Shown here: positions 1 through 64,000 of the stretch, one piece after another
Layout: each line of letters begins with the position of its first letter
Numbering within the stretch: the stretch's first letter is position 1
From: a virus
IMG/VR virus record: IMGVR_UViG_3300020578_000008
Coordinates: 1-64,000 of that record
Length of the DNA stretch: 64,000 bases
Direction: 5' to 3' (one strand)
Notes under the pieces: generated by a model
Seen by the model: only the letters and a program-made list of their open reading frames with translations
Database searches by the model: none
Told to the model about the DNA's origin: nothing
Made by a program: the position numbers and the translations under genes

Positions 1-180
1 GATAGTTTGAAGGAAGCAGAGGCAAATTTGCGTAATGCACTTGCTTTCGCCGCTAGACAAGAACGACCGATTGTTTGTAGTCAAATTGCTAAGATGATTG
101 GCGAGATTGACCATATTGGTTCATTTGATGGTATACTAGATAAACTTGAGGAAATGAATAATGACAAAGAAAAGTTTTAA
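1..180 (+). CDS. Small conserved phage protein (5' truncated)
   Basis: The window opens inside this gene, so its start is missing; 59 residues are visible. They align closely with the protein at 46654-46857: both have LRNALA, then AARQERPIVC, and near the end SFDG followed by LDKL. Helical, charged, no membrane segment, function unknown. It is a paralog of that second gene, which lies 46 kb away. The next gene starts inside its last 20 bases. Confidence 0.8.
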   Translation, partial: DSLKEAEANLRNALAFAARQERPIVCSQIAKMIGEIDHIGSFDGILDKLEEMNNDKEKF

Positions 181-301
181 GCGTATCGATAGCAAGGGTC
201 ATGAGGAGATTTGGGAATGGGAAGAAACACCTGAACTCAAGGCATTTATCAAAGGTCAGACAATCACAAAACTGTCCACACCCCCCGCTCGTCCTAAATA
301 A
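161..301 (+). CDS. Small WEW-motif phage protein
   Basis: A 46-residue ORF starting inside the end of the previous gene (20-base overlap). Its core, WEW.ETPEL.A.I, recurs in the 50-residue ORF at 35035-35187, so the two are paralogs; a conserved core in two separate places supports both as real. C-terminus is proline-rich (TPPARPK). Function unknown; no recognised domain. Confidence 0.7.
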   Translation: MTKKSFKRIDSKGHEEIWEWEETPELKAFIKGQTITKLSTPPARPK

Positions 302-308
302 TTCATGC

Positions 309-314
309 TATAAT
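309..314 (+). promoter_or_regulatory. Extended -10 sigma70-type promoter
   Basis: A perfect TATAAT preceded by TGC, the extended -10 form, 24 bases upstream of the small basic gene at 338. No good -35 box is visible at the expected distance. Confidence 0.5.
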
Positions 315-337
315 TACTAGGTAATCAAGGCAAGACG

Positions 338-466
338 ATGACTACGTTTCCAAACTGGCAACACCACAGCAATAAAGAGCAGAAGCGTAGTCTGAAACCA
401 CAGGCATTACGCCAAGCTAAAAAGCGTAAGCAAGCACTCAAAGCGAAACTATTAGTGCGAATATGA
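338..466 (+). CDS. Small basic protein, unknown
   Basis: 42 residues, very rich in Lys, Arg and Gln, for example KKRKQALKAK near the C-terminus; the charge suggests nucleic-acid binding, but that is inference. It lies between an extended -10 box and the first tRNA and ends 8 bases before it, so it probably shares a transcript with the tRNAs. Confidence 0.5.
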   Translation: MTTFPNWQHHSNKEQKRSLKPQALRQAKKRKQALKAKLLVRI

Positions 467-473
467 ACCCCAT

Positions 474-545
474 GGGGGTGTAGCTTAATGGTTAGAGCGA
501 CCTGCTTATAACGGGTTAGTCTGGGTTCAACTCCCAGCATCCCTA
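474..545 (+). tRNA. tRNA-Ile(UAU)
   Basis: Cloverleaf: acceptor GGGGGTG/CATCCCT (two G-U pairs), D arm GCTTAATGGTTAGAGC, anticodon stem ACCTG/CGGGT with loop CTTATAA giving UAU, T arm CTGGG TTCAACT CCCAG, discriminator A. It would read AUA directly. Bacteria normally read AUA with a lysidine-modified CAU tRNA, so UAU is unusual. No CCA encoded. Confidence 0.85.
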
Positions 546-548
546 TTT

Positions 549-620
549 GGGAAATTAGCTTAGCGGTAGAGCACACGACTGATAATCGTGAGGTCGGTGG
601 TTCAAATCCACCATTTCCCA
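549..620 (+). tRNA. tRNA-Ile(GAU)
   Basis: Cloverleaf with acceptor GGGAAAT/ATTTCCC, anticodon stem CACGA/TCGTG, loop CTGATAA giving GAU, T arm GGTGG TTCAAAT CCACC, discriminator A. Three bases after the previous tRNA. Confidence 0.92.
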
Positions 621-622
621 TC

Positions 623-695
623 GCTCCTTTAGCTATCTGGTGAAAGCAATCGACTCATAATCGATGTGAGGTGGGTTCGATCCCCTCAAGGAGCA
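623..695 (+). tRNA. tRNA-Met(CAU)
   Basis: Acceptor GCTCCTT/AAGGAGC, anticodon stem ATCGA/TCGAT, loop CTCATAA giving CAU, T arm GTGGG TTCGATC CCCTC with one T-T mismatch. It could instead be a lysidine-type Ile2 tRNA; the sequence alone does not decide, but the separate UAU tRNA for Ile argues for Met. Confidence 0.85.
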
Positions 696-696
696 C

Positions 697-725
697 TTGA
701 CAATCTGAGCAGCATCTGCTATGAT
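697..725 (+). promoter_or_regulatory. Sigma70-type promoter within the tRNA cluster
   Basis: TTGACA at 697-702, exactly 17 bases, then TATGAT at 720-725 with an extended TGC before it. It would drive tRNA-Leu(UAA) and following genes independently of the first three tRNAs. Confidence 0.8.
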
Positions 726-739
726 TGTCCCATCACCAA

Positions 740-822
740 GGGAGCATGGTGGAATCGGTAGACACACCAGACTTAAAATCTGTTGGGCAGTGCCCGTGGG
801 AGTTCAAGTCTCCCTGCTCCTA
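740..822 (+). tRNA. tRNA-Leu(UAA)
   Basis: Class II tRNA with a long variable arm (GGGCA..TGCCC). Acceptor GGGAGCA/TGCTCCT, loop CTTAAAA giving UAA, T arm GGGAG TTCAAGT CTCCC. Confidence 0.92.
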
Positions 823-827
823 TTTCC

Positions 828-835
828 ACTAAATA
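828..835 (+). promoter_or_regulatory. Possible late promoter box (weak)
   Basis: ACTAAATA, close to the T4 late-promoter box, 20 bases upstream of the gene at 856. Two changes from TATAAATA, so tentative. Confidence 0.3.
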
Positions 836-855
836 CATTGTAGTGGAAATTTGTA

Positions 856-1122
856 ATGAAATACACACTCTCTCAAGCATATTGCTTTTATATGGGTGAA
901 ATAGTTCGTATGTATTTCATTCAAGGTGTTCCGTATACATTTGATGAACTTCCTCAAATTATACAAGATCACCCATCAGTCCAAACGGAAGCACTTCAAC
1001 ATCGTGATTATGATGATGAAGATCTGTATAAATGTTCTACCTATCTAATAATGGAAGAAATGCACCCTTTAATGTTTGAGATCCAGGTAGAAAATCCAGA
1101 CCTGCTTCCAAAAGACGATTGA
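856..1122 (+). CDS. Small acidic protein, unknown
   Basis: 88 residues, acidic, rich in Tyr and Met (MKYTLSQAYCFYMGEIVRMY at the start). No recognised domain or membrane segment. It sits alone between tRNA-Leu(UAA) and tRNA-Thr, which is common for small genes inside phage tRNA clusters. Function unknown. Confidence 0.75.
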   Translation: MKYTLSQAYCFYMGEIVRMYFIQGVPYTFDELPQIIQDHPSVQTEALQHRDYDDEDLYKCSTYLIMEEMHPLMFEIQVENPDLLPKDD

Positions 1123-1126
1123 TGTT

Positions 1127-1198
1127 GCCTAATTAGCTCAGTGGTAGAGCACTCGCCTTGTAAGCGAGCGGTCGTCAGTTCAAGTCTGACATTAGGCT
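1127..1198 (+). tRNA. tRNA-Thr(UGU)
   Basis: Acceptor GCCTAAT/ATTAGGC, anticodon stem CTCGC/GCGAG, loop CTTGTAA giving UGU, T arm GTCAG TTCAAGT CTGAC, discriminator T. Confidence 0.92.
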
Positions 1199-1253
1199 TT
1201 GGATGGACTTCGGTTCTTCCATACGAGTCGGGACCATCATATCCGACTCATCT

Positions 1254-1336
1254 GTCGATGTGGCGGAATTGGTAGACGCGCTGGGTTTAGGTTCCAGTGT
1301 CTTTATGACGTGGAGGTTCAAGTCCTCTCATCGACA
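1254..1336 (+). tRNA. tRNA-Leu(UAG)
   Basis: Class II tRNA with a long variable arm. Acceptor GTCGATG/CATCGAC, anticodon stem CTGGG/TCCAG, loop TTTAGGT giving UAG, T arm GGAGG TTCAAGT CCTCT. Confidence 0.9.
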
Positions 1337-1384
1337 TTTTGAATTTTCAAATTCAAAACTTAGATACATAAAAACAGGAAAAAA

Positions 1385-1413
1385 AATTCCGCCAAAAAAT
1401 CACTAAAAAAGTC
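1385..1413 (+). promoter_or_regulatory. Conserved leader motif, copy 1
   Basis: TTCCGCCA, an A run, ATCAC, another A run and AGTCG. The same order of blocks occurs at 56929-56960 just before another small gene's start. Role unknown; probably a 5' leader or regulatory element. Confidence 0.45.
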
Positions 1414-1423
1414 GAGGGTGAAA

Positions 1424-1585
1424 ATGTCGTTGCTTTCCCAACAAGACCGTAAAATGGTTGAAGACGCTTTACAATTTTATATTCTACATTTGAAATCTTA
1501 TTCAAAACACGATGAAAATAGACTTAACCAATATTACACTCTTCTTAATTGGATTAAATTAGAGCATTTTAAACATGAAAATTAA
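1424..1585 (+). CDS. Small protein, unknown
   Basis: 53 residues, start preceded by GAGGGTG. Predicted mostly helical (MVEDALQFYILHLK), with no recognised domain. Its stop lies inside the start of the oxygenase gene at 1575 (11-base overlap), suggesting translational coupling. The conserved leader motif at 1385-1413 lies directly upstream. Confidence 0.65.
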   Translation: MSLLSQQDRKMVEDALQFYILHLKSYSKHDENRLNQYYTLLNWIKLEHFKHEN

Positions 1586-2192
1586 TCATGTAAATTTTGA
1601 ATTTCCTGCTATAGTAATTGATGATTACTATGATGAAAAAGAATTAGATTTAATATGGGACGAGTTAAATTTTTTAACAAAGAAAAATGCTATGCATTTT
1701 GGGTCTCAAGTTGGATCTGGTGCGGCGGTAGATGAATTTGGAAATTCTTTAAAAAAAAGTAATTATTCTATATTTGTGGATGAGCTCTATACCGTTAGAG
1801 ATGCTTCTAATATTTTAACAGTGAACAGAAAGATATTTGATTATTGGGATTCTATTGTTAAAGATAGCAATCATTGGTTTTACCAAAACTTTAAATGTGA
1901 GAGTGATTTTACATTACTCTCTTATTATGAAAATAAAGATTATTACAACTTTCACTCTGATGAATCGTGTATAACGTCTTTGACTTGGTTTTATAAAGAA
2001 CCAAAAAAATTTAAAGGTGGAGATTTACATTTTTATAATAAAAACAAGATTAATGTGTTAAACAATAGAATGGTAATATTTCCTTCTATGATTTCTCATA
2101 AAGTTGATCCTGTTGTTATGAAAAAAAAGGATTTAGATCAAAAACTTGGTAGATTCTGTATTACTCAATTTTTACACCCTAGCTCTAATTAA
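1575..2192 (+). CDS. 2OG-Fe(II) oxygenase, prolyl-hydroxylase-like
   Basis: 205 residues. The metal-binding triad of 2-oxoglutarate/Fe(II) dioxygenases is visible: FHSDES (H127, D129) and SHKV (H175), with FKGGDL between, and a C-terminal Arg in LGRFCI that would bind 2OG. Such enzymes hydroxylate proteins or small molecules using O2 and 2OG. It is the first of seven such genes in the window. AT-rich codon use, overlapping a 53-residue gene upstream. Substrate unknown. Confidence 0.85.
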   Translation: MKINHVNFEFPAIVIDDYYDEKELDLIWDELNFLTKKNAMHFGSQVGSGAAVDEFGNSLKKSNYSIFVDELYTVRDASNILTVNRKIFDYWDSIVKDSNHWFYQNFKCESDFTLLSYYENKDYYNFHSDESCITSLTWFYKEPKKFKGGDLHFYNKNKINVLNNRMVIFPSMISHKVDPVVMKKKDLDQKLGRFCITQFLHPSSN

Positions 2193-2221
2193 TAAAAATT
2201 AACCTCTGGTACTGTGCTGAT

Positions 2222-2674
2222 ATGAAATTTGGAGAAATTATAGGACAATATTCTAATAAAAATCAAGCTTTTATGTATCCATTTGATTATGCTATGATCC
2301 GCTTGGTGTGGGATAGCATGGGATTTGGTAATAGAATTAGATCTCAAAGTTTCTATGAAATTGATCTGGTGGAAAAAGAAAATCCAGAACCTTATCGGGA
2401 ATCATTTCATACCTTTGAACAGGTGAATGATAACGAGGTTTTATTTTATACCTACGACAGTAGTTGGAACGAGTTGTGTGTACATACCATTTGTTGGGAT
2501 GGTGAGTTCTGGGTGTATCAACCCTGTGATACTTGTATTGTCAAAGATATCAAGATTATTAGTGAAATCAAGTTCAACGATAAGAAATACTATGGTAGAG
2601 ATGCTGGATATGATGCTGATGGTAATCTAGTATGGGGCAAAGAAACTGGTATGTTTGAATTTGATAAGTTATGA
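2222..2674 (+). CDS. Hypothetical protein
   Basis: 150 residues, soluble, rich in Trp and Tyr, with no motif I recognise. Its stop overlaps the ATG of the next gene (ATGA), so it is the first gene of a three-gene overlapping run, 2222-3461. Function unknown. Confidence 0.8.
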   Translation: MKFGEIIGQYSNKNQAFMYPFDYAMIRLVWDSMGFGNRIRSQSFYEIDLVEKENPEPYRESFHTFEQVNDNEVLFYTYDSSWNELCVHTICWDGEFWVYQPCDTCIVKDIKIISEIKFNDKKYYGRDAGYDADGNLVWGKETGMFEFDKL

Positions 2675-2904
2675 ACGATGATAAAGTAGCACTTAAAGAG
2701 TTTTTACGTGGTGCTGGTTCTATTGGTATTATTGTGGGAGGAGTTATTCTAATTATTTTTCTACTCTATCAGTCACAGAATCCTCCAGTTGAATCACAAT
2801 CTACCAAAGTGATTGGCACTTACAAAGAATGTGATATAATACAGTGGCATTACGGACCACTTGCTGAATACAAGTATTTTTTATATTGTCCTCCACCACG
2901 ATGA
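2671..2904 (+). CDS. Small membrane protein, unknown
   Basis: 77 residues. A single hydrophobic segment at about residues 16-32 (GIIVGGVILIIFLLY) follows a charged N-terminus; the rest is Cys/Pro-containing and polar. Likely single-pass inner-membrane protein. ATGA overlaps on both sides. Confidence 0.75.
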   Translation: MNDDKVALKEFLRGAGSIGIIVGGVILIIFLLYQSQNPPVESQSTKVIGTYKECDIIQWHYGPLAEYKYFLYCPPPR

Positions 2905-3461
2905 ACGATGATATGCCCTGGGTCAATCTGACTCAAAAAGAAGTTGAAGAACTTCGTAGTAAAAAACAAGAACTCACACAATACGGAAAGGAGAAAATCC
3001 GAGAACTTATGAACCACGAAGAAATGCTGGAAGAGGCAGCACGAAGAGAAAAAGAAAACAAAGTCCTAGACATCGCAAAGAACTTTATTGAGGAACATTC
3101 GGATGCAATGAAGGAACTTGCGAAGATTGAACATCAAGAACTCGCAACAGAACTTGCACTTGAACTTCGTTCTTGGGCTCAAAATGAAGAAATGATTGAC
3201 CAATACTTTACTAAACATGGTATAATCTGTAATCAAGCCGCAGACCTTCTTGATATGTTCTCTTCACTTTTATATTTTTCCAAAACTTCTTGCAAAATGA
3301 CTTACAAAGTTAGATTTATCAACATCAAATATACAGATGTCTTTGAGAAAGATCAAGTATTAACAGTCAAGGAGATGATATCCTATGCTTGGCACGAAAA
3401 CTTTACCTTTGAAGAAGTAGAAGGTGAATACCACACTATCTTTTTCGAGGATGTAGAATGA
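2901..3461 (+). CDS. Hypothetical coiled-coil protein
   Basis: 186 residues from the ATG at 2901, which overlaps the upstream stop (ATGA); an upstream TTG is less likely. The first 100 residues are a highly charged Glu/Lys helix typical of coiled coil; the second half is more globular, with several aromatic residues and Cys. Function unknown. Confidence 0.75.
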   Translation: MNDDMPWVNLTQKEVEELRSKKQELTQYGKEKIRELMNHEEMLEEAARREKENKVLDIAKNFIEEHSDAMKELAKIEHQELATELALELRSWAQNEEMIDQYFTKHGIICNQAADLLDMFSSLLYFSKTSCKMTYKVRFINIKYTDVFEKDQVLTVKEMISYAWHENFTFEEVEGEYHTIFFEDVE

Positions 3462-3486
3462 TGTATTGTAAGCAATCCTGACTCAT

Positions 3487-3558
3487 TGGAGTGTAGCTCA
3501 GTGGTAGAGCGGTCGGCTGTTAACCGATTGGTCGTAGGTTCGAATCCCACCACTCCAG
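3487..3558 (+). tRNA. tRNA-Asn(GUU)
   Basis: Acceptor TGGAGTG/CACTCCA, anticodon stem GTCGG/CCGAT, loop CTGTTAA giving GUU, T arm GTAGG TTCGAAT CCCAC (one mismatch), discriminator G. Last tRNA before the structural region. Confidence 0.92.
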
Positions 3559-3601
3559 TTGGCGATACTGCCATCAAACCAAACCCCTTCCGTGTGACTT
3601 T

Positions 3602-3625
3602 AAACCCCCCTTAAGGGGGTTTTAT
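3602..3625 (+). terminator. Rho-independent terminator before the fibre region
   Basis: AACCCCC / GGGGGTT stem with loop CTTAAG followed by TTTATT. It separates the tRNA and small-gene region from the late structural genes. Confidence 0.85.
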
Positions 3626-3629
3626 TGTT

Positions 3630-3637
3630 TATAAATA
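3630..3637 (+). promoter_or_regulatory. T4-type late promoter
   Basis: TATAAATA, an exact match to the T4 late-promoter box read by the gp55 sigma factor, 40 bases upstream of the 3660-residue structural gene and directly after the terminator. Confidence 0.85.
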
Positions 3638-3676
3638 TTCGTAAGAAGAACAACGTAAACCTAGGTTTGAGTAATT

Positions 3677-6600
3677 ATGGCTCTTACAAGACTTGATAAT
3701 CTCTATTCAAGCAAAACAGGAAAGTATCTGTATGTATCACCAGATGATTTCAACGCTACTGATGAACTTGATAATAGGGGTAATTCGCCCTTAAGACCGT
3801 TTAAAACAATTCAAAGGGCATTTATTGAAGTAGCTAGATACTCATATTTACCAGGAAAAGACAACGATAGATTTGACCAGTTCAGCATCATGTTGATGCC
3901 TGGTGATCACTATATTGATAACAGACCTGGATTAGTTGATTATAATGAGGGCGGAAGACAACGTTATTATGATTCTCAAAATTTAATTCTTGCTAATCGC
4001 CAAGAAATTATAGATCGTGCCGCTGCTGAAGTTGCTGTACAACATCCAGATTTTTATTTTCCTGGGGACAATCAAACAGATTCCAGTTCTAGATATGCGG
4101 ATGCTTATCGTTTTATCCAAAAAAATAGAACAGTTATTGTAGATACAGCATTAGCTGAAGTTGCTGTACAACATCCAGATTTTTATTTTCCTGGTGATAG
4201 TCAAACAGATACTGGATCTAGATATGCTGATTCTTATCGTTTAATTAAACTAAACAAAACACAAATTGTTAATACTGCCTGGGCAAATATGCTTGCTCAG
4301 TATCCATCTTCTGCTCCTACAGAAACAAAGTGTAAGAGAGATTTGGGCATCTTTGTTGATTCTATTTCTTTGGATGTATATACAAGAGGAAATAGATATT
4401 CTAAAGAATTTGCTCTTCAATATTTTAATAATGGAGTTCCAATTTCTAATGGTTTAGTTGGTGAAGAAGTACAGTCTGTCTATGCTTTTAACGAAGCAGC
4501 AGCATTAATGAAAACTGCTATTGTCAATGGATTAGCAGTAAACGATTTGACAATAACAGCTGATCCACTTACTGGTTTAAATACAAGCCCTAACTCATGT
4601 GCTGATGTTAGAGCTGCTATTGATACATTAAATACCATTGTAACTACAGCTATTTCTACTGGTTCTATCGCTGGATTACCAAATCCAGTTAATGATGGAG
4701 TATTTTCTTTGGTAGGTGAACCCAAATGTCGTAGAGACATTGGAATTTTTGTTGATGCTATTTCACTAGATATTTTTCAGGGTGGTGGAAATAGATATAC
4801 TCGTAAATTTATCAAAAATTATTTTAATGCTGCTGGAACATCTTGGGTAAATAACGGCTTGCAAGATGAGCAAGAACAATCAAATACCGCTTTTGCTAAG
4901 GCAAGAGATATGATGATTCAGGCAATCAATAATCAATTATATTATAAAGATCTCACTATTACAGCAGATCCTGCAACTGGATCAAATACAAGTGTTAGTT
5001 CTTGTGCTGATGTCGCTGCTGCCATAACATCTTTAACGGCTATTGTTACAACAACAGTTACCGCTGGTAATTTAACTAATTTGGTAGCAGAAACAGTTCC
5101 AAATATTACTCCAGGAGAAACAAAGTGTAAGCGTGACATTGGATATATTGTTGATGCAGTTTCTTCCGATTTGGCTAATGGCGGAAATGCTAATATTATT
5201 GCTGCTACAAAATCATATTTTTCTAAATCTGGTGTTCCAATTGCAAACGGATTAGTAGACGAAGAAGATCAATCTATCACAGCATTTAACATGGCTCGTG
5301 ATATGATGAAAAAAGCGGTAACAAATCAACTATCTACCAAAGATCTTACAATTTCTCCTGGACCAGCTGATTATGATTTGGGTGGGGTGGTTATCCCAAA
5401 TCTACCTTCAGGAAATGCCGCTACTTGTATTGATGTACAAACAAACATTGATACACTAATTGCCATTATTACAACAACAATTGATGCTGGTAATTTAAAC
5501 AATCTTGCTGATATTCAAGTTACTGGAACAATTCCTGTATTTAACTACAGCAAAGCTTTAGAAGAATGGCAAGATAATACTGTTTTAGATCTCAGCAATC
5601 CAGATAACGTACTTTACAAATTTAATGCTTCTACTGGTGGTGCTATCGTACCTAGAGGTTGTTCTCTTATTGGTTATGATCTTCGTAGAACTATTGTACG
5701 TCCTCTTTATGTTCCAGACCCTACAGATGGAACACAAGGAAGAACTTCCATTTTCAATCTAACTGGTGGATGCTATATTTGGCAATTTACTATTAAAGAT
5801 GGAGATCTTTCAAGCAATTCTCCATTATTTGACGAAACTGATAATGTAGGTAAAGTTTACTTCCAGAAGGGTAATGTTTCTCAACTTGCTGTTCCTGAGT
5901 ACTCACACCACAAAATCTGCATTATGGAGTATGCAGAAAACCAGGAATTAGACCTTTACTATCAAAAAGTTGCTAGAGCTTTTGCTTTATTCCAACCAAC
6001 AATTGATGATGGTGATTTTGAACCATTACCACAAGAAAATAGAATTGTTGGACCTCTTTCTGATACAAGAAGTATTGTTAATATCAAACTAGTTGCTAAT
6101 ACAAATACAGAAAAGACAACTGTACGTGTAACTACTAAAATTGCTCATGGATACTTTAAAGATCAATATATTGCCATTATTGATAATGGATTGAATGATC
6201 TTTTAAATGGAACATTTAAAGTAACTGCTACTAACGTTGGAAATAATCCAAAAGTATTTGAATATGAAGTAAATTCAACGATAGCAATTCTTGGGTTAGA
6301 TATTACACAAGATGGATATAGCACAGGAAGCACTCCAGCATTAAGTACAAACGCTCGTGGACAAGCAGAAATTGATTCTGTAGAATCTGCTTCTCCATAT
6401 GTGTTTAACTGCTCAATTAGATCCACATGGGGTATTTGTGGTATGTGGGCGGATGGCGCCAAAGCAACTGGTTTCCGCTCAATGGTTGTCGCTCAGTACA
6501 CTGGGGTTTCTCTACAGAAAGATGACAGAGCGTTTATTCGTTATGATGAATTTACAAACACTTGGAATCAGGCATCATTAACTGATGCTTTTGCTACTGT

Positions 6601-9600
6601 TCCTTATCACGCAAAAGGTGACGCTTATTGGAAAGATGATTGGAGAAACTTCCACATCCGTGCTTCTAATGATGCCTTCATCCAGTGTGTATCGGTATTC
6701 GCTGTAGGATTCCATGATCACTTCTTAATGGAATCTGGTGGTGATATGTCTATCACCAACTCCAACTCAAACTTCGGTAATACGTCACTACATGCTGCTG
6801 GATTTAAAGGATTTGCTTTTAATCAAGATAAAGGCGGATACATTACAGATATTATTCCAGTAAAAGAAATTGATTCTAGTTCTTTCAATGAAAATACTTT
6901 AAAATATTATTCAATTGCTCTACAACCAACAAAATTAGAATCTAACAATACAAAGCTATATTATGGTGCTGATAATGCTTATGATCCATTCACTAAACCA
7001 ACCACAACTATTGAAACATATAGATTAGGTGCTAAAAATGATGAGAAGATTTTTCTAAAGTTAAAATCAACTAGTGGGTCTACAGACGAATATAATTGTA
7101 CTTTATCACCATCAGGATTTAAGAGATATACCGTATCATTAGATACTTTAAATCCAGATGGAGTTTCTATTGATAGTGTAGCACAAGATGCTGCTAATAG
7201 AATTGAAGATAATAAAACGTTCATTCAACAGGAAGCATACGGATATATCATACAAAAATATCCAAATCTTCTTACAAATACTAATATTACCATCTCTAAA
7301 TGTCAAAGAGATATTGGTATCTTTGTTGATGCTGTTATTCAAGATTTAAGACTTGGTGGAAATATCAATACGATTCAAGCTGCTGAAGGATACTATGTTG
7401 GTGGACAACTTTCTTATATTACTAGTGAATTAAATGAAACCATTGAAGGACTTGATTATGTGAAGAATCTTTGTATCTCAGCAATGAGAAACTTTGATTA
7501 TCTAATTAGAAATTGTGCTACAACTACTGGGTCTCCAATTGTTGATATTGGTGATACTAGCGGTATTGTAATTGGAATGAAAGTAACTCAGTATGCTTAT
7601 AATACTACTAATTTTACTAATGGTAGATTGAATGCTAATGCTGTTCCTGTTACGGATTTCCCTGTTATTCCTTCAAATGTTTATGTAAAAAGAATTTTAG
7701 ATGCTACAAAAATTGAACTCGGTACACAAGGAAGCAAATTATCCACAGGAACAACTGTAGTTGCCAACACCACTACTGCTAGTGGTGCGTATTTGTATTT
7801 TGAACTTCCTCAAACTGCTTCTTTAACAGATAGCAATAACAATTTACAAGGTGCTTGGGCAGCACAATTTGCTACTAAAGATCCTACTATTCTCCAAGAT
7901 ACAAGTACTTGGACTGGAACTGAAAAAGGATATCCAGAATGTGTTGATATTGCTACCACTATTCAAGGATATTTTAGCAACGTTAATTTAATTTTAAATC
8001 AAGGATTATCTCCTTTAAATAGCACAGCAATTGATGCTTCTAATTTAATCAAGTCTAATAAACAGTTAATTGCTGAAGTTGCTGTTGATAGGATGTTAAC
8101 ATACTTCCCTGGATTTGTAATTCCTGGAGGTAATCAAGAGTGTATTGATGATGTTCTTAAAGTTATTGATGCTCTAACATTTAACGTTAAGTATGGATCT
8201 AATAGTAAAATTTATGAAGCTGGATTACTTTATGCTACTCAACCTGCTTTACTAGCAGGCGAAAGATCACAATCTACATACGTTTATCAGCAAGTAAGAG
8301 ACATGGCTATTCAAGCCATGAGAAATGAAACCATTACAATTACTGGATCTACTTTAACTCAATATAAAGATTTAACTATTCTACAAGATCCATTAAACCC
8401 AGCATGTGCTGGTGTTGCTACTGCCATCAATAATTTGATGGCTATTCTTATTCAATCGATTGGAACAGAAGACACTCCTGGTAATTTGAATGGTATTACA
8501 AAAACTACACCTGAGTTTACTAATATCACCAGAGTAGAATCTACATTAGATACTGCTAATCTTGCCACAAGAGCTACTTTATTTACTGTTAATACTGGTG
8601 GTGGAACATCGAATCCCCATAACTTTGAAACTGGTACGCCTGTTAGACTTGTTCCTAGAGCAAAAGATGGAACTTATCCAGATAAAAGAGTTATTAGACT
8701 TCCAAGAGGATTTGATACAAATACAATCTATTATGTAATTGCTCCTGGGCGTGGAACATACCCAGAAAATTATGCTGATGACGCTATATATCCAAATATT
8801 TTTGGACCTACCGCATCAACTAAACTGATGCTTGCTAGCACAAAAGAAAATGCTGCTGCTGGTATTTACATTTATTCTTCTGAAACTGATTCTGTTGATC
8901 AAAATGTTGAAATCGAATTACAGCAATATACTCTCGATGAAACTTATAATTTACACAAATACACCTGTAATTTTACCGCTGGGCAAACTGATGTAATTAA
9001 AACAGATATTCCTCATATCTTTGATACTCCTGGAAATATTAATCAAGTTCAGAAAATTTTCTTTAGAACATTTGGTGATCCAGCAGATTCTCAATTACCA
9101 CAAATCACAGTTAACGGTGTAAGTTCTCCAGTATCAACAACTGAATATTACTATGTAAGATATGTTTCTTCTAAGACATTTAGCGTACATACAACAGCTG
9201 CTGAAGCTCTTGCTGGAACACCTAGAGTAACATTTACTTCTGGATTTGGTAAAGATTTCTATGTATTTGCTGATAAAAGAGTAAGTCCAGTTAGATTTGA
9301 TGTTACTGCTCAAGTTATTGAAACTTCTACTAATATAACCAGAACTGGTTTGTGGTACATAAATGTTAAAGACGAAACTACAGAACAATATAATATTTTA
9401 AAAAGATTACATGAACTAGGTGCTACAGTAAAAGACGAAAGAAGTAAGAATACTTTCTATAAGAGACTTACTGATTCTAGAACAGCTGCTGATAGAATTT
9501 ATAGATTACGTTATGTAATCCCAGAATATGCTGAAGGAGTTAGAGATCCTTTAAGAGGATTTGTTATCAAAGCAAGAACTGACGAAACTAGAAAACTTCT

Positions 9601-12600
9601 ACCACAGAAAATTATTCTTAAGAAAGTTGCTAGTGGTAGTCCAAACGTTGCTTATTTTGAAACTGAAATTCCAAACCCAACGGGAGGAACAATTACCCAG
9701 CAATTAGGATTAACTTCATCAGAATTAAATGCTAATTTTGATTACGATCCTTATAACTCAGGTCAGTCTAAAGTAATTACCAGTGATAAAACAGCAAGTA
9801 AAATTGGATTTACGATCCAATCTGCTAGAAAAGTAAATATTAGCGGCACGGATTTACTAGAACTTACAGTATTTGATCACACAATTACTAATGATGCTCT
9901 TAAAAATGATAAATTTACTACAGTTGAGATTACCGCTCCACAGGGAGGAAGCTTCAGAATAAATGCTTCTACAACAACAGATCTAAGTAGAATCAATTGG
10001 AGCGGTTATTCAAGTGGTGGTGGATGGTTACAAGGATACTTTAATGTTCAGGAAACTGGTAAACATTATTTAATTATCAAAAATATTGACGATAATAAAA
10101 TTATTCCTTATAATTCTTTAATAACTACAAAATTCTCACAACCAGTATTAGATCAAAACGGAAATCCAACTTTTGATAGTAATAACAATCCAGTTTTAAT
10201 TTATGCTAATCTTGCTGCTAAAGAAAACAGTGTAGGCAGTACTGATAATTCTTTAAGTAAATCTGCTAAAGCAGATTACCTTTATAGCAATAAAGATGCT
10301 AACGTATTAACTGTTACACCTGGCGATATTATCGAGGATGATGATAGCGTACAATATCGTGTTCTTTCTGTAGAAGATGCTGGAGAAATTGAAGATACAT
10401 TCTATATTTTTGATATTAATGAGATTCAAAGAAGAATTCCAAATCAACAATCTGGAATTTACTATCTAACAGTAGTAAAAGGAAATATCAGTCCATATCC
10501 TACTGGTGCTGGAGTTGGGGAAAACTTTAGATATTATAAGTTCTCTCAACCAATTTCACAACTATACCCATTAAATTATAAGAATGATCCATTGTGGTTC
10601 CAAATTAAACAAGATGGATCTAGAGATACTTCTATTATAGATACTCCTCCTACTGTTTGTGCCGCCAATAATTATGTACATGGTCTAGTAACAACAAACG
10701 ATTACAAGAACAGTGAAACTAAAGAATCTGTATTAGATTTAATTGAAAATCCATCTTTATCTAGATATGATTATGTAACAAATGCAATCAAGGCACAGGA
10801 AGGTAACGCTGTATCTGGATCTGAAGATAGAAAAATTCCTATCTGTGGAGATTCACCATATCCAACAGAAGGAAAACTTTATGTAGAACTTCGTAGACCA
10901 TCGATTGCTCGTTCTGGTAACCACACGTTTGAATATCTTGGATTCGGTCCTGGTAACTACTCAACTGGTTTCCCACTACGCCAAGAAGTCGTTCTTTCTG
11001 ATATTCAAGATTTTTATGCTCAATCGAAGAAAGAAGATGGTGGTATTGTATTCTATACTGGTCTAAACTCTAATGGTGATCTCTATATTGGTAACCGTAA
11101 AATCAACGCCATTACGGGAGAAGAAACATATCTAGAAAGAGCTGTATTAGCAGATTCTGCTGATGAAACTGGCGATATTGGTGGTCTTGTAACCACTTTT
11201 GAACTTCCTGTAGTATTTGAAAAAGATATTACAGTTGATGGTAACGCTAATTTCAATAATCCAGTTACTATTAATGTTGAAGCAAACGAACCAAACGCTC
11301 TTACTGTCGTATCTAATGTTTCTTCAATTGCTGGGGATGATATATCCTTAGATGGACAAGCATTTGATCTAAGTTCAATACCTTCAGGTGGAGATATTGT
11401 CCTACATAAAAATCAAATTTGGGCTGGTGTTTACAATTTAAATCCTAGAGGCAATACTTTACTGAGTGGTCAAGATTACAGTATTAGAACTCATGTTGAC
11501 CAAACAAATGGTAATACACCTTCCAACCACACCCCAAATCAAGAACTAAGTACATTAGGTCTTGCTATACAGTTTGGAACAAGTGGACCTAAACCAGGCG
11601 ATATACTTCTGAAAGGTAAAGAAATTGGATCTACTGGATCATTAGCGTGGGTATTTAGTAATTTCTATAGCGATATCACAAGCAGTGTATTTACTGTAAC
11701 TGCTTTAGGAAATAACTTAGTTAGATTTAATCTTCAAGCTGGAGTCAGTACAACTGATGCTGCTGTAAATATTGTAGTCGGTTCTACTTTAAGAATTGGC
11801 GGATTAACTGGAAGATTTACTAATGTAAATGGAATTAGAACAGTAACTGACAAAACTGCTAGCACATTTACAGTAACAACTCCATTTGTTATTTCTACAA
11901 GTCCTAATGATCCTACTGTTATTACTGGATCTACAATTGAAATTTCTAGGAATTCTTGGAAAGAAGTTGGTGTTCTAGGAGCGGAAGCACTAAGAACAAA
12001 TACTGACAATTATGGTGATTTTAGATTGGGGATTAATACTCTTGCTAGAGCATCCCACGGTACTGGTGGAGATCAAATTAATGGATTTGTTTCTGAGGCT
12101 GTAAAACCAAGAGCCAATCTTGATATTGTTGGTACTGCTTTTATTAGTGGTAAAACTTTAGCAACGAGTCCAAATAATTTTACTGCTAATCCAACTCTTG
12201 CTGCTAGAACATTCTTAACTCAAAATAATGCTTTCTTAGTTGGTGGTGATAGTTCAGCACCAAATAATGCTTCCACGTTACGTGTGATGACCACAAATAA
12301 TGGTAGATTTGGTATTAACACAACATTTAATGGAACTGTATCAACAGATTTAGATAGAACATTTGTTGTTATTGGTAATGCTAGAATTACTCAAGATGTT
12401 AGATTACAAGCAAATCTTGAAGTAAATGGCGGATCTTTAACAACTACTTCGACATTCTTTAATCTTACTACAACACCAACTGATGTAAATGCTTTTGATG
12501 GTGCTAATAATCTTAATATTGCCAGCGTAACTACTGGTACACAAGTAGTGAATTTTGGTAATATTGCTTCTAATTCTACCTTTAACATTGGTGCCTTTAG

Positions 12601-14659
12601 TACTACTGGTGTATTAAACATCCATTCTTCAACAACAAGTTCTGTAATTTCCTTAGGAACTGCTAATAATACAAATACAAACAGTACTAGTGTTGTAAGA
12701 ATTGGTGGTGCTTATTCTAAGAATAGTGACAGCTTGATAAATGGTAGCATATTGAAAGTTTATAACAGATATGCTCATTTTGATGGCGATGTTTCTTTTG
12801 GTAAAGGTTTAGCTACTGCTACTGGTATTGCTAGATTACAATCAAATGCTCAGCAAGTAGATTTCTTAACTATTACCACATCAAAAGTTAATCTTGCTAC
12901 TGCTGCTTCTACTGTAAATATCGGTGCTCTAGGTGGCAATACAACAGTACAAAATTCATTAACTATTCTTGCTAATACCACAATGAATGGAGACACCACA
13001 TTATTGGGTGGTCTTAATTCTGGTTCATTCCAGTTAAGAAGAGGTTCTTTTAGTGTTCCAACACAAACACATACTGCTGGCAACAACACAACAATTTTCA
13101 ATATTGATCTCTATAAGAGACAGCCAATTAATAAAACAATTGATACTGAAGGAGCAGCTACATATGGAAATACTACATGGAAAGTATCTACTACTGATCC
13201 AGAAACTTATTTCTTACCCATAGGTGAAGTAGCAACTTCGTTAGAATATGAAGTTGGTGCTTACTTATTAATTGACAGATCAGTAGCAGTTACTGGTCAA
13301 AATACTACAGTGTCTCCAGTTGGAGAACAATATAGTGAGCTTCTTGAAATTGTTGAAATTACAAATATTAATAATATTACGTCTCCTCCATCCTTAAGAA
13401 TTACAGTTAAGAGAGCAAGAAACCAATTAACTTCTTCTGGTGGAATGGTTGTTGATAACAATGCTCCTAGCGGTTACAAGTTCTTAAGACATGATCACCC
13501 AGATAATGCTATTCTTGTTAGATATAACCTATCAAAAACTGTTAGTTTCCTGACAACAACTTTGAATGCTCCTACACCAGGAACTCTACAAAATGCTACC
13601 ACTGGAACGTTTAGCGGAACTGTTACTGTTGGTGATATCTTTAGACTTTCTGCTAATGCTGAAGGATACTTAGGTGAATTAACTTTTGTTAATGGTGTAA
13701 CGGAAACATCAGTACAAAAATTTGTTGTCAATGATGGTGGAACCCCAGCTACAGAATTGTTTGTTGTTGAATCTACTACTGGTAACACCAGCATCTATGG
13801 TAATACTACAGTATATAAAAATCTAACGCTTTCTGGATCAACTACAGCAAATACAGATAGACTTATCATCACTGATGGTACTACAGTTAATAATTTTGTA
13901 GTTGATAGTGCTAATGGCAATACATCTATTGCTGGCAATTTGGGTGTCGGTGGAACTCTCTATGATAAGTTTGTAGTTACTGGATCGTCAGGAAATACCT
14001 TGTTAAAAGGTGGCAATCTAACTATTACTGCTTCTGACGGAACAACTAATAGATTAACTCTACAAAATTCTAGTGGTAATTTAACAATCAGCGGGACACT
14101 TACTGCTAGCGGAACTGGTGAAAATGTATTCGTTGGCGACATTAAATTAACTGGTGGTGATCTAACAGTAAGTAAACTCGTCGGCAATGTCGAAACAAAT
14201 ATCTTTAAAATTAATAATACTGGATCTATTGACTATGCTAATCAGACTGGATTCTTTACTCCTTCTGGTGCTAGAAAGTGGATTTACGCTAGTGGAGGCG
14301 CCGAAATAATTGAGGTACAATCAAATATAAACTATTTTGTTGCTCCTTCTGCTAATACGGTCATCAAATTGCCATTAACTCCCACAACTGGTGACATGAT
14401 AAGAATTGTTGATGTCGGTGGTTTACTGACTTATAATGTTTCACTCAAATTTAGATGCCCAACAGGAACTAGAATACAAGGCGACGGAACTAATTCTGGT
14501 GGTACGCCAGATCCAGGATCTACATATAATGGTGGCGAACTAATTATCCAAACACCTAATGCTGCTCTTGGATTAATTTTCATTGGTTCTACTAATTATG
14601 ATGGAACAACCACAGGTGCTCCATCAACACAACAAGGTTGGTGGTTAATGGAAATCTAA
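3677..14659 (+). CDS. Giant virion structural / tail-fibre protein
   Basis: 3660 residues. The N-terminus (TRLDNLYSSKTGKYLYVSPD, then a block with FKTIQRAF) is of the type found in very large cyanophage virion proteins. Residues about 115-640 hold a 43-residue tandem duplication and three copies of a Cys-containing module (KC.RDIG at about 217, 349 and 480, each followed by a second Cys block such as SCADV); two diverged copies follow at about 1205 and 1485. A block near 1011 has GFHDHFLMESGGDMS. Residues about 2500-3560 are low-complexity Gly/Asn/Thr/Ser beta-repeats as in trimeric fibres. C-terminus ends GWWLMEI. Preceded by a late promoter. Probably a tail-associated fibre or spike; the exact position in the virion is not known. 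Confidence 0.85.
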   Translation: MALTRLDNLYSSKTGKYLYVSPDDFNATDELDNRGNSPLRPFKTIQRAFIEVARYSYLPGKDNDRFDQFSIMLMPGDHYIDNRPGLVDYNEGGRQRYYDSQNLILANRQEIIDRAAAEVAVQHPDFYFPGDNQTDSSSRYADAYRFIQKNRTVIVDTALAEVAVQHPDFYFPGDSQTDTGSRYADSYRLIKLNKTQIVNTAWANMLAQYPSSAPTETKCKRDLGIFVDSISLDVYTRGNRYSKEFALQYFNNGVPISNGLVGEEVQSVYAFNEAAALMKTAIVNGLAVNDLTITADPLTGLNTSPNSCADVRAAIDTLNTIVTTAISTGSIAGLPNPVNDGVFSLVGEPKCRRDIGIFVDAISLDIFQGGGNRYTRKFIKNYFNAAGTSWVNNGLQDEQEQSNTAFAKARDMMIQAINNQLYYKDLTITADPATGSNTSVSSCADVAAAITSLTAIVTTTVTAGNLTNLVAETVPNITPGETKCKRDIGYIVDAVSSDLANGGNANIIAATKSYFSKSGVPIANGLVDEEDQSITAFNMARDMMKKAVTNQLSTKDLTISPGPADYDLGGVVIPNLPSGNAATCIDVQTNIDTLIAIITTTIDAGNLNNLADIQVTGTIPVFNYSKALEEWQDNTVLDLSNPDNVLYKFNASTGGAIVPRGCSLIGYDLRRTIVRPLYVPDPTDGTQGRTSIFNLTGGCYIWQFTIKDGDLSSNSPLFDETDNVGKVYFQKGNVSQLAVPEYSHHKICIMEYAENQELDLYYQKVARAFALFQPTIDDGDFEPLPQENRIVGPLSDTRSIVNIKLVANTNTEKTTVRVTTKIAHGYFKDQYIAIIDNGLNDLLNGTFKVTATNVGNNPKVFEYEVNSTIAILGLDITQDGYSTGSTPALSTNARGQAEIDSVESASPYVFNCSIRSTWGICGMWADGAKATGFRSMVVAQYTGVSLQKDDRAFIRYDEFTNTWNQASLTDAFATVPYHAKGDAYWKDDWRNFHIRASNDAFIQCVSVFAVGFHDHFLMESGGDMSITNSNSNFGNTSLHAAGFKGFAFNQDKGGYITDIIPVKEIDSSSFNENTLKYYSIALQPTKLESNNTKLYYGADNAYDPFTKPTTTIETYRLGAKNDEKIFLKLKSTSGSTDEYNCTLSPSGFKRYTVSLDTLNPDGVSIDSVAQDAANRIEDNKTFIQQEAYGYIIQKYPNLLTNTNITISKCQRDIGIFVDAVIQDLRLGGNINTIQAAEGYYVGGQLSYITSELNETIEGLDYVKNLCISAMRNFDYLIRNCATTTGSPIVDIGDTSGIVIGMKVTQYAYNTTNFTNGRLNANAVPVTDFPVIPSNVYVKRILDATKIELGTQGSKLSTGTTVVANTTTASGAYLYFELPQTASLTDSNNNLQGAWAAQFATKDPTILQDTSTWTGTEKGYPECVDIATTIQGYFSNVNLILNQGLSPLNSTAIDASNLIKSNKQLIAEVAVDRMLTYFPGFVIPGGNQECIDDVLKVIDALTFNVKYGSNSKIYEAGLLYATQPALLAGERSQSTYVYQQVRDMAIQAMRNETITITGSTLTQYKDLTILQDPLNPACAGVATAINNLMAILIQSIGTEDTPGNLNGITKTTPEFTNITRVESTLDTANLATRATLFTVNTGGGTSNPHNFETGTPVRLVPRAKDGTYPDKRVIRLPRGFDTNTIYYVIAPGRGTYPENYADDAIYPNIFGPTASTKLMLASTKENAAAGIYIYSSETDSVDQNVEIELQQYTLDETYNLHKYTCNFTAGQTDVIKTDIPHIFDTPGNINQVQKIFFRTFGDPADSQLPQITVNGVSSPVSTTEYYYVRYVSSKTFSVHTTAAEALAGTPRVTFTSGFGKDFYVFADKRVSPVRFDVTAQVIETSTNITRTGLWYINVKDETTEQYNILKRLHELGATVKDERSKNTFYKRLTDSRTAADRIYRLRYVIPEYAEGVRDPLRGFVIKARTDETRKLLPQKIILKKVASGSPNVAYFETEIPNPTGGTITQQLGLTSSELNANFDYDPYNSGQSKVITSDKTASKIGFTIQSARKVNISGTDLLELTVFDHTITNDALKNDKFTTVEITAPQGGSFRINASTTTDLSRINWSGYSSGGGWLQGYFNVQETGKHYLIIKNIDDNKIIPYNSLITTKFSQPVLDQNGNPTFDSNNNPVLIYANLAAKENSVGSTDNSLSKSAKADYLYSNKDANVLTVTPGDIIEDDDSVQYRVLSVEDAGEIEDTFYIFDINEIQRRIPNQQSGIYYLTVVKGNISPYPTGAGVGENFRYYKFSQPISQLYPLNYKNDPLWFQIKQDGSRDTSIIDTPPTVCAANNYVHGLVTTNDYKNSETKESVLDLIENPSLSRYDYVTNAIKAQEGNAVSGSEDRKIPICGDSPYPTEGKLYVELRRPSIARSGNHTFEYLGFGPGNYSTGFPLRQEVVLSDIQDFYAQSKKEDGGIVFYTGLNSNGDLYIGNRKINAITGEETYLERAVLADSADETGDIGGLVTTFELPVVFEKDITVDGNANFNNPVTINVEANEPNALTVVSNVSSIAGDDISLDGQAFDLSSIPSGGDIVLHKNQIWAGVYNLNPRGNTLLSGQDYSIRTHVDQTNGNTPSNHTPNQELSTLGLAIQFGTSGPKPGDILLKGKEIGSTGSLAWVFSNFYSDITSSVFTVTALGNNLVRFNLQAGVSTTDAAVNIVVGSTLRIGGLTGRFTNVNGIRTVTDKTASTFTVTTPFVISTSPNDPTVITGSTIEISRNSWKEVGVLGAEALRTNTDNYGDFRLGINTLARASHGTGGDQINGFVSEAVKPRANLDIVGTAFISGKTLATSPNNFTANPTLAARTFLTQNNAFLVGGDSSAPNNASTLRVMTTNNGRFGINTTFNGTVSTDLDRTFVVIGNARITQDVRLQANLEVNGGSLTTTSTFFNLTTTPTDVNAFDGANNLNIASVTTGTQVVNFGNIASNSTFNIGAFSTTGVLNIHSSTTSSVISLGTANNTNTNSTSVVRIGGAYSKNSDSLINGSILKVYNRYAHFDGDVSFGKGLATATGIARLQSNAQQVDFLTITTSKVNLATAASTVNIGALGGNTTVQNSLTILANTTMNGDTTLLGGLNSGSFQLRRGSFSVPTQTHTAGNNTTIFNIDLYKRQPINKTIDTEGAATYGNTTWKVSTTDPETYFLPIGEVATSLEYEVGAYLLIDRSVAVTGQNTTVSPVGEQYSELLEIVEITNINNITSPPSLRITVKRARNQLTSSGGMVVDNNAPSGYKFLRHDHPDNAILVRYNLSKTVSFLTTTLNAPTPGTLQNATTGTFSGTVTVGDIFRLSANAEGYLGELTFVNGVTETSVQKFVVNDGGTPATELFVVESTTGNTSIYGNTTVYKNLTLSGSTTANTDRLIITDGTTVNNFVVDSANGNTSIAGNLGVGGTLYDKFVVTGSSGNTLLKGGNLTITASDGTTNRLTLQNSSGNLTISGTLTASGTGENVFVGDIKLTGGDLTVSKLVGNVETNIFKINNTGSIDYANQTGFFTPSGARKWIYASGGAEIIEVQSNINYFVAPSANTVIKLPLTPTTGDMIRIVDVGGLLTYNVSLKFRCPTGTRIQGDGTNSGGTPDPGSTYNGGELIIQTPNAALGLIFIGSTNYDGTTTGAPSTQQGWWLMEI
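4020..4278 (+). repeat. 129-base tandem duplication inside the giant fibre gene
   Basis: Two near-identical copies with a 129-base period (43 residues), marked by GAAGTTGCTGTACAACATCC at about 4028 and 4157 and by the protein block EVAVQHPDFYFPG. A weak third copy follows. In frame, so it lengthens the protein. Confidence 0.85.
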
Positions 14660-14660
14660 T

Positions 14661-16295
14661 ATGGCAAGTTATAACACAGTACGTACTGCTGAAGCTCAAC
14701 CCATAGGATCTTTAGTTCCTTGGGGTGGGTCATTAACTAGGATTCCGAAAGGTTGGCTTTTGTGTAATGGAGCGGAATTAAATGCATATGAATTCCCGCT
14801 TCTAGCAAGAGTATTAAAAGACACATATGGTGGACTAGGTTTTGGAGGTACATTTCCAAATTATACTGGTACATTTAAATTACCAACTGTAAACCAAAAA
14901 TCACTAGCAGATATTTCTGTTGCATATTTTTCAAGTAATACACTATCACAACCAACAATTAATGTAGATACTCCAACCGCTGCTAGTGTAGTGGCATCAT
15001 ATGTTGGAACTGAAGGAGATTTGGGACCACCACAAACAGTTTATGCCACAACTGATTTGAATTTTACTTATACCCCAGATCCAGATGGTATTATTAATAC
15101 TTTTACTTTCACTGGAACTGCTCCAACTAGTACGACTACAACTTTATTTTCTAATGTCCCTGCTACTACTACATCAGGAACTGGTACAGGAGCATTTTTT
15201 AATGTAGTAAAAAATACCAACCAAACATATACTGTCATTTTAAAACAAAAAGGATCTGGTTATGTCTCTGGAAATACTTTAACAATACCATTTAATTTGA
15301 TTGGTGGTAATTCAACTGCTAATAATGTCACAATTACTGTTACATCTGTTGGCAATGGATTTTTTCAGGGAACTATTAAAAATACTGATGGAAATAAATT
15401 AAAATTTACTCCAGGTTTTGATATTACACCAATCTATATTGTTCCTAGGAAGTTAGGAAGGCAACATATGCCTCAGCATCTTCACCCTGGATCATATTTA
15501 AGTATTAACAAAAATGATGTTTCTGATAATCCAGGACAAGGTGTTGGTGTTTTTGATAGTCCACAAATTGTGATTGGTGAACTTGCCCATTGTTTGTTTC
15601 CAGCTGTAGGTATTTTCTGTGCCAGAGAAGTACAAGCTTGTGGTCAAGGTGGTCGCCTTGAGGGATATAATGTTTGGGGAAGTTCACAAACAGATGGAAC
15701 AATTACAGTCAGTGCTCCATTTGAACCTGGGGTTGGTAGATATGCTCTAGCATCTATCGCTGGTACATTACCTGCTAGAACTCATACAGCTTTATTTACA
15801 TCTAGTGGTGCCCATGGCGTTGGTAAAGGATGGTTTACTGATGCTAAAAAATTAAGAGATGGAAATGGAAATGTCAGTTCTGCTGGTAATGCTTTGGAAC
15901 AACTAAGGCTCGATGGAAAAATTCGTGAAGGAACTTATATTCCTTTTAGTGATGATAAGTCAGTAAATTTCTATATAAACTATGATGATGGTTTAGCAGC
16001 TGGATTAGGTAGTGATAATACAGTAGCACCAACAACGGTCATGTTCAATAATGCTGCTACTAGTTTTACTAAAACAGTAAGAACAAATTTTACTGTTTTA
16101 GATGTTATTCAATGTCATGATCACCAAGGGAGTCTTAATGTTACATATGATAATGGTAATCTTTTTATTCCAGATTCGATAGCTGCTAATGTTGTACCTA
16201 ATGTAACTCCAGATAGTGTTCCTGGAGCATTTCAAATTATTTTTACTATACCTACAGCATCTTTAGCTATAACCAATTTAATTAGAGCATACTAA
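14661..16295 (+). CDS. Tail fibre with phage tail-collar domain
   Basis: 544 residues. Residues about 14-75 match the phage tail-collar pattern: PIGSLVPWGG, PKGWLLCNGAELN, FPLLARVL and FKLPTVN. The middle is Thr/Gly-rich beta sequence; a His-rich block (QHMPQHLHPGSYL) is near residue 270 and CHDHQG near 485, as in short-tail-fibre metal-binding regions. Begins one base after the previous stop and ends one base before the next start, so co-transcribed with the fibre genes. Confidence 0.85.
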   Translation: MASYNTVRTAEAQPIGSLVPWGGSLTRIPKGWLLCNGAELNAYEFPLLARVLKDTYGGLGFGGTFPNYTGTFKLPTVNQKSLADISVAYFSSNTLSQPTINVDTPTAASVVASYVGTEGDLGPPQTVYATTDLNFTYTPDPDGIINTFTFTGTAPTSTTTTLFSNVPATTTSGTGTGAFFNVVKNTNQTYTVILKQKGSGYVSGNTLTIPFNLIGGNSTANNVTITVTSVGNGFFQGTIKNTDGNKLKFTPGFDITPIYIVPRKLGRQHMPQHLHPGSYLSINKNDVSDNPGQGVGVFDSPQIVIGELAHCLFPAVGIFCAREVQACGQGGRLEGYNVWGSSQTDGTITVSAPFEPGVGRYALASIAGTLPARTHTALFTSSGAHGVGKGWFTDAKKLRDGNGNVSSAGNALEQLRLDGKIREGTYIPFSDDKSVNFYINYDDGLAAGLGSDNTVAPTTVMFNNAATSFTKTVRTNFTVLDVIQCHDHQGSLNVTYDNGNLFIPDSIAANVVPNVTPDSVPGAFQIIFTIPTASLAITNLIRAY

Positions 16296-16296
16296 A

Positions 16297-17190
16297 ATGG
16301 CAAAATATTATTCAGTAGAAAAGGCAAAATTTGGTGGTACAACTGGAACTATTATTCCATTTATGAGACAACTTCCATCAACAAATTTTCCAGATCAAGG
16401 AAACTGGAAAAACTATGTTCCCGCTGGATTTTTGAGATGTGATGGAACTATTTACAAAGCTGATTTGTTTCCTATATTAGCTTCTGTAATAGGAATTGGA
16501 ACCAGTTGTAGATTTGCTAAAGTGACTACTGGAGCAAACGCTATATCATCAGATTCTATTCAATTACCAGATTTAGGATCAAAATTTATTAGATGCTCAA
16601 ATGCTTCTGGTCAATATCTAAATCTAACAACAGCTCAAGATACTACACTATCAAAAGTTGGAGTAGAAACTGAAGTTAGTTCTCTAGTAGGAAGTTCAGC
16701 AACAATTACTTACGCTGGTACATTTAATCTTACTGGAGCCACTGATATAAACTTCAGTGGGAATCCTTTCTTTGTATCTGATAATGCTGGATATTCTCCA
16801 TTAGATTTTTTAACAGAAGATAATTTTCAAGCTCATGGTCATAATGCTGATGTTGGAGTTTTTACATATCTAGGAAAATGGAAAGATAGTAATTGGACCA
16901 GCAATGGTGGATCAGGATCTAATAGTGGAAAAACTGATGGATCTAACAATTTAGAGCAAATACAAGGAGCTAGTAATGCTGTTAACAATCCTAGTCATAA
17001 CCACCAAGTACTTTTTCCCACTTCCACTCAATTAAAAGCAGCCACAACATTTAAATTTAAGTATAATGATAATCAAACGATTTCTGCTGACGGATTAACT
17101 AGCACTATACAATTATCCACAGAGAATGTTAAAAAATTAGATAATGTTATTATGCCTTATGTTTTAGTAGAATATATTATTAAAATTTGA
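16297..17190 (+). CDS. Tail fibre with tail-collar domain
   Basis: 297 residues. Collar pattern at residues 16-100: GTIIPFM, VPAGFLRCDG, FPILASVIG, IQLPDLG and FIRCS. C-terminal part has NNPSHNHQV (possible His metal site) and ends VMPYVLVEYIIKI-like, comparable to the collar end of the 1950-residue fibre (PYIWVKWLIKAY). Shorter than its neighbour. Same operon. Confidence 0.85.
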   Translation: MAKYYSVEKAKFGGTTGTIIPFMRQLPSTNFPDQGNWKNYVPAGFLRCDGTIYKADLFPILASVIGIGTSCRFAKVTTGANAISSDSIQLPDLGSKFIRCSNASGQYLNLTTAQDTTLSKVGVETEVSSLVGSSATITYAGTFNLTGATDINFSGNPFFVSDNAGYSPLDFLTEDNFQAHGHNADVGVFTYLGKWKDSNWTSNGGSGSNSGKTDGSNNLEQIQGASNAVNNPSHNHQVLFPTSTQLKAATTFKFKYNDNQTISADGLTSTIQLSTENVKKLDNVIMPYVLVEYIIKI

Positions 17191-17191
17191 T

Positions 17192-18505
17192 ATGGGATTT
17201 AAAGCCGTACCTTATTCCACCGCAGTCTGTGGTACTAATTGTGAAGGATGTGGATCAATATCTTTAAGTGCCCCAAATAATGCTACATACTCAACAAAAT
17301 TTACTTCAGTTGTTTTTGCTAGCTATGGAACTCCTAATGGATCTTGTGGATCTTTTACTTACGGTGGATGTCATGCTGGATCTTCTTTTGGGGTCGTTTC
17401 TAATGCTTTTATCGGCAAGACTTCGGGATCTGTAAATCCTGTTAATGGTACATTTGGTGACCCTTGTCTAGGAACTTATAAGAGACTTTTTATTCAGTTA
17501 ACTGCTTCTGGCACACAGCAGGTATTTGTTCCAATTCCTGTAATAAATTCTTTTTCTGCTTCTCCAAATCCACAAATTAGCCCTAATGGCACACCTCAAT
17601 ATACAACTACTTTAACGTGGTCAACTACTAATGGCAGTGGTGGTAGTGCTACAATTACTAGTAGTGCTGGAGAAACGTGGAATGTTAGTTCTTTAGGTGG
17701 TAATTTAAATATTACAAATTTACCACAATCTTCGGTAGGTACTAATTCTCCTGCTACAAGAACATATACTTTAGTTGTAAAAAATGAACTTAATGAATCC
17801 GTATCCACTACCATAACTGTTTCTTCATATAGCGATAATGTTCCGAATGATTATACTGTTCCATCTAAAATTGACCAGGAACCTAACACTACAATCATTT
17901 GGTCATTTGGACCAATAACAGGTATTGATATGGGAACTACATCAACTGTTAGTTCGGGAGTTGAAATTTCTTTAAATGGAAATAATTGGACTAATTCTCT
18001 TTTAGTATCTTCTGGGCAATCGTTATTATTAAGAACAACCACTTTACCTTTTAACACAAGTCCTTTAGCATTAACAAATACAAAATCTTTGTATGTTGAT
18101 ATTGGACCACTAAGGAAGTATTTTTCTGTTATAACTAGAGCACCAAATCTAGAAGAATTATTTGATTTTGGCGATGCTATGACAGCATTTCCATTTCCTG
18201 ATATTGATCAAGTAACTAATACTCCAACTCAATATATAACCAGTCCATCAACTATAGTTGTAGACAATGTTGAATTATCTAATCCATATGGAACCGAGAT
18301 GCTTACCGATAACAGCGAAACTCAAGTTAGAATTAAAACAGCTGGAACTTCTACGTTTGGAAGCTGGAAATATTTAAGACAAGGATTGCTAAAAATTCCT
18401 TTCGGATCTATCACAACCAGAACATCAATTATTACAAATAGTACTCCTACACTATTTTCTACCAGATCTTCTGGAACATTGACAAGTTCTAATACTATTC
18501 CATAA
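17192..18505 (+). CDS. Fibre adhesin with SUEL-type lectin head
   Basis: 437 residues. Residues about 10-95 look like a galactose/rhamnose-binding (SUEL-type) lectin domain: SLSAPNNATY, then VFASYG, spaced Cys, GVVSNAFIGK, and the hallmark FGDPCLGTYKRLFI. Residues about 115-215 form an Ig-like beta domain, and about 225-400 a C-terminal module shared with the next three genes (ITGIDM, FDFGD, PDIDQVTNTPTQYI, STFGSW). Late-region tail protein; the lectin head suggests binding to a host surface glycan (inference). Its stop overlaps a late promoter. Confidence 0.8.
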   Translation: MGFKAVPYSTAVCGTNCEGCGSISLSAPNNATYSTKFTSVVFASYGTPNGSCGSFTYGGCHAGSSFGVVSNAFIGKTSGSVNPVNGTFGDPCLGTYKRLFIQLTASGTQQVFVPIPVINSFSASPNPQISPNGTPQYTTTLTWSTTNGSGGSATITSSAGETWNVSSLGGNLNITNLPQSSVGTNSPATRTYTLVVKNELNESVSTTITVSSYSDNVPNDYTVPSKIDQEPNTTIIWSFGPITGIDMGTTSTVSSGVEISLNGNNWTNSLLVSSGQSLLLRTTTLPFNTSPLALTNTKSLYVDIGPLRKYFSVITRAPNLEELFDFGDAMTAFPFPDIDQVTNTPTQYITSPSTIVVDNVELSNPYGTEMLTDNSETQVRIKTAGTSTFGSWKYLRQGLLKIPFGSITTRTSIITNSTPTLFSTRSSGTLTSSNTIP

Positions 18506-18508
18506 ATA
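18501..18508 (+). promoter_or_regulatory. Late promoter
   Basis: CATAAATA, one change from the T4 late box, overlapping the stop of the upstream fibre gene and 21 bases before the next start. Confidence 0.65.
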
Positions 18509-18529
18509 ATAAAAAAATATTGTGCTGTA

Positions 18530-20191
18530 ATGGCTCAAGTTAATTTTGATACAACCTATAATAGTGCTGGTGCCAGCGTAAATGTAACAATACCAGTAAA
18601 CGCTGTTAATATTCAATTAACAGTTCAAGGTGGTGAAGGTGGAAATGGAGGTACTGATGGTGGTCCCCCTGCGGGGAATGGGAAACCAGGGGGTGGTGCC
18701 AGAGTTGGTGTCTTTACTTTACCAGATTATACTACTAGAAATTTAAATCTTCTACCTGGCGGTGCAGGTCAAGCAAGACCTGCTCAATGTGGAGGATGTA
18801 GCTCGACAGGCGGCGCTAGTAATATTAATGCCAAGGGTGGCAATAGTGGTGTTACTGGCGGCACTGGAAGTTCTGGCGCTGGTGGTGGTGGAGGCGCTGC
18901 TAGTGTAGTTTTTGATTCCTTGTCGAATAGTTATATAATTGTTGCTGCTGGTGGAGGCGGTGGCGGTGGTGGCGGTATGGGATGTACTGCTGGATCGGGT
19001 GGGTCCGCTGGCGGCACTTTTACTGCAACAACTGGAACATTATCTATTGCTCCTGGTGGCGGTGGTGGTAATGCTGCGGCTGGTGATGGTGGATCTGGCG
19101 GCGGCGGTGGAGCTGGAACTAGTGGTGGCGGCGGAGGGCAAGGTGGTGGTGATTTTTGTAACCCTCGTTCAACTAGTGGCGGCGGCGGTGGCTCTAGTGG
19201 ATATCGTAGTAATGTCACCACATTAACTTCTCAAAGTAATACTGCTGGTGCTGGTAATACAACAGGATATATTAGGTTAAAGTATACTGCTATTACACCA
19301 GAATTAAATACTTTTTTTGCCAATCCAAATCCCCAAACTAGTGGCGTTGCTGGCGTTCCTAGTAATACCATTACTCTAACTTGGGATACAACAGATGCAA
19401 CAAAAGTTCAAATATTAGAAGGATCTACTGGATCTACATTTGTATTATACGATAACTTAAATCCAGACGGTAATGTTACTTTCAGTACAGGACTTCAATC
19501 TGTTGCTGGTTCCGTTTCTCCTGCTCAAAAAATTTATAGATTAAGACTTTTTGCTAATAGTTTTAGCGTGACAACAGCTCCAATAACAGTATCTGTATAT
19601 AATGATAATTCACCTAGTAGTTTTAGTATACCATCTACAACCACAAGTGGAATTTCTTTAAGTAGTTTAGAATCAGGAGTTCAATATCAAGTTCAAGTTG
19701 GACCAATAACAGGAATTGATATGATAACAAAAGTAGAAAGTAGTTCTCCTGGTGTAGATTTTTCTACTAATCAATCTAATTGGAGTAATCCAATTTATAT
19801 AACAAATAGTCAACCAGTTTATTTTAGATTTACGTCATTACCTTTCAATACTAGTCAATCTGGACTTACAAATCAAAAAACAATTAATTATACAGTGGGA
19901 ACTACTAGTGGTAGTTTTAATGTCACAACAAGAGCACCAAATATAAATGAAAAATTTGATTTTGGCAATAGTGAAGTAAATTATCCATATCCAGATATTG
20001 ACCAAGTAACTAATACTCCAACTCAATATATAGTTAGTCCAACAACTGTGACAATCGGCAATGAAGTCGGACCTTCTGGAGATGCTGAAATACCAGTTGA
20101 AGTAAAAGTAAATAATCAAAATGTTGAAGTAAGAATAAAACCACAAGGGACTTCTACATTTGGAAGCTGGCAAAATGTGAGGAGTATATAA
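18530..20191 (+). CDS. Glycine-rich fibre paralog 1
   Basis: 553 residues. Residues about 25-235 are a glycine-rich head (long GGGGG runs with conserved VVFDSLSNSYIIVAAGG), residues about 255-345 an Ig-like domain (FFANPNPQTSG), and about 360-553 the C-terminal module shared with its neighbours (ITGIDM, FDFGNSEVNYPYPDIDQ, TSTFGSW). Own late promoter upstream. Probably a host-recognition fibre; receptor unknown. Confidence 0.8.
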   Translation: MAQVNFDTTYNSAGASVNVTIPVNAVNIQLTVQGGEGGNGGTDGGPPAGNGKPGGGARVGVFTLPDYTTRNLNLLPGGAGQARPAQCGGCSSTGGASNINAKGGNSGVTGGTGSSGAGGGGGAASVVFDSLSNSYIIVAAGGGGGGGGGMGCTAGSGGSAGGTFTATTGTLSIAPGGGGGNAAAGDGGSGGGGGAGTSGGGGGQGGGDFCNPRSTSGGGGGSSGYRSNVTTLTSQSNTAGAGNTTGYIRLKYTAITPELNTFFANPNPQTSGVAGVPSNTITLTWDTTDATKVQILEGSTGSTFVLYDNLNPDGNVTFSTGLQSVAGSVSPAQKIYRLRLFANSFSVTTAPITVSVYNDNSPSSFSIPSTTTSGISLSSLESGVQYQVQVGPITGIDMITKVESSSPGVDFSTNQSNWSNPIYITNSQPVYFRFTSLPFNTSQSGLTNQKTINYTVGTTSGSFNVTTRAPNINEKFDFGNSEVNYPYPDIDQVTNTPTQYIVSPTTVTIGNEVGPSGDAEIPVEVKVNNQNVEVRIKPQGTSTFGSWQNVRSI

Positions 20192-21861
20192 TGGCTTCTA
20201 CTGTTGTTACCAATACATATACTTCTAATACTAGTATTAACATACCATCTGATGCTGGAAATGTTACTGTAGCAATTGTTGGTGCTAGAGGTGCTAGAGG
20301 AGGAAATGATGCTTCACAGCCAGGTGGTAATAGGGGAGATGGTAGAACAGGAACTTTTATTCTATCTAATTTTACTGCTAGAGATTTAACATTTAGTATT
20401 GGGGCTGCTCCAACCACAAATGGTCCATCTAATTGTGCTAATTGTAGAGGAATTTTTGGTATTGGTCTTGTAAATGGTGGATTTGGTGGACGCAGTGGGG
20501 GCAGTGGATCATCTGGTGGTGGCGGCGGCGGTGGTGGCGCCACTGGTGTCTATGACAGTATTGCTAATAAATGGATTATAGTCGCAGGTGGTGGCGGCGG
20601 TGGCGGTGGTGCTAGTCATCCTAGGTTGCCTGGGTTTGAAGGTAATGATGGTAGTAGTTGGAATACTGGTTTGATTGATAGTCTTATTGGAGCTGGATTA
20701 AATGGTGTAACTCAGGGCGGCGATGGAGGCGGTGGAGGCGGTGGCGGCGGGGGCGCTGGCGGAGGCGCTGGTGGAAATTCTGGTAGAGACCATCCACCAC
20801 CTGGGTTTAATACTGGTGGGAGGAATGCTGAAGGCGGGATGGGGGGAACTAGTAGATATGATTCGTCTTATGCTACACTTGTAAATGGATCTTCTAGTTT
20901 AAATACATCTGAGGCGAGTCCTAATGGATCTGTCGGGGTTTCGTATACATTATATACACCAGAAATAGTAAGTTTTATTGCCAATCCAAATCCTCAAAAT
21001 AGCGGTAATGCTGGAGTTCCACAAGATACTACTACTTTACAATGGAATTGTAAAGATGGAAATTTGTTGGAAATATATAAATTAGATCCTCTACCAAGTC
21101 TTATTTATACTGATAGTACTAGTAGTATCTTTGAGCAAACTACTGGAACTCTCAACGTTGACACTAATCTCCAATCTGTTGCTGGTACTAATTCTCCAGC
21201 AACAATCACCTATACTTTAAAGTTTTATGCTGGAAATGTTTCGACAACACAAAATCTTACTATTTCAGTTAGAAATGACAACACACCTAATAATTTTAAT
21301 TTACCGTCAACTACAACATCTGGCGTAAATATTAATAATTTAGAACCTAATACACAATACCAAATTCAATCCCCACCCATTACTGGAATTGATATGATAA
21401 CATCAGTAGTAACAACTAGTGCTGGATTAGAAGTTTCTACTAATGGTTCAAATTGGTCTTCGGTGGCTTACATTAGTAATAGTCAAACTTTTTTCTTGAG
21501 ATTTACTTCTCAACCATTTAATAGCGATCCTAATGGAGCAATTAATTCTAGAACATATAATTATACTGTAGGAACATTATCTAAATCATTTACAATATCT
21601 ACTAGAGCACCAGACGTTAGTGAAATATTTGATTTTGGTGACAGTTCAGTAAATTATCCATATCCAGATATTGATCAAATAACTAACACACCATCTCAAT
21701 ATATGACTAGTCCAACAGTAGTTGTTATGGGAGATTCTGGTACACCACCAGATGCTGAAATTCCTGTAGAGATAAAAGTAAATAATCCAAATGTTCAAAT
21801 TAGAATAAAACCACAAGGAAGTGCTGTATTTGGCAATTGGCAGACACCTAGGAGCACATAA
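20191..21861 (+). CDS. Glycine-rich fibre paralog 2
   Basis: 556 residues. The start codon overlaps the last base of the previous stop. Same three-part plan: glycine-rich head to about residue 240 (VYDSIANKWIIVAGGGG), Ig-like domain (FIANPNPQNSG), shared C-terminal module (ITGIDM, FDFGDSSVNYPYPDIDQ). About 100 bases of its C-terminal half are nearly identical in DNA to the next gene, showing recent duplication or gene conversion. Confidence 0.8.
   Translation: MASTVVTNTYTSNTSINIPSDAGNVTVAIVGARGARGGNDASQPGGNRGDGRTGTFILSNFTARDLTFSIGAAPTTNGPSNCANCRGIFGIGLVNGGFGGRSGGSGSSGGGGGGGGATGVYDSIANKWIIVAGGGGGGGGASHPRLPGFEGNDGSSWNTGLIDSLIGAGLNGVTQGGDGGGGGGGGGGAGGGAGGNSGRDHPPPGFNTGGRNAEGGMGGTSRYDSSYATLVNGSSSLNTSEASPNGSVGVSYTLYTPEIVSFIANPNPQNSGNAGVPQDTTTLQWNCKDGNLLEIYKLDPLPSLIYTDSTSSIFEQTTGTLNVDTNLQSVAGTNSPATITYTLKFYAGNVSTTQNLTISVRNDNTPNNFNLPSTTTSGVNINNLEPNTQYQIQSPPITGIDMITSVVTTSAGLEVSTNGSNWSSVAYISNSQTFFLRFTSQPFNSDPNGAINSRTYNYTVGTLSKSFTISTRAPDVSEIFDFGDSSVNYPYPDIDQITNTPSQYMTSPTVVVMGDSGTPPDAEIPVEIKVNNPNVQIRIKPQGSAVFGNWQTPRST
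21294..21396 (+). repeat. Near-identical DNA repeat in fibre paralogs, copy 1
   Basis: 103 bases from TTTTAATTTACCGTC to GGAATTGATATG, repeated at 22805-22907 with two mismatches. A further near-identical block lies at about 21520-21690 and 23030-23200. Confidence 0.85.
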
Positions 21862-21872
21862 GGAGATAAAAT

Positions 21873-23369
21873 ATGCCAACAAATGACTACACTAGTCCAG
21901 GAAATTATAGTTTTCAAACTCCATTTGCCACTAAAAATGTCACAGCTACTTGTATTGGCGGGGGCGGATCTGGTTATAAGGACGAGACCGCCGATGACAG
22001 GGGAGGAGGAGGCGGCGGCGGTGGATTTGCTAGATCCACTAGAACTGTTGGTGCTGGGATTACATTTTTAATTACTGTTGGAAGAGGGGGTCAGCGATTA
22101 GGAAATAATACCCGTACTGGTGGAGATGGTCAAGCTAGTATTTGCCGTGCAACTACGGGTATTCTGATTGTAGTTGCCGACGGTGGTGAAGCTGGGTTTG
22201 ATGATAATGGTGGCGGACAGGCTGGAGATGGAACTACTGGTGATATTCAAACATCTGGTCAAAATGGTGAAGATGACGATGATGGTGGTAAAGGTGGTGG
22301 AGCTGGAAATCAAAATGGAAATTCTGGTAGATGTAATTCACCTAGAGCTGGTGGTCGAGGAACTGCTTTAGATGGATCTGCTGCTGGTGGATCTTGTACT
22401 GGTGACCGAGATGGTGGTACATATGGCGGAGGTGGCGGGGGAAATAATAGTGGTTTTGGTGGAGTTGGTGCAGATGGAGCTGTTAGAATACAATGGGATT
22501 ATTATGCTCCTGTAATTACGTCATTTACTGGTAGTACACAAACTAGTATTAGTGGAACTCCTAGCGATACTGTTTCACTATCTTGGGCAACACAATATGC
22601 TAATAGTATTTCTATTAATAATGGTGTTGGATCTGTAATTGGAATTGGAAGCAGTGGCATCATTAATATTGATAGTAATTTACAATCTGTTGCTGGAAGC
22701 AACAGCCCAGCATCTAAAACTTATACAATGACTGCTAGTGGTCCTGGAGGAACTGTTACTGCTAATGCTACTGTTTTTGTTTTTAATGACAACACACCAA
22801 ATGATTTTAATTTACCGTCAACTACAACATCTGGCGTAAATATTAATAATTTACAACCTAATACACAATACCAAATTCAATCCCCATCCATTACTGGAAT
22901 TGATATGTTAACATCTGTTATTTGCCCTGCTGGACTGGAGGTATCAACTAATCAATCTAATTGGGCTTCATTTATTTACATTACTAATGGTCAATCCATA
23001 TTTTTTAGATTTACTTCTCAACCATTCAACACCGATCCTAATGGAGCAATTAATTCTAGAACATATAATTATACTGTAGGAACATTATCTAAATCATTTT
23101 CGATATCTACTAGAGCACCTGATGTAGGAGAATTGTTTGATTTTGGTGACAGTTCAGTAAATTATCCATATCCAGATATTGATCAAATAACTAATACTCC
23201 AACTCAATATATAGTTAGTCCAACAACAGTTGTTATGGCAGATTCTGGTACACCACCAGATGCTGAAATTCCTGTAGAGATAAAAGTAAATAATCCAAAT
23301 GTTCAAATTAGAATAAAACCTTCTGGAAATGCTACGTTTGGCAGTTGGCAAAGCGTTCGTCAAATTTAA
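21873..23369 (+). CDS. Glycine-rich fibre paralog 3
   Basis: 498 residues. Preceded by AAGGAGAT as ribosome-binding site. Head begins YTSPGNYSFQTPF and runs as glycine-rich sequence to about residue 205, the pattern seen in glycine-rich phage tail proteins. Then an Ig-like domain (ITSFTGSTQTSISG) and the shared C-terminal module (ITGIDML, FDFGDSSVNYPYPDIDQ, FGSWQSVRQI). Last of the four tandem paralogs. Confidence 0.8.
   Translation: MPTNDYTSPGNYSFQTPFATKNVTATCIGGGGSGYKDETADDRGGGGGGGGFARSTRTVGAGITFLITVGRGGQRLGNNTRTGGDGQASICRATTGILIVVADGGEAGFDDNGGGQAGDGTTGDIQTSGQNGEDDDDGGKGGGAGNQNGNSGRCNSPRAGGRGTALDGSAAGGSCTGDRDGGTYGGGGGGNNSGFGGVGADGAVRIQWDYYAPVITSFTGSTQTSISGTPSDTVSLSWATQYANSISINNGVGSVIGIGSSGIINIDSNLQSVAGSNSPASKTYTMTASGPGGTVTANATVFVFNDNTPNDFNLPSTTTSGVNINNLQPNTQYQIQSPSITGIDMLTSVICPAGLEVSTNQSNWASFIYITNGQSIFFRFTSQPFNTDPNGAINSRTYNYTVGTLSKSFSISTRAPDVGELFDFGDSSVNYPYPDIDQITNTPTQYIVSPTTVVMADSGTPPDAEIPVEIKVNNPNVQIRIKPSGNATFGSWQSVRQI
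22805..22907 (+). repeat. Near-identical DNA repeat in fibre paralogs, copy 2
   Basis: Second copy of the 103-base block at 21294-21396, two mismatches, 1511 bases downstream. Confidence 0.85.
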
Positions 23370-23375
23370 TAAATA
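23368..23375 (+). promoter_or_regulatory. Late promoter
   Basis: AATAAATA overlapping the upstream stop, 12 bases before the start at 23388. Confidence 0.5.
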
Positions 23376-23387
23376 GTTCAAAAAATT

Positions 23388-23687
23388 ATGAATATTCAGA
23401 CTATAAAATATACAAGTCATATAATTTTTTCCGCCATAAATTGCTGTGTAGATGTTTATACAACAGAAGAAACATTTTCTGTAGAAGATGATGTTGTTAA
23501 AACTCTTAATACGCTTACTGTAGGAAAAAAATATTCAAGACCTGGGAAAAGTTTAACAACAGATATTAATGGTAATGTTGTTGAGGTAGAGATACCAGAA
23601 CAAGATATTTCTGGTGAAGATGAATTCACTCAGAAAATGATTAGATTTTATTGGGATACTTATAAGGGAGATTTAAAATATGATTGA
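23388..23687 (+). CDS. Hypothetical protein in fibre region
   Basis: 99 residues, soluble, acidic, no recognised domain (C-terminal RFYWDTYKGDLKYD). Lies between the fibre paralogs and the 1950-residue fibre and overlaps the next small gene by 8 bases. Perhaps a chaperone or accessory of fibre assembly, but that is only context. Confidence 0.7.
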   Translation: MNIQTIKYTSHIIFSAINCCVDVYTTEETFSVEDDVVKTLNTLTVGKKYSRPGKSLTTDINGNVVEVEIPEQDISGEDEFTQKMIRFYWDTYKGDLKYD

Positions 23688-23859
23688 TTTTATAGACGAT
23701 AACAATTTATCAATTGATGATGATTACTATCAATCCGCTATTGTTAAGATGAAACACCTAAAAAAGAAAGAGCAGGCAGAAATTAAAGCTTCTGAACCAA
23801 TTCAAGTTAGAATTAATGGCGGTGAATGGATCGATGTAAGGTCTATTGAAGAAGCATAA
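23680..23859 (+). CDS. Small protein resembling a fibre C-terminus
   Basis: 59 residues; first half acidic, middle Lys-rich, last part IQVRINGGEWIDVRSI. That end resembles the last residues of the fibre paralogs (VQIRIKP, SW.SVRQI), so it could be a stand-alone relic or companion of that module. Its stop overlaps a late promoter. Confidence 0.65.
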   Translation: MIDFIDDNNLSIDDDYYQSAIVKMKHLKKKEQAEIKASEPIQVRINGGEWIDVRSIEEA

Positions 23860-23862
23860 ATA
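23855..23862 (+). promoter_or_regulatory. Late promoter
   Basis: CATAAATA, 25 bases upstream of the 1950-residue fibre gene. Confidence 0.65.
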
Positions 23863-23887
23863 TTAAAAAGTGTAGTGATTACTGTAA

Positions 23888-26800
23888 ATGCCATTTAGTA
23901 GTACGCCAGTATATGTTGGTGCTGGAGATCAAATAGAACTTAGATATCCTACGCCATCAACATGGAATACGACTGTAAATATTCAGGTACAAATTGGTAC
24001 TGGGGTTGATCCTACTGGGATTACGTTAGGAACTAGAGCGCCAGATTCTCAACCAACAACATTTAGTTTTACTGATAACTCAGGATCAATTAATGCTGCT
24101 GCTACTACTCCTGGTGAGTTTACTAGCACATTTCAAAAAAATACCACATATTATTCTAATCCTATCACAGTAAGTGGGTTAGAATTAAGAGTACCTATTT
24201 CTTTTTCTACTTCTGGTTCTGGACCAAAAGGGACATATCCAAATCTCTCAAACGCTGGATTTTCTATTAATGGTGGACCATATATCACAACTTCTACACA
24301 GTCTGTAGTCGTTACTGGTAATATTATTAATGGAAGCACAACTATCACTAATGTTTCTAATGCCGCTAGTTTAGTTGTCGGTAGATATATTTCTAGTACT
24401 AATATTTCTGGAGAAATTTTAAACATTAGTGGTACAAGTGTTACTGTAACGAATCCAGCAACTGCAACATCATCTGGAGTATCACTAACTCAGTATTATA
24501 CTGTCACTAATAATGATACTGTTAGATTAAGAATACGAACAGAAAATTGGTACACCACAAATAGCAATGTAACACTAACTATTTCTGATAATTATTGGGG
24601 TGCTGGTAATGCTGTTTCCGACACATGGAGTATTACAACTAGGGAACAATTACAAGCAATAACAACATTAAATACTGGAAGCGGTACTGGTACATTTATC
24701 GATTATGTTGATGTTGATGCTACAGAATTTGGAACTTATAAAACAGCTAATATTTTAATATCAGGAATTGATAATGATGTTGTTTTAAGAGCTACTTGTA
24801 CAGGGGATGGTCAAATATCAAAAAATGGTACATCTTGGTCACAATCTCTAACTCAATTAAAGTTAGGAGACACATTATTTACTAGATTATTGGTTGGAAA
24901 TGGATATACAACAAAAACCACAGGATCTTTTTCTGTTTTTGCTGTAGGTGGAGAAACTGCTACAATTAATTCACAGAGTTATGAAAATAATAATGCTGGT
25001 ACATATGGATCTGGATCTTTTGCTAGAACTCAAACAATAGGTTCAAAACAAGATGATTGGCAGGTATGGACTGAGGTTGATAGATATCCTACTGGAGTAA
25101 ACTTTGCTCCAATTTATATAAATACCGATTCTTTACCATTATCATCCGTAACTTCTGGTGGGTCTGGATATGTATTAAACAGTATATATACAACAACAAA
25201 TACTACTACTCCATCTGCTACTGGATTAACAGTTAAAGTTGCACAAGTTTCTGTAACAGGTGCTATTGAAGCGGTTCAAATTGTTGAGAGAGGAACTGGA
25301 CCATATTCAATTGATGATATTTTAACAGTAAATGGTGGAACTGTTAATGGTCAAGTAAGATTAATACAATACAGACTTGTAAATGTTTCTACAACATCAA
25401 CTTTAAATAATGCTGAAGTTGGATTAACGTATTATTCTGATATTGCTATCAGTGGATTGGGTACAGAATATACAACTGGAGCATATAGTAATCTAGAAGA
25501 ACCATTAATAACTAAAACACCTTCATATACTTTACCGTTCACAGTGCCTGCTGATCTTAGTGGTCAGCCTGTAAGTATTGGGTGTACTGTATCTCAAGGT
25601 GATGGATTAATCAGAAAAAATGGGACTGGTGTTTGGGGAACATCAGTAGTTGTTAAAAATGGTGATATAGTAACTATTAAACAAACTTCTTCTACAAGCT
25701 ACAACACTACAAAAACTAGTACTATTAGATTACAAGGTCCTCCTAATGGAAATCCTACTGGTGCTACAATTACCAACCCAACTGCTGGACCAAATCCACC
25801 TTCATTTGTAGATAAAGAAGCTACTATTACAATAAAAACTAGATCTGCTAGAACAAATCCATATCCTTTTAGAGCTCAACACGTTTATCAAACAGAGTTA
25901 GGTACACAATATGTGAGAACTGTTCCTATTAGTGGATTAGATTTGGATACAACTGCTACTATTGTATCACAAACACCTGGATCTAATGCTCAAATTAGTG
26001 TAGATGGAATTAATTATTTTACAACTATTTCTATTGTACCTGCCAGTACAACTACTTTGTATATAAGAGCAACTTCTGCTACCGCTTTTGCTACTACTCA
26101 AACAATTGTATATCAGTGTGGAACTACACAAGATACTTTTAGAATAACCACGAAGAGGAATCAATACACATACAATACATTTTCACCAGCAAATACTTTT
26201 TATGAATATGTAATACCACAATGGGCTGATACCATTGACTTTGTTTTAGTTGGAGGCGGTGGCGGTAATGGTGGAGATGATTATCCAAACAGTTTCGGTG
26301 GCAGGGGTGGAAATGGAAATGTGATGGTCGGATCTATAAATGTTGCTGCTATACCATGGACAGATCCTATCAACAAAGCAATTAAAATATTTGCTCCTCA
26401 AAGAGGTAATAATGGTGTAAATTTCTCTAAATCATCTGCTGGAGGAACTGGTGGTTTTGGATATGCTACTGGTGGTAATGGTGGCGCTACAGCATCTGGT
26501 GAATACTCTGGATCTGGTGGAGGTGGCGGCGGTGCCGCTGCTATAACACTTGCTGATGGAACTTTGATTGCTTTAGCTGGCGGTGGTGCTGGTGGAGGTG
26601 GTGCTGGTGATGATACTGTTATTCAAAAATTAACACAAAATGGTAATTATGCTGGTAATGGTCCAAATGCAATTGACAGTTTGGTTGGTTTAAATCTAAC
26701 GGGGTCGGCAGGAACTAGTGCTAGTTTATCTGGTGGCGGCGGCGGAGGTGGCGGTGGTGGATTTGGCACGGGTGGATCCACTAATGCTTCTTTAGTTGAT

Positions 26801-29740
26801 GAATTTGGTGGGACACTTGCTACGGTTGATTTAGACGCTAATGGTGGTATTGGCGGAGGATCTTATTATAAATCTGCTTGGGTTACAGTTGGATCAACTC
26901 CAGATAATTTTGGAGCAGGTACTAATGAAGACGGTATTGCATATCTCGGATATCCCCCCCAAGATTTTACTCCAGATCCTTTTACTTTTACTCCCGTAAC
27001 AAATGCTAGTCCAAATACTCAATATACTAGTGAAATTATACAAATAACTGGAATTACTGGAACTCTTCCTGTTTCTATTTCTAGTAATGGTTCCGCTCAA
27101 CAAGTTAGAGTATGTACTACTGGACAAAGTAGTAGTTGTGGACCATTCGGATTTAGTGCTACCATAAAAAATAACGAGTATCTTCAAGTAAGAATGACAA
27201 CTGGTGATCAATTTTTTACTGGATATACGATGACAATTACTGTAGGAACAGTAACTCAATTTTGGACTATTGATACTGGATCTCCTCCAGATAATCTTCC
27301 AAATGACTTTTCAGTACCAAACTTAACAAATCAGGAACCTAATACAGCAGTAGACAGTAGTATTGTACAAATTACTGGTATTAACAATCCTGTTACAATT
27401 ACAGCTAGTAATGGTGCTCTAATTTCTATATGTAATGGCACTACTTGTGATGCTTTTGCTGCTTCTCCGAGAACTATTGCAAATGGTCAAGGATTTAAAT
27501 TAAGAATTACTACGTCTTCATTATATTCCACCAGTGTAACTTCTCAAGTAGTAGTAGGTTCATCACCAGCTGTCACTTGGACTGTATCAACAGGTGTTGT
27601 TCCTGATAACACACCAACTAGTTTCGCATTTATTAGCCTATCTAATCAAAATTTAAATACTACAGTTACTAGTAATTCTGCTACAATTCAGGCTATTGAT
27701 AATACAATTCCTTTTTCAGTAACAAATAGTACTGGGCAGACTGGAACATTACCAACAATTGTAATTAATGATATCGATACTAATCTTTCATCTACAACTG
27801 TACAATTATTTGATGTTGTTAAATTAAGATATACTACATCTGGTATTGTTGGTGATTCAAAAACTTGGAATATAACAGCTGGAACTTTTACAACAACATG
27901 GACAGTAACAAATGCTGGTCAATTTGGAACATCACCAACTCCGTTTTTATTCCCAACTGTAATTGCTTCTGCCGTATCTACAAATACAAATAGCAATACA
28001 GTAACAATTGCTGGTTTAGGAACTTCTGTTGGAGCATATGCTACAAATGGTGCTAAGTTGAGTAAAAATGGAGCTGCTTTTAACACTTACACATCGACAA
28101 CTCCTTTACTAGTAGCTAACGGAGATACTTTAAGAGTTCAGATATTATCTAGTGGAATAGCAGGATTTTCTATAACAAGTGATGTTTTTGTTGGATCATA
28201 TACAACAACATTTACAGTTGTCAGTCCAGCTCCAACACCCGATCCTATTTTAGGTCAATGGTATAGTGGGATAAATATGATCCAAAATGTTTCTGGTAAT
28301 CAGATTAAATATGCTTCAAAATTTGATGGTTTACCTATCGGATCTATGATGCCTGTATTTAAAGATGCTTCCCAAACAGATGGTTGGGGGAATTTAAATG
28401 GTAAAGCAGATTCTAGATTCCCTGGGTGGATTCTTTGTGATGGATCATATGTAAGTCCAACAGATTTCCCCGCTTTATACTCTATTCTTGGTACAACTTA
28501 TGGTGCTTTAGGTGGTGGAGATTTTAGATTACCTGACATGAGAAATAAAAAACCAATGGGAACTGGTCCCGTTGATGGTAATGCTAGTTCTTCTCCTGCT
28601 TTAATTCCTGATTATGGACCAGCAAAAAATGCTACTAATAAATCTAATTTAATACCAGGGTCTCATGGTGGATTGTGGTATATCGATCAAATAGCGGTTC
28701 CTAGTGCCCAAAGTGTTCCTCAGGTAAAAACTCCTGGTACAGGATTAACTGCAACAGAAAGTGATTATTTCATCATTGGAACAATTTCCACAACTGGTTA
28801 TACTAATGTCGTTGGTCAGATTGACTTTACTACAACTGGTCAAATATCTGCTAATGTATCTTTAAAAGCAACTAAATTATACGAAACTCCAACTCACACA
28901 CACGTTATTTTATCAGGTCAACCAGACCCATCACTTGGAGGAAATGGATTTAAAGGTCTAGTGTACTGGAGCTCTAATGGTGGTAGACAATCTCCAGCAT
29001 CTTCGGGCATTGTGATTGGTAATCAACCTTCTGAATCAGTGGCTTCAGTTACAATTAACTTGTGGGGGTATATTATTAAACCGCCTGCTGGACACGTCCT
29101 ATTAACTAGTTCTAATACAGTTCCAACTGCTCAGGATGCTAATTCTGATACAGTATGGTTACAAAAGGCAGAACCATGGGAACCATCTACTGGCGGATGT
29201 CTTACCATTAGCGGTCCTGGATATACAGGAAATCGTATTACCCAGGTGAGAACTACTGTACAATATAAACAGCCAAATATTGGTAATATTGGAGACGCAA
29301 ATTATGATGAAATCAATCAATTTATTAATCTAACATCAGAACCTTTCCCAACTAACGCTAGTGTTGTTAATAGCGGTGATAATTATAAAATGGTAGGAGC
29401 AGTTGATATTCCAACGAAGAATGTTAGTGTCGCTAGTTTTAATCCAGTTACAAAAAACAATCACACTCATTATCTAAGTTTTTCTCCTATTGCCAACACA
29501 ACTACAACGTTTAGCTATGGTAACGAAGATAATCACGGAACTGCTGCTGGTGGAGCGCCAACAAATACTTCTGTTACTATTATCAGAACTGCTGCTCAAT
29601 TAGGATTAGAAGTACTACCAGGCAAATTTACTTTAAATGCCAATAAACAATTGATACCTACTCCATCTTTATCGCCACAAAGTAAAGTTCCATTGATTAC
29701 TCCATATATTTGGGTAAAATGGTTAATCAAAGCATATTAA
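23888..29740 (+). CDS. Large tail fibre with glycine-rich and tail-collar domains
   Basis: 1950 residues. Residues 1-770 are repeated Thr/Ser-rich beta domains; about 780-1010 a glycine-rich domain starting YNTFSPANTFYEYVIPQW; about 1020-1450 are Ig-like repeats with the pattern P..F..P...N..PNT, related to the C-terminal module of the four upstream paralogs. A tail-collar domain lies at about 1483-1550 (PIGSMMPVFK, FPGWILCDGSYV, FRLPDMRNKKP). The C-terminus has His-rich blocks (THTHVI, NNHTHY) and ends PYIWVKWLIKAY. Probably a receptor-binding fibre. Confidence 0.85.
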   Translation: MPFSSTPVYVGAGDQIELRYPTPSTWNTTVNIQVQIGTGVDPTGITLGTRAPDSQPTTFSFTDNSGSINAAATTPGEFTSTFQKNTTYYSNPITVSGLELRVPISFSTSGSGPKGTYPNLSNAGFSINGGPYITTSTQSVVVTGNIINGSTTITNVSNAASLVVGRYISSTNISGEILNISGTSVTVTNPATATSSGVSLTQYYTVTNNDTVRLRIRTENWYTTNSNVTLTISDNYWGAGNAVSDTWSITTREQLQAITTLNTGSGTGTFIDYVDVDATEFGTYKTANILISGIDNDVVLRATCTGDGQISKNGTSWSQSLTQLKLGDTLFTRLLVGNGYTTKTTGSFSVFAVGGETATINSQSYENNNAGTYGSGSFARTQTIGSKQDDWQVWTEVDRYPTGVNFAPIYINTDSLPLSSVTSGGSGYVLNSIYTTTNTTTPSATGLTVKVAQVSVTGAIEAVQIVERGTGPYSIDDILTVNGGTVNGQVRLIQYRLVNVSTTSTLNNAEVGLTYYSDIAISGLGTEYTTGAYSNLEEPLITKTPSYTLPFTVPADLSGQPVSIGCTVSQGDGLIRKNGTGVWGTSVVVKNGDIVTIKQTSSTSYNTTKTSTIRLQGPPNGNPTGATITNPTAGPNPPSFVDKEATITIKTRSARTNPYPFRAQHVYQTELGTQYVRTVPISGLDLDTTATIVSQTPGSNAQISVDGINYFTTISIVPASTTTLYIRATSATAFATTQTIVYQCGTTQDTFRITTKRNQYTYNTFSPANTFYEYVIPQWADTIDFVLVGGGGGNGGDDYPNSFGGRGGNGNVMVGSINVAAIPWTDPINKAIKIFAPQRGNNGVNFSKSSAGGTGGFGYATGGNGGATASGEYSGSGGGGGGAAAITLADGTLIALAGGGAGGGGAGDDTVIQKLTQNGNYAGNGPNAIDSLVGLNLTGSAGTSASLSGGGGGGGGGGFGTGGSTNASLVDEFGGTLATVDLDANGGIGGGSYYKSAWVTVGSTPDNFGAGTNEDGIAYLGYPPQDFTPDPFTFTPVTNASPNTQYTSEIIQITGITGTLPVSISSNGSAQQVRVCTTGQSSSCGPFGFSATIKNNEYLQVRMTTGDQFFTGYTMTITVGTVTQFWTIDTGSPPDNLPNDFSVPNLTNQEPNTAVDSSIVQITGINNPVTITASNGALISICNGTTCDAFAASPRTIANGQGFKLRITTSSLYSTSVTSQVVVGSSPAVTWTVSTGVVPDNTPTSFAFISLSNQNLNTTVTSNSATIQAIDNTIPFSVTNSTGQTGTLPTIVINDIDTNLSSTTVQLFDVVKLRYTTSGIVGDSKTWNITAGTFTTTWTVTNAGQFGTSPTPFLFPTVIASAVSTNTNSNTVTIAGLGTSVGAYATNGAKLSKNGAAFNTYTSTTPLLVANGDTLRVQILSSGIAGFSITSDVFVGSYTTTFTVVSPAPTPDPILGQWYSGINMIQNVSGNQIKYASKFDGLPIGSMMPVFKDASQTDGWGNLNGKADSRFPGWILCDGSYVSPTDFPALYSILGTTYGALGGGDFRLPDMRNKKPMGTGPVDGNASSSPALIPDYGPAKNATNKSNLIPGSHGGLWYIDQIAVPSAQSVPQVKTPGTGLTATESDYFIIGTISTTGYTNVVGQIDFTTTGQISANVSLKATKLYETPTHTHVILSGQPDPSLGGNGFKGLVYWSSNGGRQSPASSGIVIGNQPSESVASVTINLWGYIIKPPAGHVLLTSSNTVPTAQDANSDTVWLQKAEPWEPSTGGCLTISGPGYTGNRITQVRTTVQYKQPNIGNIGDANYDEINQFINLTSEPFPTNASVVNSGDNYKMVGAVDIPTKNVSVASFNPVTKNNHTHYLSFSPIANTTTTFSYGNEDNHGTAAGGAPTNTSVTIIRTAAQLGLEVLPGKFTLNANKQLIPTPSLSPQSKVPLITPYIWVKWLIKAY

Positions 29741-29748
29741 AATAAATA
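29741..29748 (+). promoter_or_regulatory. Late promoter
   Basis: AATAAATA directly after the stop of the large fibre gene, 17 bases before the chaperone-like gene. Confidence 0.5.
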
Positions 29749-29765
29749 ACAATAAAAGATTTAAA

Positions 29766-30707
29766 ATGTCAAAACCAGTTTTTAATCCAGATGATTTTGT
29801 TTTTCAAAAATTAGAATTGCCTGAGGATAATCCAACTTTAATAGAATATGACGCTAAAGCTAGATTAATTTACGTTAGAGTAAAGGATCCATCTACAAAA
29901 GAGTATGAGTATAATGCTGTCCATCTGTCAGAAGTCGTTAATAATAATTTGTTGACATATTTACCTGATGAATGGACGAATGAAAATGATAGAATATTGT
30001 TATTTGCTGTTCATGAAAATGGTAAATCTCTTTTGGAAAAAGAAAAATTAAAATATAATTTTGAAACAAAAGAAACATATTGGGTTAGATACGAATATAA
30101 AAATTTTAGTCAGTCTGATGCCAAAGAAATTTTTGATGCCTTAAAAGCAGCAGTCTTTTTACAAAATGCTAAGAATGAAAATGCTAGAAATAGTTCTCTA
30201 GTTTCTTTAGCTAAAAAAGATGTTTTTCTAGATCGTATGTACGTTCAAACTCTTCAAGAATCTGAACGAATGCTTAGAGAAACTGATTGGAGAATTTTGG
30301 ATGACGCCCCACAAAGGTTTGATGGTGAAAGAGAATTGTGGAAACAATGGAGGCAAAAAATTAGAAATTCTCCAAAGAAACCAGAAGAATTTGAAACTGA
30401 TTTAGATTTTCTTATCTATAAAGAAGAATTTAAATGGCCAATTAATCCAGAACAATACCATCAGATGTACCCAAATAATGATGTTGAATATCTTTCAACA
30501 TCAGAACAGTTTGTTTTTGCTGACACTTCAATGACTGAAGATAAAGTAAATATTTACGATGAGAAACTGAACTTGGCTATCAAAACATTTAAATACAATG
30601 AAGAAAACGGTATACCAATCAATAAAGAAATGTATGATATTATCAGAAGATATTCTTTGTTAGAAAATATTGATGATATCAAATTAAATGTAGGAGAAGA
30701 TCAATGA
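29766..30707 (+). CDS. Probable tail-fibre assembly chaperone
   Basis: 313 residues. Around residues 160-200 it has RMLRETDWRILDDAP, then W..WRQKIRN, which matches the core of phage tail assembly chaperones (R..L..TDW..L.D, W..YRQ.LR). The N-terminal part is a beta-rich domain and the C-terminal part is helical; both are extra compared with the short chaperones. It lies straight after the fibre genes, as such chaperones usually do. Overlaps the next gene by four bases. Confidence 0.6.
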   Translation: MSKPVFNPDDFVFQKLELPEDNPTLIEYDAKARLIYVRVKDPSTKEYEYNAVHLSEVVNNNLLTYLPDEWTNENDRILLFAVHENGKSLLEKEKLKYNFETKETYWVRYEYKNFSQSDAKEIFDALKAAVFLQNAKNENARNSSLVSLAKKDVFLDRMYVQTLQESERMLRETDWRILDDAPQRFDGERELWKQWRQKIRNSPKKPEEFETDLDFLIYKEEFKWPINPEQYHQMYPNNDVEYLSTSEQFVFADTSMTEDKVNIYDEKLNLAIKTFKYNEENGIPINKEMYDIIRRYSLLENIDDIKLNVGEDQ

Positions 30708-31084
30708 TAGCTAGGGATTTTGTAGAATTTATTATTGAATGGACTGAAGCATTAAATAAAACTTTAATGGTTATCAGAACAACAGGACCAGATAGTGCTA
30801 CTGATGTTGAAAAAGTAAATCACATTTATTCTGTTTATAAATCAAATTTTGAATCAGATCGAGTTGATTTCTTTAATAAATTTTTGTATAATGAATTTAC
30901 TTTCTTAGAATTTGATTCCGAAGAAGAAGCATATGACTTTGGAATTCAAAATTTTCCAATGAATAAAAATGGAGATATGGATTTCTTTGTTCAGTTTTTT
31001 ATATTCAGTAATGGCAATTTAGCTTATGCTAACGATTCATTATCTGGATTGTCTGACAGAATACCACCACCACGAACCAGTTGA
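30704..31084 (+). CDS. Hypothetical protein paired with fibre chaperone
   Basis: 126 residues, acidic, with a helical N-terminus (IIEWTEALNKTLMVI) and a C-terminal tail ending RIPPPRTS. ATGA overlap with the upstream chaperone-like gene suggests coupled expression. Followed by a terminator. Function unknown. Confidence 0.75.
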   Translation: MIARDFVEFIIEWTEALNKTLMVIRTTGPDSATDVEKVNHIYSVYKSNFESDRVDFFNKFLYNEFTFLEFDSEEEAYDFGIQNFPMNKNGDMDFFVQFFIFSNGNLAYANDSLSGLSDRIPPPRTS

Positions 31085-31090
31085 ATAATT

Positions 31091-31131
31091 GGCATAAGGG
31101 TCTTGACAGACCCCTTTTTTTATGCCATACT
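31091..31131 (+). promoter_or_regulatory. Combined terminator and promoter, -35 box in the hairpin loop
   Basis: AAGGGTC (31096-31102), loop TTGACA, GACCC (31109-31113), then a 7-base T run: a rho-independent terminator. The loop is itself a perfect -35 box; 17 bases later is CATACT (31126-31131) with the extended TGC. GGCATA and TATGCC flank the whole. So it ends the fibre transcript and starts the helicase cassette. Confidence 0.8.
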
Positions 31132-31156
31132 ATCTGTATTGACATTTCACCTCGTT

Positions 31157-32395
31157 ATGTTGCTTCGTCCTCACCAACAGAGTGGTTGTGCTGCTATGGA
31201 GCAGTATAACATCGGTCAACTGCTCATGCCTACGGGCGCTGGCAAGACCCCTACAATGATTCATGACTGTATTCGTGTGTTTGACACTGTAGACGCCGCT
31301 ACGGTCGTTGTGGTCGCTCCTAGGATCCTTCTGGCAGAGCAACTGTCTGCTGAGTTTCTTGAGCACATTACTAACGCTTCTGTACTTCATATTCATAGTG
31401 GTGAAACTCACCACTTCAAGACTACTAACCCCAATGTAATCAGTCAATGGGTGGAGAGTCATAAGTCCCACAACAAACTTATTTTCACAACCTATAACTC
31501 TCTTATTCGGGTTCAGCAGTCTGGCATTGATGTCCACACTGTCTATTGTGACGAGGCACATAATTCTATCAAGAAGAATTTCTTTCCTGCTATAGAATAT
31601 TTTTCTGGTGCTGCTGATCGTTGCTATTTCTTTACTGCCACTCCTAAGCATTCCAACACTATGTCTAAACCAGGCATGAATGATATTGATGTATACGGTA
31701 AGGTTATCTGTGATGTTCCTGCTACCGATATGGTCAAGCAAGGTTATATTCTTCCTCCTACCGTTGTTCCTTACGTTGTTGATTACGAACGTTTGAAAGG
31801 TGATCTTGCTGCTAGCAGCGATCATGTTACTCTCGTTAATATTATCGACGAACTGGATGAGGATGCTGCTTCTAAAATTCTGGTGGCAGTTCCTAGCAGC
31901 AAAGTGATGTGGAATCTGCTGTCTCAAACTACTATTCTCAATGACCTTGAAGATCGTGGTTATGATGTGCTTCATATCACTAGCAAGTATGGTGCTTGGG
32001 TTAACAAAACCAAAGTCAACCGTGAGGTATTCTTTGATACGTTCAATGCTTGGGGCAAAGATCCCAACCGTAAATTTGTAATTTTCCATTATAGCATTCT
32101 TGCTGAGGGTATCAACGTTCATGGTCTGACTCACACCATTCTGCTCCGTACTCTTGATGTCATCGAGATGGCACAGACTATCGGTAGGGTTATCCGTCTC
32201 AATAAAGACGATGCTGCTGACCTTTCTAGTGGTAGAATTGCTGTTGGTGACTATGCTATGTACCGTAAACCCACTGGTTTTGTGACTGTTCCTGTGTTCA
32301 AGAACTATGGTGATCGTACTATCAAACGTCTTCAGAACCTTGTCGATACTATTTTCGTTCAAGGCAAACCCGCTGTTTCTGTGGTCAACCGATGA
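31157..32395 (+). CDS. SF2 DNA helicase/ATPase (DEAH)
   Basis: 412 residues from the ATG at 31157; an earlier in-frame TTG lies within the -35 box and is unlikely. LRPHQ at the start is the Q-like region; Walker A PTGAGKT at 25-31, Walker B DEAH at 132-135, motif III TATP at about 160-163, and motif VI QTIGRVIR near 340-347. This is a restriction-type (ResIII/UvsW-like) superfamily II translocase using ATP. It is the first of three overlapping genes (helicase, HNH nuclease, adenine methyltransferase), with stop and next start sharing ATGA. Could be a recombination helicase, but the neighbours suggest a DNA-processing module. Confidence 0.85.
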   Translation: MLLRPHQQSGCAAMEQYNIGQLLMPTGAGKTPTMIHDCIRVFDTVDAATVVVVAPRILLAEQLSAEFLEHITNASVLHIHSGETHHFKTTNPNVISQWVESHKSHNKLIFTTYNSLIRVQQSGIDVHTVYCDEAHNSIKKNFFPAIEYFSGAADRCYFFTATPKHSNTMSKPGMNDIDVYGKVICDVPATDMVKQGYILPPTVVPYVVDYERLKGDLAASSDHVTLVNIIDELDEDAASKILVAVPSSKVMWNLLSQTTILNDLEDRGYDVLHITSKYGAWVNKTKVNREVFFDTFNAWGKDPNRKFVIFHYSILAEGINVHGLTHTILLRTLDVIEMAQTIGRVIRLNKDDAADLSSGRIAVGDYAMYRKPTGFVTVPVFKNYGDRTIKRLQNLVDTIFVQGKPAVSVVNR

Positions 32396-33390
32396 CTAAA
32401 CTTACTAAACTTACCCGTAAAATCGATTACAAAGACCAGTTGCTGACATACAAGCAACTGGAAGGTGTGGTTGCTCGTAAGCATATTCTTACTGGATCAG
32501 CTGCTGAGATTATCAACAATTCAAAAATCAACGATTTTGGATGGGAATCAGCAGCACTGGCATATTCTACCTTCACAACAGATGAGCGAGCAGATATTCG
32601 TAAATCTGGGCAGCAACTCGCTAAAGGTTACTACAATCCTACAACTGAGACAATTGATTCTCCTAATGTTCAACCTACGAATGATAGGGGTATTCTTGTA
32701 ACTCAAATGTATCTCAATCAGGATCGTTGCTGTGCTTACAGTGGTGATGGTCCTTACCATATTCTAGATTTTCAGGTAGAACATATTAATCCTAGTGGTG
32801 GCGACCACCCAGACAACATTGTACTTGTTCTCGCTAATGTAAATGAGAATAAAAAGCAATCTGTAGAGAGCTTCCTTGAACGTTGTGAACAGCGTTATAA
32901 CATGGGAGAACTTGAATATGCCAAATGGTATAAGGATATGAAAGATGCTGTCAAACGTGGGCAGAAAAAGAAATCTGAAATTCTCTCCATGAATGAGGAT
33001 GAGTTACGAACATACTGGTTGACACGTACAACACCAAAGTATGACAAATATGTGTGGCGTAATATTGGTATGTCATCTCTCAGTGAGTTTCGTATCCTGA
33101 AAAAAACAGGAGAGGAACGTAAAGGTGGTAGTCAAGGTAACTATGTGGACATTCTAAGCACTATTGCTGCTGAATATCTGTTTGGCGATCCTGATCTGGC
33201 ACGAGAAATTTATAAATCTGCTAGGTTATTTCGTAGTACTTATTTGAATGGAAAGATTCAAAACGATGTCTATGCTATTCTTACCACAGAAATCATAGAG
33301 TTGTCAAATCACATCTATCCAAGTTATAATAGAGACAAATTTATTGCTAACATCATCCGAAACAATTATACATGGCAACATCTAAACTGA
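32392..33390 (+). CDS. HNH endonuclease
   Basis: 332 residues. The HNH core is at about 110-157: DRCCAYSG, VEHINP (H131) and DNIVLVLANVNENK. HNH nucleases cut DNA with one metal ion in a beta-beta-alpha fold. The Cys pair is not the usual CxxC zinc knuckle. About 170 residues of unknown function follow, much longer than a homing endonuclease core. Overlaps the helicase by 4 bases and the methyltransferase by 19. Confidence 0.8.
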   Translation: MTKLTKLTRKIDYKDQLLTYKQLEGVVARKHILTGSAAEIINNSKINDFGWESAALAYSTFTTDERADIRKSGQQLAKGYYNPTTETIDSPNVQPTNDRGILVTQMYLNQDRCCAYSGDGPYHILDFQVEHINPSGGDHPDNIVLVLANVNENKKQSVESFLERCEQRYNMGELEYAKWYKDMKDAVKRGQKKKSEILSMNEDELRTYWLTRTTPKYDKYVWRNIGMSSLSEFRILKKTGEERKGGSQGNYVDILSTIAAEYLFGDPDLAREIYKSARLFRSTYLNGKIQNDVYAILTTEIIELSNHIYPSYNRDKFIANIIRNNYTWQHLN

Positions 33391-34211
33391 CTAACCATTC
33401 CCTGTATCGTTACGCTGGTGGTAAGAACAGGATGAAAAAAGATTTGATTCAGATTATCAAGGATGTAAATCCTGGTTTGACCAAGATTGTAGCGCCATTT
33501 ATGGGTGGAGGATCAACTGAGATTCTGATGGCAGCACAAGGTATCAAGGTGCAATCGTATGATATTTTTCGACCGCTAGCAGACTTCTGGGAGATCGTCA
33601 CGGCAGGTGGCGGCGGGCGAATCGCTGATGAAGTGACCAAGCATTACCCATTAATTGATAGCAATCACTATAAATCCTTCCTTCCGTTGTTGGATAGTGA
33701 GGATAAGTTCATCAGAGCGTGGGCATTTTACATTGCAATCAAGGGTTCGTACTCAGGTAAGATCGGATGTTCTACCGTTAAGTCTAGAGCAGAGTTCAGA
33801 CTTGTGGGAATTGATAAACTTAGGAATTTTTATAACCCGAACCTGTCGTTTGCCTACGGTAGTTGCTTCGACACGATTCCAAAGCACAAAAATGACTTCT
33901 TGTATCTGGATCCACCATATTACGAGACTGTTAGCCACTATTATGGTAAAGATGGTGCCCTTCACAAATCATTTGATCACGAAGCATTCTGTGATACTTT
34001 GAAGCAACACAAAGGTGGGTTCGTGATGTCTTATGACAACAGTGATGCTGTTCGTGAACTCTATCAAGGGTGGACAGAATTCAGGTATCTTACATTCCCT
34101 TATCAAATGTCGGGCACCAAACGTTACGATAAAACTGAATTGGTGATTGTCAAGCATCCAGAGCACTCTATACAAAAACCACAAACTGTGCTAGAATCTT
34201 TCATGGTATAA
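33372..34211 (+). CDS. dam: D12-class DNA adenine N6-methyltransferase
   Basis: 279 residues. AGGKNRM near the N-terminus, SAM-binding PFMGGGST at 42-49, and the catalytic DPPY at 180-183 (FLYLDPPYY) are all intact, in the order of Dam/D12 enzymes. It would transfer a methyl group from SAM to adenine N6 in DNA. Target site unknown. It starts inside the HNH gene, so the nuclease and methylase are probably made together. Confidence 0.88.
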   Translation: MATSKLTNHSLYRYAGGKNRMKKDLIQIIKDVNPGLTKIVAPFMGGGSTEILMAAQGIKVQSYDIFRPLADFWEIVTAGGGGRIADEVTKHYPLIDSNHYKSFLPLLDSEDKFIRAWAFYIAIKGSYSGKIGCSTVKSRAEFRLVGIDKLRNFYNPNLSFAYGSCFDTIPKHKNDFLYLDPPYYETVSHYYGKDGALHKSFDHEAFCDTLKQHKGGFVMSYDNSDAVRELYQGWTEFRYLTFPYQMSGTKRYDKTELVIVKHPEHSIQKPQTVLESFMV

Positions 34212-34212
34212 T
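34207..34212 (+). promoter_or_regulatory. Extended -10 promoter
   Basis: TGGTATAAT (extended -10) at the stop of the methyltransferase gene, 31 bases before the gene at 34244. No clear -35. Confidence 0.5.
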
Positions 34213-34243
34213 TCTCATATATAACGTGTAACGGAAAATAATT

Positions 34244-34504
34244 ATGCTTAATATTTACTACTATATTATCTTTACTATATTTGCTGTAATAGCATATATG
34301 ATGATTGTAGATGAAAATGTAGTTAGATATATTGAGATTATGTTTCAACTCTTCGTTATCAACTTGAAAAGATTATATTATATGGTTGTTTTTCATCCAG
34401 ATAATAAACTTACCACCTGGAGTATGAATTATAAATTCAATCGAATGACTCGTAAACTACAAAAAGAAATGGAACAAAATGACTCATCACGACCTATTGA
34501 TTGA
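34244..34504 (+). CDS. Small membrane protein, unknown
   Basis: 86 residues. A hydrophobic N-terminal helix (YYYIIFTIFAVIAYMMIV, residues about 5-22) and a second partly hydrophobic stretch (IMFQLFVINL) precede a basic tail (RMTRKLQKEMEQ). Probably membrane-anchored with a cytoplasmic tail. First of a chain of overlapping small genes. Confidence 0.7.
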   Translation: MLNIYYYIIFTIFAVIAYMMIVDENVVRYIEIMFQLFVINLKRLYYMVVFHPDNKLTTWSMNYKFNRMTRKLQKEMEQNDSSRPID

Positions 34505-34707
34505 TGATTAACATGACGCATTACGATAAATTAATTGACACGCTCATTATGCATCTCTATGATGCATGGGAGCACAAATATTGGGATGAGCAGCTAGCAA
34601 AAAGAAAAGCACATGAGATTCTAACAACTGTGGAAGCATTTCAACAAAACCGTGTCTTAACAACTACAGACACATCTGTATATGCACAATGGAGGGCAAG
34701 TGACTAA
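34501..34707 (+). CDS. Hypothetical protein
   Basis: 68 residues, helical, charged (LIMHLYDAWEHKYWDEQLA). ATGA overlap with the membrane protein upstream; a second ATG at 34513 is an alternative start. No recognised domain. Confidence 0.7.
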   Translation: MMINMTHYDKLIDTLIMHLYDAWEHKYWDEQLAKRKAHEILTTVEAFQQNRVLTTTDTSVYAQWRASD

Positions 34708-34918
34708 TTCTAAATTTCCATATGAAACGTTTCCATATCGTTTAGATATTAAAAAAGAAAATAGAGTTTGCTGGTTTATTCACGAAGAACATTTAAATAA
34801 ACTTATTGAACGAGAAAAATTAAATCCTAAAAATTATGAAGTATCCACGAATGGTGTGGCGTTGGTGGGCAAAGTCACTGGGTCAAAAAGCAAGCGACAA
34901 CGACAACGAAGCAGATAA
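34700..34918 (+). CDS. Hypothetical protein (GTG start)
   Basis: 72 residues from GTG at 34700, preceded by GGAGGG; the in-frame ATG at 34682 has no ribosome-binding site. The C-terminus is strongly basic (KSKRQRQRSR), but that part overlaps the next gene in another frame. Function unknown. Confidence 0.6.
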   Translation: MTNSKFPYETFPYRLDIKKENRVCWFIHEEHLNKLIEREKLNPKNYEVSTNGVALVGKVTGSKSKRQRQRSR

Positions 34919-35165
34919 GGTTGCTATCATTCGCACTCTTATGTTTGCTACATATCTTGTCACAAATGCTTTTATTATAGCAGGTGTGGTGAGACACTGG
35001 AATGACAATCAAATTAATGTTGAGGTAGAAGTCTATGAAAATTCAAACTATTCTGAAAAGTTACACTCAGAAAGACGGCACAACTTGGGAGTGGATGGAA
35101 ACACCAGAATTGAGGGCGTATATCGCTCAGGAGCAATCAAAAATCGCACTGGGGAATTTGAATGA
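34836..35165 (+). CDS. Small membrane protein, unknown
   Basis: Up to 109 residues. A membrane segment IIRTLMFATYLVTNAFIIAG at about residues 31-50 follows a basic Trp-rich N-terminus (RMVWRWWAKSLGQK); this type of sequence is familiar from cyanophage small membrane proteins. ATG at 34848 is an alternative start. The C-terminal 40 residues overlap another gene in a different frame and may be constrained by it. Confidence 0.65.
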   Translation: MKYPRMVWRWWAKSLGQKASDNDNEADKVAIIRTLMFATYLVTNAFIIAGVVRHWNDNQINVEVEVYENSNYSEKLHSERRHNLGVDGNTRIEGVYRSGAIKNRTGEFE

Positions 35166-35187
35166 GCGCCCAAAACGAGTATCCTAA
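35035..35187 (+). CDS. Small WEW-motif phage protein (paralog)
   Basis: 50 residues; TWEWMETPELRAYI is shared with the 46-residue protein at 161-301 (IWEWEETPELKAFI), which supports this frame. It overlaps the membrane-protein frame by 131 bases. Function unknown. Confidence 0.65.
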   Translation: MKIQTILKSYTQKDGTTWEWMETPELRAYIAQEQSKIALGNLNERPKRVS

Positions 35188-35210
35188 AATTATGGAATAG
35201 GAGAGAATAG

Positions 35211-35861
35211 TTGTATAAAGTATTTTATTCACCTATAAAACCACCAAATGCTGATGGACATGATATTTTATCCGAAAGAGATTTAGAACCATCTGAACAT
35301 CATCATTATCACAACTGTCCTGTTTGGAAACATAAACATAATAGAACGTTTGTGGCTGTATCACCAATAGATTTTGAAATAAAAATAAATGGTGAATATT
35401 TAGATTATGAGATGAATCCTCTTTATGGCAAAATGATTACGGATGCTGATGAATTAGATTCACAGCATCCTGTTTTACAATTATCATTTCCATTATATTA
35501 TTTTTGGACCGAAGAAAAAAATCTTTGGGTTGAAATGTTAGATCATCCAATGACTTCTTATAACAATAATATGATTGTTATTGGTGGATGGTGGAATCTT
35601 TTTAATCATCCGAGGTCAGTAAGCACAGCGGTCAAATATGTCAATAAAGATAATTCTATCATCATTAAAAAGGGAGATCCTTTATATAGAATCAGATTCT
35701 ATGGAGAAGATCTAAATTCAGGAGTGAAATTACTTCATTCTAAAGATGTCCCTAAACATATTATAGATCAACGTATCGTATCAAAACCATCAAATTCTAA
35801 TAGATCAACGTTACACAGACGGTTATTTTCCAAGCAATGTCCTTTTAAGAATTTTTTATGA
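35211..35861 (+). CDS. Hypothetical protein, possibly DUF6065-like (TTG start)
   Basis: 216 residues from a TTG preceded by GGAGAG. The middle and C-terminal parts (FPLYYFW, IGGWWNLFNHP, IKKGDPLYRIRFY) are reminiscent of DUF6065 proteins, which end in an IKRGDPLF.VRF-like block; tentative. Soluble, His-rich near residue 30 (EHHHYHNC). Coupled to the next gene by ATGA. Function unknown. Confidence 0.75.
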   Translation: MYKVFYSPIKPPNADGHDILSERDLEPSEHHHYHNCPVWKHKHNRTFVAVSPIDFEIKINGEYLDYEMNPLYGKMITDADELDSQHPVLQLSFPLYYFWTEEKNLWVEMLDHPMTSYNNNMIVIGGWWNLFNHPRSVSTAVKYVNKDNSIIIKKGDPLYRIRFYGEDLNSGVKLLHSKDVPKHIIDQRIVSKPSNSNRSTLHRRLFSKQCPFKNFL

Positions 35862-36211
35862 AAACTAAACTCAGCTGGTTTGAGTATTATATTGGTCATT
35901 GTTGGATGACTGGTTGGCAATCAATTCGTGGGTCGTTCCGTATCTGGGCAGACTTGATGACGGGAAACTATAAGGACTATGCCCTGATGTGGTATGATGA
36001 TCCTTATGAAGAATGTGTAGATTGGTTCTGGGGTTCTTTAGGTGATGATGATACCTTACCTAAAGAATTCCTTGAGCATTTACTGGAAATGTGTGATAGA
36101 ATAGATAAAGGTCAAGAAGAACTCATTCCTGCAGATGAAGATTTTTTTGATAGAATGAAAGACCTCCTAAAAGATGTAGAGCTAGAAAAATATGAAACTG
36201 ATACAATTTAA
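35858..36211 (+). CDS. Hypothetical protein
   Basis: 117 residues, Trp-rich N-terminal half (WFEYYIGHCWMTGWQ) and an acidic helical C-terminal half. No membrane span that is clearly hydrophobic enough. ATGA overlap upstream; 20-base overlap downstream. Confidence 0.75.
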   Translation: MKTKLSWFEYYIGHCWMTGWQSIRGSFRIWADLMTGNYKDYALMWYDDPYEECVDWFWGSLGDDDTLPKEFLEHLLEMCDRIDKGQEELIPADEDFFDRMKDLLKDVELEKYETDTI

Positions 36212-36476
36212 ACACTGGTATGATTATGGGCATGAATGGTGTGTCCAAATTTTCAATACATCTAAGCATTATCCAAAAAATTTAAAATTATTATCATTAC
36301 TACAGCTTTCTGTAGGATGGTGTGATTTTCCTTCTGGACCATATTTACAAATACATATGGGTCAGGGAAGATTGTTTGGTATGATATTTTTTGCCTATAA
36401 ATTTACATTTGATATTGACATCTTAGCACCAACATGGCATAGAAGCTATGACTCTTTCTTTGAGGATGAGAAATGA
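36192..36476 (+). CDS. Hypothetical protein
   Basis: 94 residues, aromatic- and His-rich, ending HRSYDSFFEDEK. No recognised motif. Starts inside the previous gene and overlaps the next by ATGA, so translationally coupled. Confidence 0.75.
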   Translation: MKLIQFKHWYDYGHEWCVQIFNTSKHYPKNLKLLSLLQLSVGWCDFPSGPYLQIHMGQGRLFGMIFFAYKFTFDIDILAPTWHRSYDSFFEDEK

Positions 36477-36919
36477 CAGATAAAATAACATCTGTTTTTT
36501 ACAGATACAAATTACAAGGAAGTAATTCATATGATTGTTTCTTTGTGCCAGGAGAACAAATTGATGATTTGATTGGTGGTGTGGCATCTGAAATTATAAA
36601 TGGAGAAGTTGTTTTTCACATTTATGATCTTTCCGATGAGACTATGTTAAATCATCCGTGGGTAACATGGTGGGATAAAAAAATTATTGAGAAAGAAGTT
36701 GTATTAACAAAACTCCCCACCAAAAAGGGTAACAAAATCAATTGGAAATCACGTAATCGTGGTGGTGGTGTCAAGCATAAAAATTTTGACAAAACTGATG
36801 CCAAGCTGTACTATAAAGAAACGGAAAGGGTAATCAATCCTAAAAGCAAACCACCTAAAAAAGTTGAAGAACCCCCCATGGGTATCATAAACATCATCAA
36901 AAAAGAGGAGGATTCCTAA
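36473..36919 (+). CDS. Hypothetical protein, basic C-terminus
   Basis: 148 residues. N-terminal ~75 residues look globular (FYRYKLQGSNSYDCFFVPG), the C-terminal half is lysine-rich (KLPTKKGNKINWKSRNRGG) and ends IINIIKKEEDS. The basic tail could bind nucleic acid. Unknown function. Confidence 0.75.
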   Translation: MTDKITSVFYRYKLQGSNSYDCFFVPGEQIDDLIGGVASEIINGEVVFHIYDLSDETMLNHPWVTWWDKKIIEKEVVLTKLPTKKGNKINWKSRNRGGGVKHKNFDKTDAKLYYKETERVINPKSKPPKKVEEPPMGIINIIKKEEDS

Positions 36920-37149
36920 TGACTCAACTTATTAACCCTTCCGACCCACGCTTTTTTCGACAAACATCTAACGAACCCTACCTTCGTCACGATTATAAAT
37001 TAGTATCGAGCACTGGCGAATTTGTTATCTTTGATAATTATGAAGATGTACAGCGTAGATGGTTTGAGCGTAGTGGTCATTTTTTAAGTCACATTGAGGT
37101 TCTAGATCATAAAGAACCGAAGAAAAGTAAAAAAACAAAGGGGTTTTGA
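36919..37149 (+). CDS. Hypothetical protein
   Basis: 76 residues, start overlapping the upstream stop (TAATG) after AGGAGGATT. Begins TQLINPSDPRFFRQTSNEPY and ends in a lysine tail (KKSKKTKGF). No recognised domain. Confidence 0.75.
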   Translation: MTQLINPSDPRFFRQTSNEPYLRHDYKLVSSTGEFVIFDNYEDVQRRWFERSGHFLSHIEVLDHKEPKKSKKTKGF

Positions 37150-37377
37150 ATGATTAAACTGACACCAACCTCCCTTAGAATTACGGGTAGTATTCTTCTT
37201 GTAATTGGCTATTTTATACTTCTTTATGGTGATATGAAAACTGGTTGCTGGTTTCGTTTAATCGGTGGATTAGTCATGGTTCCCTTCTCTATTCAAATCA
37301 AAACCTGGGATGTTCTAGTGCTACAAGCGTTTTTTTCTGTTATAGATATTTCAAAAATTATACAATTATCATCATGA
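37150..37377 (+). CDS. Small two-span membrane protein
   Basis: 75 residues starting immediately after the previous stop. Two hydrophobic segments, residues about 11-26 (GSILLVIGYFILLYG) and 36-50 (LIGGLVMVPFSIQI), joined by a short loop; likely an inner-membrane hairpin protein. Unknown role. Confidence 0.7.
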   Translation: MIKLTPTSLRITGSILLVIGYFILLYGDMKTGCWFRLIGGLVMVPFSIQIKTWDVLVLQAFFSVIDISKIIQLSS

Positions 37378-37402
37378 CTATCGATAAGCAATGCTTATGA
37401 AA

Positions 37403-37437
37403 CACCGCTTGACACCACCGTTGAGCGGTGCTATATT
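37403..37437 (+). promoter_or_regulatory. Sigma70-type promoter with -35 in a hairpin loop
   Basis: CACCGC (37403-37408) pairs with GCGGTG (37425-37430). The loop begins with TTGACA (37409-37414); 17 bases later is TATATT (37432-37437) with an extended TGC. Drives 37458 onward. Confidence 0.75.
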
Positions 37438-37457
37438 GTATTCAAATACATAAAACA

Positions 37458-37658
37458 ATGAGACGAGTCACTGTAAGACCTAAATCTAGCAAGGCGAAGA
37501 ATCGTCTTGCTAACTCTATGGATGGTAATCCTATCTGTGTTGTTGAGCAGGACAAAGGAGATGGTATGCTGTTTCTCGCTAGTGAGAACCAGAAATACTT
37601 CTTCTGGGTCAATGTAAGTGAAGATTGCCACTGGGAAACTGAATGGGAGGTTCTATGA
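37458..37658 (+). CDS. Hypothetical protein
   Basis: 66 residues from the ATG at 37458, the first ATG after the promoter; an earlier ATG at 37428 lies inside the promoter. Basic N-terminus (RRVTVRPKSSKAKNR), then NPICVVEQDKGDGMLFLA, then Trp/Cys-rich end. Function unknown. First gene of the 37.4-38.7 kb operon. Confidence 0.75.
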   Translation: MRRVTVRPKSSKAKNRLANSMDGNPICVVEQDKGDGMLFLASENQKYFFWVNVSEDCHWETEWEVL

Positions 37659-37840
37659 GCTACACTATCACCAAACACATCCAAATTCAACACGAAGAAG
37701 ATGATTGGAGTTTTGATTTTACTGCTGATGAGCATGGGACTGTGAGTGTAGAGGATGGTAATGGACAAGGATTTGAAACCATTCACATTCCCAAAGATTG
37801 TATTCAACACTTTATTGACGTTCTGGAGCAATACAAATGA
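37655..37840 (+). CDS. Hypothetical acidic protein
   Basis: 61 residues from ATG at 37655 (ATGA overlap). Beta-rich and acidic (QHEEDDWSFDFTADEHGTV), ending with a short helix (HFIDVLEQYK). No recognised motif. Confidence 0.75.
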   Translation: MSYTITKHIQIQHEEDDWSFDFTADEHGTVSVEDGNGQGFETIHIPKDCIQHFIDVLEQYK

Positions 37841-38019
37841 AACCTAAAATGTATCACATTCTCAGTCTTGCTGTAGAGCAAGGTGTACGTGATGGATGGC
37901 GTCGTGCTTATAAACATACTGATAACCCACACGAAGATAGTGTCCAAGAATATATTGAAGAAGCTGTAATGTCTTCCATTCACGATTATTTTGTATTTGA
38001 TGAGGATGAATACCAATGA
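37837..38019 (+). CDS. Hypothetical helical protein
   Basis: 60 residues, ATGA overlaps both ends; acidic and helical (AVEQGVRDGWRRAYKH). Function unknown. Confidence 0.7.
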   Translation: MKPKMYHILSLAVEQGVRDGWRRAYKHTDNPHEDSVQEYIEEAVMSSIHDYFVFDEDEYQ

Positions 38020-38249
38020 ATAACACTATGTATTTTGATGATATGGAACTGATGCAACTTCAGTTCTGTATGGAACAAACAAAAAAACAAATGTCGATGG
38101 GTGGAGAAATCCGTCGCCACGCTTCTATTACACAAAAGATTGAAGAAGAAATGGAGCGTCGTAAGCAAGAAACTGGTGCTTATACTACAGAAGGTTTGCT
38201 TCGTCGTCTAGAAGAAGAAATGGAACGTCTTGCAAATGATTACCAATGA
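38016..38249 (+). CDS. Hypothetical coiled-coil protein
   Basis: 77 residues, almost all charged helix (Met/Glu/Arg/Gln-rich), with repeated EEEMER blocks; coiled-coil likely. ATGA overlaps at both ends. Confidence 0.7.
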   Translation: MNNTMYFDDMELMQLQFCMEQTKKQMSMGGEIRRHASITQKIEEEMERRKQETGAYTTEGLLRRLEEEMERLANDYQ

Positions 38250-38551
38250 AAAAGTATAAAGAAGAGTATTTTTCAGTTCTTGATAAAAAGACTGGAAAAA
38301 AACTATTAGATTGTGGTGATGAACTTGATGCTTTAGCGATGGTTGCTATGGATTCACAGAACCGTACCTATATTAGCAATCAGTTTCTGATGGGTCGAGT
38401 GGTGGATGTTCAGATGCCCAAAGTACTACCAACCAATGAGATTGTTGTGAATATGAACGGTGGAGTTGGTGGGTCTTGGGAAGTTCGTGAACCACAACCA
38501 CTTCCACAAATCAAACTTCCAGAAAGACAAGCAGAACCTGTAAGAGTATAA
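38246..38551 (+). CDS. Hypothetical protein
   Basis: 101 residues; N-terminus basic, C-terminus Pro-rich (REPQPLPQIKLPERQAEP). No recognised domain. ATGA overlap upstream, two-base gap downstream. Confidence 0.7.
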   Translation: MKKYKEEYFSVLDKKTGKKLLDCGDELDALAMVAMDSQNRTYISNQFLMGRVVDVQMPKVLPTNEIVVNMNGGVGGSWEVREPQPLPQIKLPERQAEPVRV

Positions 38552-38553
38552 CT

Positions 38554-38685
38554 ATGACTAACGAACAAATTAAAAAACTAAAACTTATTGCTAAAGAAAA
38601 TACTATTGAGGAACGACTTACTCGTATTGAAGATAAAGTTGATTTACTCATTACTCAACTCAAAATAGAATTTTATAAGAAATAA
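38554..38685 (+). CDS. Small coiled-coil protein
   Basis: 43 residues. Begins MTNEQIKKLKLIAKEN, like the protein at 38979 (MTDEQIEMLRRLIQDE), so the two may be related. The rest is a heptad-like helix (ERLTRIEDKVDLLITQLK). Too short for a known domain. Confidence 0.6.
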   Translation: MTNEQIKKLKLIAKENTIEERLTRIEDKVDLLITQLKIEFYKK

Positions 38686-38737
38686 TCTAAGTCAAAATTC
38701 AACACAAACCATAGAATTTTTCATATAAGGTGGTAAA

Positions 38738-38977
38738 ATGAATCTCTATATTATCAGCAATGTTCTTTGGGATGCTACTCGTGGAATGTGTGTAATTGCT
38801 GCCGAATCTATGTCTCATTGTGAAGAGATTTATGTTAAAAAGTTTGAGCATTATGAGATGTGGTCAGGTGGTGAGATTATTGACGCACAAACAGATTTTA
38901 AGGATGGAACATTTCAGGTGATTGAAAATATCAATCATCCCGCAGGTGTTATTAATTATGTTTTTGGAGGAGGTTGA
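38738..38977 (+). CDS. Hypothetical protein
   Basis: 79 residues, preceded by AAGGTGG. Alternating beta/alpha, with MWSGGEIIDAQTDF in the middle. No recognised domain. Overlaps the purine-rich binding site of the next gene. Confidence 0.7.
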   Translation: MNLYIISNVLWDATRGMCVIAAESMSHCEEIYVKKFEHYEMWSGGEIIDAQTDFKDGTFQVIENINHPAGVINYVFGGG

Positions 38978-38978
38978 A

Positions 38979-39131
38979 ATGACTGACGAACAAATTGAGA
39001 TGCTGCGGCGTCTCATTCAAGATGAGATTGAAGTTGCTGGTGTTGATGGTATGGAACACGGTGTATGGGGCTGGATGGATAGTCAATTAGACAAACGATG
39101 GAAACAGTTTCAGGAGAGTTTCAATGATTGA
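38979..39131 (+). CDS. Small acidic helical protein
   Basis: 50 residues from the ATG at 38979, which has the strong site GGAGGAGG directly upstream; the longer in-frame start at 38922 lies inside the upstream gene. N-terminus resembles the protein at 38554. Unknown. Confidence 0.65.
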   Translation: MTDEQIEMLRRLIQDEIEVAGVDGMEHGVWGWMDSQLDKRWKQFQESFND

Positions 39132-39173
39132 ATATATAGAGATACGTGGCCAAATTTAGGGTGGGCAAAGCGT

Positions 39174-39404
39174 ATGAATATAAGAGCAGGCGATACAGTA
39201 AAGTTTGTAGGATGCTCACCAGAGCAGGTTAAATGGGGCAACAGCGATGATCCAACTGGTATTTTAATTGTAGGTGACAAATACTATGTAGAGCATGTAG
39301 AAGTGCATTCACAGCACACTAAGATTGAATTACGTGGTATACTAAAACAAAAGTTTAACTCAGTATGTTTTGAGGTAATCCGTGACAGACAAAGAACTTT
39401 ATAA
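39174..39404 (+). CDS. Hypothetical SH3-like small protein
   Basis: 76 residues, nearly all beta: MNIRAGDTVKFVG, GILIVGDKYYVEHV, TKIELRG. The GDTVKFVG start and beta pattern look like a small SH3-like barrel, an inference from pattern only. Confidence 0.65.
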   Translation: MNIRAGDTVKFVGCSPEQVKWGNSDDPTGILIVGDKYYVEHVEVHSQHTKIELRGILKQKFNSVCFEVIRDRQRTL

Positions 39405-39576
39405 TCCTGATGAATTTGTCCTAGATGACATCAAAATGTATCACTATGAAGTGATGGAGGAAGGTCGTCATGTATGGATGGCATTCTACTTGGAAAATGG
39501 TAGTGTAGGGCATTTGAATATTTTTCTAAATGATGGTAGAATTCAAACACGCTATGAAGAATGGAATGAGGTTTAA
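39382..39576 (+). CDS. Hypothetical acidic protein (GTG start)
   Basis: 64 residues from a GTG preceded by GAGGT, beginning 23 bases before the end of the previous gene. Acidic, with VWMAFYLENGSVGHLNIF as its core. Function unknown. Confidence 0.65.
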   Translation: MTDKELYNPDEFVLDDIKMYHYEVMEEGRHVWMAFYLENGSVGHLNIFLNDGRIQTRYEEWNEV

Positions 39577-39578
39577 TA

Positions 39579-39983
39579 ATGGGAATGTTTGATTATTTCC
39601 GCTCATCGTATGATTTGGGTGAGCAATTTACAAATACAGTGTGTCAAACCAAAGACATTGAAGAATATGGACTAGGTGGCACAATGACTGACTACTGGTT
39701 AGATCCCAGTGGTCAGTTGTGGTATCCAAGTTATCTTGGAACACATGACTTCTGTGAAATCACAGAGGATGATGACCGATATGATGAGAAGCGTAAGTTT
39801 CTCAATTATGAATGGATTTCTACTGGTGTTCATGGTAAGTATCAACCACATCTAATCACAAAGTATATTGAAATCTACCCTGCTGAATGGAAAGGAAAGT
39901 GGGAAGATTGGCCCCGTTGTCGATTACATTTCAGGTGTGGTATACTACAAGACTACATGGACATTACTGGAAGATTTTTATGA
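39579..39983 (+). CDS. Conserved phage protein, unknown
   Basis: 134 residues, starting MGMFDYFRSSYDLGEQFTN, followed by a Cys (TVCQTKDI). This start is familiar from small proteins of unknown function in cyanophages. Rich in Tyr, Trp and Asp; no membrane span. Overlaps the next gene by 4 bases. Confidence 0.75.
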   Translation: MGMFDYFRSSYDLGEQFTNTVCQTKDIEEYGLGGTMTDYWLDPSGQLWYPSYLGTHDFCEITEDDDRYDEKRKFLNYEWISTGVHGKYQPHLITKYIEIYPAEWKGKWEDWPRCRLHFRCGILQDYMDITGRFL

Positions 39984-40489
39984 ATATATTCGTTACATCT
40001 CCATGGCCAGCAGAATCAGCGATTGTACTGCCTGATAAACATATTGTCAAGATGCCACTAGAGTGTTGTCAGATGTTATCTATCATTGCTTCTAAATGGT
40101 ATCACAATTACGGCAAAATCAATAAAGTAAATGGTGTTCCCTATCGTACAGAAAAGGGAGCCTTTCGTAACCATCCATGTACACAGTGGGCAGCATCAAC
40201 TATTGACAATGCTTATTGGTTAATTAAGCATGGCATGAACTTATGTGATGAGTATGCCATTCGTTACAATAAAATCCATTCTTGTTATAATACTTTACTT
40301 GAAGCATATTATTTGTTTCCCAAAGGTAGAATAACTAATGTTACACCATTCGCTAGAGCAATGCCAAATGAATATAAATTTGACACAAGCATTGACACTT
40401 TTACTGCTTACAAAATGTATATTTCGTCCAAACCTTGGGTTGCATCTAATTATCTTCGTATGCCAGAAAGGAAACCAGAATGGGTATGA
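39980..40489 (+). CDS. Conserved phage protein, possibly pyrimidine-dimer glycosylase-like
   Basis: 169 residues from the ATG at 39980 (overlap with upstream stop). Blocks FVTSPWPAESA, LPDKHIVKMPLECCQMLS, HPCTQWAA and CDEYAIRYNKIHSC have the spacing of a phage family remotely like pyrimidine-dimer DNA glycosylases (conserved Lys/Glu helix, then N/RHPC..W). That link is tentative; a structure prediction would settle it. If right, it would repair UV-damaged DNA. Confidence 0.6.
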   Translation: MNIFVTSPWPAESAIVLPDKHIVKMPLECCQMLSIIASKWYHNYGKINKVNGVPYRTEKGAFRNHPCTQWAASTIDNAYWLIKHGMNLCDEYAIRYNKIHSCYNTLLEAYYLFPKGRITNVTPFARAMPNEYKFDTSIDTFTAYKMYISSKPWVASNYLRMPERKPEWV

Positions 40490-41055
40490 ATCAAGAGTTA
40501 ATTGATAATAATTATATTATATTACCAAATTTTTTACATGCCGATCAAACAGTTAAATTGGCAAATGAATTTAAAAGTTTTTGCCAAGAGAAAAATCTAA
40601 TAGGAGATTGGTTGGTAAAAGATTCATCTAGTTATCGTAATTATCTACCATTTCTAGAAATTTTATTAGATAAAACCCACGAAATATCTAGTATAGTCGG
40701 AGAACCTTTGTTGCCAACGTTTTCTTACTCTAGAATATATCATAATAAAAGTAATTTACCATTACACAGAGATCAACAAAATTGTGAAATAGCAGTTACT
40801 ATTAATCTTGATTGTGATTTGCTTTGGGATATATGGATTCGTACTCCAAAACCAGATAGTAAAAGTGTATCAATTACTATGAATAAAGGTGATGCTATGT
40901 TGTATTTGGGAACAGAAGCATTACATTGGAGAGAAGAATATCAAGGAACATATTATTGTGGATTATTTCTCTGTTATGTTAGAACTAGAGGAAATCTGTA
41001 TGTGCCTATTTACGATCAAATGTACACTCATGGACCAGGAGTATTTTATACATGA
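40480..41055 (+). CDS. 2OG-Fe(II) oxygenase
   Basis: 191 residues. HxD motif LHRDQQNCEIAVTINL (H96, D98), distal LHW (H149), and FSYSRIYHNKS before the HxD form a double-stranded beta-helix oxygenase core. It resembles the protein at 45590 (YSRLY, SHIDREACEVSVTL, LWHWR). Overlaps the previous gene by 10 bases. Substrate unknown. Confidence 0.8.
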   Translation: MGMNQELIDNNYIILPNFLHADQTVKLANEFKSFCQEKNLIGDWLVKDSSSYRNYLPFLEILLDKTHEISSIVGEPLLPTFSYSRIYHNKSNLPLHRDQQNCEIAVTINLDCDLLWDIWIRTPKPDSKSVSITMNKGDAMLYLGTEALHWREEYQGTYYCGLFLCYVRTRGNLYVPIYDQMYTHGPGVFYT

Positions 41056-41261
41056 CAACTACACATTCATATGATAAATGGGGATATGATGATCCAACAC
41101 CATATGATATATTAGTTCAAAAAATTGAAGAGCTAGATAAAAGAATTAAATATTTGGAGCAAGAAAACATAGAAACTACTAATGTGTTGTATGAGATCAT
41201 GAATAGCCTTGACAACCATCGAGAAGACCTGTACAATATGAAGACTCAATTTGGAGATTGA
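41052..41261 (+). CDS. Hypothetical coiled-coil protein
   Basis: 69 residues; ATGA overlap with the oxygenase. After a Tyr/Asp-rich start, residues 20-60 form a heptad-like coiled coil (IEELDKRIKYLEQENIET). Function unknown. Confidence 0.7.
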   Translation: MTTTHSYDKWGYDDPTPYDILVQKIEELDKRIKYLEQENIETTNVLYEIMNSLDNHREDLYNMKTQFGD

Positions 41262-41263
41262 TC

Positions 41264-41800
41264 ATGGCGGTTAATTATCAAAAAGCATGGGATGCCATGA
41301 ATGAACTTGAGATTTGTATCACTAAAGTTAATTCTGCTCGTGAAATTCTTGATGTAGCATCAGAAACTCTTGCTACACATAAATTTGATAAAACAGAGCA
41401 TTTGATTGATGCTGCTTATGAATTTCTTGGATTTTTTGTTGCTGAATTTGATTCTAAGTTCAGCAAAGCATGGCAGGCAACTGTAGTTGCTGCTCATGAA
41501 GATTACGAAGAACCTAAAACAATTAAGTATACTGATGAAGAACTTAATGCCATGTGTGATGCTGCTGAAGAAAAACACTCAGCATATTATTATGATTACA
41601 CACGTAATGATCCAAACAAACCTAACCCTTTTACTGCTGATTTAACAATTGGTGGTGACGGTACACTTGTTCTTCCTGATGAAGTAATGAGTAAATTGAA
41701 TATCAATCTTGGTGATTACATTCAGTGGACACCACTGGATGATAATACAATTCGTTTAGATAAAGTTGACAACGTTTCTATTGTACAAAAAATAGAATGA
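41264..41800 (+). CDS. AbrB/MazE-like protein with helical N-terminus
   Basis: 178 residues from the ATG at 41264, preceded by GGAG; the TTG at 41258 is less likely. Residues 1-110 are helical. Residues about 130-172 (LTIGGDGTLVLPDEVMSKLN, then GDYIQW, IRLDKV) match an AbrB/SpoVT swapped-hairpin fold, a DNA-binding domain of transition-state regulators and antitoxins. May be a phage regulator. Overlaps the next gene by ATGA. Confidence 0.65.
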   Translation: MAVNYQKAWDAMNELEICITKVNSAREILDVASETLATHKFDKTEHLIDAAYEFLGFFVAEFDSKFSKAWQATVVAAHEDYEEPKTIKYTDEELNAMCDAAEEKHSAYYYDYTRNDPNKPNPFTADLTIGGDGTLVLPDEVMSKLNINLGDYIQWTPLDDNTIRLDKVDNVSIVQKIE

Positions 41801-42321
41801 TTGAAAATTATGCTATCGATATGTTTACTATACCACTTTTACATTTAAAAGTAAAAAACTGGAATAGTAAAAAAATACTCTTGCTTGATATGATGAGTAA
41901 TGGTATGGATTATTTCACACAAAAAGATAGCATTGATCTTCATTTAAGTAATAATAAAATTCAATCAATATTAGAAGAAGAGCTTAATTTATTTGCTGAT
42001 CATTTTGGATTTACTGAATATAGAATATTAATATCTTGGTTTGCTACAGCAAAACGTGGAGATTATCATAGCGTACATAGTCATTCAAGTATAGGTTATA
42101 GTTCTGTGTGTTATGTCGATTATGATATAAATCATCACAAACCAACAGAATTTATTGCTCCTTTCAATAATTTTTTGACAGGTAACAATCTGTTTTACAT
42201 TCCAGAAGTTGAAGAAGGATCTATTATATTTTTTCCATCATCTATTTTACATTATGCTAATCCAAATCAATCTGAAAAAGAAAGAAGTATATTAGCTTTT
42301 AATCTTGATGTTAAAAACTAG
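41797..42321 (+). CDS. 2OG-Fe(II) oxygenase (HxH type)
   Basis: 174 residues. YHSVHSHSSIGYSSVCYVDY (H91, H94, H96) plus EEGSIIFFPSSILHYANP (H152) and a C-terminal Arg (KERSILAF) match the phage 2OG-FeII oxygenase family with HxH in place of HxD. The N-terminus (IDMFTIPLLHLKV) is also typical. Lies directly before a late promoter and a fibre-like gene. Confidence 0.8.
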   Translation: MIENYAIDMFTIPLLHLKVKNWNSKKILLLDMMSNGMDYFTQKDSIDLHLSNNKIQSILEEELNLFADHFGFTEYRILISWFATAKRGDYHSVHSHSSIGYSSVCYVDYDINHHKPTEFIAPFNNFLTGNNLFYIPEVEEGSIIFFPSSILHYANPNQSEKERSILAFNLDVKN

Positions 42322-42329
42322 ACAGAATG

Positions 42330-42337
42330 AATAAATA
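42330..42337 (+). promoter_or_regulatory. Late promoter
   Basis: AATAAATA, 27 bases upstream of the small fibre-like gene at 42365. Confidence 0.6.
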
Positions 42338-42364
42338 GTGACACAGGTATTGTACACATAAAAG

Positions 42365-42781
42365 ATGGCAGTCTTAACATCAACATCAGTAACTGGTGTG
42401 TCAGATTTAAATATAGCTGGTAATTTTGATGGTTATCTTAGAGATTATACTGAAAAACTAAATAATTTGGGTAATACTAGTGCTACAACAAATATTAATC
42501 TAGCACTTGGAACATTTGTTTCAGCAACATTAGCAACAAACACCACATTTACTTTTACTTTAGGAACTAAAACTACTACTTCTGCTACTTCTTTTACTCT
42601 TATTCTTAGAAATGATGGTACTTCTGGTAGATCAGTTACCTGGCCAGGTACTGTAAGATGGCCAGGCGGAACCGTTCCTACAAGAACAACAACAGCTAAT
42701 AGAGCTGATGTTTTTACTTTTTTTACTTTTGACGGTGGTGCTATTTGGTATGGTTCTTTATCATTAATTAATTACGCTTGA
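42365..42781 (+). CDS. Small virion/tail-fibre-like protein
   Basis: 138 residues, Thr-rich beta sequence with FTLILRNDGTSGRSVTWPG, RWPGGTVPTRTTTANRADVF and DGGAIWYGSLS. The WPGG..P..TTT and DGG..WYGS blocks match the C-terminal fibre motifs of cyanophage structural proteins. Late-promoter-driven, followed within 3 bases by an oxygenase. Confidence 0.7.
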   Translation: MAVLTSTSVTGVSDLNIAGNFDGYLRDYTEKLNNLGNTSATTNINLALGTFVSATLATNTTFTFTLGTKTTTSATSFTLILRNDGTSGRSVTWPGTVRWPGGTVPTRTTTANRADVFTFFTFDGGAIWYGSLSLINYA

Positions 42782-42784
42782 TTT

Positions 42785-43372
42785 ATGTCGGAAACTTATA
42801 CTGATTTTATTGGAATGTACACTGATGTGTATGAGGATGGTTATTGCTCTCATATGATCAATGAATTTGAGAGACTACATGACTCTAGAATAGTAAGAAA
42901 TAGAAGGGAATCTGAAAATGCTAAACAAATAGAAAAGAATGACTTTCATATTTCAGTTAATGTAAAAGCAACATCTTTTACTGAATTTAATGAAAGATGT
43001 GTTAATCAAATATTTGCTGAAGGATTACAATGTTGTTTCGACATGTATTGTGATCAATATGACGTTCTTAGAACCATAGATATAGTTGGTTCTGATTTTA
43101 AAATGCAAAAAACTCCACCTGGGGGTGGTTACCATGTTTGGCACGCTGAACAAGGAAACAATGATATGGCTAGTAGAGCTTTAGTTTATATGTTATATTT
43201 GAATGATATAAAACAAGCAGGAGAGACAGAATTTTTATATCAACAATTAAGAATTCCTCCTAAAGAAAATTGTATGGTTATATGGCCAGCATCATTTACT
43301 CATACTCATAGGGGCAACACAGTACATGGTAATACGTCTAAATATGTTATAACAGGCTGGTTTAACGTATAG
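42785..43372 (+). CDS. 2OG-Fe(II) oxygenase (HxE type)
   Basis: 195 residues. YHVWHAEQG (H120, E122) stands where HxD is usual; RALVYMLYLND, AGETEFLYQQLRIPP, WPASFTHTHRGN (H173/H175) and YVITGWF complete the oxygenase core. Fe-binding by Glu is an unusual but tolerated variant. Sits between a fibre-like and a glycine-rich adhesin-like gene, so a virion or surface substrate is plausible. Confidence 0.8.
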   Translation: MSETYTDFIGMYTDVYEDGYCSHMINEFERLHDSRIVRNRRESENAKQIEKNDFHISVNVKATSFTEFNERCVNQIFAEGLQCCFDMYCDQYDVLRTIDIVGSDFKMQKTPPGGGYHVWHAEQGNNDMASRALVYMLYLNDIKQAGETEFLYQQLRIPPKENCMVIWPASFTHTHRGNTVHGNTSKYVITGWFNV

Positions 43373-43382
43373 GTATAGAGAT

Positions 43383-44435
43383 ATGGCTGTATCAAGAGCA
43401 GTATATAGAGGAGGAATAACACCAGGGGGCAGTCAGGTATTTAATTCTCCTGGTACTTGGGTTGCTCCGCCTAAAATTGTAAATGTCTCTGCTTCTGGTA
43501 GGGGCGCAGTTGGTCAGCCTGGCGGCACAGGTAATGGTGGCAACCCTGGATTCAGAGGGCAGAGGGGCAATGGTGGTGTTGGTACAGCAGGAAATGCCAG
43601 TCATGGTGGCGGTGGCGGCGGTGGTGGAAATGCTGTGCCATTTCCTGTTAGAGCAAACCCTGGAAACAATGGGGGCGTCAGCGGTGGTGGCGGCGGGGCT
43701 CGAGGAAATCGCCCAGGGTTCCCTGGGCAAAGGGGCGGAAGTGGAAGTGCTGGTTCTGCTGGAACTAAAGGATCAGCCCCGCCTGGAAATAACGCCATCG
43801 CGCCAGGGGGAGGTGGTGGTGGTAACACAGGAGGGCAAGGACAGACGGGAGCAGCATCAATATTTGCTGGGTTAAATTTCCCTGGTGGTCCTGGCGGTAA
43901 TGGTGGAAAAGGAAATAATGGAGCAGCTGGAAATCCTGGAAATCCTGGTACTGCTGGTACTGCTGGTAATGGTAATCCTGGTGGAAACGGTGGAGGTGGT
44001 GGCACTGGTGGTAGCAACAGTGGCGGATTAAGACCTGGCGGTGGTGGCGGACAGCAAGGTGGCAATAATGGCCAGGCTGCTGCTGGTTCTGGAGGCGGCG
44101 GTGGCGGGTCTGGTGGAACTGGCGGCGCGCCAGGTAGAAATGGTGGTAATGGAGGATCTGGTGGTAATGCTAACCCTCCAAATCGCCCAGGTAGCCGAAG
44201 AGGTGGCGGCGGCGGTGGCGGCGGCGGGCGTGGAAATCCTGGAAACCAAGGAGCTACTGGAGGACAGGGAAATAATGGTAATCCTGGAGCTGCTGGAAAT
44301 CCTGTTGCTGGTAATCCTGGAAACCCAGCAAATACAACAATATACAATTCAATAACAGTTACCCCAGGGCAATCATATCCCGTAACTGTCAATAACCCTG
44401 GCGGATCTGTAACTGTTTCTTGGAATCCACAATAA
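43383..44435 (+). CDS. Poly-glycine adhesin-like protein
   Basis: 350 residues. N-terminus (VSRAVYRGGITPGGSQVFNS) and C-terminus (ITVTPGQSYPVTVNNPGGSV) are short beta caps; between is about 270 residues of Gly/Asn/Pro repeats (GNPGGNGG, GGGGGG, GAAGNPG). This is the composition of poly-glycine-II sandwich adhesins such as gp38 of T-even-like phage S16, at the fibre tip. Fibre-tip function is inferred. Confidence 0.7.
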   Translation: MAVSRAVYRGGITPGGSQVFNSPGTWVAPPKIVNVSASGRGAVGQPGGTGNGGNPGFRGQRGNGGVGTAGNASHGGGGGGGGNAVPFPVRANPGNNGGVSGGGGGARGNRPGFPGQRGGSGSAGSAGTKGSAPPGNNAIAPGGGGGGNTGGQGQTGAASIFAGLNFPGGPGGNGGKGNNGAAGNPGNPGTAGTAGNGNPGGNGGGGGTGGSNSGGLRPGGGGGQQGGNNGQAAAGSGGGGGGSGGTGGAPGRNGGNGGSGGNANPPNRPGSRRGGGGGGGGGRGNPGNQGATGGQGNNGNPGAAGNPVAGNPGNPANTTIYNSITVTPGQSYPVTVNNPGGSVTVSWNPQ

Positions 44436-44438
44436 ATA
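44431..44438 (+). promoter_or_regulatory. Late promoter
   Basis: AATAAATA at the end of the adhesin gene, 24 bases before the gene at 44463. Confidence 0.5.
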
Positions 44439-44462
44439 AATTTGAAGTTATAATTTCATACA

Positions 44463-44885
44463 ATGGCTAAAAGAGAAATTTCTGAAACAAGAAAAAAAAT
44501 TCGAGAAATATATGAACAAAATGAACTAGATGGTCTTGAAGCAAATAAAACTAGAGCAAGAGCTTTTAGTGTTGGTACGTGTGGTGGTGGATTAATTGAA
44601 GTTACTTTACGAGGAGATATTGGATTTTTATGGTATCAATTAGATGCCGTAGAAACTGTTGAGATTATACAACAGTTAGCTGCTGGTTGTGGTTTAGATA
44701 TAGCTTTGAGACCTAAAAATGATTTTGCTACTTGGAGATCTTGGGACGAAACATTACCAGGAGCTATTCATTGGGTTGGTGCAGCACCATGGCAAATGTC
44801 TGATGAGCAGAGAGAAGAAATAGCTGCTTTAAGAGCAAAAAATTTAAAATTGCTAAAACAACAAGAAGAACCAGCGGGCGAATAA
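44463..44885 (+). CDS. Hypothetical protein in fibre region
   Basis: 140 residues; charged N-terminal helix (RKKIREIYEQNELD), central CGGGLIEVTLRGDIGFLWY beta region, C-terminal acidic helix. Driven by a late-type box, so probably virion-associated or assembly; no recognised domain. Confidence 0.7.
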   Translation: MAKREISETRKKIREIYEQNELDGLEANKTRARAFSVGTCGGGLIEVTLRGDIGFLWYQLDAVETVEIIQQLAAGCGLDIALRPKNDFATWRSWDETLPGAIHWVGAAPWQMSDEQREEIAALRAKNLKLLKQQEEPAGE

Positions 44886-44903
44886 CCACAAATGTGGTAT
44901 AAT
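44886..44903 (+). promoter_or_regulatory. Hairpin plus extended -10 promoter
   Basis: CCACA/TGTGG small hairpin (44886-44897) directly followed by TATAAT (44898-44903) with TGG, the extended -10 form. 28 bases before the oxygenase at 44932. Confidence 0.55.
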
Positions 44904-44931
44904 TGAGAATAAAACCTAATCATTGTTTACG

Positions 44932-45582
44932 ATGTCTTTTAAGTATTTTACAAATAAAAATTCTTTTGATTCTATAGTAGATCCTTTGGAAACAAATTGG
45001 GCTGACTATTGGTATCTTCAAACAGAAGAATATTATCATGTTGCTTGGTCTTATGATATTTTTACAGATGCTGAACTAGATGATATTGTAACCACTGGTA
45101 GAAGAATGACTAGAGAACGAGCAGAAACTGGTGATCAGGGGTCAGAATGTTTAGATATCAGACGTTCTCATATATCATGGATTAATATTAATGAACATAC
45201 AAAAAAAATGTATTCTAAATTATCACAAGCAATATGTGACACAAATGAAAAATATTTTAAATATGATTTGACAATGATGGAGAAACTACAGTTTACTGAA
45301 TATTCGGCAGATGAACTTGGATGTTACCATCAGCATATAGATCCTTTGGTGTGGAATAACCCACATAATAGAAAATTGAGTTTTGTATTACAACTGTCAG
45401 ATCCAGATGATTATGAAGGTGGCGAGCTAAAATTATATACTTCAAAGGAACCACAGGTAATAACAAGACAAAAAGGATTAACAGTGTTTTTTCCTTCTTA
45501 TACATTACATGAAGTTACTCCAGTTACTAAAGGAATTAGAAATACTTTAGTTGGATGGGTTCATGGTCCATCTTTTAAATGA
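44932..45582 (+). CDS. 2OG-Fe(II) oxygenase, prolyl-hydroxylase-like
   Basis: 216 residues from the ATG at 44932. HQHIDP (H135, D137), NRKLSFVLQLSD, YEGGELKLY, LHEVTP (H193) and RNTLVGW (R203) form a complete PiuC/P4H-like catalytic core that hydroxylates using 2OG, Fe(II) and O2. Closest in the window to the protein at 51209 (same RKLSF.LQLSD, GG.L.L, LVGWV.GP). Substrate unknown. Confidence 0.85.
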   Translation: MSFKYFTNKNSFDSIVDPLETNWADYWYLQTEEYYHVAWSYDIFTDAELDDIVTTGRRMTRERAETGDQGSECLDIRRSHISWININEHTKKMYSKLSQAICDTNEKYFKYDLTMMEKLQFTEYSADELGCYHQHIDPLVWNNPHNRKLSFVLQLSDPDDYEGGELKLYTSKEPQVITRQKGLTVFFPSYTLHEVTPVTKGIRNTLVGWVHGPSFK

Positions 45583-45589
45583 GGTTGTT

Positions 45590-46192
45590 ATGAGTTTTAA
45601 ACAAGACGGTTATTTTGTCATTAGAGAATTTTTAAATCAAGATTTTGTTGAGTTTATCCAACAATATTTCTTTTTAAGAATACAATCTGGTGAAAAAGTT
45701 GACTATGGATCTCCTCAAGCTGCTAAGGCATTTGAAATATATAGTGATCCTTTAGTTGAAACTATTTTGAATTCTTCGTGTGATTATTTTAGTGAAGTAA
45801 CTGGAATTAATTTACTACCAACATATACTTACTCCAGATTATATCAAAAAGATGATGAATTAAAATCACATATAGATAGAGAAGCATGTGAAGTCTCAGT
45901 TACATTAGCATTAGGACTTCCCGAAGGTGAAGAAATAAACCCAATTTGTTTTAGTAAAACTAAAGATATGAAAAATGCTATTGAGATTATGTTAAATCCT
46001 GGTGATGTCTGCATATATAAAGGATGTGATCTGTGGCATTGGAGACCACCATTTACACAAAAATGGTATTTACAAGCATTTCTACATTATGTAAATGCTA
46101 ATGGTCCACATAAAAATTGTAAATATGATGAAAGAACTAATTTAAACATGGCTCCTGCACGTACAGCACGATCAGGACTGCTTTCACTTTAA
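45590..46192 (+). CDS. 2OG-Fe(II) oxygenase
   Basis: 200 residues from the ATG at 45590 behind GAGG. DGYFVIREFL at the start, SHIDREACEVSVTLAL (H94, D96) and LWHWRPP (H150) make the oxygenase core; related to the protein at 40480. Seven bases after the previous oxygenase, so co-transcribed with it. Confidence 0.82.
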   Translation: MSFKQDGYFVIREFLNQDFVEFIQQYFFLRIQSGEKVDYGSPQAAKAFEIYSDPLVETILNSSCDYFSEVTGINLLPTYTYSRLYQKDDELKSHIDREACEVSVTLALGLPEGEEINPICFSKTKDMKNAIEIMLNPGDVCIYKGCDLWHWRPPFTQKWYLQAFLHYVNANGPHKNCKYDERTNLNMAPARTARSGLLSL

Positions 46193-46209
46193 AAGTATAA
46201 AATAATTAT

Positions 46210-46617
46210 ATGGAAGAACAAATACAAGAACAAGAGCCTGAATTTAGATCTGTTGTTATCCTTGATAAAAAGAATATGGTTGTTGGTATCATGCCATGGC
46301 CACTCGATCAGCCCAAACAACAATTACTAGATGAATACTATAGTGATCTATATTATGTTTTAGACTATGAGAAGTTAGAAACTAAAACTGATGCTGCTCC
46401 TGGATGTTTTTGGGATGCTGAATTAAATGGTTTTGTAGAAAGAAGACCATTAAATGAACCAACATATGTGTTTAATAAAAATACTTTACGATGGGAACCA
46501 GATCCAAATTTAGAATATGATATTGATGGGGATGGTACATTAGACAAATGGGATCCTGAGACCGCAACATTTTATAGAGTATACACACCACCAGAACTTG
46601 ACACTTCTGAAGAATAA
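46210..46617 (+). CDS. Hypothetical protein with Ca-binding-like loop
   Basis: 135 residues, acidic. Residues about 113-124 (DIDGDGTLDKWD) fit a D.D.DG..D calcium loop as in dockerin or thrombospondin-type repeats. FVERRPLNEPTYVFNK precedes it. Possibly a small virion protein stabilised by calcium, inferred from motif and position. Confidence 0.7.
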   Translation: MEEQIQEQEPEFRSVVILDKKNMVVGIMPWPLDQPKQQLLDEYYSDLYYVLDYEKLETKTDAAPGCFWDAELNGFVERRPLNEPTYVFNKNTLRWEPDPNLEYDIDGDGTLDKWDPETATFYRVYTPPELDTSEE

Positions 46618-46653
46618 TGTTATATTGTGACAGTTATTAAATAAATTGAAAAA

Positions 46654-46857
46654 ATGGCATTGTCACAATCTGTAGATCAATCACTCGATGAAGCAGCAGC
46701 ATCACTTCGTAATGCTTTAGCGTATGCTGCTCGTCAAGAACGTCCGATTGTTTGTAATAGTATTTCAGAATTGTTGTGCCGTATCGAACAGATGAAATCA
46801 TTTGATGGTCTCTTGGATAAGCTAGATGAGTTCAAAATCAATTTTGGTGATAAATAG
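46654..46857 (+). CDS. Small conserved phage protein (paralog of window start)
   Basis: 67 residues, paralog of the truncated gene at 1-180: LRNALAYAARQERPIVC and SFDGLLDKLDEF. Helical; function unknown. A TTAAATA box lies about 12 bases upstream, too weak to call a promoter. Confidence 0.75.
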   Translation: MALSQSVDQSLDEAAASLRNALAYAARQERPIVCNSISELLCRIEQMKSFDGLLDKLDEFKINFGDK

Positions 46858-46930
46858 TTAAGATATATTACAGAAAATCACAGTTTTCAGTGAATACTGT
46901 TAGAATATCAACACAATATTGGAGCCAAGC

Positions 46931-47140
46931 ATGTCACAAACGAGATCTCAACAAACAGATCTTACCGAAGAAGAATGGAAAGAATTAGTCGCCCTTAAAA
47001 ATCAAATAAATCAAAATCCAGCAGCAGTACATCCAGAAAAAATGGAGTTATTTACTGAATTGTTAGTTAGATCTTGGAATGCCAAATGTGATCCGCCTGA
47101 TACTTCTACATGGAGAACTGGTCATCCGCTGGATGAATGA
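46931..47140 (+). CDS. Small acidic helical protein
   Basis: 69 residues from ATG at 46931, preceded by GGAG. Helical (LTEEEWKELVALKNQIN), C-terminal part WRTGHPLDE. Unknown. Confidence 0.65.
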   Translation: MSQTRSQQTDLTEEEWKELVALKNQINQNPAAVHPEKMELFTELLVRSWNAKCDPPDTSTWRTGHPLDE

Positions 47141-47165
47141 AACAGTTTAACAACTGGCACACACT

Positions 47166-47196
47166 ACCGCCACATGGCGGTTTTTTAATCTATACT
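47166..47196 (+). terminator. Terminator overlapping a promoter
   Basis: ACCGCC / GGCGGT stem with ACAT loop and a T6 run (47181-47186) ends the upstream genes; TATACT at 47191-47196 follows at once and may start the next transcript (ATG at 47219). The hairpin loop lies close to the -35 position. Confidence 0.7.
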
Positions 47197-47218
47197 AAAT
47201 GAGTTCAAGAGATTTCCT

Positions 47219-47395
47219 ATGAAACTTTACCCGCTTGGTCTTGACAACCCCTATGTGATCCGTGGTATGATTGGATCAAGTCGGTGGGGGTTGTATCGTC
47301 GAGACCCATTTGAAAAGGTAGCAGAATTTGCTACTCAGTTCCAAGCATATGATGCTCGCCGTGCTATTCTTAAATTTGAAGGTTACTCAGCATGA
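47219..47395 (+). CDS. Small hypothetical protein
   Basis: 58 residues; KLYPLGLDNPYVIRGMIGSS then a basic helix (FEKVAEFATQFQAYDARRA). ATGA overlap with the next gene. Function unknown. Confidence 0.65.
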   Translation: MKLYPLGLDNPYVIRGMIGSSRWGLYRRDPFEKVAEFATQFQAYDARRAILKFEGYSA

Positions 47396-47676
47396 AAACT
47401 TCCACTGTTATTGAATTTGGTCCCTATTCACAATATAAACCAGTTAAACCACCAAAAACTCCACGATACAGATATCCATATTTGGATATTAAACAAACTG
47501 GTCAAGATTATGGATTTTTTGTTGGTAGAAAGAAAAGACCTGAGATTCCAAAAACTATTAAAAATCGTGTTTGGGCAGTTCTTCCCGCCGAAAGAGAAGG
47601 ACAAAAGGGGTATTACATTTATGTTAAAAATTTCACCAATGGGTTTAATCCTTTTGCAGAAAATAATTATGACTGA
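47392..47676 (+). CDS. Hypothetical basic protein
   Basis: 94 residues, rich in Lys, Pro and Tyr in its first half (KPPKTPRYRYPY), then DYGFFVGRKKR. No recognised domain. Overlaps the next gene by 8 bases. Confidence 0.7.
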   Translation: MKTSTVIEFGPYSQYKPVKPPKTPRYRYPYLDIKQTGQDYGFFVGRKKRPEIPKTIKNRVWAVLPAEREGQKGYYIYVKNFTNGFNPFAENNYD

Positions 47677-47872
47677 AGATTCTGTACGTCTAAATGTCCA
47701 TGAGATTGGTATTCTTCTCTCAGCACTACAACAAGTAGATCTGAGAGAGGAAGTTCAAATTGCCAGACAATATGGCAGTGTGGCAGCACTGTATAACAAA
47801 CTATACAGTGTTTGGGAACAGATGGACACTTCCCAAACTGTCCTACAGAACGACGTAGTGCCGTCCTTCTGA
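47669..47872 (+). CDS. Small helical protein
   Basis: 67 residues from ATG at 47669, beginning before the previous stop. Helical (EIGILLSALQQVDLREEVQI), acidic. Unknown. Confidence 0.65.
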   Translation: MTEDSVRLNVHEIGILLSALQQVDLREEVQIARQYGSVAALYNKLYSVWEQMDTSQTVLQNDVVPSF

Positions 47873-47905
47873 CCCTATAATATCAAAGTATTCAACAGAA
47901 CTCCA

Positions 47906-48319
47906 ATGGCAACCCGCTCCCGTATCGGTATTCAACTCGCAGACGATTCTGTGCTCTCAGTGTATTGCCACTGGGATGGTTATCCTGCCTTCAATGGTGT
48001 CAAACTTCAACAACATTTCAACACTCGTGAGAAGGTTGCTGAGTTGATTGATGGTGGTGACATCAGTGCTCTCCACACCAACGTCGGTTGGGATAATGAG
48101 ACGCTACCTGAAACTGGTCCTCTCTACTATTCTTCTCGTGGTGAGGAGAATCGTGGTCCTCGTCATGACTGGCGCATCAGTGACTATCTCACTCAAGATG
48201 CAGAAGAGTATGCCTATCTCTTTACCACCGATGGAGAGTGGTTGTGCTACGATACTTGTAAGTGGCACGATGTAACTTATCTTGAACTTCAAGAAATTCC
48301 TCAACAGGTAGCAGCATGA
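47906..48319 (+). CDS. Conserved phage protein, unknown
   Basis: 137 residues. RSRIGIQLADDSVLSVYCHW, then DGYPAFNGVKL, is a block I have seen in small cyanophage proteins of unknown function. Mixed beta/alpha, soluble; C-terminus W(L)CYDTCKWHDV. Coupled to the next gene by ATGA. Confidence 0.75.
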   Translation: MATRSRIGIQLADDSVLSVYCHWDGYPAFNGVKLQQHFNTREKVAELIDGGDISALHTNVGWDNETLPETGPLYYSSRGEENRGPRHDWRISDYLTQDAEEYAYLFTTDGEWLCYDTCKWHDVTYLELQEIPQQVAA

Positions 48320-48477
48320 AATACTATCTCTTCTTTACCATTCTCTTTGGTTTGATAATCGGGTGGCAAGCATTCCTTGTCACCAGAGATAATAAAATGT
48401 TTGAAGGTTACAAGAACCGTCAACAACAAATTTGTGAACAAGTCAAAGAATTCCACCCTGATTGTCACATCGAATGA
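48316..48477 (+). CDS. Small membrane protein
   Basis: 53 residues; N-terminal hydrophobic segment (YYLFFTILFGLIIGWQAFLV) then a polar Cys-containing tail. Likely single-pass membrane protein. ATGA overlaps both ends. Confidence 0.65.
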   Translation: MKYYLFFTILFGLIIGWQAFLVTRDNKMFEGYKNRQQQICEQVKEFHPDCHIE

Positions 48478-48620
48478 TTAACGATATCCGTATTGACAAA
48501 TCATGGCGTTCTACTGATCCTGATGATCTCAACATTGATGATCTAATGCTCATGGCATTTGAAGAAAAAGCAGCAGAACTTGAAATCACTGTAGATTATT
48601 ATATGGCAGAGTTTATCTGA
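48474..48620 (+). CDS. Small acidic protein
   Basis: 48 residues, Asp-rich (WRSTDPDDLNIDDLMLM). ATGA overlap upstream; its stop base is the first base of the next ATG. Unknown. Confidence 0.6.
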   Translation: MINDIRIDKSWRSTDPDDLNIDDLMLMAFEEKAAELEITVDYYMAEFI

Positions 48621-48823
48621 TGAGATACAAAGATATTACAAAACTGAAGAATTGCCCAAAGTGTAACACAAATTGGGTAGCAGGTGAAATTCCCGAAGAA
48701 TATCGGGAAAATTATTCTGCTCCGTATTTTTACAGTCGTGTGATTGGTGTTGAATTTCTTGGTGAAGATCGTATCCATCATTGGATGTGCCCAGATTGTA
48801 AATACGAATTCCCACGAGGATAA
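48620..48823 (+). CDS. Small zinc-ribbon protein
   Basis: 67 residues with CPKC at about 12-15 and CPDC at about 57-60: two CxxC pairs that fit a zinc ribbon. May bind DNA or RNA or another protein; no partner visible. Confidence 0.7.
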   Translation: MRYKDITKLKNCPKCNTNWVAGEIPEEYRENYSAPYFYSRVIGVEFLGEDRIHHWMCPDCKYEFPRG

Positions 48824-48826
48824 TAA

Positions 48827-49111
48827 ATGCCTATTACAATTAGTAAAGCGGAAATTCTACGGAACTTTCCGCATACACCACCGACAGGATACTCTTATGA
48901 TGTCGAAGATCACAATACTCGTACTGTTCGTATTATTATGTGGCATCATTACGTCTACGACTTCAATCTCGGGAAACCAGTCAAAACCATCTGGGGTTTC
49001 TATAATCCGAAAAAGAAATTATATTATGCTCCGATCAACTATGATCGTGTAGGTGAACAAGTAGATATTAAAAATACTACTAAATATACAGCGATGCCAT
49101 TGTTGGTATAA
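48827..49111 (+). CDS. Hypothetical protein
   Basis: 94 residues; ITISKAEILRNFPHTPPTGY, then IIMWHHYVYDFN and IWGFYNPKKKLYYAP. Aromatic, beta-rich. No recognised domain. Confidence 0.7.
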   Translation: MPITISKAEILRNFPHTPPTGYSYDVEDHNTRTVRIIMWHHYVYDFNLGKPVKTIWGFYNPKKKLYYAPINYDRVGEQVDIKNTTKYTAMPLLV

Positions 49112-49115
49112 TTTT

Positions 49116-49283
49116 ATGACACCTGATCAATCAAATGCTCTATTGAAAGAATATGCTGACCTAATTAAAGATCTTCAAAATGAAAATGCTGATCTCTGTG
49201 ATAAGGTACAGATGCTAGAGAATTATATTCAAGAGCTAGAGTTTCAATTTAACACATCACACGATAAATCTTATGACTGCTGA
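49116..49283 (+). CDS. Small coiled-coil protein
   Basis: 55 residues of heptad-like helix (LLKEYADLIKDLQNENADL). A TGGTATAAT box (TATAAT at 49107-49112) lies only four bases before its ATG, too close to be its promoter unless leaderless. Function unknown. Confidence 0.6.
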   Translation: MTPDQSNALLKEYADLIKDLQNENADLCDKVQMLENYIQELEFQFNTSHDKSYDC

Positions 49284-49536
49284 TATAATCGTAGATTTCG
49301 ATACACATCTTCATAACGGTAGAGTTTATCTAGTAGAACTAGAATTACCTTATCAAGATGAGAATGAAGAAGAATCATCTGTAATGAAAGTTGATTACTA
49401 TGTCATCTCAAATAATTCCATTCAAGCAATGTATTTTGCTAATATTGACTATCCTGATGCTGTAGGAGTTTTTGTTCATGAAGATCCAATTACACCCGAA
49501 CAATATGCTACCAGAGGGAACAGAGGTATATTATAG
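49273..49536 (+). CDS. Hypothetical acidic protein
   Basis: 87 residues; begins before the previous stop. Beta-rich (RVYLVELELPYQDENEEES) with a C-terminal FVHEDPITPEQYATR. The next gene starts inside it in another frame. Confidence 0.65.
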   Translation: MTADIIVDFDTHLHNGRVYLVELELPYQDENEEESSVMKVDYYVISNNSIQAMYFANIDYPDAVGVFVHEDPITPEQYATRGNRGIL

Positions 49537-49696
49537 AGGCATGTTTGGTGTAGTCAAATTCACATGTGATGAATATATGACTGTATGTGTCCGCCATTTC
49601 CCTGATGATCCACGGCGAGATGTTTGTATGCTCGTCTATAAAAACCAATTAAATGAACTTGAACTTGTACGAGGTAACCATTCACACGAATCATGA
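49478..49696 (+). CDS. Hypothetical protein
   Basis: 72 residues from ATG at 49478, which has TAGGAG nine bases upstream; ATG at 49505 (MLPEGTEVYY) is an alternative. Beta-rich with Cys pairs (FTCDEYMTVCVRHF). Overlaps the previous gene by 59 bases. Confidence 0.6.
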   Translation: MKIQLHPNNMLPEGTEVYYRGMFGVVKFTCDEYMTVCVRHFPDDPRRDVCMLVYKNQLNELELVRGNHSHES

Positions 49697-49869
49697 TGTT
49701 AAACGATAAATTTGATAATATGAATAATTTTGTCCTTGATCAAGTTGATAATCTCATGGATTGCTATGATAATCCTGTAGTCCGTGAGCGTATCCTACGT
49801 GAGGCGGAAGATCAATTGTTTGAGGACAGTTTTGAAACTGTCCCCTGGGACCTCCTAGAGGACTTCTAA
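49693..49869 (+). CDS. Small acidic protein
   Basis: 58 residues, acidic, ending VPWDLLEDF. ATGA overlap upstream. Its 3' end contains a strong inverted repeat, GGACAGT/ACTGTCC (49824-49843), which may also act in the RNA. Confidence 0.65.
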   Translation: MMLNDKFDNMNNFVLDQVDNLMDCYDNPVVRERILREAEDQLFEDSFETVPWDLLEDF

Positions 49870-49874
49870 ACCTC

Positions 49875-49880
49875 TATACT
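49875..49880 (+). promoter_or_regulatory. Possible -10 box
   Basis: TATACT followed by AACTACATACCAAACAACC, like the boxes and purine-poor leaders of the 54.7-56.8 kb array. 25 bases before the gene at 49906; no -35 box. Confidence 0.4.
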
Positions 49881-49905
49881 AACTACATACCAAACAACCC
49901 CACCA

Positions 49906-50259
49906 ATGACTGCTACCTTCGCCCAGTTTCAAGCAGAACAAGACGCTCGTAACACCATCCATCTCAACATCGTCAAGTACGGTATGATGTTGTGTGATGC
50001 TCTCCAACAGACTGCTCCCGATGGTTATTTCTTCGCCCTTGAGTCTTCTGGTCGTAAGTATCATAAAGTCTTCATGTATATCGATGGTCGTCGTGACAGC
50101 ATCCATGCTTTCATTGACAAGAAGACTGGTGATGTGTTCAAACCTGCTAGCATCAAAGCTCCTGCTAAGCATGTTCGTTTCAATGTGCTCTCTATTCCTT
50201 CCCGTGAAGAGATGTTCCGTCGTGCTAACTGGGCGGGTGGTTATCTTTACCTTCGCTGA
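49906..50259 (+). CDS. Conserved phage protein, unknown
   Basis: 117 residues; helical N-terminus, then YFFALESSGRKYHKVFMYID and GDVFKPASIKAPAKHVRFNV, mixed beta. GC-richer than neighbours and with a leader lacking a Shine-Dalgarno site. No recognised domain. Confidence 0.75.
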   Translation: MTATFAQFQAEQDARNTIHLNIVKYGMMLCDALQQTAPDGYFFALESSGRKYHKVFMYIDGRRDSIHAFIDKKTGDVFKPASIKAPAKHVRFNVLSIPSREEMFRRANWAGGYLYLR

Positions 50260-50274
50260 TTTCTGTGCTACAAT
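50246..50274 (+). promoter_or_regulatory. Extended -10 promoter
   Basis: TTTACC at 50246-50251, 17 bases, then TACAAT (50269-50274) with extended TGC, 24 bases before the gene at 50299. Confidence 0.55.
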
Positions 50275-50298
50275 CTTACTAAACACACAAGGAGAATC

Positions 50299-50538
50299 AT
50301 GTCCTACAACTTGATGTATGTTGTTATTCAAGATAAAGCACTCAGTATTGATGACTTCGGTCAACCTATTATCTGTAATCTTGTTCGTGATGAGCATGAT
50401 TCTATGATTGAATGGGTTGATTGGGATTCTGCTGATGTCATTGATTGGTTAGATCTTTCCCCTACTACAAATAAAATCTATCGTCAATGTATTGATCTCC
50501 TTCAAACTACAGAAACTAAAGCGTACTACGTCAAATGA
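50299..50538 (+). CDS. Hypothetical acidic protein
   Basis: 79 residues with a clear AAGGAG site upstream. Acidic; contains IEWVDWDSADVIDWLDL. Overlaps the next gene by 4 bases. Confidence 0.7.
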   Translation: MSYNLMYVVIQDKALSIDDFGQPIICNLVRDEHDSMIEWVDWDSADVIDWLDLSPTTNKIYRQCIDLLQTTETKAYYVK

Positions 50539-50792
50539 CTAAACTCTCTAACCTCACAGTGTCTCATATTCAGACACTCATGGAATCATTTCCACAACTC
50601 CAACCAGGAACACATACACTCCGTGTATTCCCACATACTCAAATTTCAGAAGCAGAATTAGCACTGTTCTGGAAATATCATGGTAACTTCCCACAAGAAT
50701 TTACACAAGCAATTATTAATATCTTACCTAATAATGCTGAATTTATTTCCTATGATCATCTCCTGAATAATGTTACTGTTATTCAAAAATGA
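50535..50792 (+). CDS. Hypothetical protein
   Basis: 85 residues; helical, with LTVSHIQTLMESFPQLQPG near the start and FWKYHGNFP in the middle. ATGA overlaps at both ends. Confidence 0.7.
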   Translation: MTKLSNLTVSHIQTLMESFPQLQPGTHTLRVFPHTQISEAELALFWKYHGNFPQEFTQAIINILPNNAEFISYDHLLNNVTVIQK

Positions 50793-50986
50793 TACCAGCA
50801 GCTCTTACTATTCTTCAACTCTGCTTCAATCAATATTATATCTGTGAATCACCAGATCCTCCTCCAATTGCATACTATCAAGAAGGCTATGCCTGTTATA
50901 TCAATGGCACCTTTCATCAATCCTGTCCTAAACCAGATTACTTGACAAAACCTACCACAAAATCCTATAATAGGAACAACTACTAA
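50789..50986 (+). CDS. Hypothetical Cys-rich secreted-like protein
   Basis: 65 residues; hydrophobic start (IPAALTILQLCF) then Cys, Pro and Tyr-rich sequence (CESPDPPPIAYY). The start could be a weak signal sequence, but the evidence is thin. Confidence 0.6.
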   Translation: MIPAALTILQLCFNQYYICESPDPPPIAYYQEGYACYINGTFHQSCPKPDYLTKPTTKSYNRNNY

Positions 50987-51216
50987 TGTACACCATGACC
51001 GAAGAGCAATCAGTATCAAAACAAGTGGATCATATCCTAGAAACTTATTTTGAACAGTTCTCTCATCTCGTATCTAAAAATCGTAATGATGATGCTATTG
51101 CTATCGGTGATGAGGTACGTGAGTGGATGCGTAGTATTGAAACAGAAACTATTCTATACTTTAATATTAAAGAACTACGCCAACAATATAGACAATTAAA
51201 AAAAGAAAATGGCTGA
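50986..51216 (+). CDS. Hypothetical helical protein
   Basis: 76 residues, start overlapping the upstream stop (TAATG); a second ATG nine bases on is possible. Helical, Glu/Gln-rich, ending RQQYRQLKKENG. Overlaps the next oxygenase by 8 bases. Confidence 0.65.
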   Translation: MYTMTEEQSVSKQVDHILETYFEQFSHLVSKNRNDDAIAIGDEVREWMRSIETETILYFNIKELRQQYRQLKKENG

Positions 51217-51829
51217 TCCAGCAGCATTATACAATACTAAATTACCAAAAGATATTACTGACCTTATCTCTATTCATTGTCAGTCATATCATAATCAATT
51301 AGAAGCATCAACAATTAAATCTAGTGGTGTAGTACATTCAAAAAGAGATTCTCTTAATGCTTGGATTCCAGATGAAGATTGGATAGCAGGTTTTCTTTGG
51401 TATTATATCCAAAAAGCAAATTTTGCTAATTGGAGATTTGATATTACATCTATTGATAATTCCTCCTTACAATATACAGTCTATAATCCTGGTCAATTCT
51501 ATCATTGGCATACTGATTCAGGATTACGTCGATTGTATCAATCAGAAAGATATCCTACTTCTCAATCAGTTAATCTAAAAGATTACGTTATGCCATTAGC
51601 AGAATATACTCGTAAATTATCTTTCTCTCTTCAACTATCAGACTCAGATGAATATACAGGAGGACAATTACAACTCATTGCTAATGATGATCTAAACCTT
51701 AATATAGCACCAGTAGAAAGAGGTACATTAATTATCTTTGATTCTCATCTACGTCATCGTGTTACTAAAGTTAAATCAGGTCAACGTAAATCTTTAGTCG
51801 GTTGGGTAGTAGGTCCAAGATGGAAATAG
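51209..51829 (+). CDS. 2OG-Fe(II) oxygenase, prolyl-hydroxylase-like
   Basis: 206 residues. YHWHTD (H101, D103), RKLSFSLQLSD, YTGGQLQL, HLRHRVT (H183) and RKSLVGW form a complete PiuC/P4H-like core, close to the protein at 44932. Its stop codon abuts the DnaA-box-like repeats. Substrate unknown. Confidence 0.85.
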   Translation: MADPAALYNTKLPKDITDLISIHCQSYHNQLEASTIKSSGVVHSKRDSLNAWIPDEDWIAGFLWYYIQKANFANWRFDITSIDNSSLQYTVYNPGQFYHWHTDSGLRRLYQSERYPTSQSVNLKDYVMPLAEYTRKLSFSLQLSDSDEYTGGQLQLIANDDLNLNIAPVERGTLIIFDSHLRHRVTKVKSGQRKSLVGWVVGPRWK

Positions 51830-51865
51830 TTTTCCACAATTTCCACAGTTTCCGCAATTTCCACA
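51830..51865 (+). repeat. Four tandem DnaA-box-like 9-mers
   Basis: Consecutive TTTTCCACA, ATTTCCACA, GTTTCCGCA, ATTTCCACA without gaps. TTTTCCACA is the box reported for cyanobacterial DnaA. The block begins immediately after the oxygenase stop codon and is followed by an AT-rich tract. Confidence 0.7.
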
Positions 51866-52022
51866 GGTATTTAAAAATATATTAAAAAATATAGGTAGTG
51901 TGATCTATTGTATGGTAGAGTATCTAAATGGGCGGAGGTCTTGTTGTCTTAGCGCCCAACCCATCGAAAGTCAAGGAAGTATATGACAGTCCTCAAAGTG
52001 GCACAGAGACCCTCCGAGACCC
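51866..52022 (+). other. AT-rich tract and noncoding region (origin-like)
   Basis: 51868-51893 is nearly pure A/T (TATTTAAAAATATATTAAAA and on), next to the DnaA-box-like repeats, as in a DNA unwinding element. Further on is GGGCG...CGCCC (51930-51957), resembling a degenerate copy of the hairpin before 53056, and an AAGTGGCACA block at 51997. No ORF supported here. Confidence 0.45.
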
Positions 52023-52051
52023 TTGACAGACGCCTCTAAATGTCCTATACT
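52023..52051 (+). promoter_or_regulatory. Strong sigma70-type promoter
   Basis: TTGACA (52023-52028), 17 bases, TATACT (52046-52051). It would produce a leader of about 160 bases before the gene at 52215. Confidence 0.75.
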
Positions 52052-52155
52052 GTATTTGTGATTGGTCATCACGAAATTAAATGGAAGCGAGATTGAGGGA
52101 TTTCGAGGTTTTCCAAAATCTTCGAAATCTCAAAAATCTCAAAATCTCAAAAACT

Positions 52156-52185
52156 TAAAAAACTTACTTTTTTAGTTTTTTAAGA
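52156..52185 (+). other. AT-rich inverted repeat in long leader
   Basis: The leader 52060-52214 has repeated ATCTCAAAA units and the inverted repeat CTTAAAAAACT / AGTTTTTTAAG around TACTTTTTT. It may fold in the mRNA; no known riboswitch recognised. Confidence 0.45.
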
Positions 52186-52214
52186 TTTTCAAAAAACTCA
52201 ATTTTTAAATTTTA

Positions 52215-52487
52215 ATGATTTTACTGAATTCAATGATTACTAAAGAAGATCAAGGAGTAGTATATCAAGGATTTAATAGTACTGCTATTAAATCAGTTGG
52301 TATTATTGAGAATACTTGTACTGTAGTATTTAATTCTAGTGATAAAGAATATAATTACACAGTAATTGATAATAATTTTGAAGAAAACCTTCAAAATACT
52401 ATCAAAAATGGTGAAAGTGTTGGTAAATTTATCACTTCAGCAATCAAAAGTGAAAATATCCAACAAATAAATACGATTGTACAGTAA
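52215..52487 (+). CDS. KTSC-domain protein
   Basis: 90 residues. FNSTAIKSVGI, TVVFNSSDKEYNYTVID, and NGESVGKFI match the KTSC fold (S.I..V.Y, L.V.F..G..Y.Y..V, S.G..). KTSC domains occur with lysyl-tRNA synthetase and other RNA-related proteins, and alone; function here unknown. A second ATG at 52233 is possible. Transcribed from the strong promoter at 52023 with a long AT-rich leader. Confidence 0.7.
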   Translation: MILLNSMITKEDQGVVYQGFNSTAIKSVGIIENTCTVVFNSSDKEYNYTVIDNNFEENLQNTIKNGESVGKFITSAIKSENIQQINTIVQ

Positions 52488-52519
52488 TTCTTAACAATTA
52501 TCACTGTTTTATTCAAACA

Positions 52520-52684
52520 ATGACAAAAAACAACCGAAAGTATACCGAATCCTTCAAAGAAGTGAGCTTTGAAGATGAATATGAAGATTATGGTTATGAA
52601 GTTCAGAATGCCAAACGTTACTCAAGTCGAAGTAAACGTCAAGCAAAATTCAAAGACCACGATGATACATACGTAGACTATTGA
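52520..52684 (+). CDS. Small charged protein
   Basis: 54 residues, first half acidic (FEDEYEDYGYEV), second half basic (RYSSRSKRQAKFK). No recognised domain. Followed by a strong terminator, so it closes the 52.0-52.7 kb unit. Confidence 0.7.
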   Translation: MTKNNRKYTESFKEVSFEDEYEDYGYEVQNAKRYSSRSKRQAKFKDHDDTYVDY

Positions 52685-52696
52685 ATGTAAACTTTA

Positions 52697-52722
52697 CCAC
52701 CCATCTTCGGATGGGTTTTTTC
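52697..52722 (+). terminator. Rho-independent terminator with TTCG tetraloop
   Basis: CCCATC / GATGGG stem with a TTCG loop and a run of six T. Confidence 0.9.
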
Positions 52723-52781
52723 ATAGCATCAAATATCCCCTCGGTGGTATCACCCTAGGACAGTTTAAGAAGTGGCACAGA

Positions 52782-52814
52782 AGACCTCCCAGGGGTGTCT
52801 GGTGGTGATATATT
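52782..52814 (+). promoter_or_regulatory. Hairpin-associated promoter
   Basis: AGACC / GGTGTCT hairpin (imperfect) over the -35 position, then TATATT (52809-52814) with extended TGA, preceded by an AAGTGGCACA block. 24 bases before the TTG start at 52839. Confidence 0.5.
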
Positions 52815-52838
52815 ACATGAGTCGTCAGGAATTGACCT

Positions 52839-53015
52839 TTGAAAGACATTCGAATTCAAGTTGAAACTTTCGACGGTTGTATCACTATTTGGTACGAACG
52901 TTCTAAGTTAAAGAATGCCTGTGATGTTATCTCCAAACGTGTATACAATCAGCTGTGTGGTTTGAATATTAAAGAGATCGACGTGAGCGTTATCGGTGAT
53001 CCTGTGACAGTCTGA
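52839..53015 (+). CDS. Small hypothetical protein (TTG start)
   Basis: 58 residues. The only possible upstream start is TTG at 52839, because an in-frame stop precedes it; AGGA is upstream. DIRIQVETFDGCITIWYE then a helix; ends VSVIGDPVTV. Unknown. Confidence 0.6.
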   Translation: MKDIRIQVETFDGCITIWYERSKLKNACDVISKRVYNQLCGLNIKEIDVSVIGDPVTV

Positions 53016-53027
53016 CAAGTGTCCACA

Positions 53028-53061
53028 GGGCATTGACTTCGCCCCCAACCCATGCCATACT
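53028..53061 (+). promoter_or_regulatory. Promoter with -35 in a hairpin loop
   Basis: GGGC (53028-53031) / GCCC (53041-53044) enclose TTGACT (53033-53038); 17 bases later is CATACT (53056-53061) with extended TGC. Drives 53088. Confidence 0.7.
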
Positions 53062-53087
53062 ATGTACATCACTGAGGGATTCACCCC

Positions 53088-53414
53088 ATGAGAAAGATCG
53101 AACGTCTGATGAACGCTGCCATCACCGAGCAACGTGACTGGAAACTTGATAACACTGAAGTTGTCACTATTGATGGTGTCAGTTCTGTATTTCTTCACGG
53201 CAATTGTATTGCTGAGGTTGGTGATACTTTTGTCCGACTGTTTGATGGTGGTTGGCAATCCAATACCACCAAATCTCGTCTCAATGCTATCCTTCGGGAG
53301 CATGGTCGTGATGGTGAGTGTGTGTTTCAAAAGCAGTGGCATTGGTTCATTAATCTGAACACTGACCGAGGTATTGAAACTGTGCCTTTCCGTTCTTCTA
53401 TGAAACTTGCTTGA
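53088..53414 (+). CDS. Conserved phage protein, unknown
   Basis: 108 residues; RKIERLMNAAI, then TEVVTIDGVSSVFLHGNCIA and FINLNTDRG. This MRKIE...LHGN.IA pattern is familiar from small cyanophage proteins. Mixed alpha/beta, soluble. Confidence 0.78.
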   Translation: MRKIERLMNAAITEQRDWKLDNTEVVTIDGVSSVFLHGNCIAEVGDTFVRLFDGGWQSNTTKSRLNAILREHGRDGECVFQKQWHWFINLNTDRGIETVPFRSSMKLA

Positions 53415-53529
53415 GTATGTCACATTACTCAACTCCTTACATTCCCAGTTTTATTGAATATTCAAATTTTACAAAAATATGGATTTTTTGGATTTTCAAA
53501 ATTTTAAAAACTATTAAATCTCAATAATT

Positions 53530-53646
53530 ATGACTTTTACTGATTATCTAATTGAAGAGATTAACGATGAAGAATTCTATGAAGATATAGAATTCGATGA
53601 TAGTAGTGCTAACTACTATGATATAGATTATACTACTCAAGAGTAG
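53530..53646 (+). CDS. Small acidic protein
   Basis: 38 residues, almost entirely Asp, Glu and Tyr after FTDYLIEE. An AT-rich leader (53440-53529) similar to the one before 52215 precedes it. The acidic, host-mimic-like composition is a guess only. Unknown. Confidence 0.5.
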   Translation: MTFTDYLIEEINDEEFYEDIEFDDSSANYYDIDYTTQE

Positions 53647-53684
53647 TATATACAAACCCCACTGTTCTTTTGCTTTCTTTTACT

Positions 53685-53861
53685 ATGTCTACTTCACTGA
53701 TGATTAAACTGCTGGATCGTACCGCTAATGGTAACGAACTGTTGAAAGTTCTTGATAGTTTTGTCGAGCAAGATCCTGTCGATCAGCATATGGAACTGAT
53801 GACTGAAATGTATGACAAAATGAAGTCTAATCAGCCTACACTAGAAACCATCGATTTCTGA
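53685..53861 (+). CDS. Small helical protein
   Basis: 58 residues from ATG at 53685; helical (LMIKLLDRTANGNELLKVLD), acidic. Function unknown. Confidence 0.65.
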   Translation: MSTSLMIKLLDRTANGNELLKVLDSFVEQDPVDQHMELMTEMYDKMKSNQPTLETIDF

Positions 53862-53875
53862 TATTAATGTGCCAG

Positions 53876-53926
53876 ATCAACAAGTGTCCACTGATTCCCC
53901 CATTGGTCACTTGTTGATGCCATACT
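53876..53926 (+). promoter_or_regulatory. Promoter with an 11-bp hairpin
   Basis: ATCAACAAGTG (53876-53886) pairs with CACTTGTTGAT (53908-53918); CATACT (53921-53926) with TGC follows, putting the -35 position in the loop, where the sequence is CCCCAT, not a -35 consensus. 22 bases before 53948. Confidence 0.55.
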
Positions 53927-53947
53927 ACATCTGTTCCAAACGAAATC

Positions 53948-54073
53948 ATGCCTGACTTCTACACATTCACTGGTGACGGTATTACCATTCTTGGTTTGGT
54001 TGGTATTATCTCAACTGGTATCATTGTTGCCACAGCGTTCACTCGTTATTTCAATTCACCCCTGAGAAAGTGA
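53948..54073 (+). CDS. Small membrane protein
   Basis: 41 residues; one hydrophobic helix (ILGLVGIISTGIIVATAF) then a basic tail. Likely single-pass membrane peptide. TGATG overlap with the next gene. Confidence 0.6.
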   Translation: MPDFYTFTGDGITILGLVGIISTGIIVATAFTRYFNSPLRK

Positions 54074-54249
54074 TGACGTACAACGAACTCCTGCAACAGT
54101 TGCAACAACTCAACGAAGATCAACTCAATTCTGATGTTGCCGTCTACGATGAAGGCACCGATGAGTATTATCAACTCAAAGTTGAGTTAGTGTTTGCAAC
54201 TGATGAATGTCAGGTGCTTGATGTAGACCACCCTATCATTCGTTTCTGA
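54073..54249 (+). CDS. Small acidic protein
   Basis: 58 residues; TYNELLQQLQQLNEDQLNSD then beta. TGATG overlaps at both ends, so it is part of a coupled run 53948-54449. Confidence 0.65.
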   Translation: MTYNELLQQLQQLNEDQLNSDVAVYDEGTDEYYQLKVELVFATDECQVLDVDHPIIRF

Positions 54250-54449
54250 TGCAATTCCAAGTTACTTCCATTGAGTATGATTTCACTGGATCTGAGGATG
54301 AGATTACAGATGCTGAGATGAATGACATCATCGACGATACAGTAGGACACATCTGGGAGGCAGATGATGAAGATGATCTCATTGAAGAGATCACTTCGTG
54401 GACAGGTTGGTGCATCAAATCCATTGATTATCGTCACATTCTGAACTGA
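54249..54449 (+). CDS. Small acidic protein
   Basis: 66 residues, strongly acidic (GSEDEITDAEMNDIIDD) then WTGWCIKSIDY. TGATG overlap upstream. Unknown. Confidence 0.65.
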   Translation: MQFQVTSIEYDFTGSEDEITDAEMNDIIDDTVGHIWEADDEDDLIEEITSWTGWCIKSIDYRHILN

Positions 54450-54453
54450 AACC

Positions 54454-54702
54454 ATGACCAACAACGCTTACACTTGGACTGACAACTTCTCCGAACTTTG
54501 TGAGAAGTATGCTGAACATGTGATGGACAGCATGGACATGAAGACGATGGAACAATTCGTCTTCGATACACTTTACGAGTGCTATTCTGCCTATGATGAA
54601 GAACAGTTGATCAATGAGATTCGTGAGTTGTATGGTGACGAAGTGCTGGAAGATTTTGGCATTGAACTTAAAGAAGGTCCAGATGATGTGACAGTTGACT
54701 AA
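54454..54702 (+). CDS. Hypothetical acidic helical protein
   Basis: 82 residues; helical, Glu/Asp-rich (FSELCEKYAEHVMDSM, MKTMEQFVFDTLYECY). No recognised domain. Ends just before the hairpin promoter at 54711. Confidence 0.7.
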   Translation: MTNNAYTWTDNFSELCEKYAEHVMDSMDMKTMEQFVFDTLYECYSAYDEEQLINEIRELYGDEVLEDFGIELKEGPDDVTVD

Positions 54703-54710
54703 GTGGTACA

Positions 54711-54746
54711 CAGGGGGTTGAAATGCCCCCTGATCGATGCCATACT
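54711..54746 (+). promoter_or_regulatory. Promoter with -35 in hairpin loop
   Basis: CAGGGGG (54711-54717) / CCCCCTG (54726-54732) with TTGAAA as the loop start, 17 bases, then CATACT (54741-54746) with extended TGC. Preceded by AAGTGGTACA. Drives 54770. Confidence 0.75.
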
Positions 54747-54769
54747 AACCACATCAACCACAAACACAG

Positions 54770-54943
54770 ATGTACTACAACCGCTACGACATGCTGACCG
54801 CCTTTACCACTGACGAGATGGCAGTGCTCTATGATCTGGTCTGCTCCCATCAGGGCTGCCAGATCCTCCCCGACTGGATGGATCAAAAGGTCTTCGACAG
54901 TGTACAGGAAAAAGTCAGCGACGCCTACCATGAGACCACATGA
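54770..54943 (+). CDS. Small acidic protein (GC-rich array 1)
   Basis: 57 residues; YYNRYDMLTAFTTDEMAVLY, Cys pair, helical end. GC-rich codons unlike the genes before 54.7 kb. The leader is ACATCAACCACAAACACAG, without a Shine-Dalgarno site. Overlaps the next gene by 4 bases. Confidence 0.65.
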   Translation: MYYNRYDMLTAFTTDEMAVLYDLVCSHQGCQILPDWMDQKVFDSVQEKVSDAYHETT

Positions 54944-55050
54944 ATCACTACCTTGCCGCCGCTCTCCTGATGATCGTCGCCATCGGTTTCCCCATGATGT
55001 GTGCCGCCTTGGGCATGAAGGTCAACACCCGCAACGGATGGTGGGACTGA
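54940..55050 (+). CDS. Small membrane peptide
   Basis: 36 residues; hydrophobic helix (LAAALLMIVAIGFPMMCAAL), then RNGWWD. ATGA overlap with the previous gene. Confidence 0.5.
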   Translation: MNHYLAAALLMIVAIGFPMMCAALGMKVNTRNGWWD

Positions 55051-55071
55051 CCACCTGACTAAGTGGCACAA

Positions 55072-55106
55072 GGGGTCACAGTGACCCCATCCTGACCCTG
55101 TAGACT
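55072..55106 (+). promoter_or_regulatory. Hairpin-associated -10 box
   Basis: GGGGTCA / TGACCCC (7 bp, loop CAG 55079-55081), with the -35 position at the loop, then TAGACT (55101-55106). AAGTGGCACA precedes it. No -35 consensus, so the promoter is weak or needs an activator. Confidence 0.45.
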
Positions 55107-55112
55107 GACAGC

Positions 55113-55301
55113 ATGAACAACCTTAACCCCTCACTGATGGAACGCCGCTTCACCGTCTACGTTCCGTCTGACCCCTGGGAATCCATCGACTGCCAGACCT
55201 GGGCAGAGGCGCAGCGCCTGCTCGCCATCAAAGCAGACGAGTTCGTCTACGCTGAGATTCGGAAGGATGGGGTGATCCTTGACGATCTCCAGATCCTGTG
55301 A
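55113..55301 (+). CDS. Small hypothetical protein (GC-rich array)
   Basis: 62 residues; RRFTVYVPSDPWESIDCQTW, then a helix. GC-rich. TAGACT box upstream. Unknown. Confidence 0.65.
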   Translation: MNNLNPSLMERRFTVYVPSDPWESIDCQTWAEAQRLLAIKADEFVYAEIRKDGVILDDLQIL

Positions 55302-55349
55302 CAGTAGAGGCACTGTCCACCAACTACCCCAAACCCCATCAGGGGCTGC

Positions 55350-55355
55350 CATACT
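55350..55355 (+). promoter_or_regulatory. -10 box with shared leader
   Basis: CATACT with extended TGC, preceded by CCCCATCAGGGG, and followed by CATCAACCAAACGAACC before the ATG at 55384. No -35 consensus. Confidence 0.45.
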
Positions 55356-55383
55356 AAGAGCATCAACCAAACGAACCAAACCT

Positions 55384-55581
55384 ATGTGGGATGAGATCCA
55401 AGACATGCCTGGCGAGATCTACGACGTGAACCCCTACGTCGCTCAGATCCTCTCCCAAGGCAAAGAGCCCAGCAAGGCACCCGCCCCCACGGCGACCTAC
55501 CCTCGGGAAATCCACGGTCGAGTCTACCAGACCGAGGCAGAATACCGTGAGGACCTCCATGACTTTCTGAACGGTATGTGA
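55384..55581 (+). CDS. Small hypothetical protein (GC-rich array)
   Basis: 65 residues from ATG at 55384, the first after the leader. Pro-rich middle (EPSKAPAPTATYPREIHG), acidic helix at the end. Unknown. Confidence 0.65.
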   Translation: MWDEIQDMPGEIYDVNPYVAQILSQGKEPSKAPAPTATYPREIHGRVYQTEAEYREDLHDFLNGM

Positions 55582-55629
55582 CAGTGTAGGGGGTGTCCAC
55601 AGATGCCCCCAAACCCCACCAGGGGCTGC

Positions 55630-55635
55630 CATACT
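55630..55635 (+). promoter_or_regulatory. -10 box with shared leader
   Basis: CATACT with TGC; the 28 bases before it nearly repeat those at 55322-55349 (CCCCAAACCCCACCAGGGG). A GGGGG/CCCCC stem lies upstream. Leader CATCAACCAAACCAAACC before 55660. Confidence 0.45.
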
Positions 55636-55659
55636 ATCAGCATCAACCAAACCAAACCA

Positions 55660-55833
55660 ATGAAGATCGAAGTTCGTTACCAGACCCCCTACAGCAGCCA
55701 GGAGTGGCGGTCACAGTGGTTCCCCACGCTGGCAGAGGCTGAGCGGATGGTGGACTTCTACCGCTCCTGTGGATCACCCGCCCATGTGGCACCTAGCAGT
55801 CTGGCACAGTTCGAGCACCTCGGGCGCTCCTGA
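55660..55833 (+). CDS. Small hypothetical protein (GC-rich array)
   Basis: 57 residues; KIEVRYQTPYSSQEWRSQWF, then a helix. Start chosen at the ATG that ends the shared leader. Unknown. Confidence 0.62.
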   Translation: MKIEVRYQTPYSSQEWRSQWFPTLAEAERMVDFYRSCGSPAHVAPSSLAQFEHLGRS

Positions 55834-55838
55834 CCCTG

Positions 55839-55844
55839 TAGACT
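55839..55844 (+). promoter_or_regulatory. -10 box with shared leader
   Basis: TAGACT after CCTGACCCTG, then AACCACATCAACCAAACGAC and the ATG at 55872. The same CCTGACCCTG-TAGACT occurs before 55113 and 56579. Confidence 0.4.
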
Positions 55845-55871
55845 AACCACATCAACCAAACGACTCAAACC

Positions 55872-56093
55872 ATGACGACCTACAACGGATGGGCAAACTG
55901 GGAGACCTGGAACGTCGCCCTGTGGATTCAGAACGATGAGCGGACCTACAACCTCGCTCAAAAGTTCACCCGCTACAACGCTCTCATTCCCCACCTTGAG
56001 ATGCTGTGGGGGCAGATGACCCCAGACGGTGCCCGTTGGATGGACGCTAAGATCGACACCGACGAACTGGACGAGATGCTGGACGATTTCTGA
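55872..56093 (+). CDS. GW.N.ETWNVALW phage protein
   Basis: 73 residues; YNGWANWETWNVALWIQNDE near the start is a block shared by many phage proteins of unknown function (probably DUF7249). Acidic C-terminus (TDELDEMLDDF). GC-rich array, shared leader upstream. Confidence 0.75.
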   Translation: MTTYNGWANWETWNVALWIQNDERTYNLAQKFTRYNALIPHLEMLWGQMTPDGARWMDAKIDTDELDEMLDDF

Positions 56094-56103
56094 ACTGTCC
56101 ACA

Positions 56104-56138
56104 GGGGGGCGCCTTCCCCCCTCCCCCGCCTCTATACT
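56104..56138 (+). promoter_or_regulatory. Hairpin-associated promoter
   Basis: GGGGGG / CCCCCC with loop CGCCTT (56110-56115) at the -35 position, then TATACT (56133-56138) and the leader AAACACATCAACCAAACGA before 56166. Confidence 0.5.
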
Positions 56139-56165
56139 AAACACATCAACCAAACGAACCAGACC

Positions 56166-56342
56166 ATGCTCAAGACTCTCGCCATCCTCGCCCTCGGCGC
56201 CGCCTTCTATGCCCCCATCGCTACCGTGGGTGCTGCTGCCATCGACTTCGCTGCTGACACCGTTCAGGCAGTCAACCAACAGACCGCCGCCCGCTGTGCC
56301 ACCTACAACAGTGTCCTCCCTGGCGCCTGTGAGATGCCCTGA
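56166..56342 (+). CDS. Small secreted-like protein
   Basis: 58 residues; hydrophobic, Ala-rich N-terminus (LKTLAILALGAAFYAPIATV) like a signal peptide or membrane anchor, then AADTVQAVNQQTAARC and a Cys pair, which could form a disulfide outside the cytoplasm. GC-rich array. Confidence 0.6.
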   Translation: MLKTLAILALGAAFYAPIATVGAAAIDFAADTVQAVNQQTAARCATYNSVLPGACEMP

Positions 56343-56347
56343 GCGTC

Positions 56348-56353
56348 TAGACT
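56348..56353 (+). promoter_or_regulatory. -10 box with shared leader
   Basis: TAGACT then AACCACATCAACCAAACGAC, before the ATG at 56381. Confidence 0.4.
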
Positions 56354-56380
56354 AACCACATCAACCAAACGACTTCAACC

Positions 56381-56536
56381 ATGGCAACCACTTCCTTCGC
56401 TTACGGCAACTCCTACTCCCAGTCCGACCGCTTCTATGAGGACTGTGAGCACGACGACCTGATGGACGCCGACGATTACGATGCCCGCCGCTTCCAGCGT
56501 GACGGTTGGGAAAGCGCCTGCTGGGATGGTCGCTGA
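56381..56536 (+). CDS. Small acidic protein (GC-rich array)
   Basis: 51 residues; ATTSFAYGNSYSQSDRFYED, then DDLMDADDYDARRFQRDGWE. Acidic, Tyr-rich. Unknown. Confidence 0.55.
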   Translation: MATTSFAYGNSYSQSDRFYEDCEHDDLMDADDYDARRFQRDGWESACWDGR

Positions 56537-56549
56537 CCCCCTGACCCTG

Positions 56550-56555
56550 TAGACT
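56550..56555 (+). promoter_or_regulatory. -10 box with variant leader
   Basis: CCTGACCCTG then TAGACT, leader AACCACACACACACAGACACC and the ATG at 56579. Confidence 0.4.
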
Positions 56556-56578
56556 AACCACACACACACAGACACCAC

Positions 56579-56779
56579 ATGAATTTCGCAACCGCCACCC
56601 CCGAGCAACTCACCGCCGCTGGGTTCAAGTTCAAGACCGTCCGCCCCCGCCGCCCACGTAAGGGTGAGTTGATCTGTGAGATGGTCAAGTTCAGCACCAA
56701 GCGAGGCAGTCAGCAGTGGCGAGATCGTGCTCACATCGCCTCTCCCAGCGCCTACGCTGTTGTGATGGGCAACGGTTGA
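56579..56779 (+). CDS. Small basic protein (GC-rich array)
   Basis: 66 residues; FKTVRPRRPRKGELICEMVK and FSTKRGSQQWRDR are strongly basic, suggesting nucleic-acid binding. Last gene of the GC-rich array; the DNA changes abruptly to AT-rich after about 56.87 kb. Confidence 0.65.
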   Translation: MNFATATPEQLTAAGFKFKTVRPRRPRKGELICEMVKFSTKRGSQQWRDRAHIASPSAYAVVMGNG

Positions 56780-56894
56780 TCCTAGCACACCCCCAGGGGG
56801 GGCAGTGGTTTGCCCCCGCCCCCTAGGTGGGCGGCGCGCCGAGCGGGTCCCATATTTGACCCTCTCTAACCTACAAAAGTATCCAGACGACCGA

Positions 56895-56902
56895 AATAAA
56901 TA
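56895..56902 (+). promoter_or_regulatory. Late promoter
   Basis: AATAAATA in the 180-base gap between the GC-rich array and the structural genes; the rest of the gap holds a GC-rich inverted-repeat-like stretch (56785-56860). Confidence 0.5.
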
Positions 56903-56928
56903 ACGATAGGATCCCTAATCCAAAAAAT

Positions 56929-56960
56929 TTCCGCCACAAAAAAATCACCCCAAAAGTCGC
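56929..56960 (+). promoter_or_regulatory. Conserved leader motif, copy 2
   Basis: TTCCGCCAC, A run, ATCACC, CAAAAGTCG: same blocks as 1385-1413, ending two bases before the ATG at 56962. No Shine-Dalgarno site is visible here. Confidence 0.45.
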
Positions 56961-56961
56961 C

Positions 56962-57210
56962 ATGAAACAGAAAGTAACTTATAAGACTTCAGATGGTACT
57001 CTAAAGGAACAATTCTTTGATAACTTCAATGAGTTTGCCGATAGCATGGAGTCCATTGCTGATCAATATTATACTGGGTTAAACGCCCCTCAAGTCAATG
57101 TAGACACCATCTACGATGATGGTCTCATTAAAAAGGAGAATGTAACAAATGTGGAATTACGAGATGGAGGAGCGCCTGAACTCCTTAACGAGATTGGTCA
57201 ACAGTTTTAA
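56962..57210 (+). CDS. Hypothetical late protein
   Basis: 82 residues; KQKVTYKTSDGTLKEQFFDN then a helix; acidic. Starts the late structural run. Overlaps the next gene by 62 bases. Confidence 0.65.
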   Translation: MKQKVTYKTSDGTLKEQFFDNFNEFADSMESIADQYYTGLNAPQVNVDTIYDDGLIKKENVTNVELRDGGAPELLNEIGQQF

Positions 57211-57352
57211 AGAAAAACTCGACCAAATACCAATGCCTTTTAAATTTATGTACAAACCACCTAATCGAGAAGAGCATATAAATCTTGTAGAATATTTAAA
57301 CGAAATTGATAAACGATTAAAAGAGGTAGAAGATAAATGCCGCTCCTTGTAG
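57149..57352 (+). CDS. Small coiled-coil protein
   Basis: 67 residues; start has AAGGAGAATG upstream. Helical heptads (LTRLVNSFKEKLDQIP, YLNEIDKRLKEVEDKC). Overlaps the upstream and downstream genes. Possibly a tail-assembly helper; unknown. Confidence 0.6.
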   Translation: MWNYEMEERLNSLTRLVNSFKEKLDQIPMPFKFMYKPPNREEHINLVEYLNEIDKRLKEVEDKCRSL

Positions 57353-57711
57353 GTCCAACCACTCCAGATACAACATCAATCAATGGACCGTGTACATATC
57401 CAGCAAAACCTGTAACGTCACCTTACCAATCACCAAATGTGTATATTAACAAAACACAGGTAAAGTTTATACATGCAGCGTTACCACCAGATACTGTTAA
57501 TGGAACACCAAACAATCCATTAATTCCCTGTGTGGTGCCTGTAGCAGGCAGGAAGGTAGTTACGACTGTTAATACGAATGTATACATCAATAAACTTTTA
57601 CCAGCGGTACAAGGCGATGCTACAGAATTAACATCATTTCCAGGTACTAAGAGATTATTTGTTGCTCCTTTTCAGTACCCTACCGTAATTATTGCTAATC
57701 AAAAAAAATAG
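57337..57711 (+). CDS. Virion-associated protein, possibly PAAR-like
   Basis: 124 residues, rich in Pro, Val and Thr. Two related beta blocks, NVYINKTQVKFIHAALPPDT and NVYINKLLPAVQGDATE, look like degenerate PAAR-type hairpins (VYINGK..A..GD), as in spike-tip proteins near baseplate genes. The call is tentative; position beside gp25/gp6 supports a structural role. Confidence 0.6.
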   Translation: MPLLVGPTTPDTTSINGPCTYPAKPVTSPYQSPNVYINKTQVKFIHAALPPDTVNGTPNNPLIPCVVPVAGRKVVTTVNTNVYINKLLPAVQGDATELTSFPGTKRLFVAPFQYPTVIIANQKK

Positions 57712-57714
57712 TGG

Positions 57715-57720
57715 TATAAT
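57715..57720 (+). promoter_or_regulatory. Extended -10 promoter
   Basis: TGGTATAAT just after the stop at 57711, 24 bases before 57745, with ACGAGG as ribosome-binding site. Confidence 0.5.
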
Positions 57721-57744
57721 TAGAAAGTCTTAACGAGGTAAATA

Positions 57745-57888
57745 ATGGCAAAGCGTCCGTCATTCACAACTAAGGTTGTTATCGAATCCAAACCCAAGTG
57801 TACTCGTCAGGGTATGGGGAAACATACGAAATATGCTGCTACGTCCCGTAATGGCGCTAGAAAGAGGTATCGTGGGCAGGGTCGCTGA
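57745..57888 (+). CDS. Small basic conserved protein
   Basis: 47 residues, extremely basic (KRPSFTTKVV, KHTKYAATSRNGARKRYRG). This type of sequence is familiar from cyanophages. Charge suggests binding to nucleic acid. The next gene starts inside it in another frame (38-base overlap). Confidence 0.68.
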   Translation: MAKRPSFTTKVVIESKPKCTRQGMGKHTKYAATSRNGARKRYRGQGR

Positions 57889-58300
57889 AGATATTAATGA
57901 ATGGATAAATAACGTTACAAGACCACAGGAGGCGCTTGGAGGGTTTCCTGTATGTCCATATGCTGCTAAAGCGACTTATTGTATTAAAGAATGTACTTTG
58001 AGCGATGTCGGTCCTGTTGAAGGGGTTGATATCGCTATTTTTGTAGTTGGGGATTGTGAAGTTTGTCAGATGATGCAGCGTTGCTCTGAACTCAACATGA
58101 TTTATAGAGACTATATATTTTTAGACGACCATAGCTCTGAACCATCCTACATTAATGGGGTTCAGACAAACTGTGCAAAGCATAACGTAATTATAGTTCA
58201 GCGACGTGATGACCTTTTGGATGCTAGAAGTCATTTAAGCAAAACAGAATATTATCAGTATTGGTCAAAAGAGATGTATAATAGAATAGTCAAGGGATAG
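57851..58300 (+). CDS. Hypothetical protein near baseplate genes
   Basis: 149 residues from ATG at 57851; the frame is open further upstream, but those codons overlap the previous gene. Contains PQEALGGFPVCPYAAKA, then CIKECTL and GDCEVCQMMQRC: several Cys, possibly metal-binding or redox. Not recognised. Next to gp25 and gp6, so possibly baseplate-related. Confidence 0.65.
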   Translation: MALERGIVGRVAEDINEWINNVTRPQEALGGFPVCPYAAKATYCIKECTLSDVGPVEGVDIAIFVVGDCEVCQMMQRCSELNMIYRDYIFLDDHSSEPSYINGVQTNCAKHNVIIVQRRDDLLDARSHLSKTEYYQYWSKEMYNRIVKG

Positions 58301-58341
58301 TAACCCCTTTAAAAGTTCTGTTTACTTTACGGAGAAAACAG

Positions 58342-58521
58342 ATGGCAAAGTATCAAGTAGATCGTGATGTTGAGTTTATGAAACAAAATTGGGGTACAAA
58401 TCGGTTAATTACCGATTATGTGTTAGATTCAAAGGTCAACACACCTCCAACTGATAGGTATTCTAGACCTTGTGGAGGTAGAGGCGGATTTGATGATTAT
58501 GTGGAAAGATGGCATCAATGA
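58342..58521 (+). CDS. Small hypothetical protein
   Basis: 59 residues; KYQVDRDVEFMKQNWGTNRL, then SRPCGGRGGFDDYVERWHQ. GGAG upstream. Unknown. Confidence 0.65.
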   Translation: MAKYQVDRDVEFMKQNWGTNRLITDYVLDSKVNTPPTDRYSRPCGGRGGFDDYVERWHQ

Positions 58522-58522
58522 C

Positions 58523-58530
58523 CATAAATA
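58523..58530 (+). promoter_or_regulatory. Late promoter
   Basis: CATAAATA, 17 bases before the gp25 gene. Confidence 0.65.
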
Positions 58531-58547
58531 AATAAAAAACTCCCATA

Positions 58548-58943
58548 ATGCCTGAGTTCCAGACTTTTAAAGATCTGAATATCACATTTAAGCCCCATCC
58601 TGTAACTGGTGATCTCACCATTAAAAAGGATGAGGCTGATATTAAGCAGGCAATTACAAATTTGTTATTGACAATTAGGGGAGAAAGAGTTTTCAATCCA
58701 GATATAGGATCGGACTTATCTAGATTATTATTTGAACCATTAGATGCAGCAACAATAACATCAGTTCAAACTGAGATTGCTAGTACGATTAGTAATTTTG
58801 AACCTAGAGTACAAATTGACGAAATCACTGCAGATATTGATTATGATAATGATGGGTATAATATAGATCTTATTATGAGTATTATTGGCAGAGAAGATGA
58901 TCCCCCAATTCAAATACAATTTTTCTTAGAGAGAAGTCGATAA
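58548..58943 (+). CDS. 25: Baseplate wedge subunit gp25
   Basis: 131 residues, almost the same length as T4 gp25. FKDLNITFKPHPVTGDLTIK, DIKQAITNLLLTIRGERVFN (the typical gp25 core with R.ER.F.P), NPDIGSDLSRLLFEP and a C-terminal beta part are as in the gp25/T6SS-TssE family. It is a lysozyme-like-fold baseplate wedge protein next to gp6. Ends exactly where gp6 begins. Confidence 0.92.
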   Translation: MPEFQTFKDLNITFKPHPVTGDLTIKKDEADIKQAITNLLLTIRGERVFNPDIGSDLSRLLFEPLDAATITSVQTEIASTISNFEPRVQIDEITADIDYDNDGYNIDLIMSIIGREDDPPIQIQFFLERSR

Positions 58944-60743
58944 ATGCCATACACTCAGGTTTCTAATCTAGACTTTAATGATATTAAAGTAGCGTTAAAA
59001 GATTATTTAAAGACACAATCTGATTTTACTGGTTATGATTTTGAGGGTTCTGTATGGAACACTCTTCTTGATGTGTTGGCATATAACACATACTACACGG
59101 CATTCAATACCAACATGGTAGTGAATGAACTATTTTTAGATTCTGCCACATTAAGAGATAATGTTGTAGCAATTGCTAAGCAGTTAGGATACACACCAAA
59201 GTCTGCTATTGCTCCAGAAGCAAGAGTTAATTTCCAGATTAATTTTACAGGTACAATTCCAACTACAATCACCTTAAAGAAAGGAACTGGATTTACAACC
59301 ATTTATGATGGTGATTTATATGAGTATGTTACCGTTGATAATATAACCGCTCCAGTTGTAGCTGGGGTTGCCAATTTTACAAATGTTCCAATTTACGAAG
59401 GAACTATTGTCACAAATTCATATACTATTAACACATCACTAAAAAGTCAAAGATTTATTATTCAGAATGTGGGATTAGATGTATCATCTATTCGTGTCAA
59501 AGTTTTCGATACAGTTTCTTCGACAGCATATAAAACTTTTGAATATTCAAATAATATCCTTGATGTCAATTCACAATCACTTGTTTTCTTTGTAGAAGAA
59601 ATTGAAGACGAGAATTATGAAATTTTCTTTGGTGATGGTGTAATTGGAAAGAAATTACTTAATGGTAATTTTGTTGAGGTTACATATTTACTCACAAATG
59701 GTTCCGCCACAAATGGTTCTAGACAATTTACATTTGCTGGCGTGTTACAAGATATTGATGGACTAACTAATTATCCATTTACAGTGACAAATGTAACTAC
59801 AGCATCGATTGCTTCTGGCGGAGAAGAAGTTGAAAGTATTTCTAAAATCAAATTTAATGCTCCAAAATATTTTGGTACACAAGATAGAGCAGTTACGGCA
59901 CAAGATTATGCTGCTATTGTAAGAAATATATACCCATCTATTTCTGATATTATCACTTATGGCGGAGAAAACGAAGTACCACCAGAATATGGAAAAGTTA
60001 AAATTGTTATTAAACCAAAAAATACCGCTTCACTATCGGTTCTAACAAAAAGAGATCTTACAGAAAAATTAAAATCTTACATGGTAGGATCTGTGATTCC
60101 AGAAATTGTAGACCCATCTATTCTTTATCTAGAATTAATCAGTGATATATCTTTCAGTAAATCAAGAACAACTCTTTCTGCAGCAGAAATTAAGAAAAAA
60201 GTTATTCAAACTATAGAAAAATATCTTGCTCAATCTGAAGTAGAAAAATTCAATGGTAAATTTAGATTAAGTAAAATTATTGGAACGATTGATAATACTG
60301 ACCAATCAATTAATTCTAATAATACTAGAGTCATAATGAGGAAGGATTTTTATCCTGCTCTCAATTCAACATTTTATTATGAGTTATGCTATCAGAATGA
60401 ATTTGATTATGATTGTGATAGTCCTGCTGTACAATCAACTGGATTTGTTGTTAGTGAGTATCCCAACTTCACTTGCTATGTTGAAGATATGGATGGTGTG
60501 ATTGTCCTATATAGATTGGATTCTCTAACTGGCGAAAAGATTGTTTTGAATGATTCTTTAGGTAAAGTTGATTATATTAAAGGTGAGGTGATGATGTACA
60601 ATTTAACTATCATTAAAGGGTCTTTTGATGACAATAGAATTGAATTGAGAGTTAGACCAAAAAATGGTGATATTAATGTTTTAAGAGAAGCTTATATTGA
60701 TGTAGATATTGCTCAAAGTAAATTTACGGTATATCCAGAATAA
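58944..60743 (+). CDS. 6: Baseplate wedge subunit gp6
   Basis: 599 residues (T4 gp6 is about 660). DFNDIKVALKDYLKTQSDF, then FEGSVWNTLLDVLAYNTYY and NELFLDSATLRDNVVAIAKQ are the N-terminal baseplate J-like pattern; FFGDGVIGKKLLNGNFVEV and APKYFGTQDRAVTAQDYAAI are the hallmark middle blocks. Forms the inner ring of the baseplate wedge with gp25, gp53 and gp7. No gap to gp25. Confidence 0.93.
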   Translation: MPYTQVSNLDFNDIKVALKDYLKTQSDFTGYDFEGSVWNTLLDVLAYNTYYTAFNTNMVVNELFLDSATLRDNVVAIAKQLGYTPKSAIAPEARVNFQINFTGTIPTTITLKKGTGFTTIYDGDLYEYVTVDNITAPVVAGVANFTNVPIYEGTIVTNSYTINTSLKSQRFIIQNVGLDVSSIRVKVFDTVSSTAYKTFEYSNNILDVNSQSLVFFVEEIEDENYEIFFGDGVIGKKLLNGNFVEVTYLLTNGSATNGSRQFTFAGVLQDIDGLTNYPFTVTNVTTASIASGGEEVESISKIKFNAPKYFGTQDRAVTAQDYAAIVRNIYPSISDIITYGGENEVPPEYGKVKIVIKPKNTASLSVLTKRDLTEKLKSYMVGSVIPEIVDPSILYLELISDISFSKSRTTLSAAEIKKKVIQTIEKYLAQSEVEKFNGKFRLSKIIGTIDNTDQSINSNNTRVIMRKDFYPALNSTFYYELCYQNEFDYDCDSPAVQSTGFVVSEYPNFTCYVEDMDGVIVLYRLDSLTGEKIVLNDSLGKVDYIKGEVMMYNLTIIKGSFDDNRIELRVRPKNGDINVLREAYIDVDIAQSKFTVYPE

Positions 60744-60749
60744 ACTAGA

Positions 60750-63700
60750 TGTCTGCTAGAACAAGAACAATCTCGACTCTAGTTGAGTCACAGTTACCAT
60801 CATTTATAGCAAATGATTACACACAATTTTCTAAGATCGTAGAAAAATACTACGAGCAGTTAGAAATAAAAGGTCAGCCTTTAGATATTATAAACAATAT
60901 CACTAAGTATCGTGATATTAATTCTTACGAGAACGACTTACTACAGCAAAATACTACTCTTCTATCCAGTATTGTAAGTACGGATACAACTATTAATGTT
61001 GTTTCAACCAAATCTTTTCCCGATAAGAATGGTTATATTCAAATTGCTGGAGAAATTTGTTTCTACAAAGAAAAAACTGATACTGCCTTTTTAGAAGTCT
61101 CTAGAGGTGTTAGTGGAAATACTACTTTAGGTGATCTGTATAGAGAATCAGAATTTGTAACTACACAAGCTGCTCCCCACTATCAAGGAGATGTAGTACA
61201 TAACATTAGTAATTTATTTTTATATGCTTTAGTAAAAAGTTTTGAAAGTCAATATCTAGGAGCATTTCCAGAAAAATATTTAAAGCAAGAAGTAGATAAA
61301 AGAACTTTAATAAAGAATATTGGTAAATTTTATAAGTCTAAAGGCACAGAAAAATCTATAAAATTTATTTTTAATTCAATTATATCTCATGATATAAACG
61401 AAAAGGTTTCTGTTTATAACCCAAAAGATTTTACTCTCAAGGGATCTACATCAGATTGGACTTCAGTATACTCAATTAAAGTAAAAGTATTATCTGGGGA
61501 TATTCAAAAATTAATTGGCAATAAGATTAATCAATTACTAGATGATTTTGATAAATCCATTTCATATGCTTCTGCTGTTGTAGATAATGTGATTTATGCT
61601 GGTAAATCTGACAATGATGATATATACGAATTAATTTTACAACCATTATCAGTAAATGGAAATTTCAATGTATTTTCTAAAACTACATTAAGATCTAATC
61701 TAAGTGCTTCTTCTACAACTGGAGATAGAGTCGATGTATACTCAACAAGGGGTTGGGGCAAGCAAGGAAAATTATTAATTGGATCTGAAGTCATCACATT
61801 TACACAAAAAAATGTAAATCAATTTGTTATTAACAGTAGAATTAATCCACAAAATCATAATATTAATAAAGTAGTTTATAATTATTCGACGTTAGTTGGT
61901 ACACATGATTCTGGTATTGTAAATTTAATTTCAGTTGGTATTGTATATAATTTACTACCAAAAGAAGGATATCCATATTCTGAAACTGGAGATCAGTTAC
62001 AAATTTCTGATCCTGGATTTACAACAAGAGATACTGTTATTTTTGATGCTCTACAAAATTCTATTAGGTGGAAAGTAAATGATACTGCTACGAAATTTAT
62101 ATCTGCTTACCCATCTATCAATTCTCAAGTCAATGATTTAATTTCTGATGTTTCTGCTGTTTATGAAGATGATCAGTATTATTACATATGCTCATCTAGT
62201 TTTCCATCTTACACAAACATCTTAAGGAACGATTTAAATCTTGTTTTAGAAGATCAAAAATTATTAAAATTAATTAGAAAACGTCCTATTATAACAACAG
62301 AAGTATATTCAACTGGAAATAGAGATGTTGGTATTCTTATTGATGGTACACCAGCGTTTGGATATAGAGATGAGGAGTTTATCAAATATGGAAAAATTGT
62401 CAATGTTAATCTAGATTTCAAGGGTAATGCTTATAAGGCAGCACCATTTGTTTTAGTAAATGGATTGCCAAATAAAGCAAGATCAGTTTTGTCTGGCGAA
62501 ACAGTTGATTCTATCATTATTGATACCGAAGAAAATTTTACCAAAGATCCTGTAATTACTATTACTTCAGGTAGAAAAGCAAAATTATCTGCTGTTGTCA
62601 CCAACGGAAAAATTACTAGTATTAATATTGATGATCCTGGTGAATATTATTCTTCTCCACCAATTATAAAAATATCTGACGATCTAGGTAAAGGAAACTT
62701 TGCCGAATATGAAGCTATATTATCTCCTGATGGCAAAATTGAATCTTGTAAGTCAATTAATAATGGAAGATTTTATACAAGAGAAAATACTAGGGTAACA
62801 GTTGAACCTGTTGGTACTGGAGCTCAAGCAACAGCTTTAATCAAAAAATGGGTTAAAAATAGATATAAAAAAATTTATGATTCTTTGGATGTTAACAATG
62901 GATACGCTTTTATAAATTATGATCCAACAAAAAATTATGGATATGGATCTATTGCTAATCCCAAATTATTGAGATATAGAGTTAATGATAATATAACTGC
63001 TGGATTTGATCAAACAAATACTCTAGTACATTCACCTATTTTAGGATATGCTTATGACGGGAATCCAATATATGGACCATACGGATATTCAAATCCAACT
63101 GATTCTGGATCATCTGTAACACGTTTATCTAGCGGATATCAATTAATTGCTAGTAGAGAAAATGGTCCTAGCATTACAGATTATGAAATGGGAACATTTA
63201 TTGATGATTATGTTTGGTTTCCTAGTGTAAATTCTGGAAAAACAGAATTAGATCAAAATAATGGAAGATTTTGTGTCACACCAGAATATCCAAAAGGTGT
63301 TTATGCTTACTTTATCACAATCGATTCACAAAATACTCCAGTTTTTCCTTATATTTTAGGTGATAATTTTTACTCATTACCTGTAGATTCTAACTACAAT
63401 TCAAAGATTTTACAAGATGATTTACCATTAAATGTCAAGAGATTAAAAACAAATTATTTTGAGAGCAATGGAGAAAATTTATATACTTTTATACAAGATG
63501 TAAAAAGTGGAAATATTTCTTCTGTTCTTATAGAAAATTCTATTCCAAATTTTTCCGTCAACAATTCTTTGATTATTGACAATAATTTTACTGAAGGATT
63601 TGGTGCCACTGCTAGTGTTTCTTCTGTAAAGGGAAAAAATGTTTTATCTATAGAATCAACCGAAACTAAAGCGGTACAAATAAACATTAAAGGAAATGCT

Positions 63701-64000
63701 TATTTGTTTAATGGTGATACTATAGAGCAAAGAGATAGCACTGGTGAAGTTTTAGCAGCAGGAACTTTAATTGGAGATGTATTCAATGATAAAGCTTTTG
63801 TATTAAGAGACTGTGAATTTGCTGTCACTAATACTTTAAAATCATTTAATACTACAAACAAACTATTTTCTGAAACTAAAGTCATTAATATAATCTTAGA
63901 TAAAAATGCTAGTTTTACTAAGGGTTCTATAATTACATTAACAGATGGCGAAGATAAAGAAGATTCTAATATTGCTACTGGAGAAGTTTTAGAAGGAACA
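60750..64000 (+). CDS. Large baseplate/virion protein with YHYH-like domain (3' truncated)
   Basis: 1083 codons visible and the frame runs off the window. Start ATG at 60750, six bases after gp6. N-terminus (RTRTISTLVESQLPSFIAND) and the FESQYLGAFPEKYLKQEVDK and KFYKSKGTEKSI blocks suit the gp7 position after gp6 in cyanophages. At residues about 764-777, LGYAYDGNPIYGPYGY matches the YHYH domain pattern. Middle and C-terminal parts are beta-rich. Likely baseplate wedge; gp7 identity is by position. Confidence 0.8.

Follow-up and report, generated by a model that had tools for sequence, protein, structure and literature searches.

The window, i.e. the whole stretch of 64,000 nucleotides that was analysed, derives from a T4-like cyanophage of the Kyanoviridae, as indicated by matches to cyanophage records and to Kyano_Gp96, clamp, clamp loader and RegA. 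It contains an array of nine small ORFs followed by a boundary element; the gp25/gp6 order was judged from position and by eye comparison with L005.

54770..54943, + strand: W1, 57 aa, no known family
54940..55050, + strand: W2 ORF, 36 aa, overlaps the W1 stop, without a promoter of its own
55113..55301, + strand: W3, 62 aa, ATG 6 nt past the -10 box, apparently leaderless, or start in the 55143 region
55384..55581, + strand: W4, 65 aa, phrog_649
55660..55833, + strand: W5, 57 aa, no known family
55872..56093, + strand: W6, 73 aa, DUF7249 / phrog_871
56166..56342, + strand: W7, 58 aa
56381..56536, + strand: W8, 51 aa
56579..56779, + strand: W9, 66 aa
56780..56903, + strand: 3' boundary with GC hairpins, a conserved CGAGCGGGTCCCAT core, then a late-promoter-like AATAAATA

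The W6 family is the most frequent island gene among relatives, and its predicted fold (pLDDT 92.8) found no match in the PDB (best E 5). The 3' boundary element occurs in 28 phage records, where it lies under no annotated gene. The initial annotation had described the array as a GC-rich stretch with a sharp end, which was borne out by 500-base windows: GC is 0.56-0.60 for 55001-57000 compared to about 0.28-0.42 on the flanks, with a sharp edge near 56870-56900 and a softer start, and the island is not the sole GC peak of the window (43501-44000 reaches 0.578). The contrast is also found in GC3, which is 0.72-0.81 in the nine small ORFs at 54770-56779 and 0.21 across the window's 42 long ORFs.

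Exact copies of the leader CATCAACCAAACNA occur five times in the window, always in the array (55361, 55641, 55850, 56144 and 56359), and permitting up to two mismatches gives 11 matches versus 3.2 expected; the CGA form has four copies in the whole record, all of them in the array. By eye, a variant leader precedes the 54770 gene and an ACACAC leader the 56579 gene. The assumption that most genes carry a -10 box and the shared leader holds for five to seven of the nine, but not for the rest, among which the 55113 gene starts 6 nt past its -10 box and appears leaderless, while 54940 overlaps the preceding stop (both by eye). The ATG is mostly situated 21-28 nt 3' of the -10 box, and folding energies near the array starts range from -1.0 to -6.2 kcal/mol versus a mean of -14.4 within the same genes. 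The reported absence of Shine-Dalgarno sites was confirmed (0/9 array genes); however, it cannot be regarded as a speciality of the array, because the long window ORFs mostly lack such a site as well (the word occurs in 8/42 under the same rule).

The same -10 box plus leader was found in 23 stretches from viral contigs, in nearly every case ahead of small genes. Between phages the leader word varies (S-PM2 has TTCAGTTCAAACGA), with length and A/C richness constant. A scan of viral contigs with the 14-base leader returned mostly chance loci, which were reused as control loci. The 19-base pattern of -10 box and leader occurs in none of the cyanobacterial genomes of the genome collection; a host-derived leader was therefore dismissed, the only two matches residing in non-cyanobacterial MAGs of other phyla at a chance estimate of about two. 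An Rfam search for a leader or cis-regulatory RNA gave no hit above the gathering score (best E 0.098).

When promoters were selected on -10 box and leader alone, a 22-bp palindrome GTGNCAGTT-N4-AACTGNCAC was discovered, which sits 29-30 nt 5' of the -10 box. Information among 50 deduplicated promoters peaks at -53 to -30 from the -10 box with flanks near zero, and a dyad symmetry of 0.80 appears at a single centre only. We built a position weight matrix (PWM) from 46 promoters, excluding the window genome, its near twin L092 and S-PM2; the training rows include chance rows, since 9/46 score at most 1.4. At a score of 15, the PWM recovered 16 promoters in the window's own record and 14 in S-PM2, i.e. 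in held-out genomes, versus none in ten shuffles of each genome and none when reversed. In the converse test, -10-like hexamers peak 28-31 nt from exact palindromes at 120 viral loci (83 matches in 253 flanks, 47/136 after deduplication), with other single offsets at most 8 and at most 4. The spacing is 29-30 in 171/199 promoters, a set in which the selection had limited it to 28-31. The operators of the window are:

54686..54710, + strand: operator W1, -10 CATACT at 54741, PWM 21.9
55046..55070, + strand: operator W3, -10 TAGACT at 55101, PWM 13.2
55296..55320, + strand: operator W4, -10 CATACT at 55350, spacer dyad CCCC-ATCA-GGGG, PWM 24.0
55576..55600, + strand: operator W5, -10 CATACT at 55630, two GC hairpins in the gap, PWM 21.6
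55784..55808, + strand: operator W6, within the W5 CDS, -10 TAGACT at 55839, PWM 14.5
56078..56102, + strand: operator W7, -10 TATACT at 56133, GC hairpin in the spacer, PWM 18.1
56294..56318, + strand: operator W8, within the W7 CDS, -10 TAGACT at 56348, PWM 13.9
56497..56521, + strand: operator W9, within the W8 CDS, -10 TAGACT at 56550, PWM 15.8
53867..53891, + strand: operator of the 41-aa gene at 53948, -10 at 53921, PWM 19.7
53002..53026, + strand: operator of the Kyano_Gp96 gene 53088-53414 (PF23790), -10 at 53056, PWM 23.2
52755..52779, + strand: operator, -10 TATATT at 52809, PWM 20.5
49821..49845, + strand: operator of gene 49906, -10 TATACT at 49875, PWM 17.1
47821..47845, + strand: operator of gene 47906, -10 TATAAT at 47876, PWM 15.1
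47137..47161, + strand: operator of gene 47219, -10 TATACT at 47191, PWM 19.8
31072..31096, + strand: weak operator of the 412-aa gene 31157, -10 CATACT, PWM 10.4
255..279, + strand: operator ahead of the tRNA cluster, -10 TATAAT, PWM 15.8

The Kyano_Gp96 gene promoter is of the same class and lies outside the GC-rich part; the start of the 412-aa gene was compared by eye with the helicase S-PM2p232. The palindrome is not island-specific, in S-PM2 it is also situated upstream of gp32, CobS and a helicase. Operator-driven genes have a GC3 of 0.72-0.78 in the GC-rich array versus a mean of 0.37 elsewhere in the same phage, and of 0.36 and 0.29 in the Prochlorococcus phages P-SSM2 and P-SSM4. The common mechanism that had been proposed from the repeated leader persists as a shared initiation module, but one that would first of all be transcriptional, its key part, the palindrome 5' of the -10 box, having been missed. 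If the palindrome is a promoter operator, the leader would then represent the short 5' end of these transcripts.

Spacer dyads were detected in 91/199 promoters versus 23.9 in shuffled spacers. In another promoter set they reach only 35/130 versus 17.9 when shuffled, hence many cassettes are without a hairpin; among the eight array junctions, five have a GC hairpin and three do not. TTGA is found at the -35 place in 6/130 and 20/199 promoters.

Of 13 cyanobacterial Kyanoviridae records, 12 contain the palindrome, which was found in phages of Synechococcus and of Prochlorococcus; matches in seven outgroup phages did not exceed the control level. S-B43 has no pattern match, though its modules look similar by eye. 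Kyanoviridae-like proteins are encoded at 115/120 palindrome loci compared to 22/107 control loci. The gene order of the island is permuted between relatives, with many module copies in this plastic region, and the limits of homology blocks fall within modules for 23/29 starts and 19/27 ends, the modules representing 33% of the array; these counts would rise too if the modules alone were conserved beside unrelated genes. Permuted order and blocks ending in modules agree with the earlier suggestion that the regulatory piece is spread by recombination.

Judging from the DNA, we consider it highly probable that a T4-like cyanophage (Kyanoviridae) carries an early-gene island here, built from start cassettes of about 100 bp. 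The parts, their fixed spacing, their genome- and clade-wide use and the permuted order between phages are directly evident at the sequence level. Each cassette comprises a 22-bp palindromic operator centred near -54, a spacer of 29-30 nt in which a GC hairpin is often found, a -10 box that mostly lacks a -35, an A/C-rich leader of about 24 nt and the ATG. A dimeric protein on the palindrome may help the host RNA polymerase to start at these -35-less promoters, and the spacer hairpin may terminate the transcript of the preceding gene. The A/C-rich leader would prevent GC-rich messages from folding over the start codon, making a Shine-Dalgarno site unnecessary. Moreover, the repeated cassettes would permit exchange of small genes via homologous recombination, and the high GC3 could mean that the array genes are tuned to the codon usage of their host, a Synechococcus.

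Other readings must be weighed against this early-gene island. The palindrome is frequently found 3' of a stop codon and is adjoined by GC hairpins, as would be expected if it acted as an RNA hairpin, terminating or stabilising the mRNA of the preceding gene with no part in the promoter. However, no covariation of its arms was detected over 126 sites (every permutation fraction at least 0.30), for which reason an RNA hairpin was rejected and the palindrome looks like a DNA operator instead. The near-constant distance to the -10 box, with a peak that appears also without spacing selection, and the place kept inside coding sequence at three array junctions (W6 in W5, W8 in W7, W9 in W8) likewise make the hairpin reading very improbable. 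It is unlikely, too, that the leader is mainly recognised by a translational regulator, e.g. phage RegA, silencing all array genes jointly: the record does encode a RegA-type protein (PF01818), and five genes have almost the same leader, but the leader word is not kept between phages. The abrupt GC step and the GC3 contrast could further be taken as marks of a recently imported high-GC block, as the initial annotation did. This view finds no support, because distant relatives hold GC-rich islands at the same place before gp25/gp6 (S-PM2, S-H9-2 and L072, with other gene sets); the missing leader match in the cyanobacterial genomes searched also argues against it, and we regard recent gain as extremely improbable.

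Two proposals for the protein acting on the palindrome disagree with each other, each being compatible with the early-gene island. Tentatively, the binder may be phage-encoded, namely the 55-67-aa AbrB/MazE-like phrog_661 protein (S-PM2p006), replacing the absent MotA/AsiA middle-promoter system. A clear hit (E 7e-8 or better, alignment A4) exists in 10/12 records with at least three operator matches and in 0/8 records with zero or one (S-B43, T4, RB49, HTVC008M, S-TIM5, Syn5, Ma-LMM01 and P-SS2), a co-occurrence that is weak evidence because the records share ancestry. Among 13 aligned members, nine reach Pfam MazE_antitoxin (PF04014) with E values of 0.1 or below; the first member scores 26.7 versus a cut-off of 24.7, indicating by sequence a swapped-hairpin domain. 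Six PDB profile hits (E 0.09-0.84) are AbrB-type proteins and archaeal C56, and the top Foldseek hits are SpoVT and MazE (E 0.45 and worse). Nevertheless, S-H9-2 has six operator matches and no hit, hits are weak in S-B43 (E 0.001) and the window's own record (E 0.006), and the predicted model (pLDDT 77) matched no fold at E 0.001. When 91 small proteins from the record were scanned against Pfam in three alignments, no further clear transcription factor emerged, the only candidate binder found in this record being:

41264..41800, + strand: 178-aa protein, weak MazE/AbrB-like segment at aa 128-168, Pfam E 0.005 (below cut-off), A4 E 0.006

The phrog_624 'DNA binding protein' was discarded as binder; it is absent from S-PM2 and Syn9 and present in HTVC008M and S-TIM5. 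Alternatively, a host activator may bind the palindrome, the phage using host regulation from the first minute. Early genes need to be read before phage proteins exist, and binding of host PhoB to some S-PM2 promoters has been published (PMC10976474). However, the operator was not seen in S-TIM5, Syn5 and P-SS2, cyanophages whose hosts are identical or similar, an argument against a host factor and for a phage-encoded one. The operator does occur across phages of both Synechococcus and Prochlorococcus, and we regard a host activator as possible yet doubtful. As binder, the AbrB-like phage protein is plausible, yet unproven. Rather speculatively, a clade-wide regulon can be envisaged, in which a phage AbrB-like dimer on GTGNCAGTT-N4-AACTGNCAC near -54 would activate -35-less promoters of replication genes and of swappable host-takeover genes, with the start cassettes doubling as recombination sites.

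The T4 MotA/AsiA middle promoters resemble these promoters in having a -10 box without -35, an upstream box and replication genes, and may be their functional counterpart; the MotA box is centred near -30, whereas the palindrome lies near -54. Cyanomyoviruses are without motA and asiA (PMC2984593), and a 'putative promoter of middle transcription' is cited for Syn9 and P-SSM4 (PMC2984593), which could be related to the palindrome promoters. The sigma-70-like early promoters of S-PM2 and Syn9 are probably in part the same promoters, recognised by their -10 box. No description of the palindrome was found in the parts of the literature searched, which did not extend to the original S-PM2 and Syn9 genome papers. 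In the Pm promoter of phage Mu, a site for the Mor dimer with inverted repeats lies 5' of a sigma-70 promoter, as a 16-bp element at -43.5 (PMC4390567); the arrangement of inverted repeats upstream is alike, but the site is unrelated. PeSL (promoter early stem-loop) elements of T4-type coliphages are repeated early promoters with a stem-loop between small genes and have been tied to shuffling (PMC4503421). Here, too, many promoter copies occur in a plastic region with shuffled small genes. However, our cassettes place a 22-bp palindromic operator at a constant distance, mostly lack a -35 and share an A/C-rich leader, and the hairpin lies within the promoter spacer and not in every cassette. 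The operator pattern has zero matches in RB49 and T4. The S-PM2 'ORFanage' (5.8-15.3 kb) likewise consists of tiny orphan genes in shuffled order, for which its authors judged PeSL-type shuffling unlikely (PMC4503421), but it occupies another place in the genome.

A review from 2010 called early and middle transcription of T4-like cyanophages without MotA/AsiA unclear (PMC2984593). With an operator now sharply defined, its target genes listed and a candidate binder named, this question becomes directly testable. Furthermore, the operator offers a rule for locating tiny early genes overlooked by annotation or assigned to the wrong strand, e.g. in S-PM2, and cassette exchange would provide a mechanism by which very abundant viruses rapidly replace small genes. 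The pairing of a control site with permuted modules points to a possible way in which cyanophages activate and exchange genes in the early phase of infection.

Judged by its sequence, the record of 156,598 bases, whose first 64 kb make up the window, is a T4-like cyanophage. ORFs 58548 and 58944 occupy the same place as gp25 and gp6 of S-PM2 and are alike by eye, and the region is matched by 244 phage records, only one of which carries a name other than Synechococcus, Prochlorococcus or Cyanophage. Nine small ORFs (W1-W9) lie within 54686-56780, among them:

55113-55301, plus strand, W3
55384-55581, plus strand, W4
55660-55833, plus strand, W5
55872-56093, plus strand, W6 (DUF7249)
56381-56536, plus strand, W8

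For the sequence upstream of the -10 box, 50 deduplicated promoters (90 rows before), selected by -10 and leader alone and with chance rows kept, were aligned; information was high at -53 to -30 and near zero on either side. A 25-base matrix refined on 46 promoters, with the window genome, its near twin L092 and S-PM2 left out, describes a palindrome, GTGNCAGTT-N4-AACTGNCAC, whose centre lies at about -54 when the first -10 base is set as -12. Over 126 deduplicated sites (from 218), column symmetry was 0.80 at one centre and at most 0.09 at 13 other centres tried. In the same 126 sites, Watson-Crick pairing from arm to arm was not above the independent-column expectation (all eleven permutation fractions at least 0.30), hence nothing points to selection for an RNA stem. 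Promoter early stem-loop cassettes, known from T4-type coliphages, are discussed for another S-PM2 region and judged unlikely there in the consulted part of Puxty 2015 (PMC4503421).

The held-out genomes carry the same arrangement. Calling a promoter at a score of at least 15 plus a -10 box with at least five of six bases at 28-31 nt gave 16 promoters in the whole record and 14 in S-PM2, with zero in ten block shuffles of each and in the reversed sequences; requiring the -10 box at other 4-nt spans left only 0-2 and 1-4, respectively. At score 9 the numbers were 25 and 30 versus 0-4 and 2-7 in shuffles. An exact-palindrome scan of viral contigs, blind to -10 and leader, returned at least 120 loci. 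Among the matches listed, -10-like hexamers on 253 flanks occurred 12, 42, 21 and 8 times at 28, 29, 30 and 31 nt (other offsets at most 8 each), and on the 136 flanks left after deduplication 9, 21, 11 and 6 times (other offsets at most 4 each). Kyanoviridae-like proteins were encoded in 115 of 120 palindrome loci, again among the matches listed, versus 22 of 107 control loci, which came from a 14-base scan minus the island-bearing ones.

Single records were scanned with the pattern GTGNCAGTTNNNNAASTGNCAC, allowing at most two mismatches and summing both strands. Matches were found in G000 (6), S-PM2 (13), S-H9-2 (6), S-CAM4 (4), ACG-2014i (5), S-RIM4 (5), S-RSM4 (9), S-WAM2 (12) and Sf-CH1b (4), with none in S-B43; the backward control over these ten records gave 1 in total. 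Further matches came from Syn9 (3, control 1), P-SSM4 (12) and P-SSM2 (21), and one from HTVC008M, a Pelagibacter phage filed in Kyanoviridae. The same scan gave none in T4, RB49 (control 1), S-TIM5, Syn5, Ma-LMM01 and P-SS2. From these counts, the operator marks the cyanobacterial T4-like phages tested and is not shared by every phage that infects these hosts. How cyanomyoviruses control early and middle transcription was called unclear, as far as the consulted text of Clokie 2010 (PMC2984593) goes, and the section seen of Sullivan 2010 (PMC3037559) predicts promoters with standard tools. The portions consulted of Puxty 2018 (PMC5931967) and Rihtman 2024 (PMC10976474) describe psbA motifs and PhoB sites, and do not describe the palindrome.

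Target genes in S-PM2 were assigned by eye, by setting promoter positions against the annotation. They comprise p015, p029, p035, p039, p056, p068 (Kyano_Gp96) and at least four island genes, the peptidase p119, CobS (p120), p127 near gp62 and RegA, p164, gp32 (p199), the helicase p232 and p238; several are replication genes. Matching operator promoters stand at a methyltransferase gene end, before the p127/gp62/RegA genes, at record position 136468 and S-PM2 94828. Before psbA of S-PM2 (135161) stands a high-scoring palindrome (20.4) whose distance to its promoter is not the usual one. The annotation of S-PM2 lacks several island genes at 21480-24800, a DUF7249-like gene among them, and places ORFs p071 and p074 on the strand opposite to the island genes. 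The highest count in any locus seen was 18 promoters of the operator class on one strand of 14.9 kb (contig stretch L259).

A candidate for the operator binder, proposed from sequence comparison, is phrog_661, an AbrB/MazE-like protein of 55-67 aa. It is clearly present in 10 of 12 records with at least three operator matches and in 0 of 8 others. None was found in S-H9-2 despite its operator matches; our record, which may be incomplete, has a weak hit (E 0.006), and a weak hit in S-TIM5 (1e-4) was lost with A4, an alignment used as search profile. The predicted model (pLDDT 77) has the strand-helix-strand-strand order of the AbrB/MazE family and in fold comparison comes closest to SpoVT and MazE (E 0.45-0.55). 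Of 30 phrog_661-like ORFs, 21 have a same-strand operator-class promoter upstream, 145 nt to 3.5 kb off except in the window itself, distances that do not point to tight autoregulation.

The unit from operator to ATG appears to behave as a cassette. W5 precedes W6 in the window and follows it in the contig stretches L133 and L144, and W8 stands ahead of W6 in L132 and L137. Identity is mosaic (L144: W4 98%, W5 89%; L072: W4 94%, W6 46%). For alignment blocks of at least 100 nt, 23 of 29 starts and 19 of 27 ends fall in these modules, which make up 33% of the array (binomial p 4e-7 for starts and 8e-5 for ends; L147, nearly identical to L146, was excluded, and blocks are not fully independent). 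GC hairpins occupy 5 of 8 array junctions; in the remaining three, the operator sits within the preceding coding sequence, with only 5-13 nt from stop to -10. Spacer dyads of at least 5 bp occur in 91 of 199 palindrome-locus promoters, among the matches listed, versus 23.9 in shuffled spacers, and in 35 of 130 promoters of another set versus 17.9; TTGA at the -35 place occurs in 20 of the same 199 listed and 6 of 130. Downstream of the array, within 56780-56903, come GC hairpins, an almost invariant segment, CGAGCGGGTCCCAT ... AACCTACAAAAGTATCCAGACGACC, that 28 phage records match at places with no annotated gene, and then AATAAATA; this region is probably an early terminator plus a late promoter.

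All five exact copies of the leader CATCAACCAAACNA in the window are in the array. In viral contigs the -10 plus leader pattern TANACTNANCACATCAACNAAAC has 31 occurrences, spread over 23 stretches; in L139, one of these, no gene start was seen by eye downstream of the match. The S-PM2 island of the same kind has a different leader, TTCAGTTCAAACGA; constant are the length and, in islands, A/C richness, with -10 to ATG mostly 21-28 nt. At array starts, folding predicted over -25 to +35 ranges from -1.0 to -6.2 kcal/mol (W5 offset by one base), compared with a mean of -6.9 at the starts of the 42 reference ORFs and of -14.4 in windows taken within array genes. Such weak predicted folding is consistent with Shine-Dalgarno-independent starts; weaker 5' structure of such genes is reported for other cyanobacteria in the part consulted of PMC6847405. 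W3 (55101-55113) and its L072 relative have the ATG 6 nt past the -10 box, where neighbouring leaders have 24 nt, so W3 may be leaderless. Five contig stretches (L166, L192, L206, L233, L255) share a stretch like GGACTCGAAATTATCGTACCCTGTGG downstream of operator promoters, without obvious start codon.

The GC-rich stretch claimed in the initial annotation is borne out, with GC of 0.56-0.60 over 55001-57000 and array ORF GC3 of 0.72-0.81 (W5 0.74) versus 0.21 pooled for 42 ORFs of at least 110 aa. A second GC peak (0.50-0.58, strong G skew) lies at 43501-44500, within a 350-aa ORF (43383-44435). Recent gain from a high-GC source, also proposed there, is disfavoured by the GC-rich islands that S-PM2, S-H9-2 and L072 have in the corresponding position, ahead of the structural genes (peaks 0.59-0.63). 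Away from the GC-rich part, operator-driven genes have a mean GC3 of 0.37-0.38 in our phage and S-PM2, and those of the Prochlorococcus phages P-SSM2 and P-SSM4 0.36 and 0.29 (8 and 4 genes, short loci only). Compared among phages alone, we read the island composition as long-lived tuning to GC-rich hosts.
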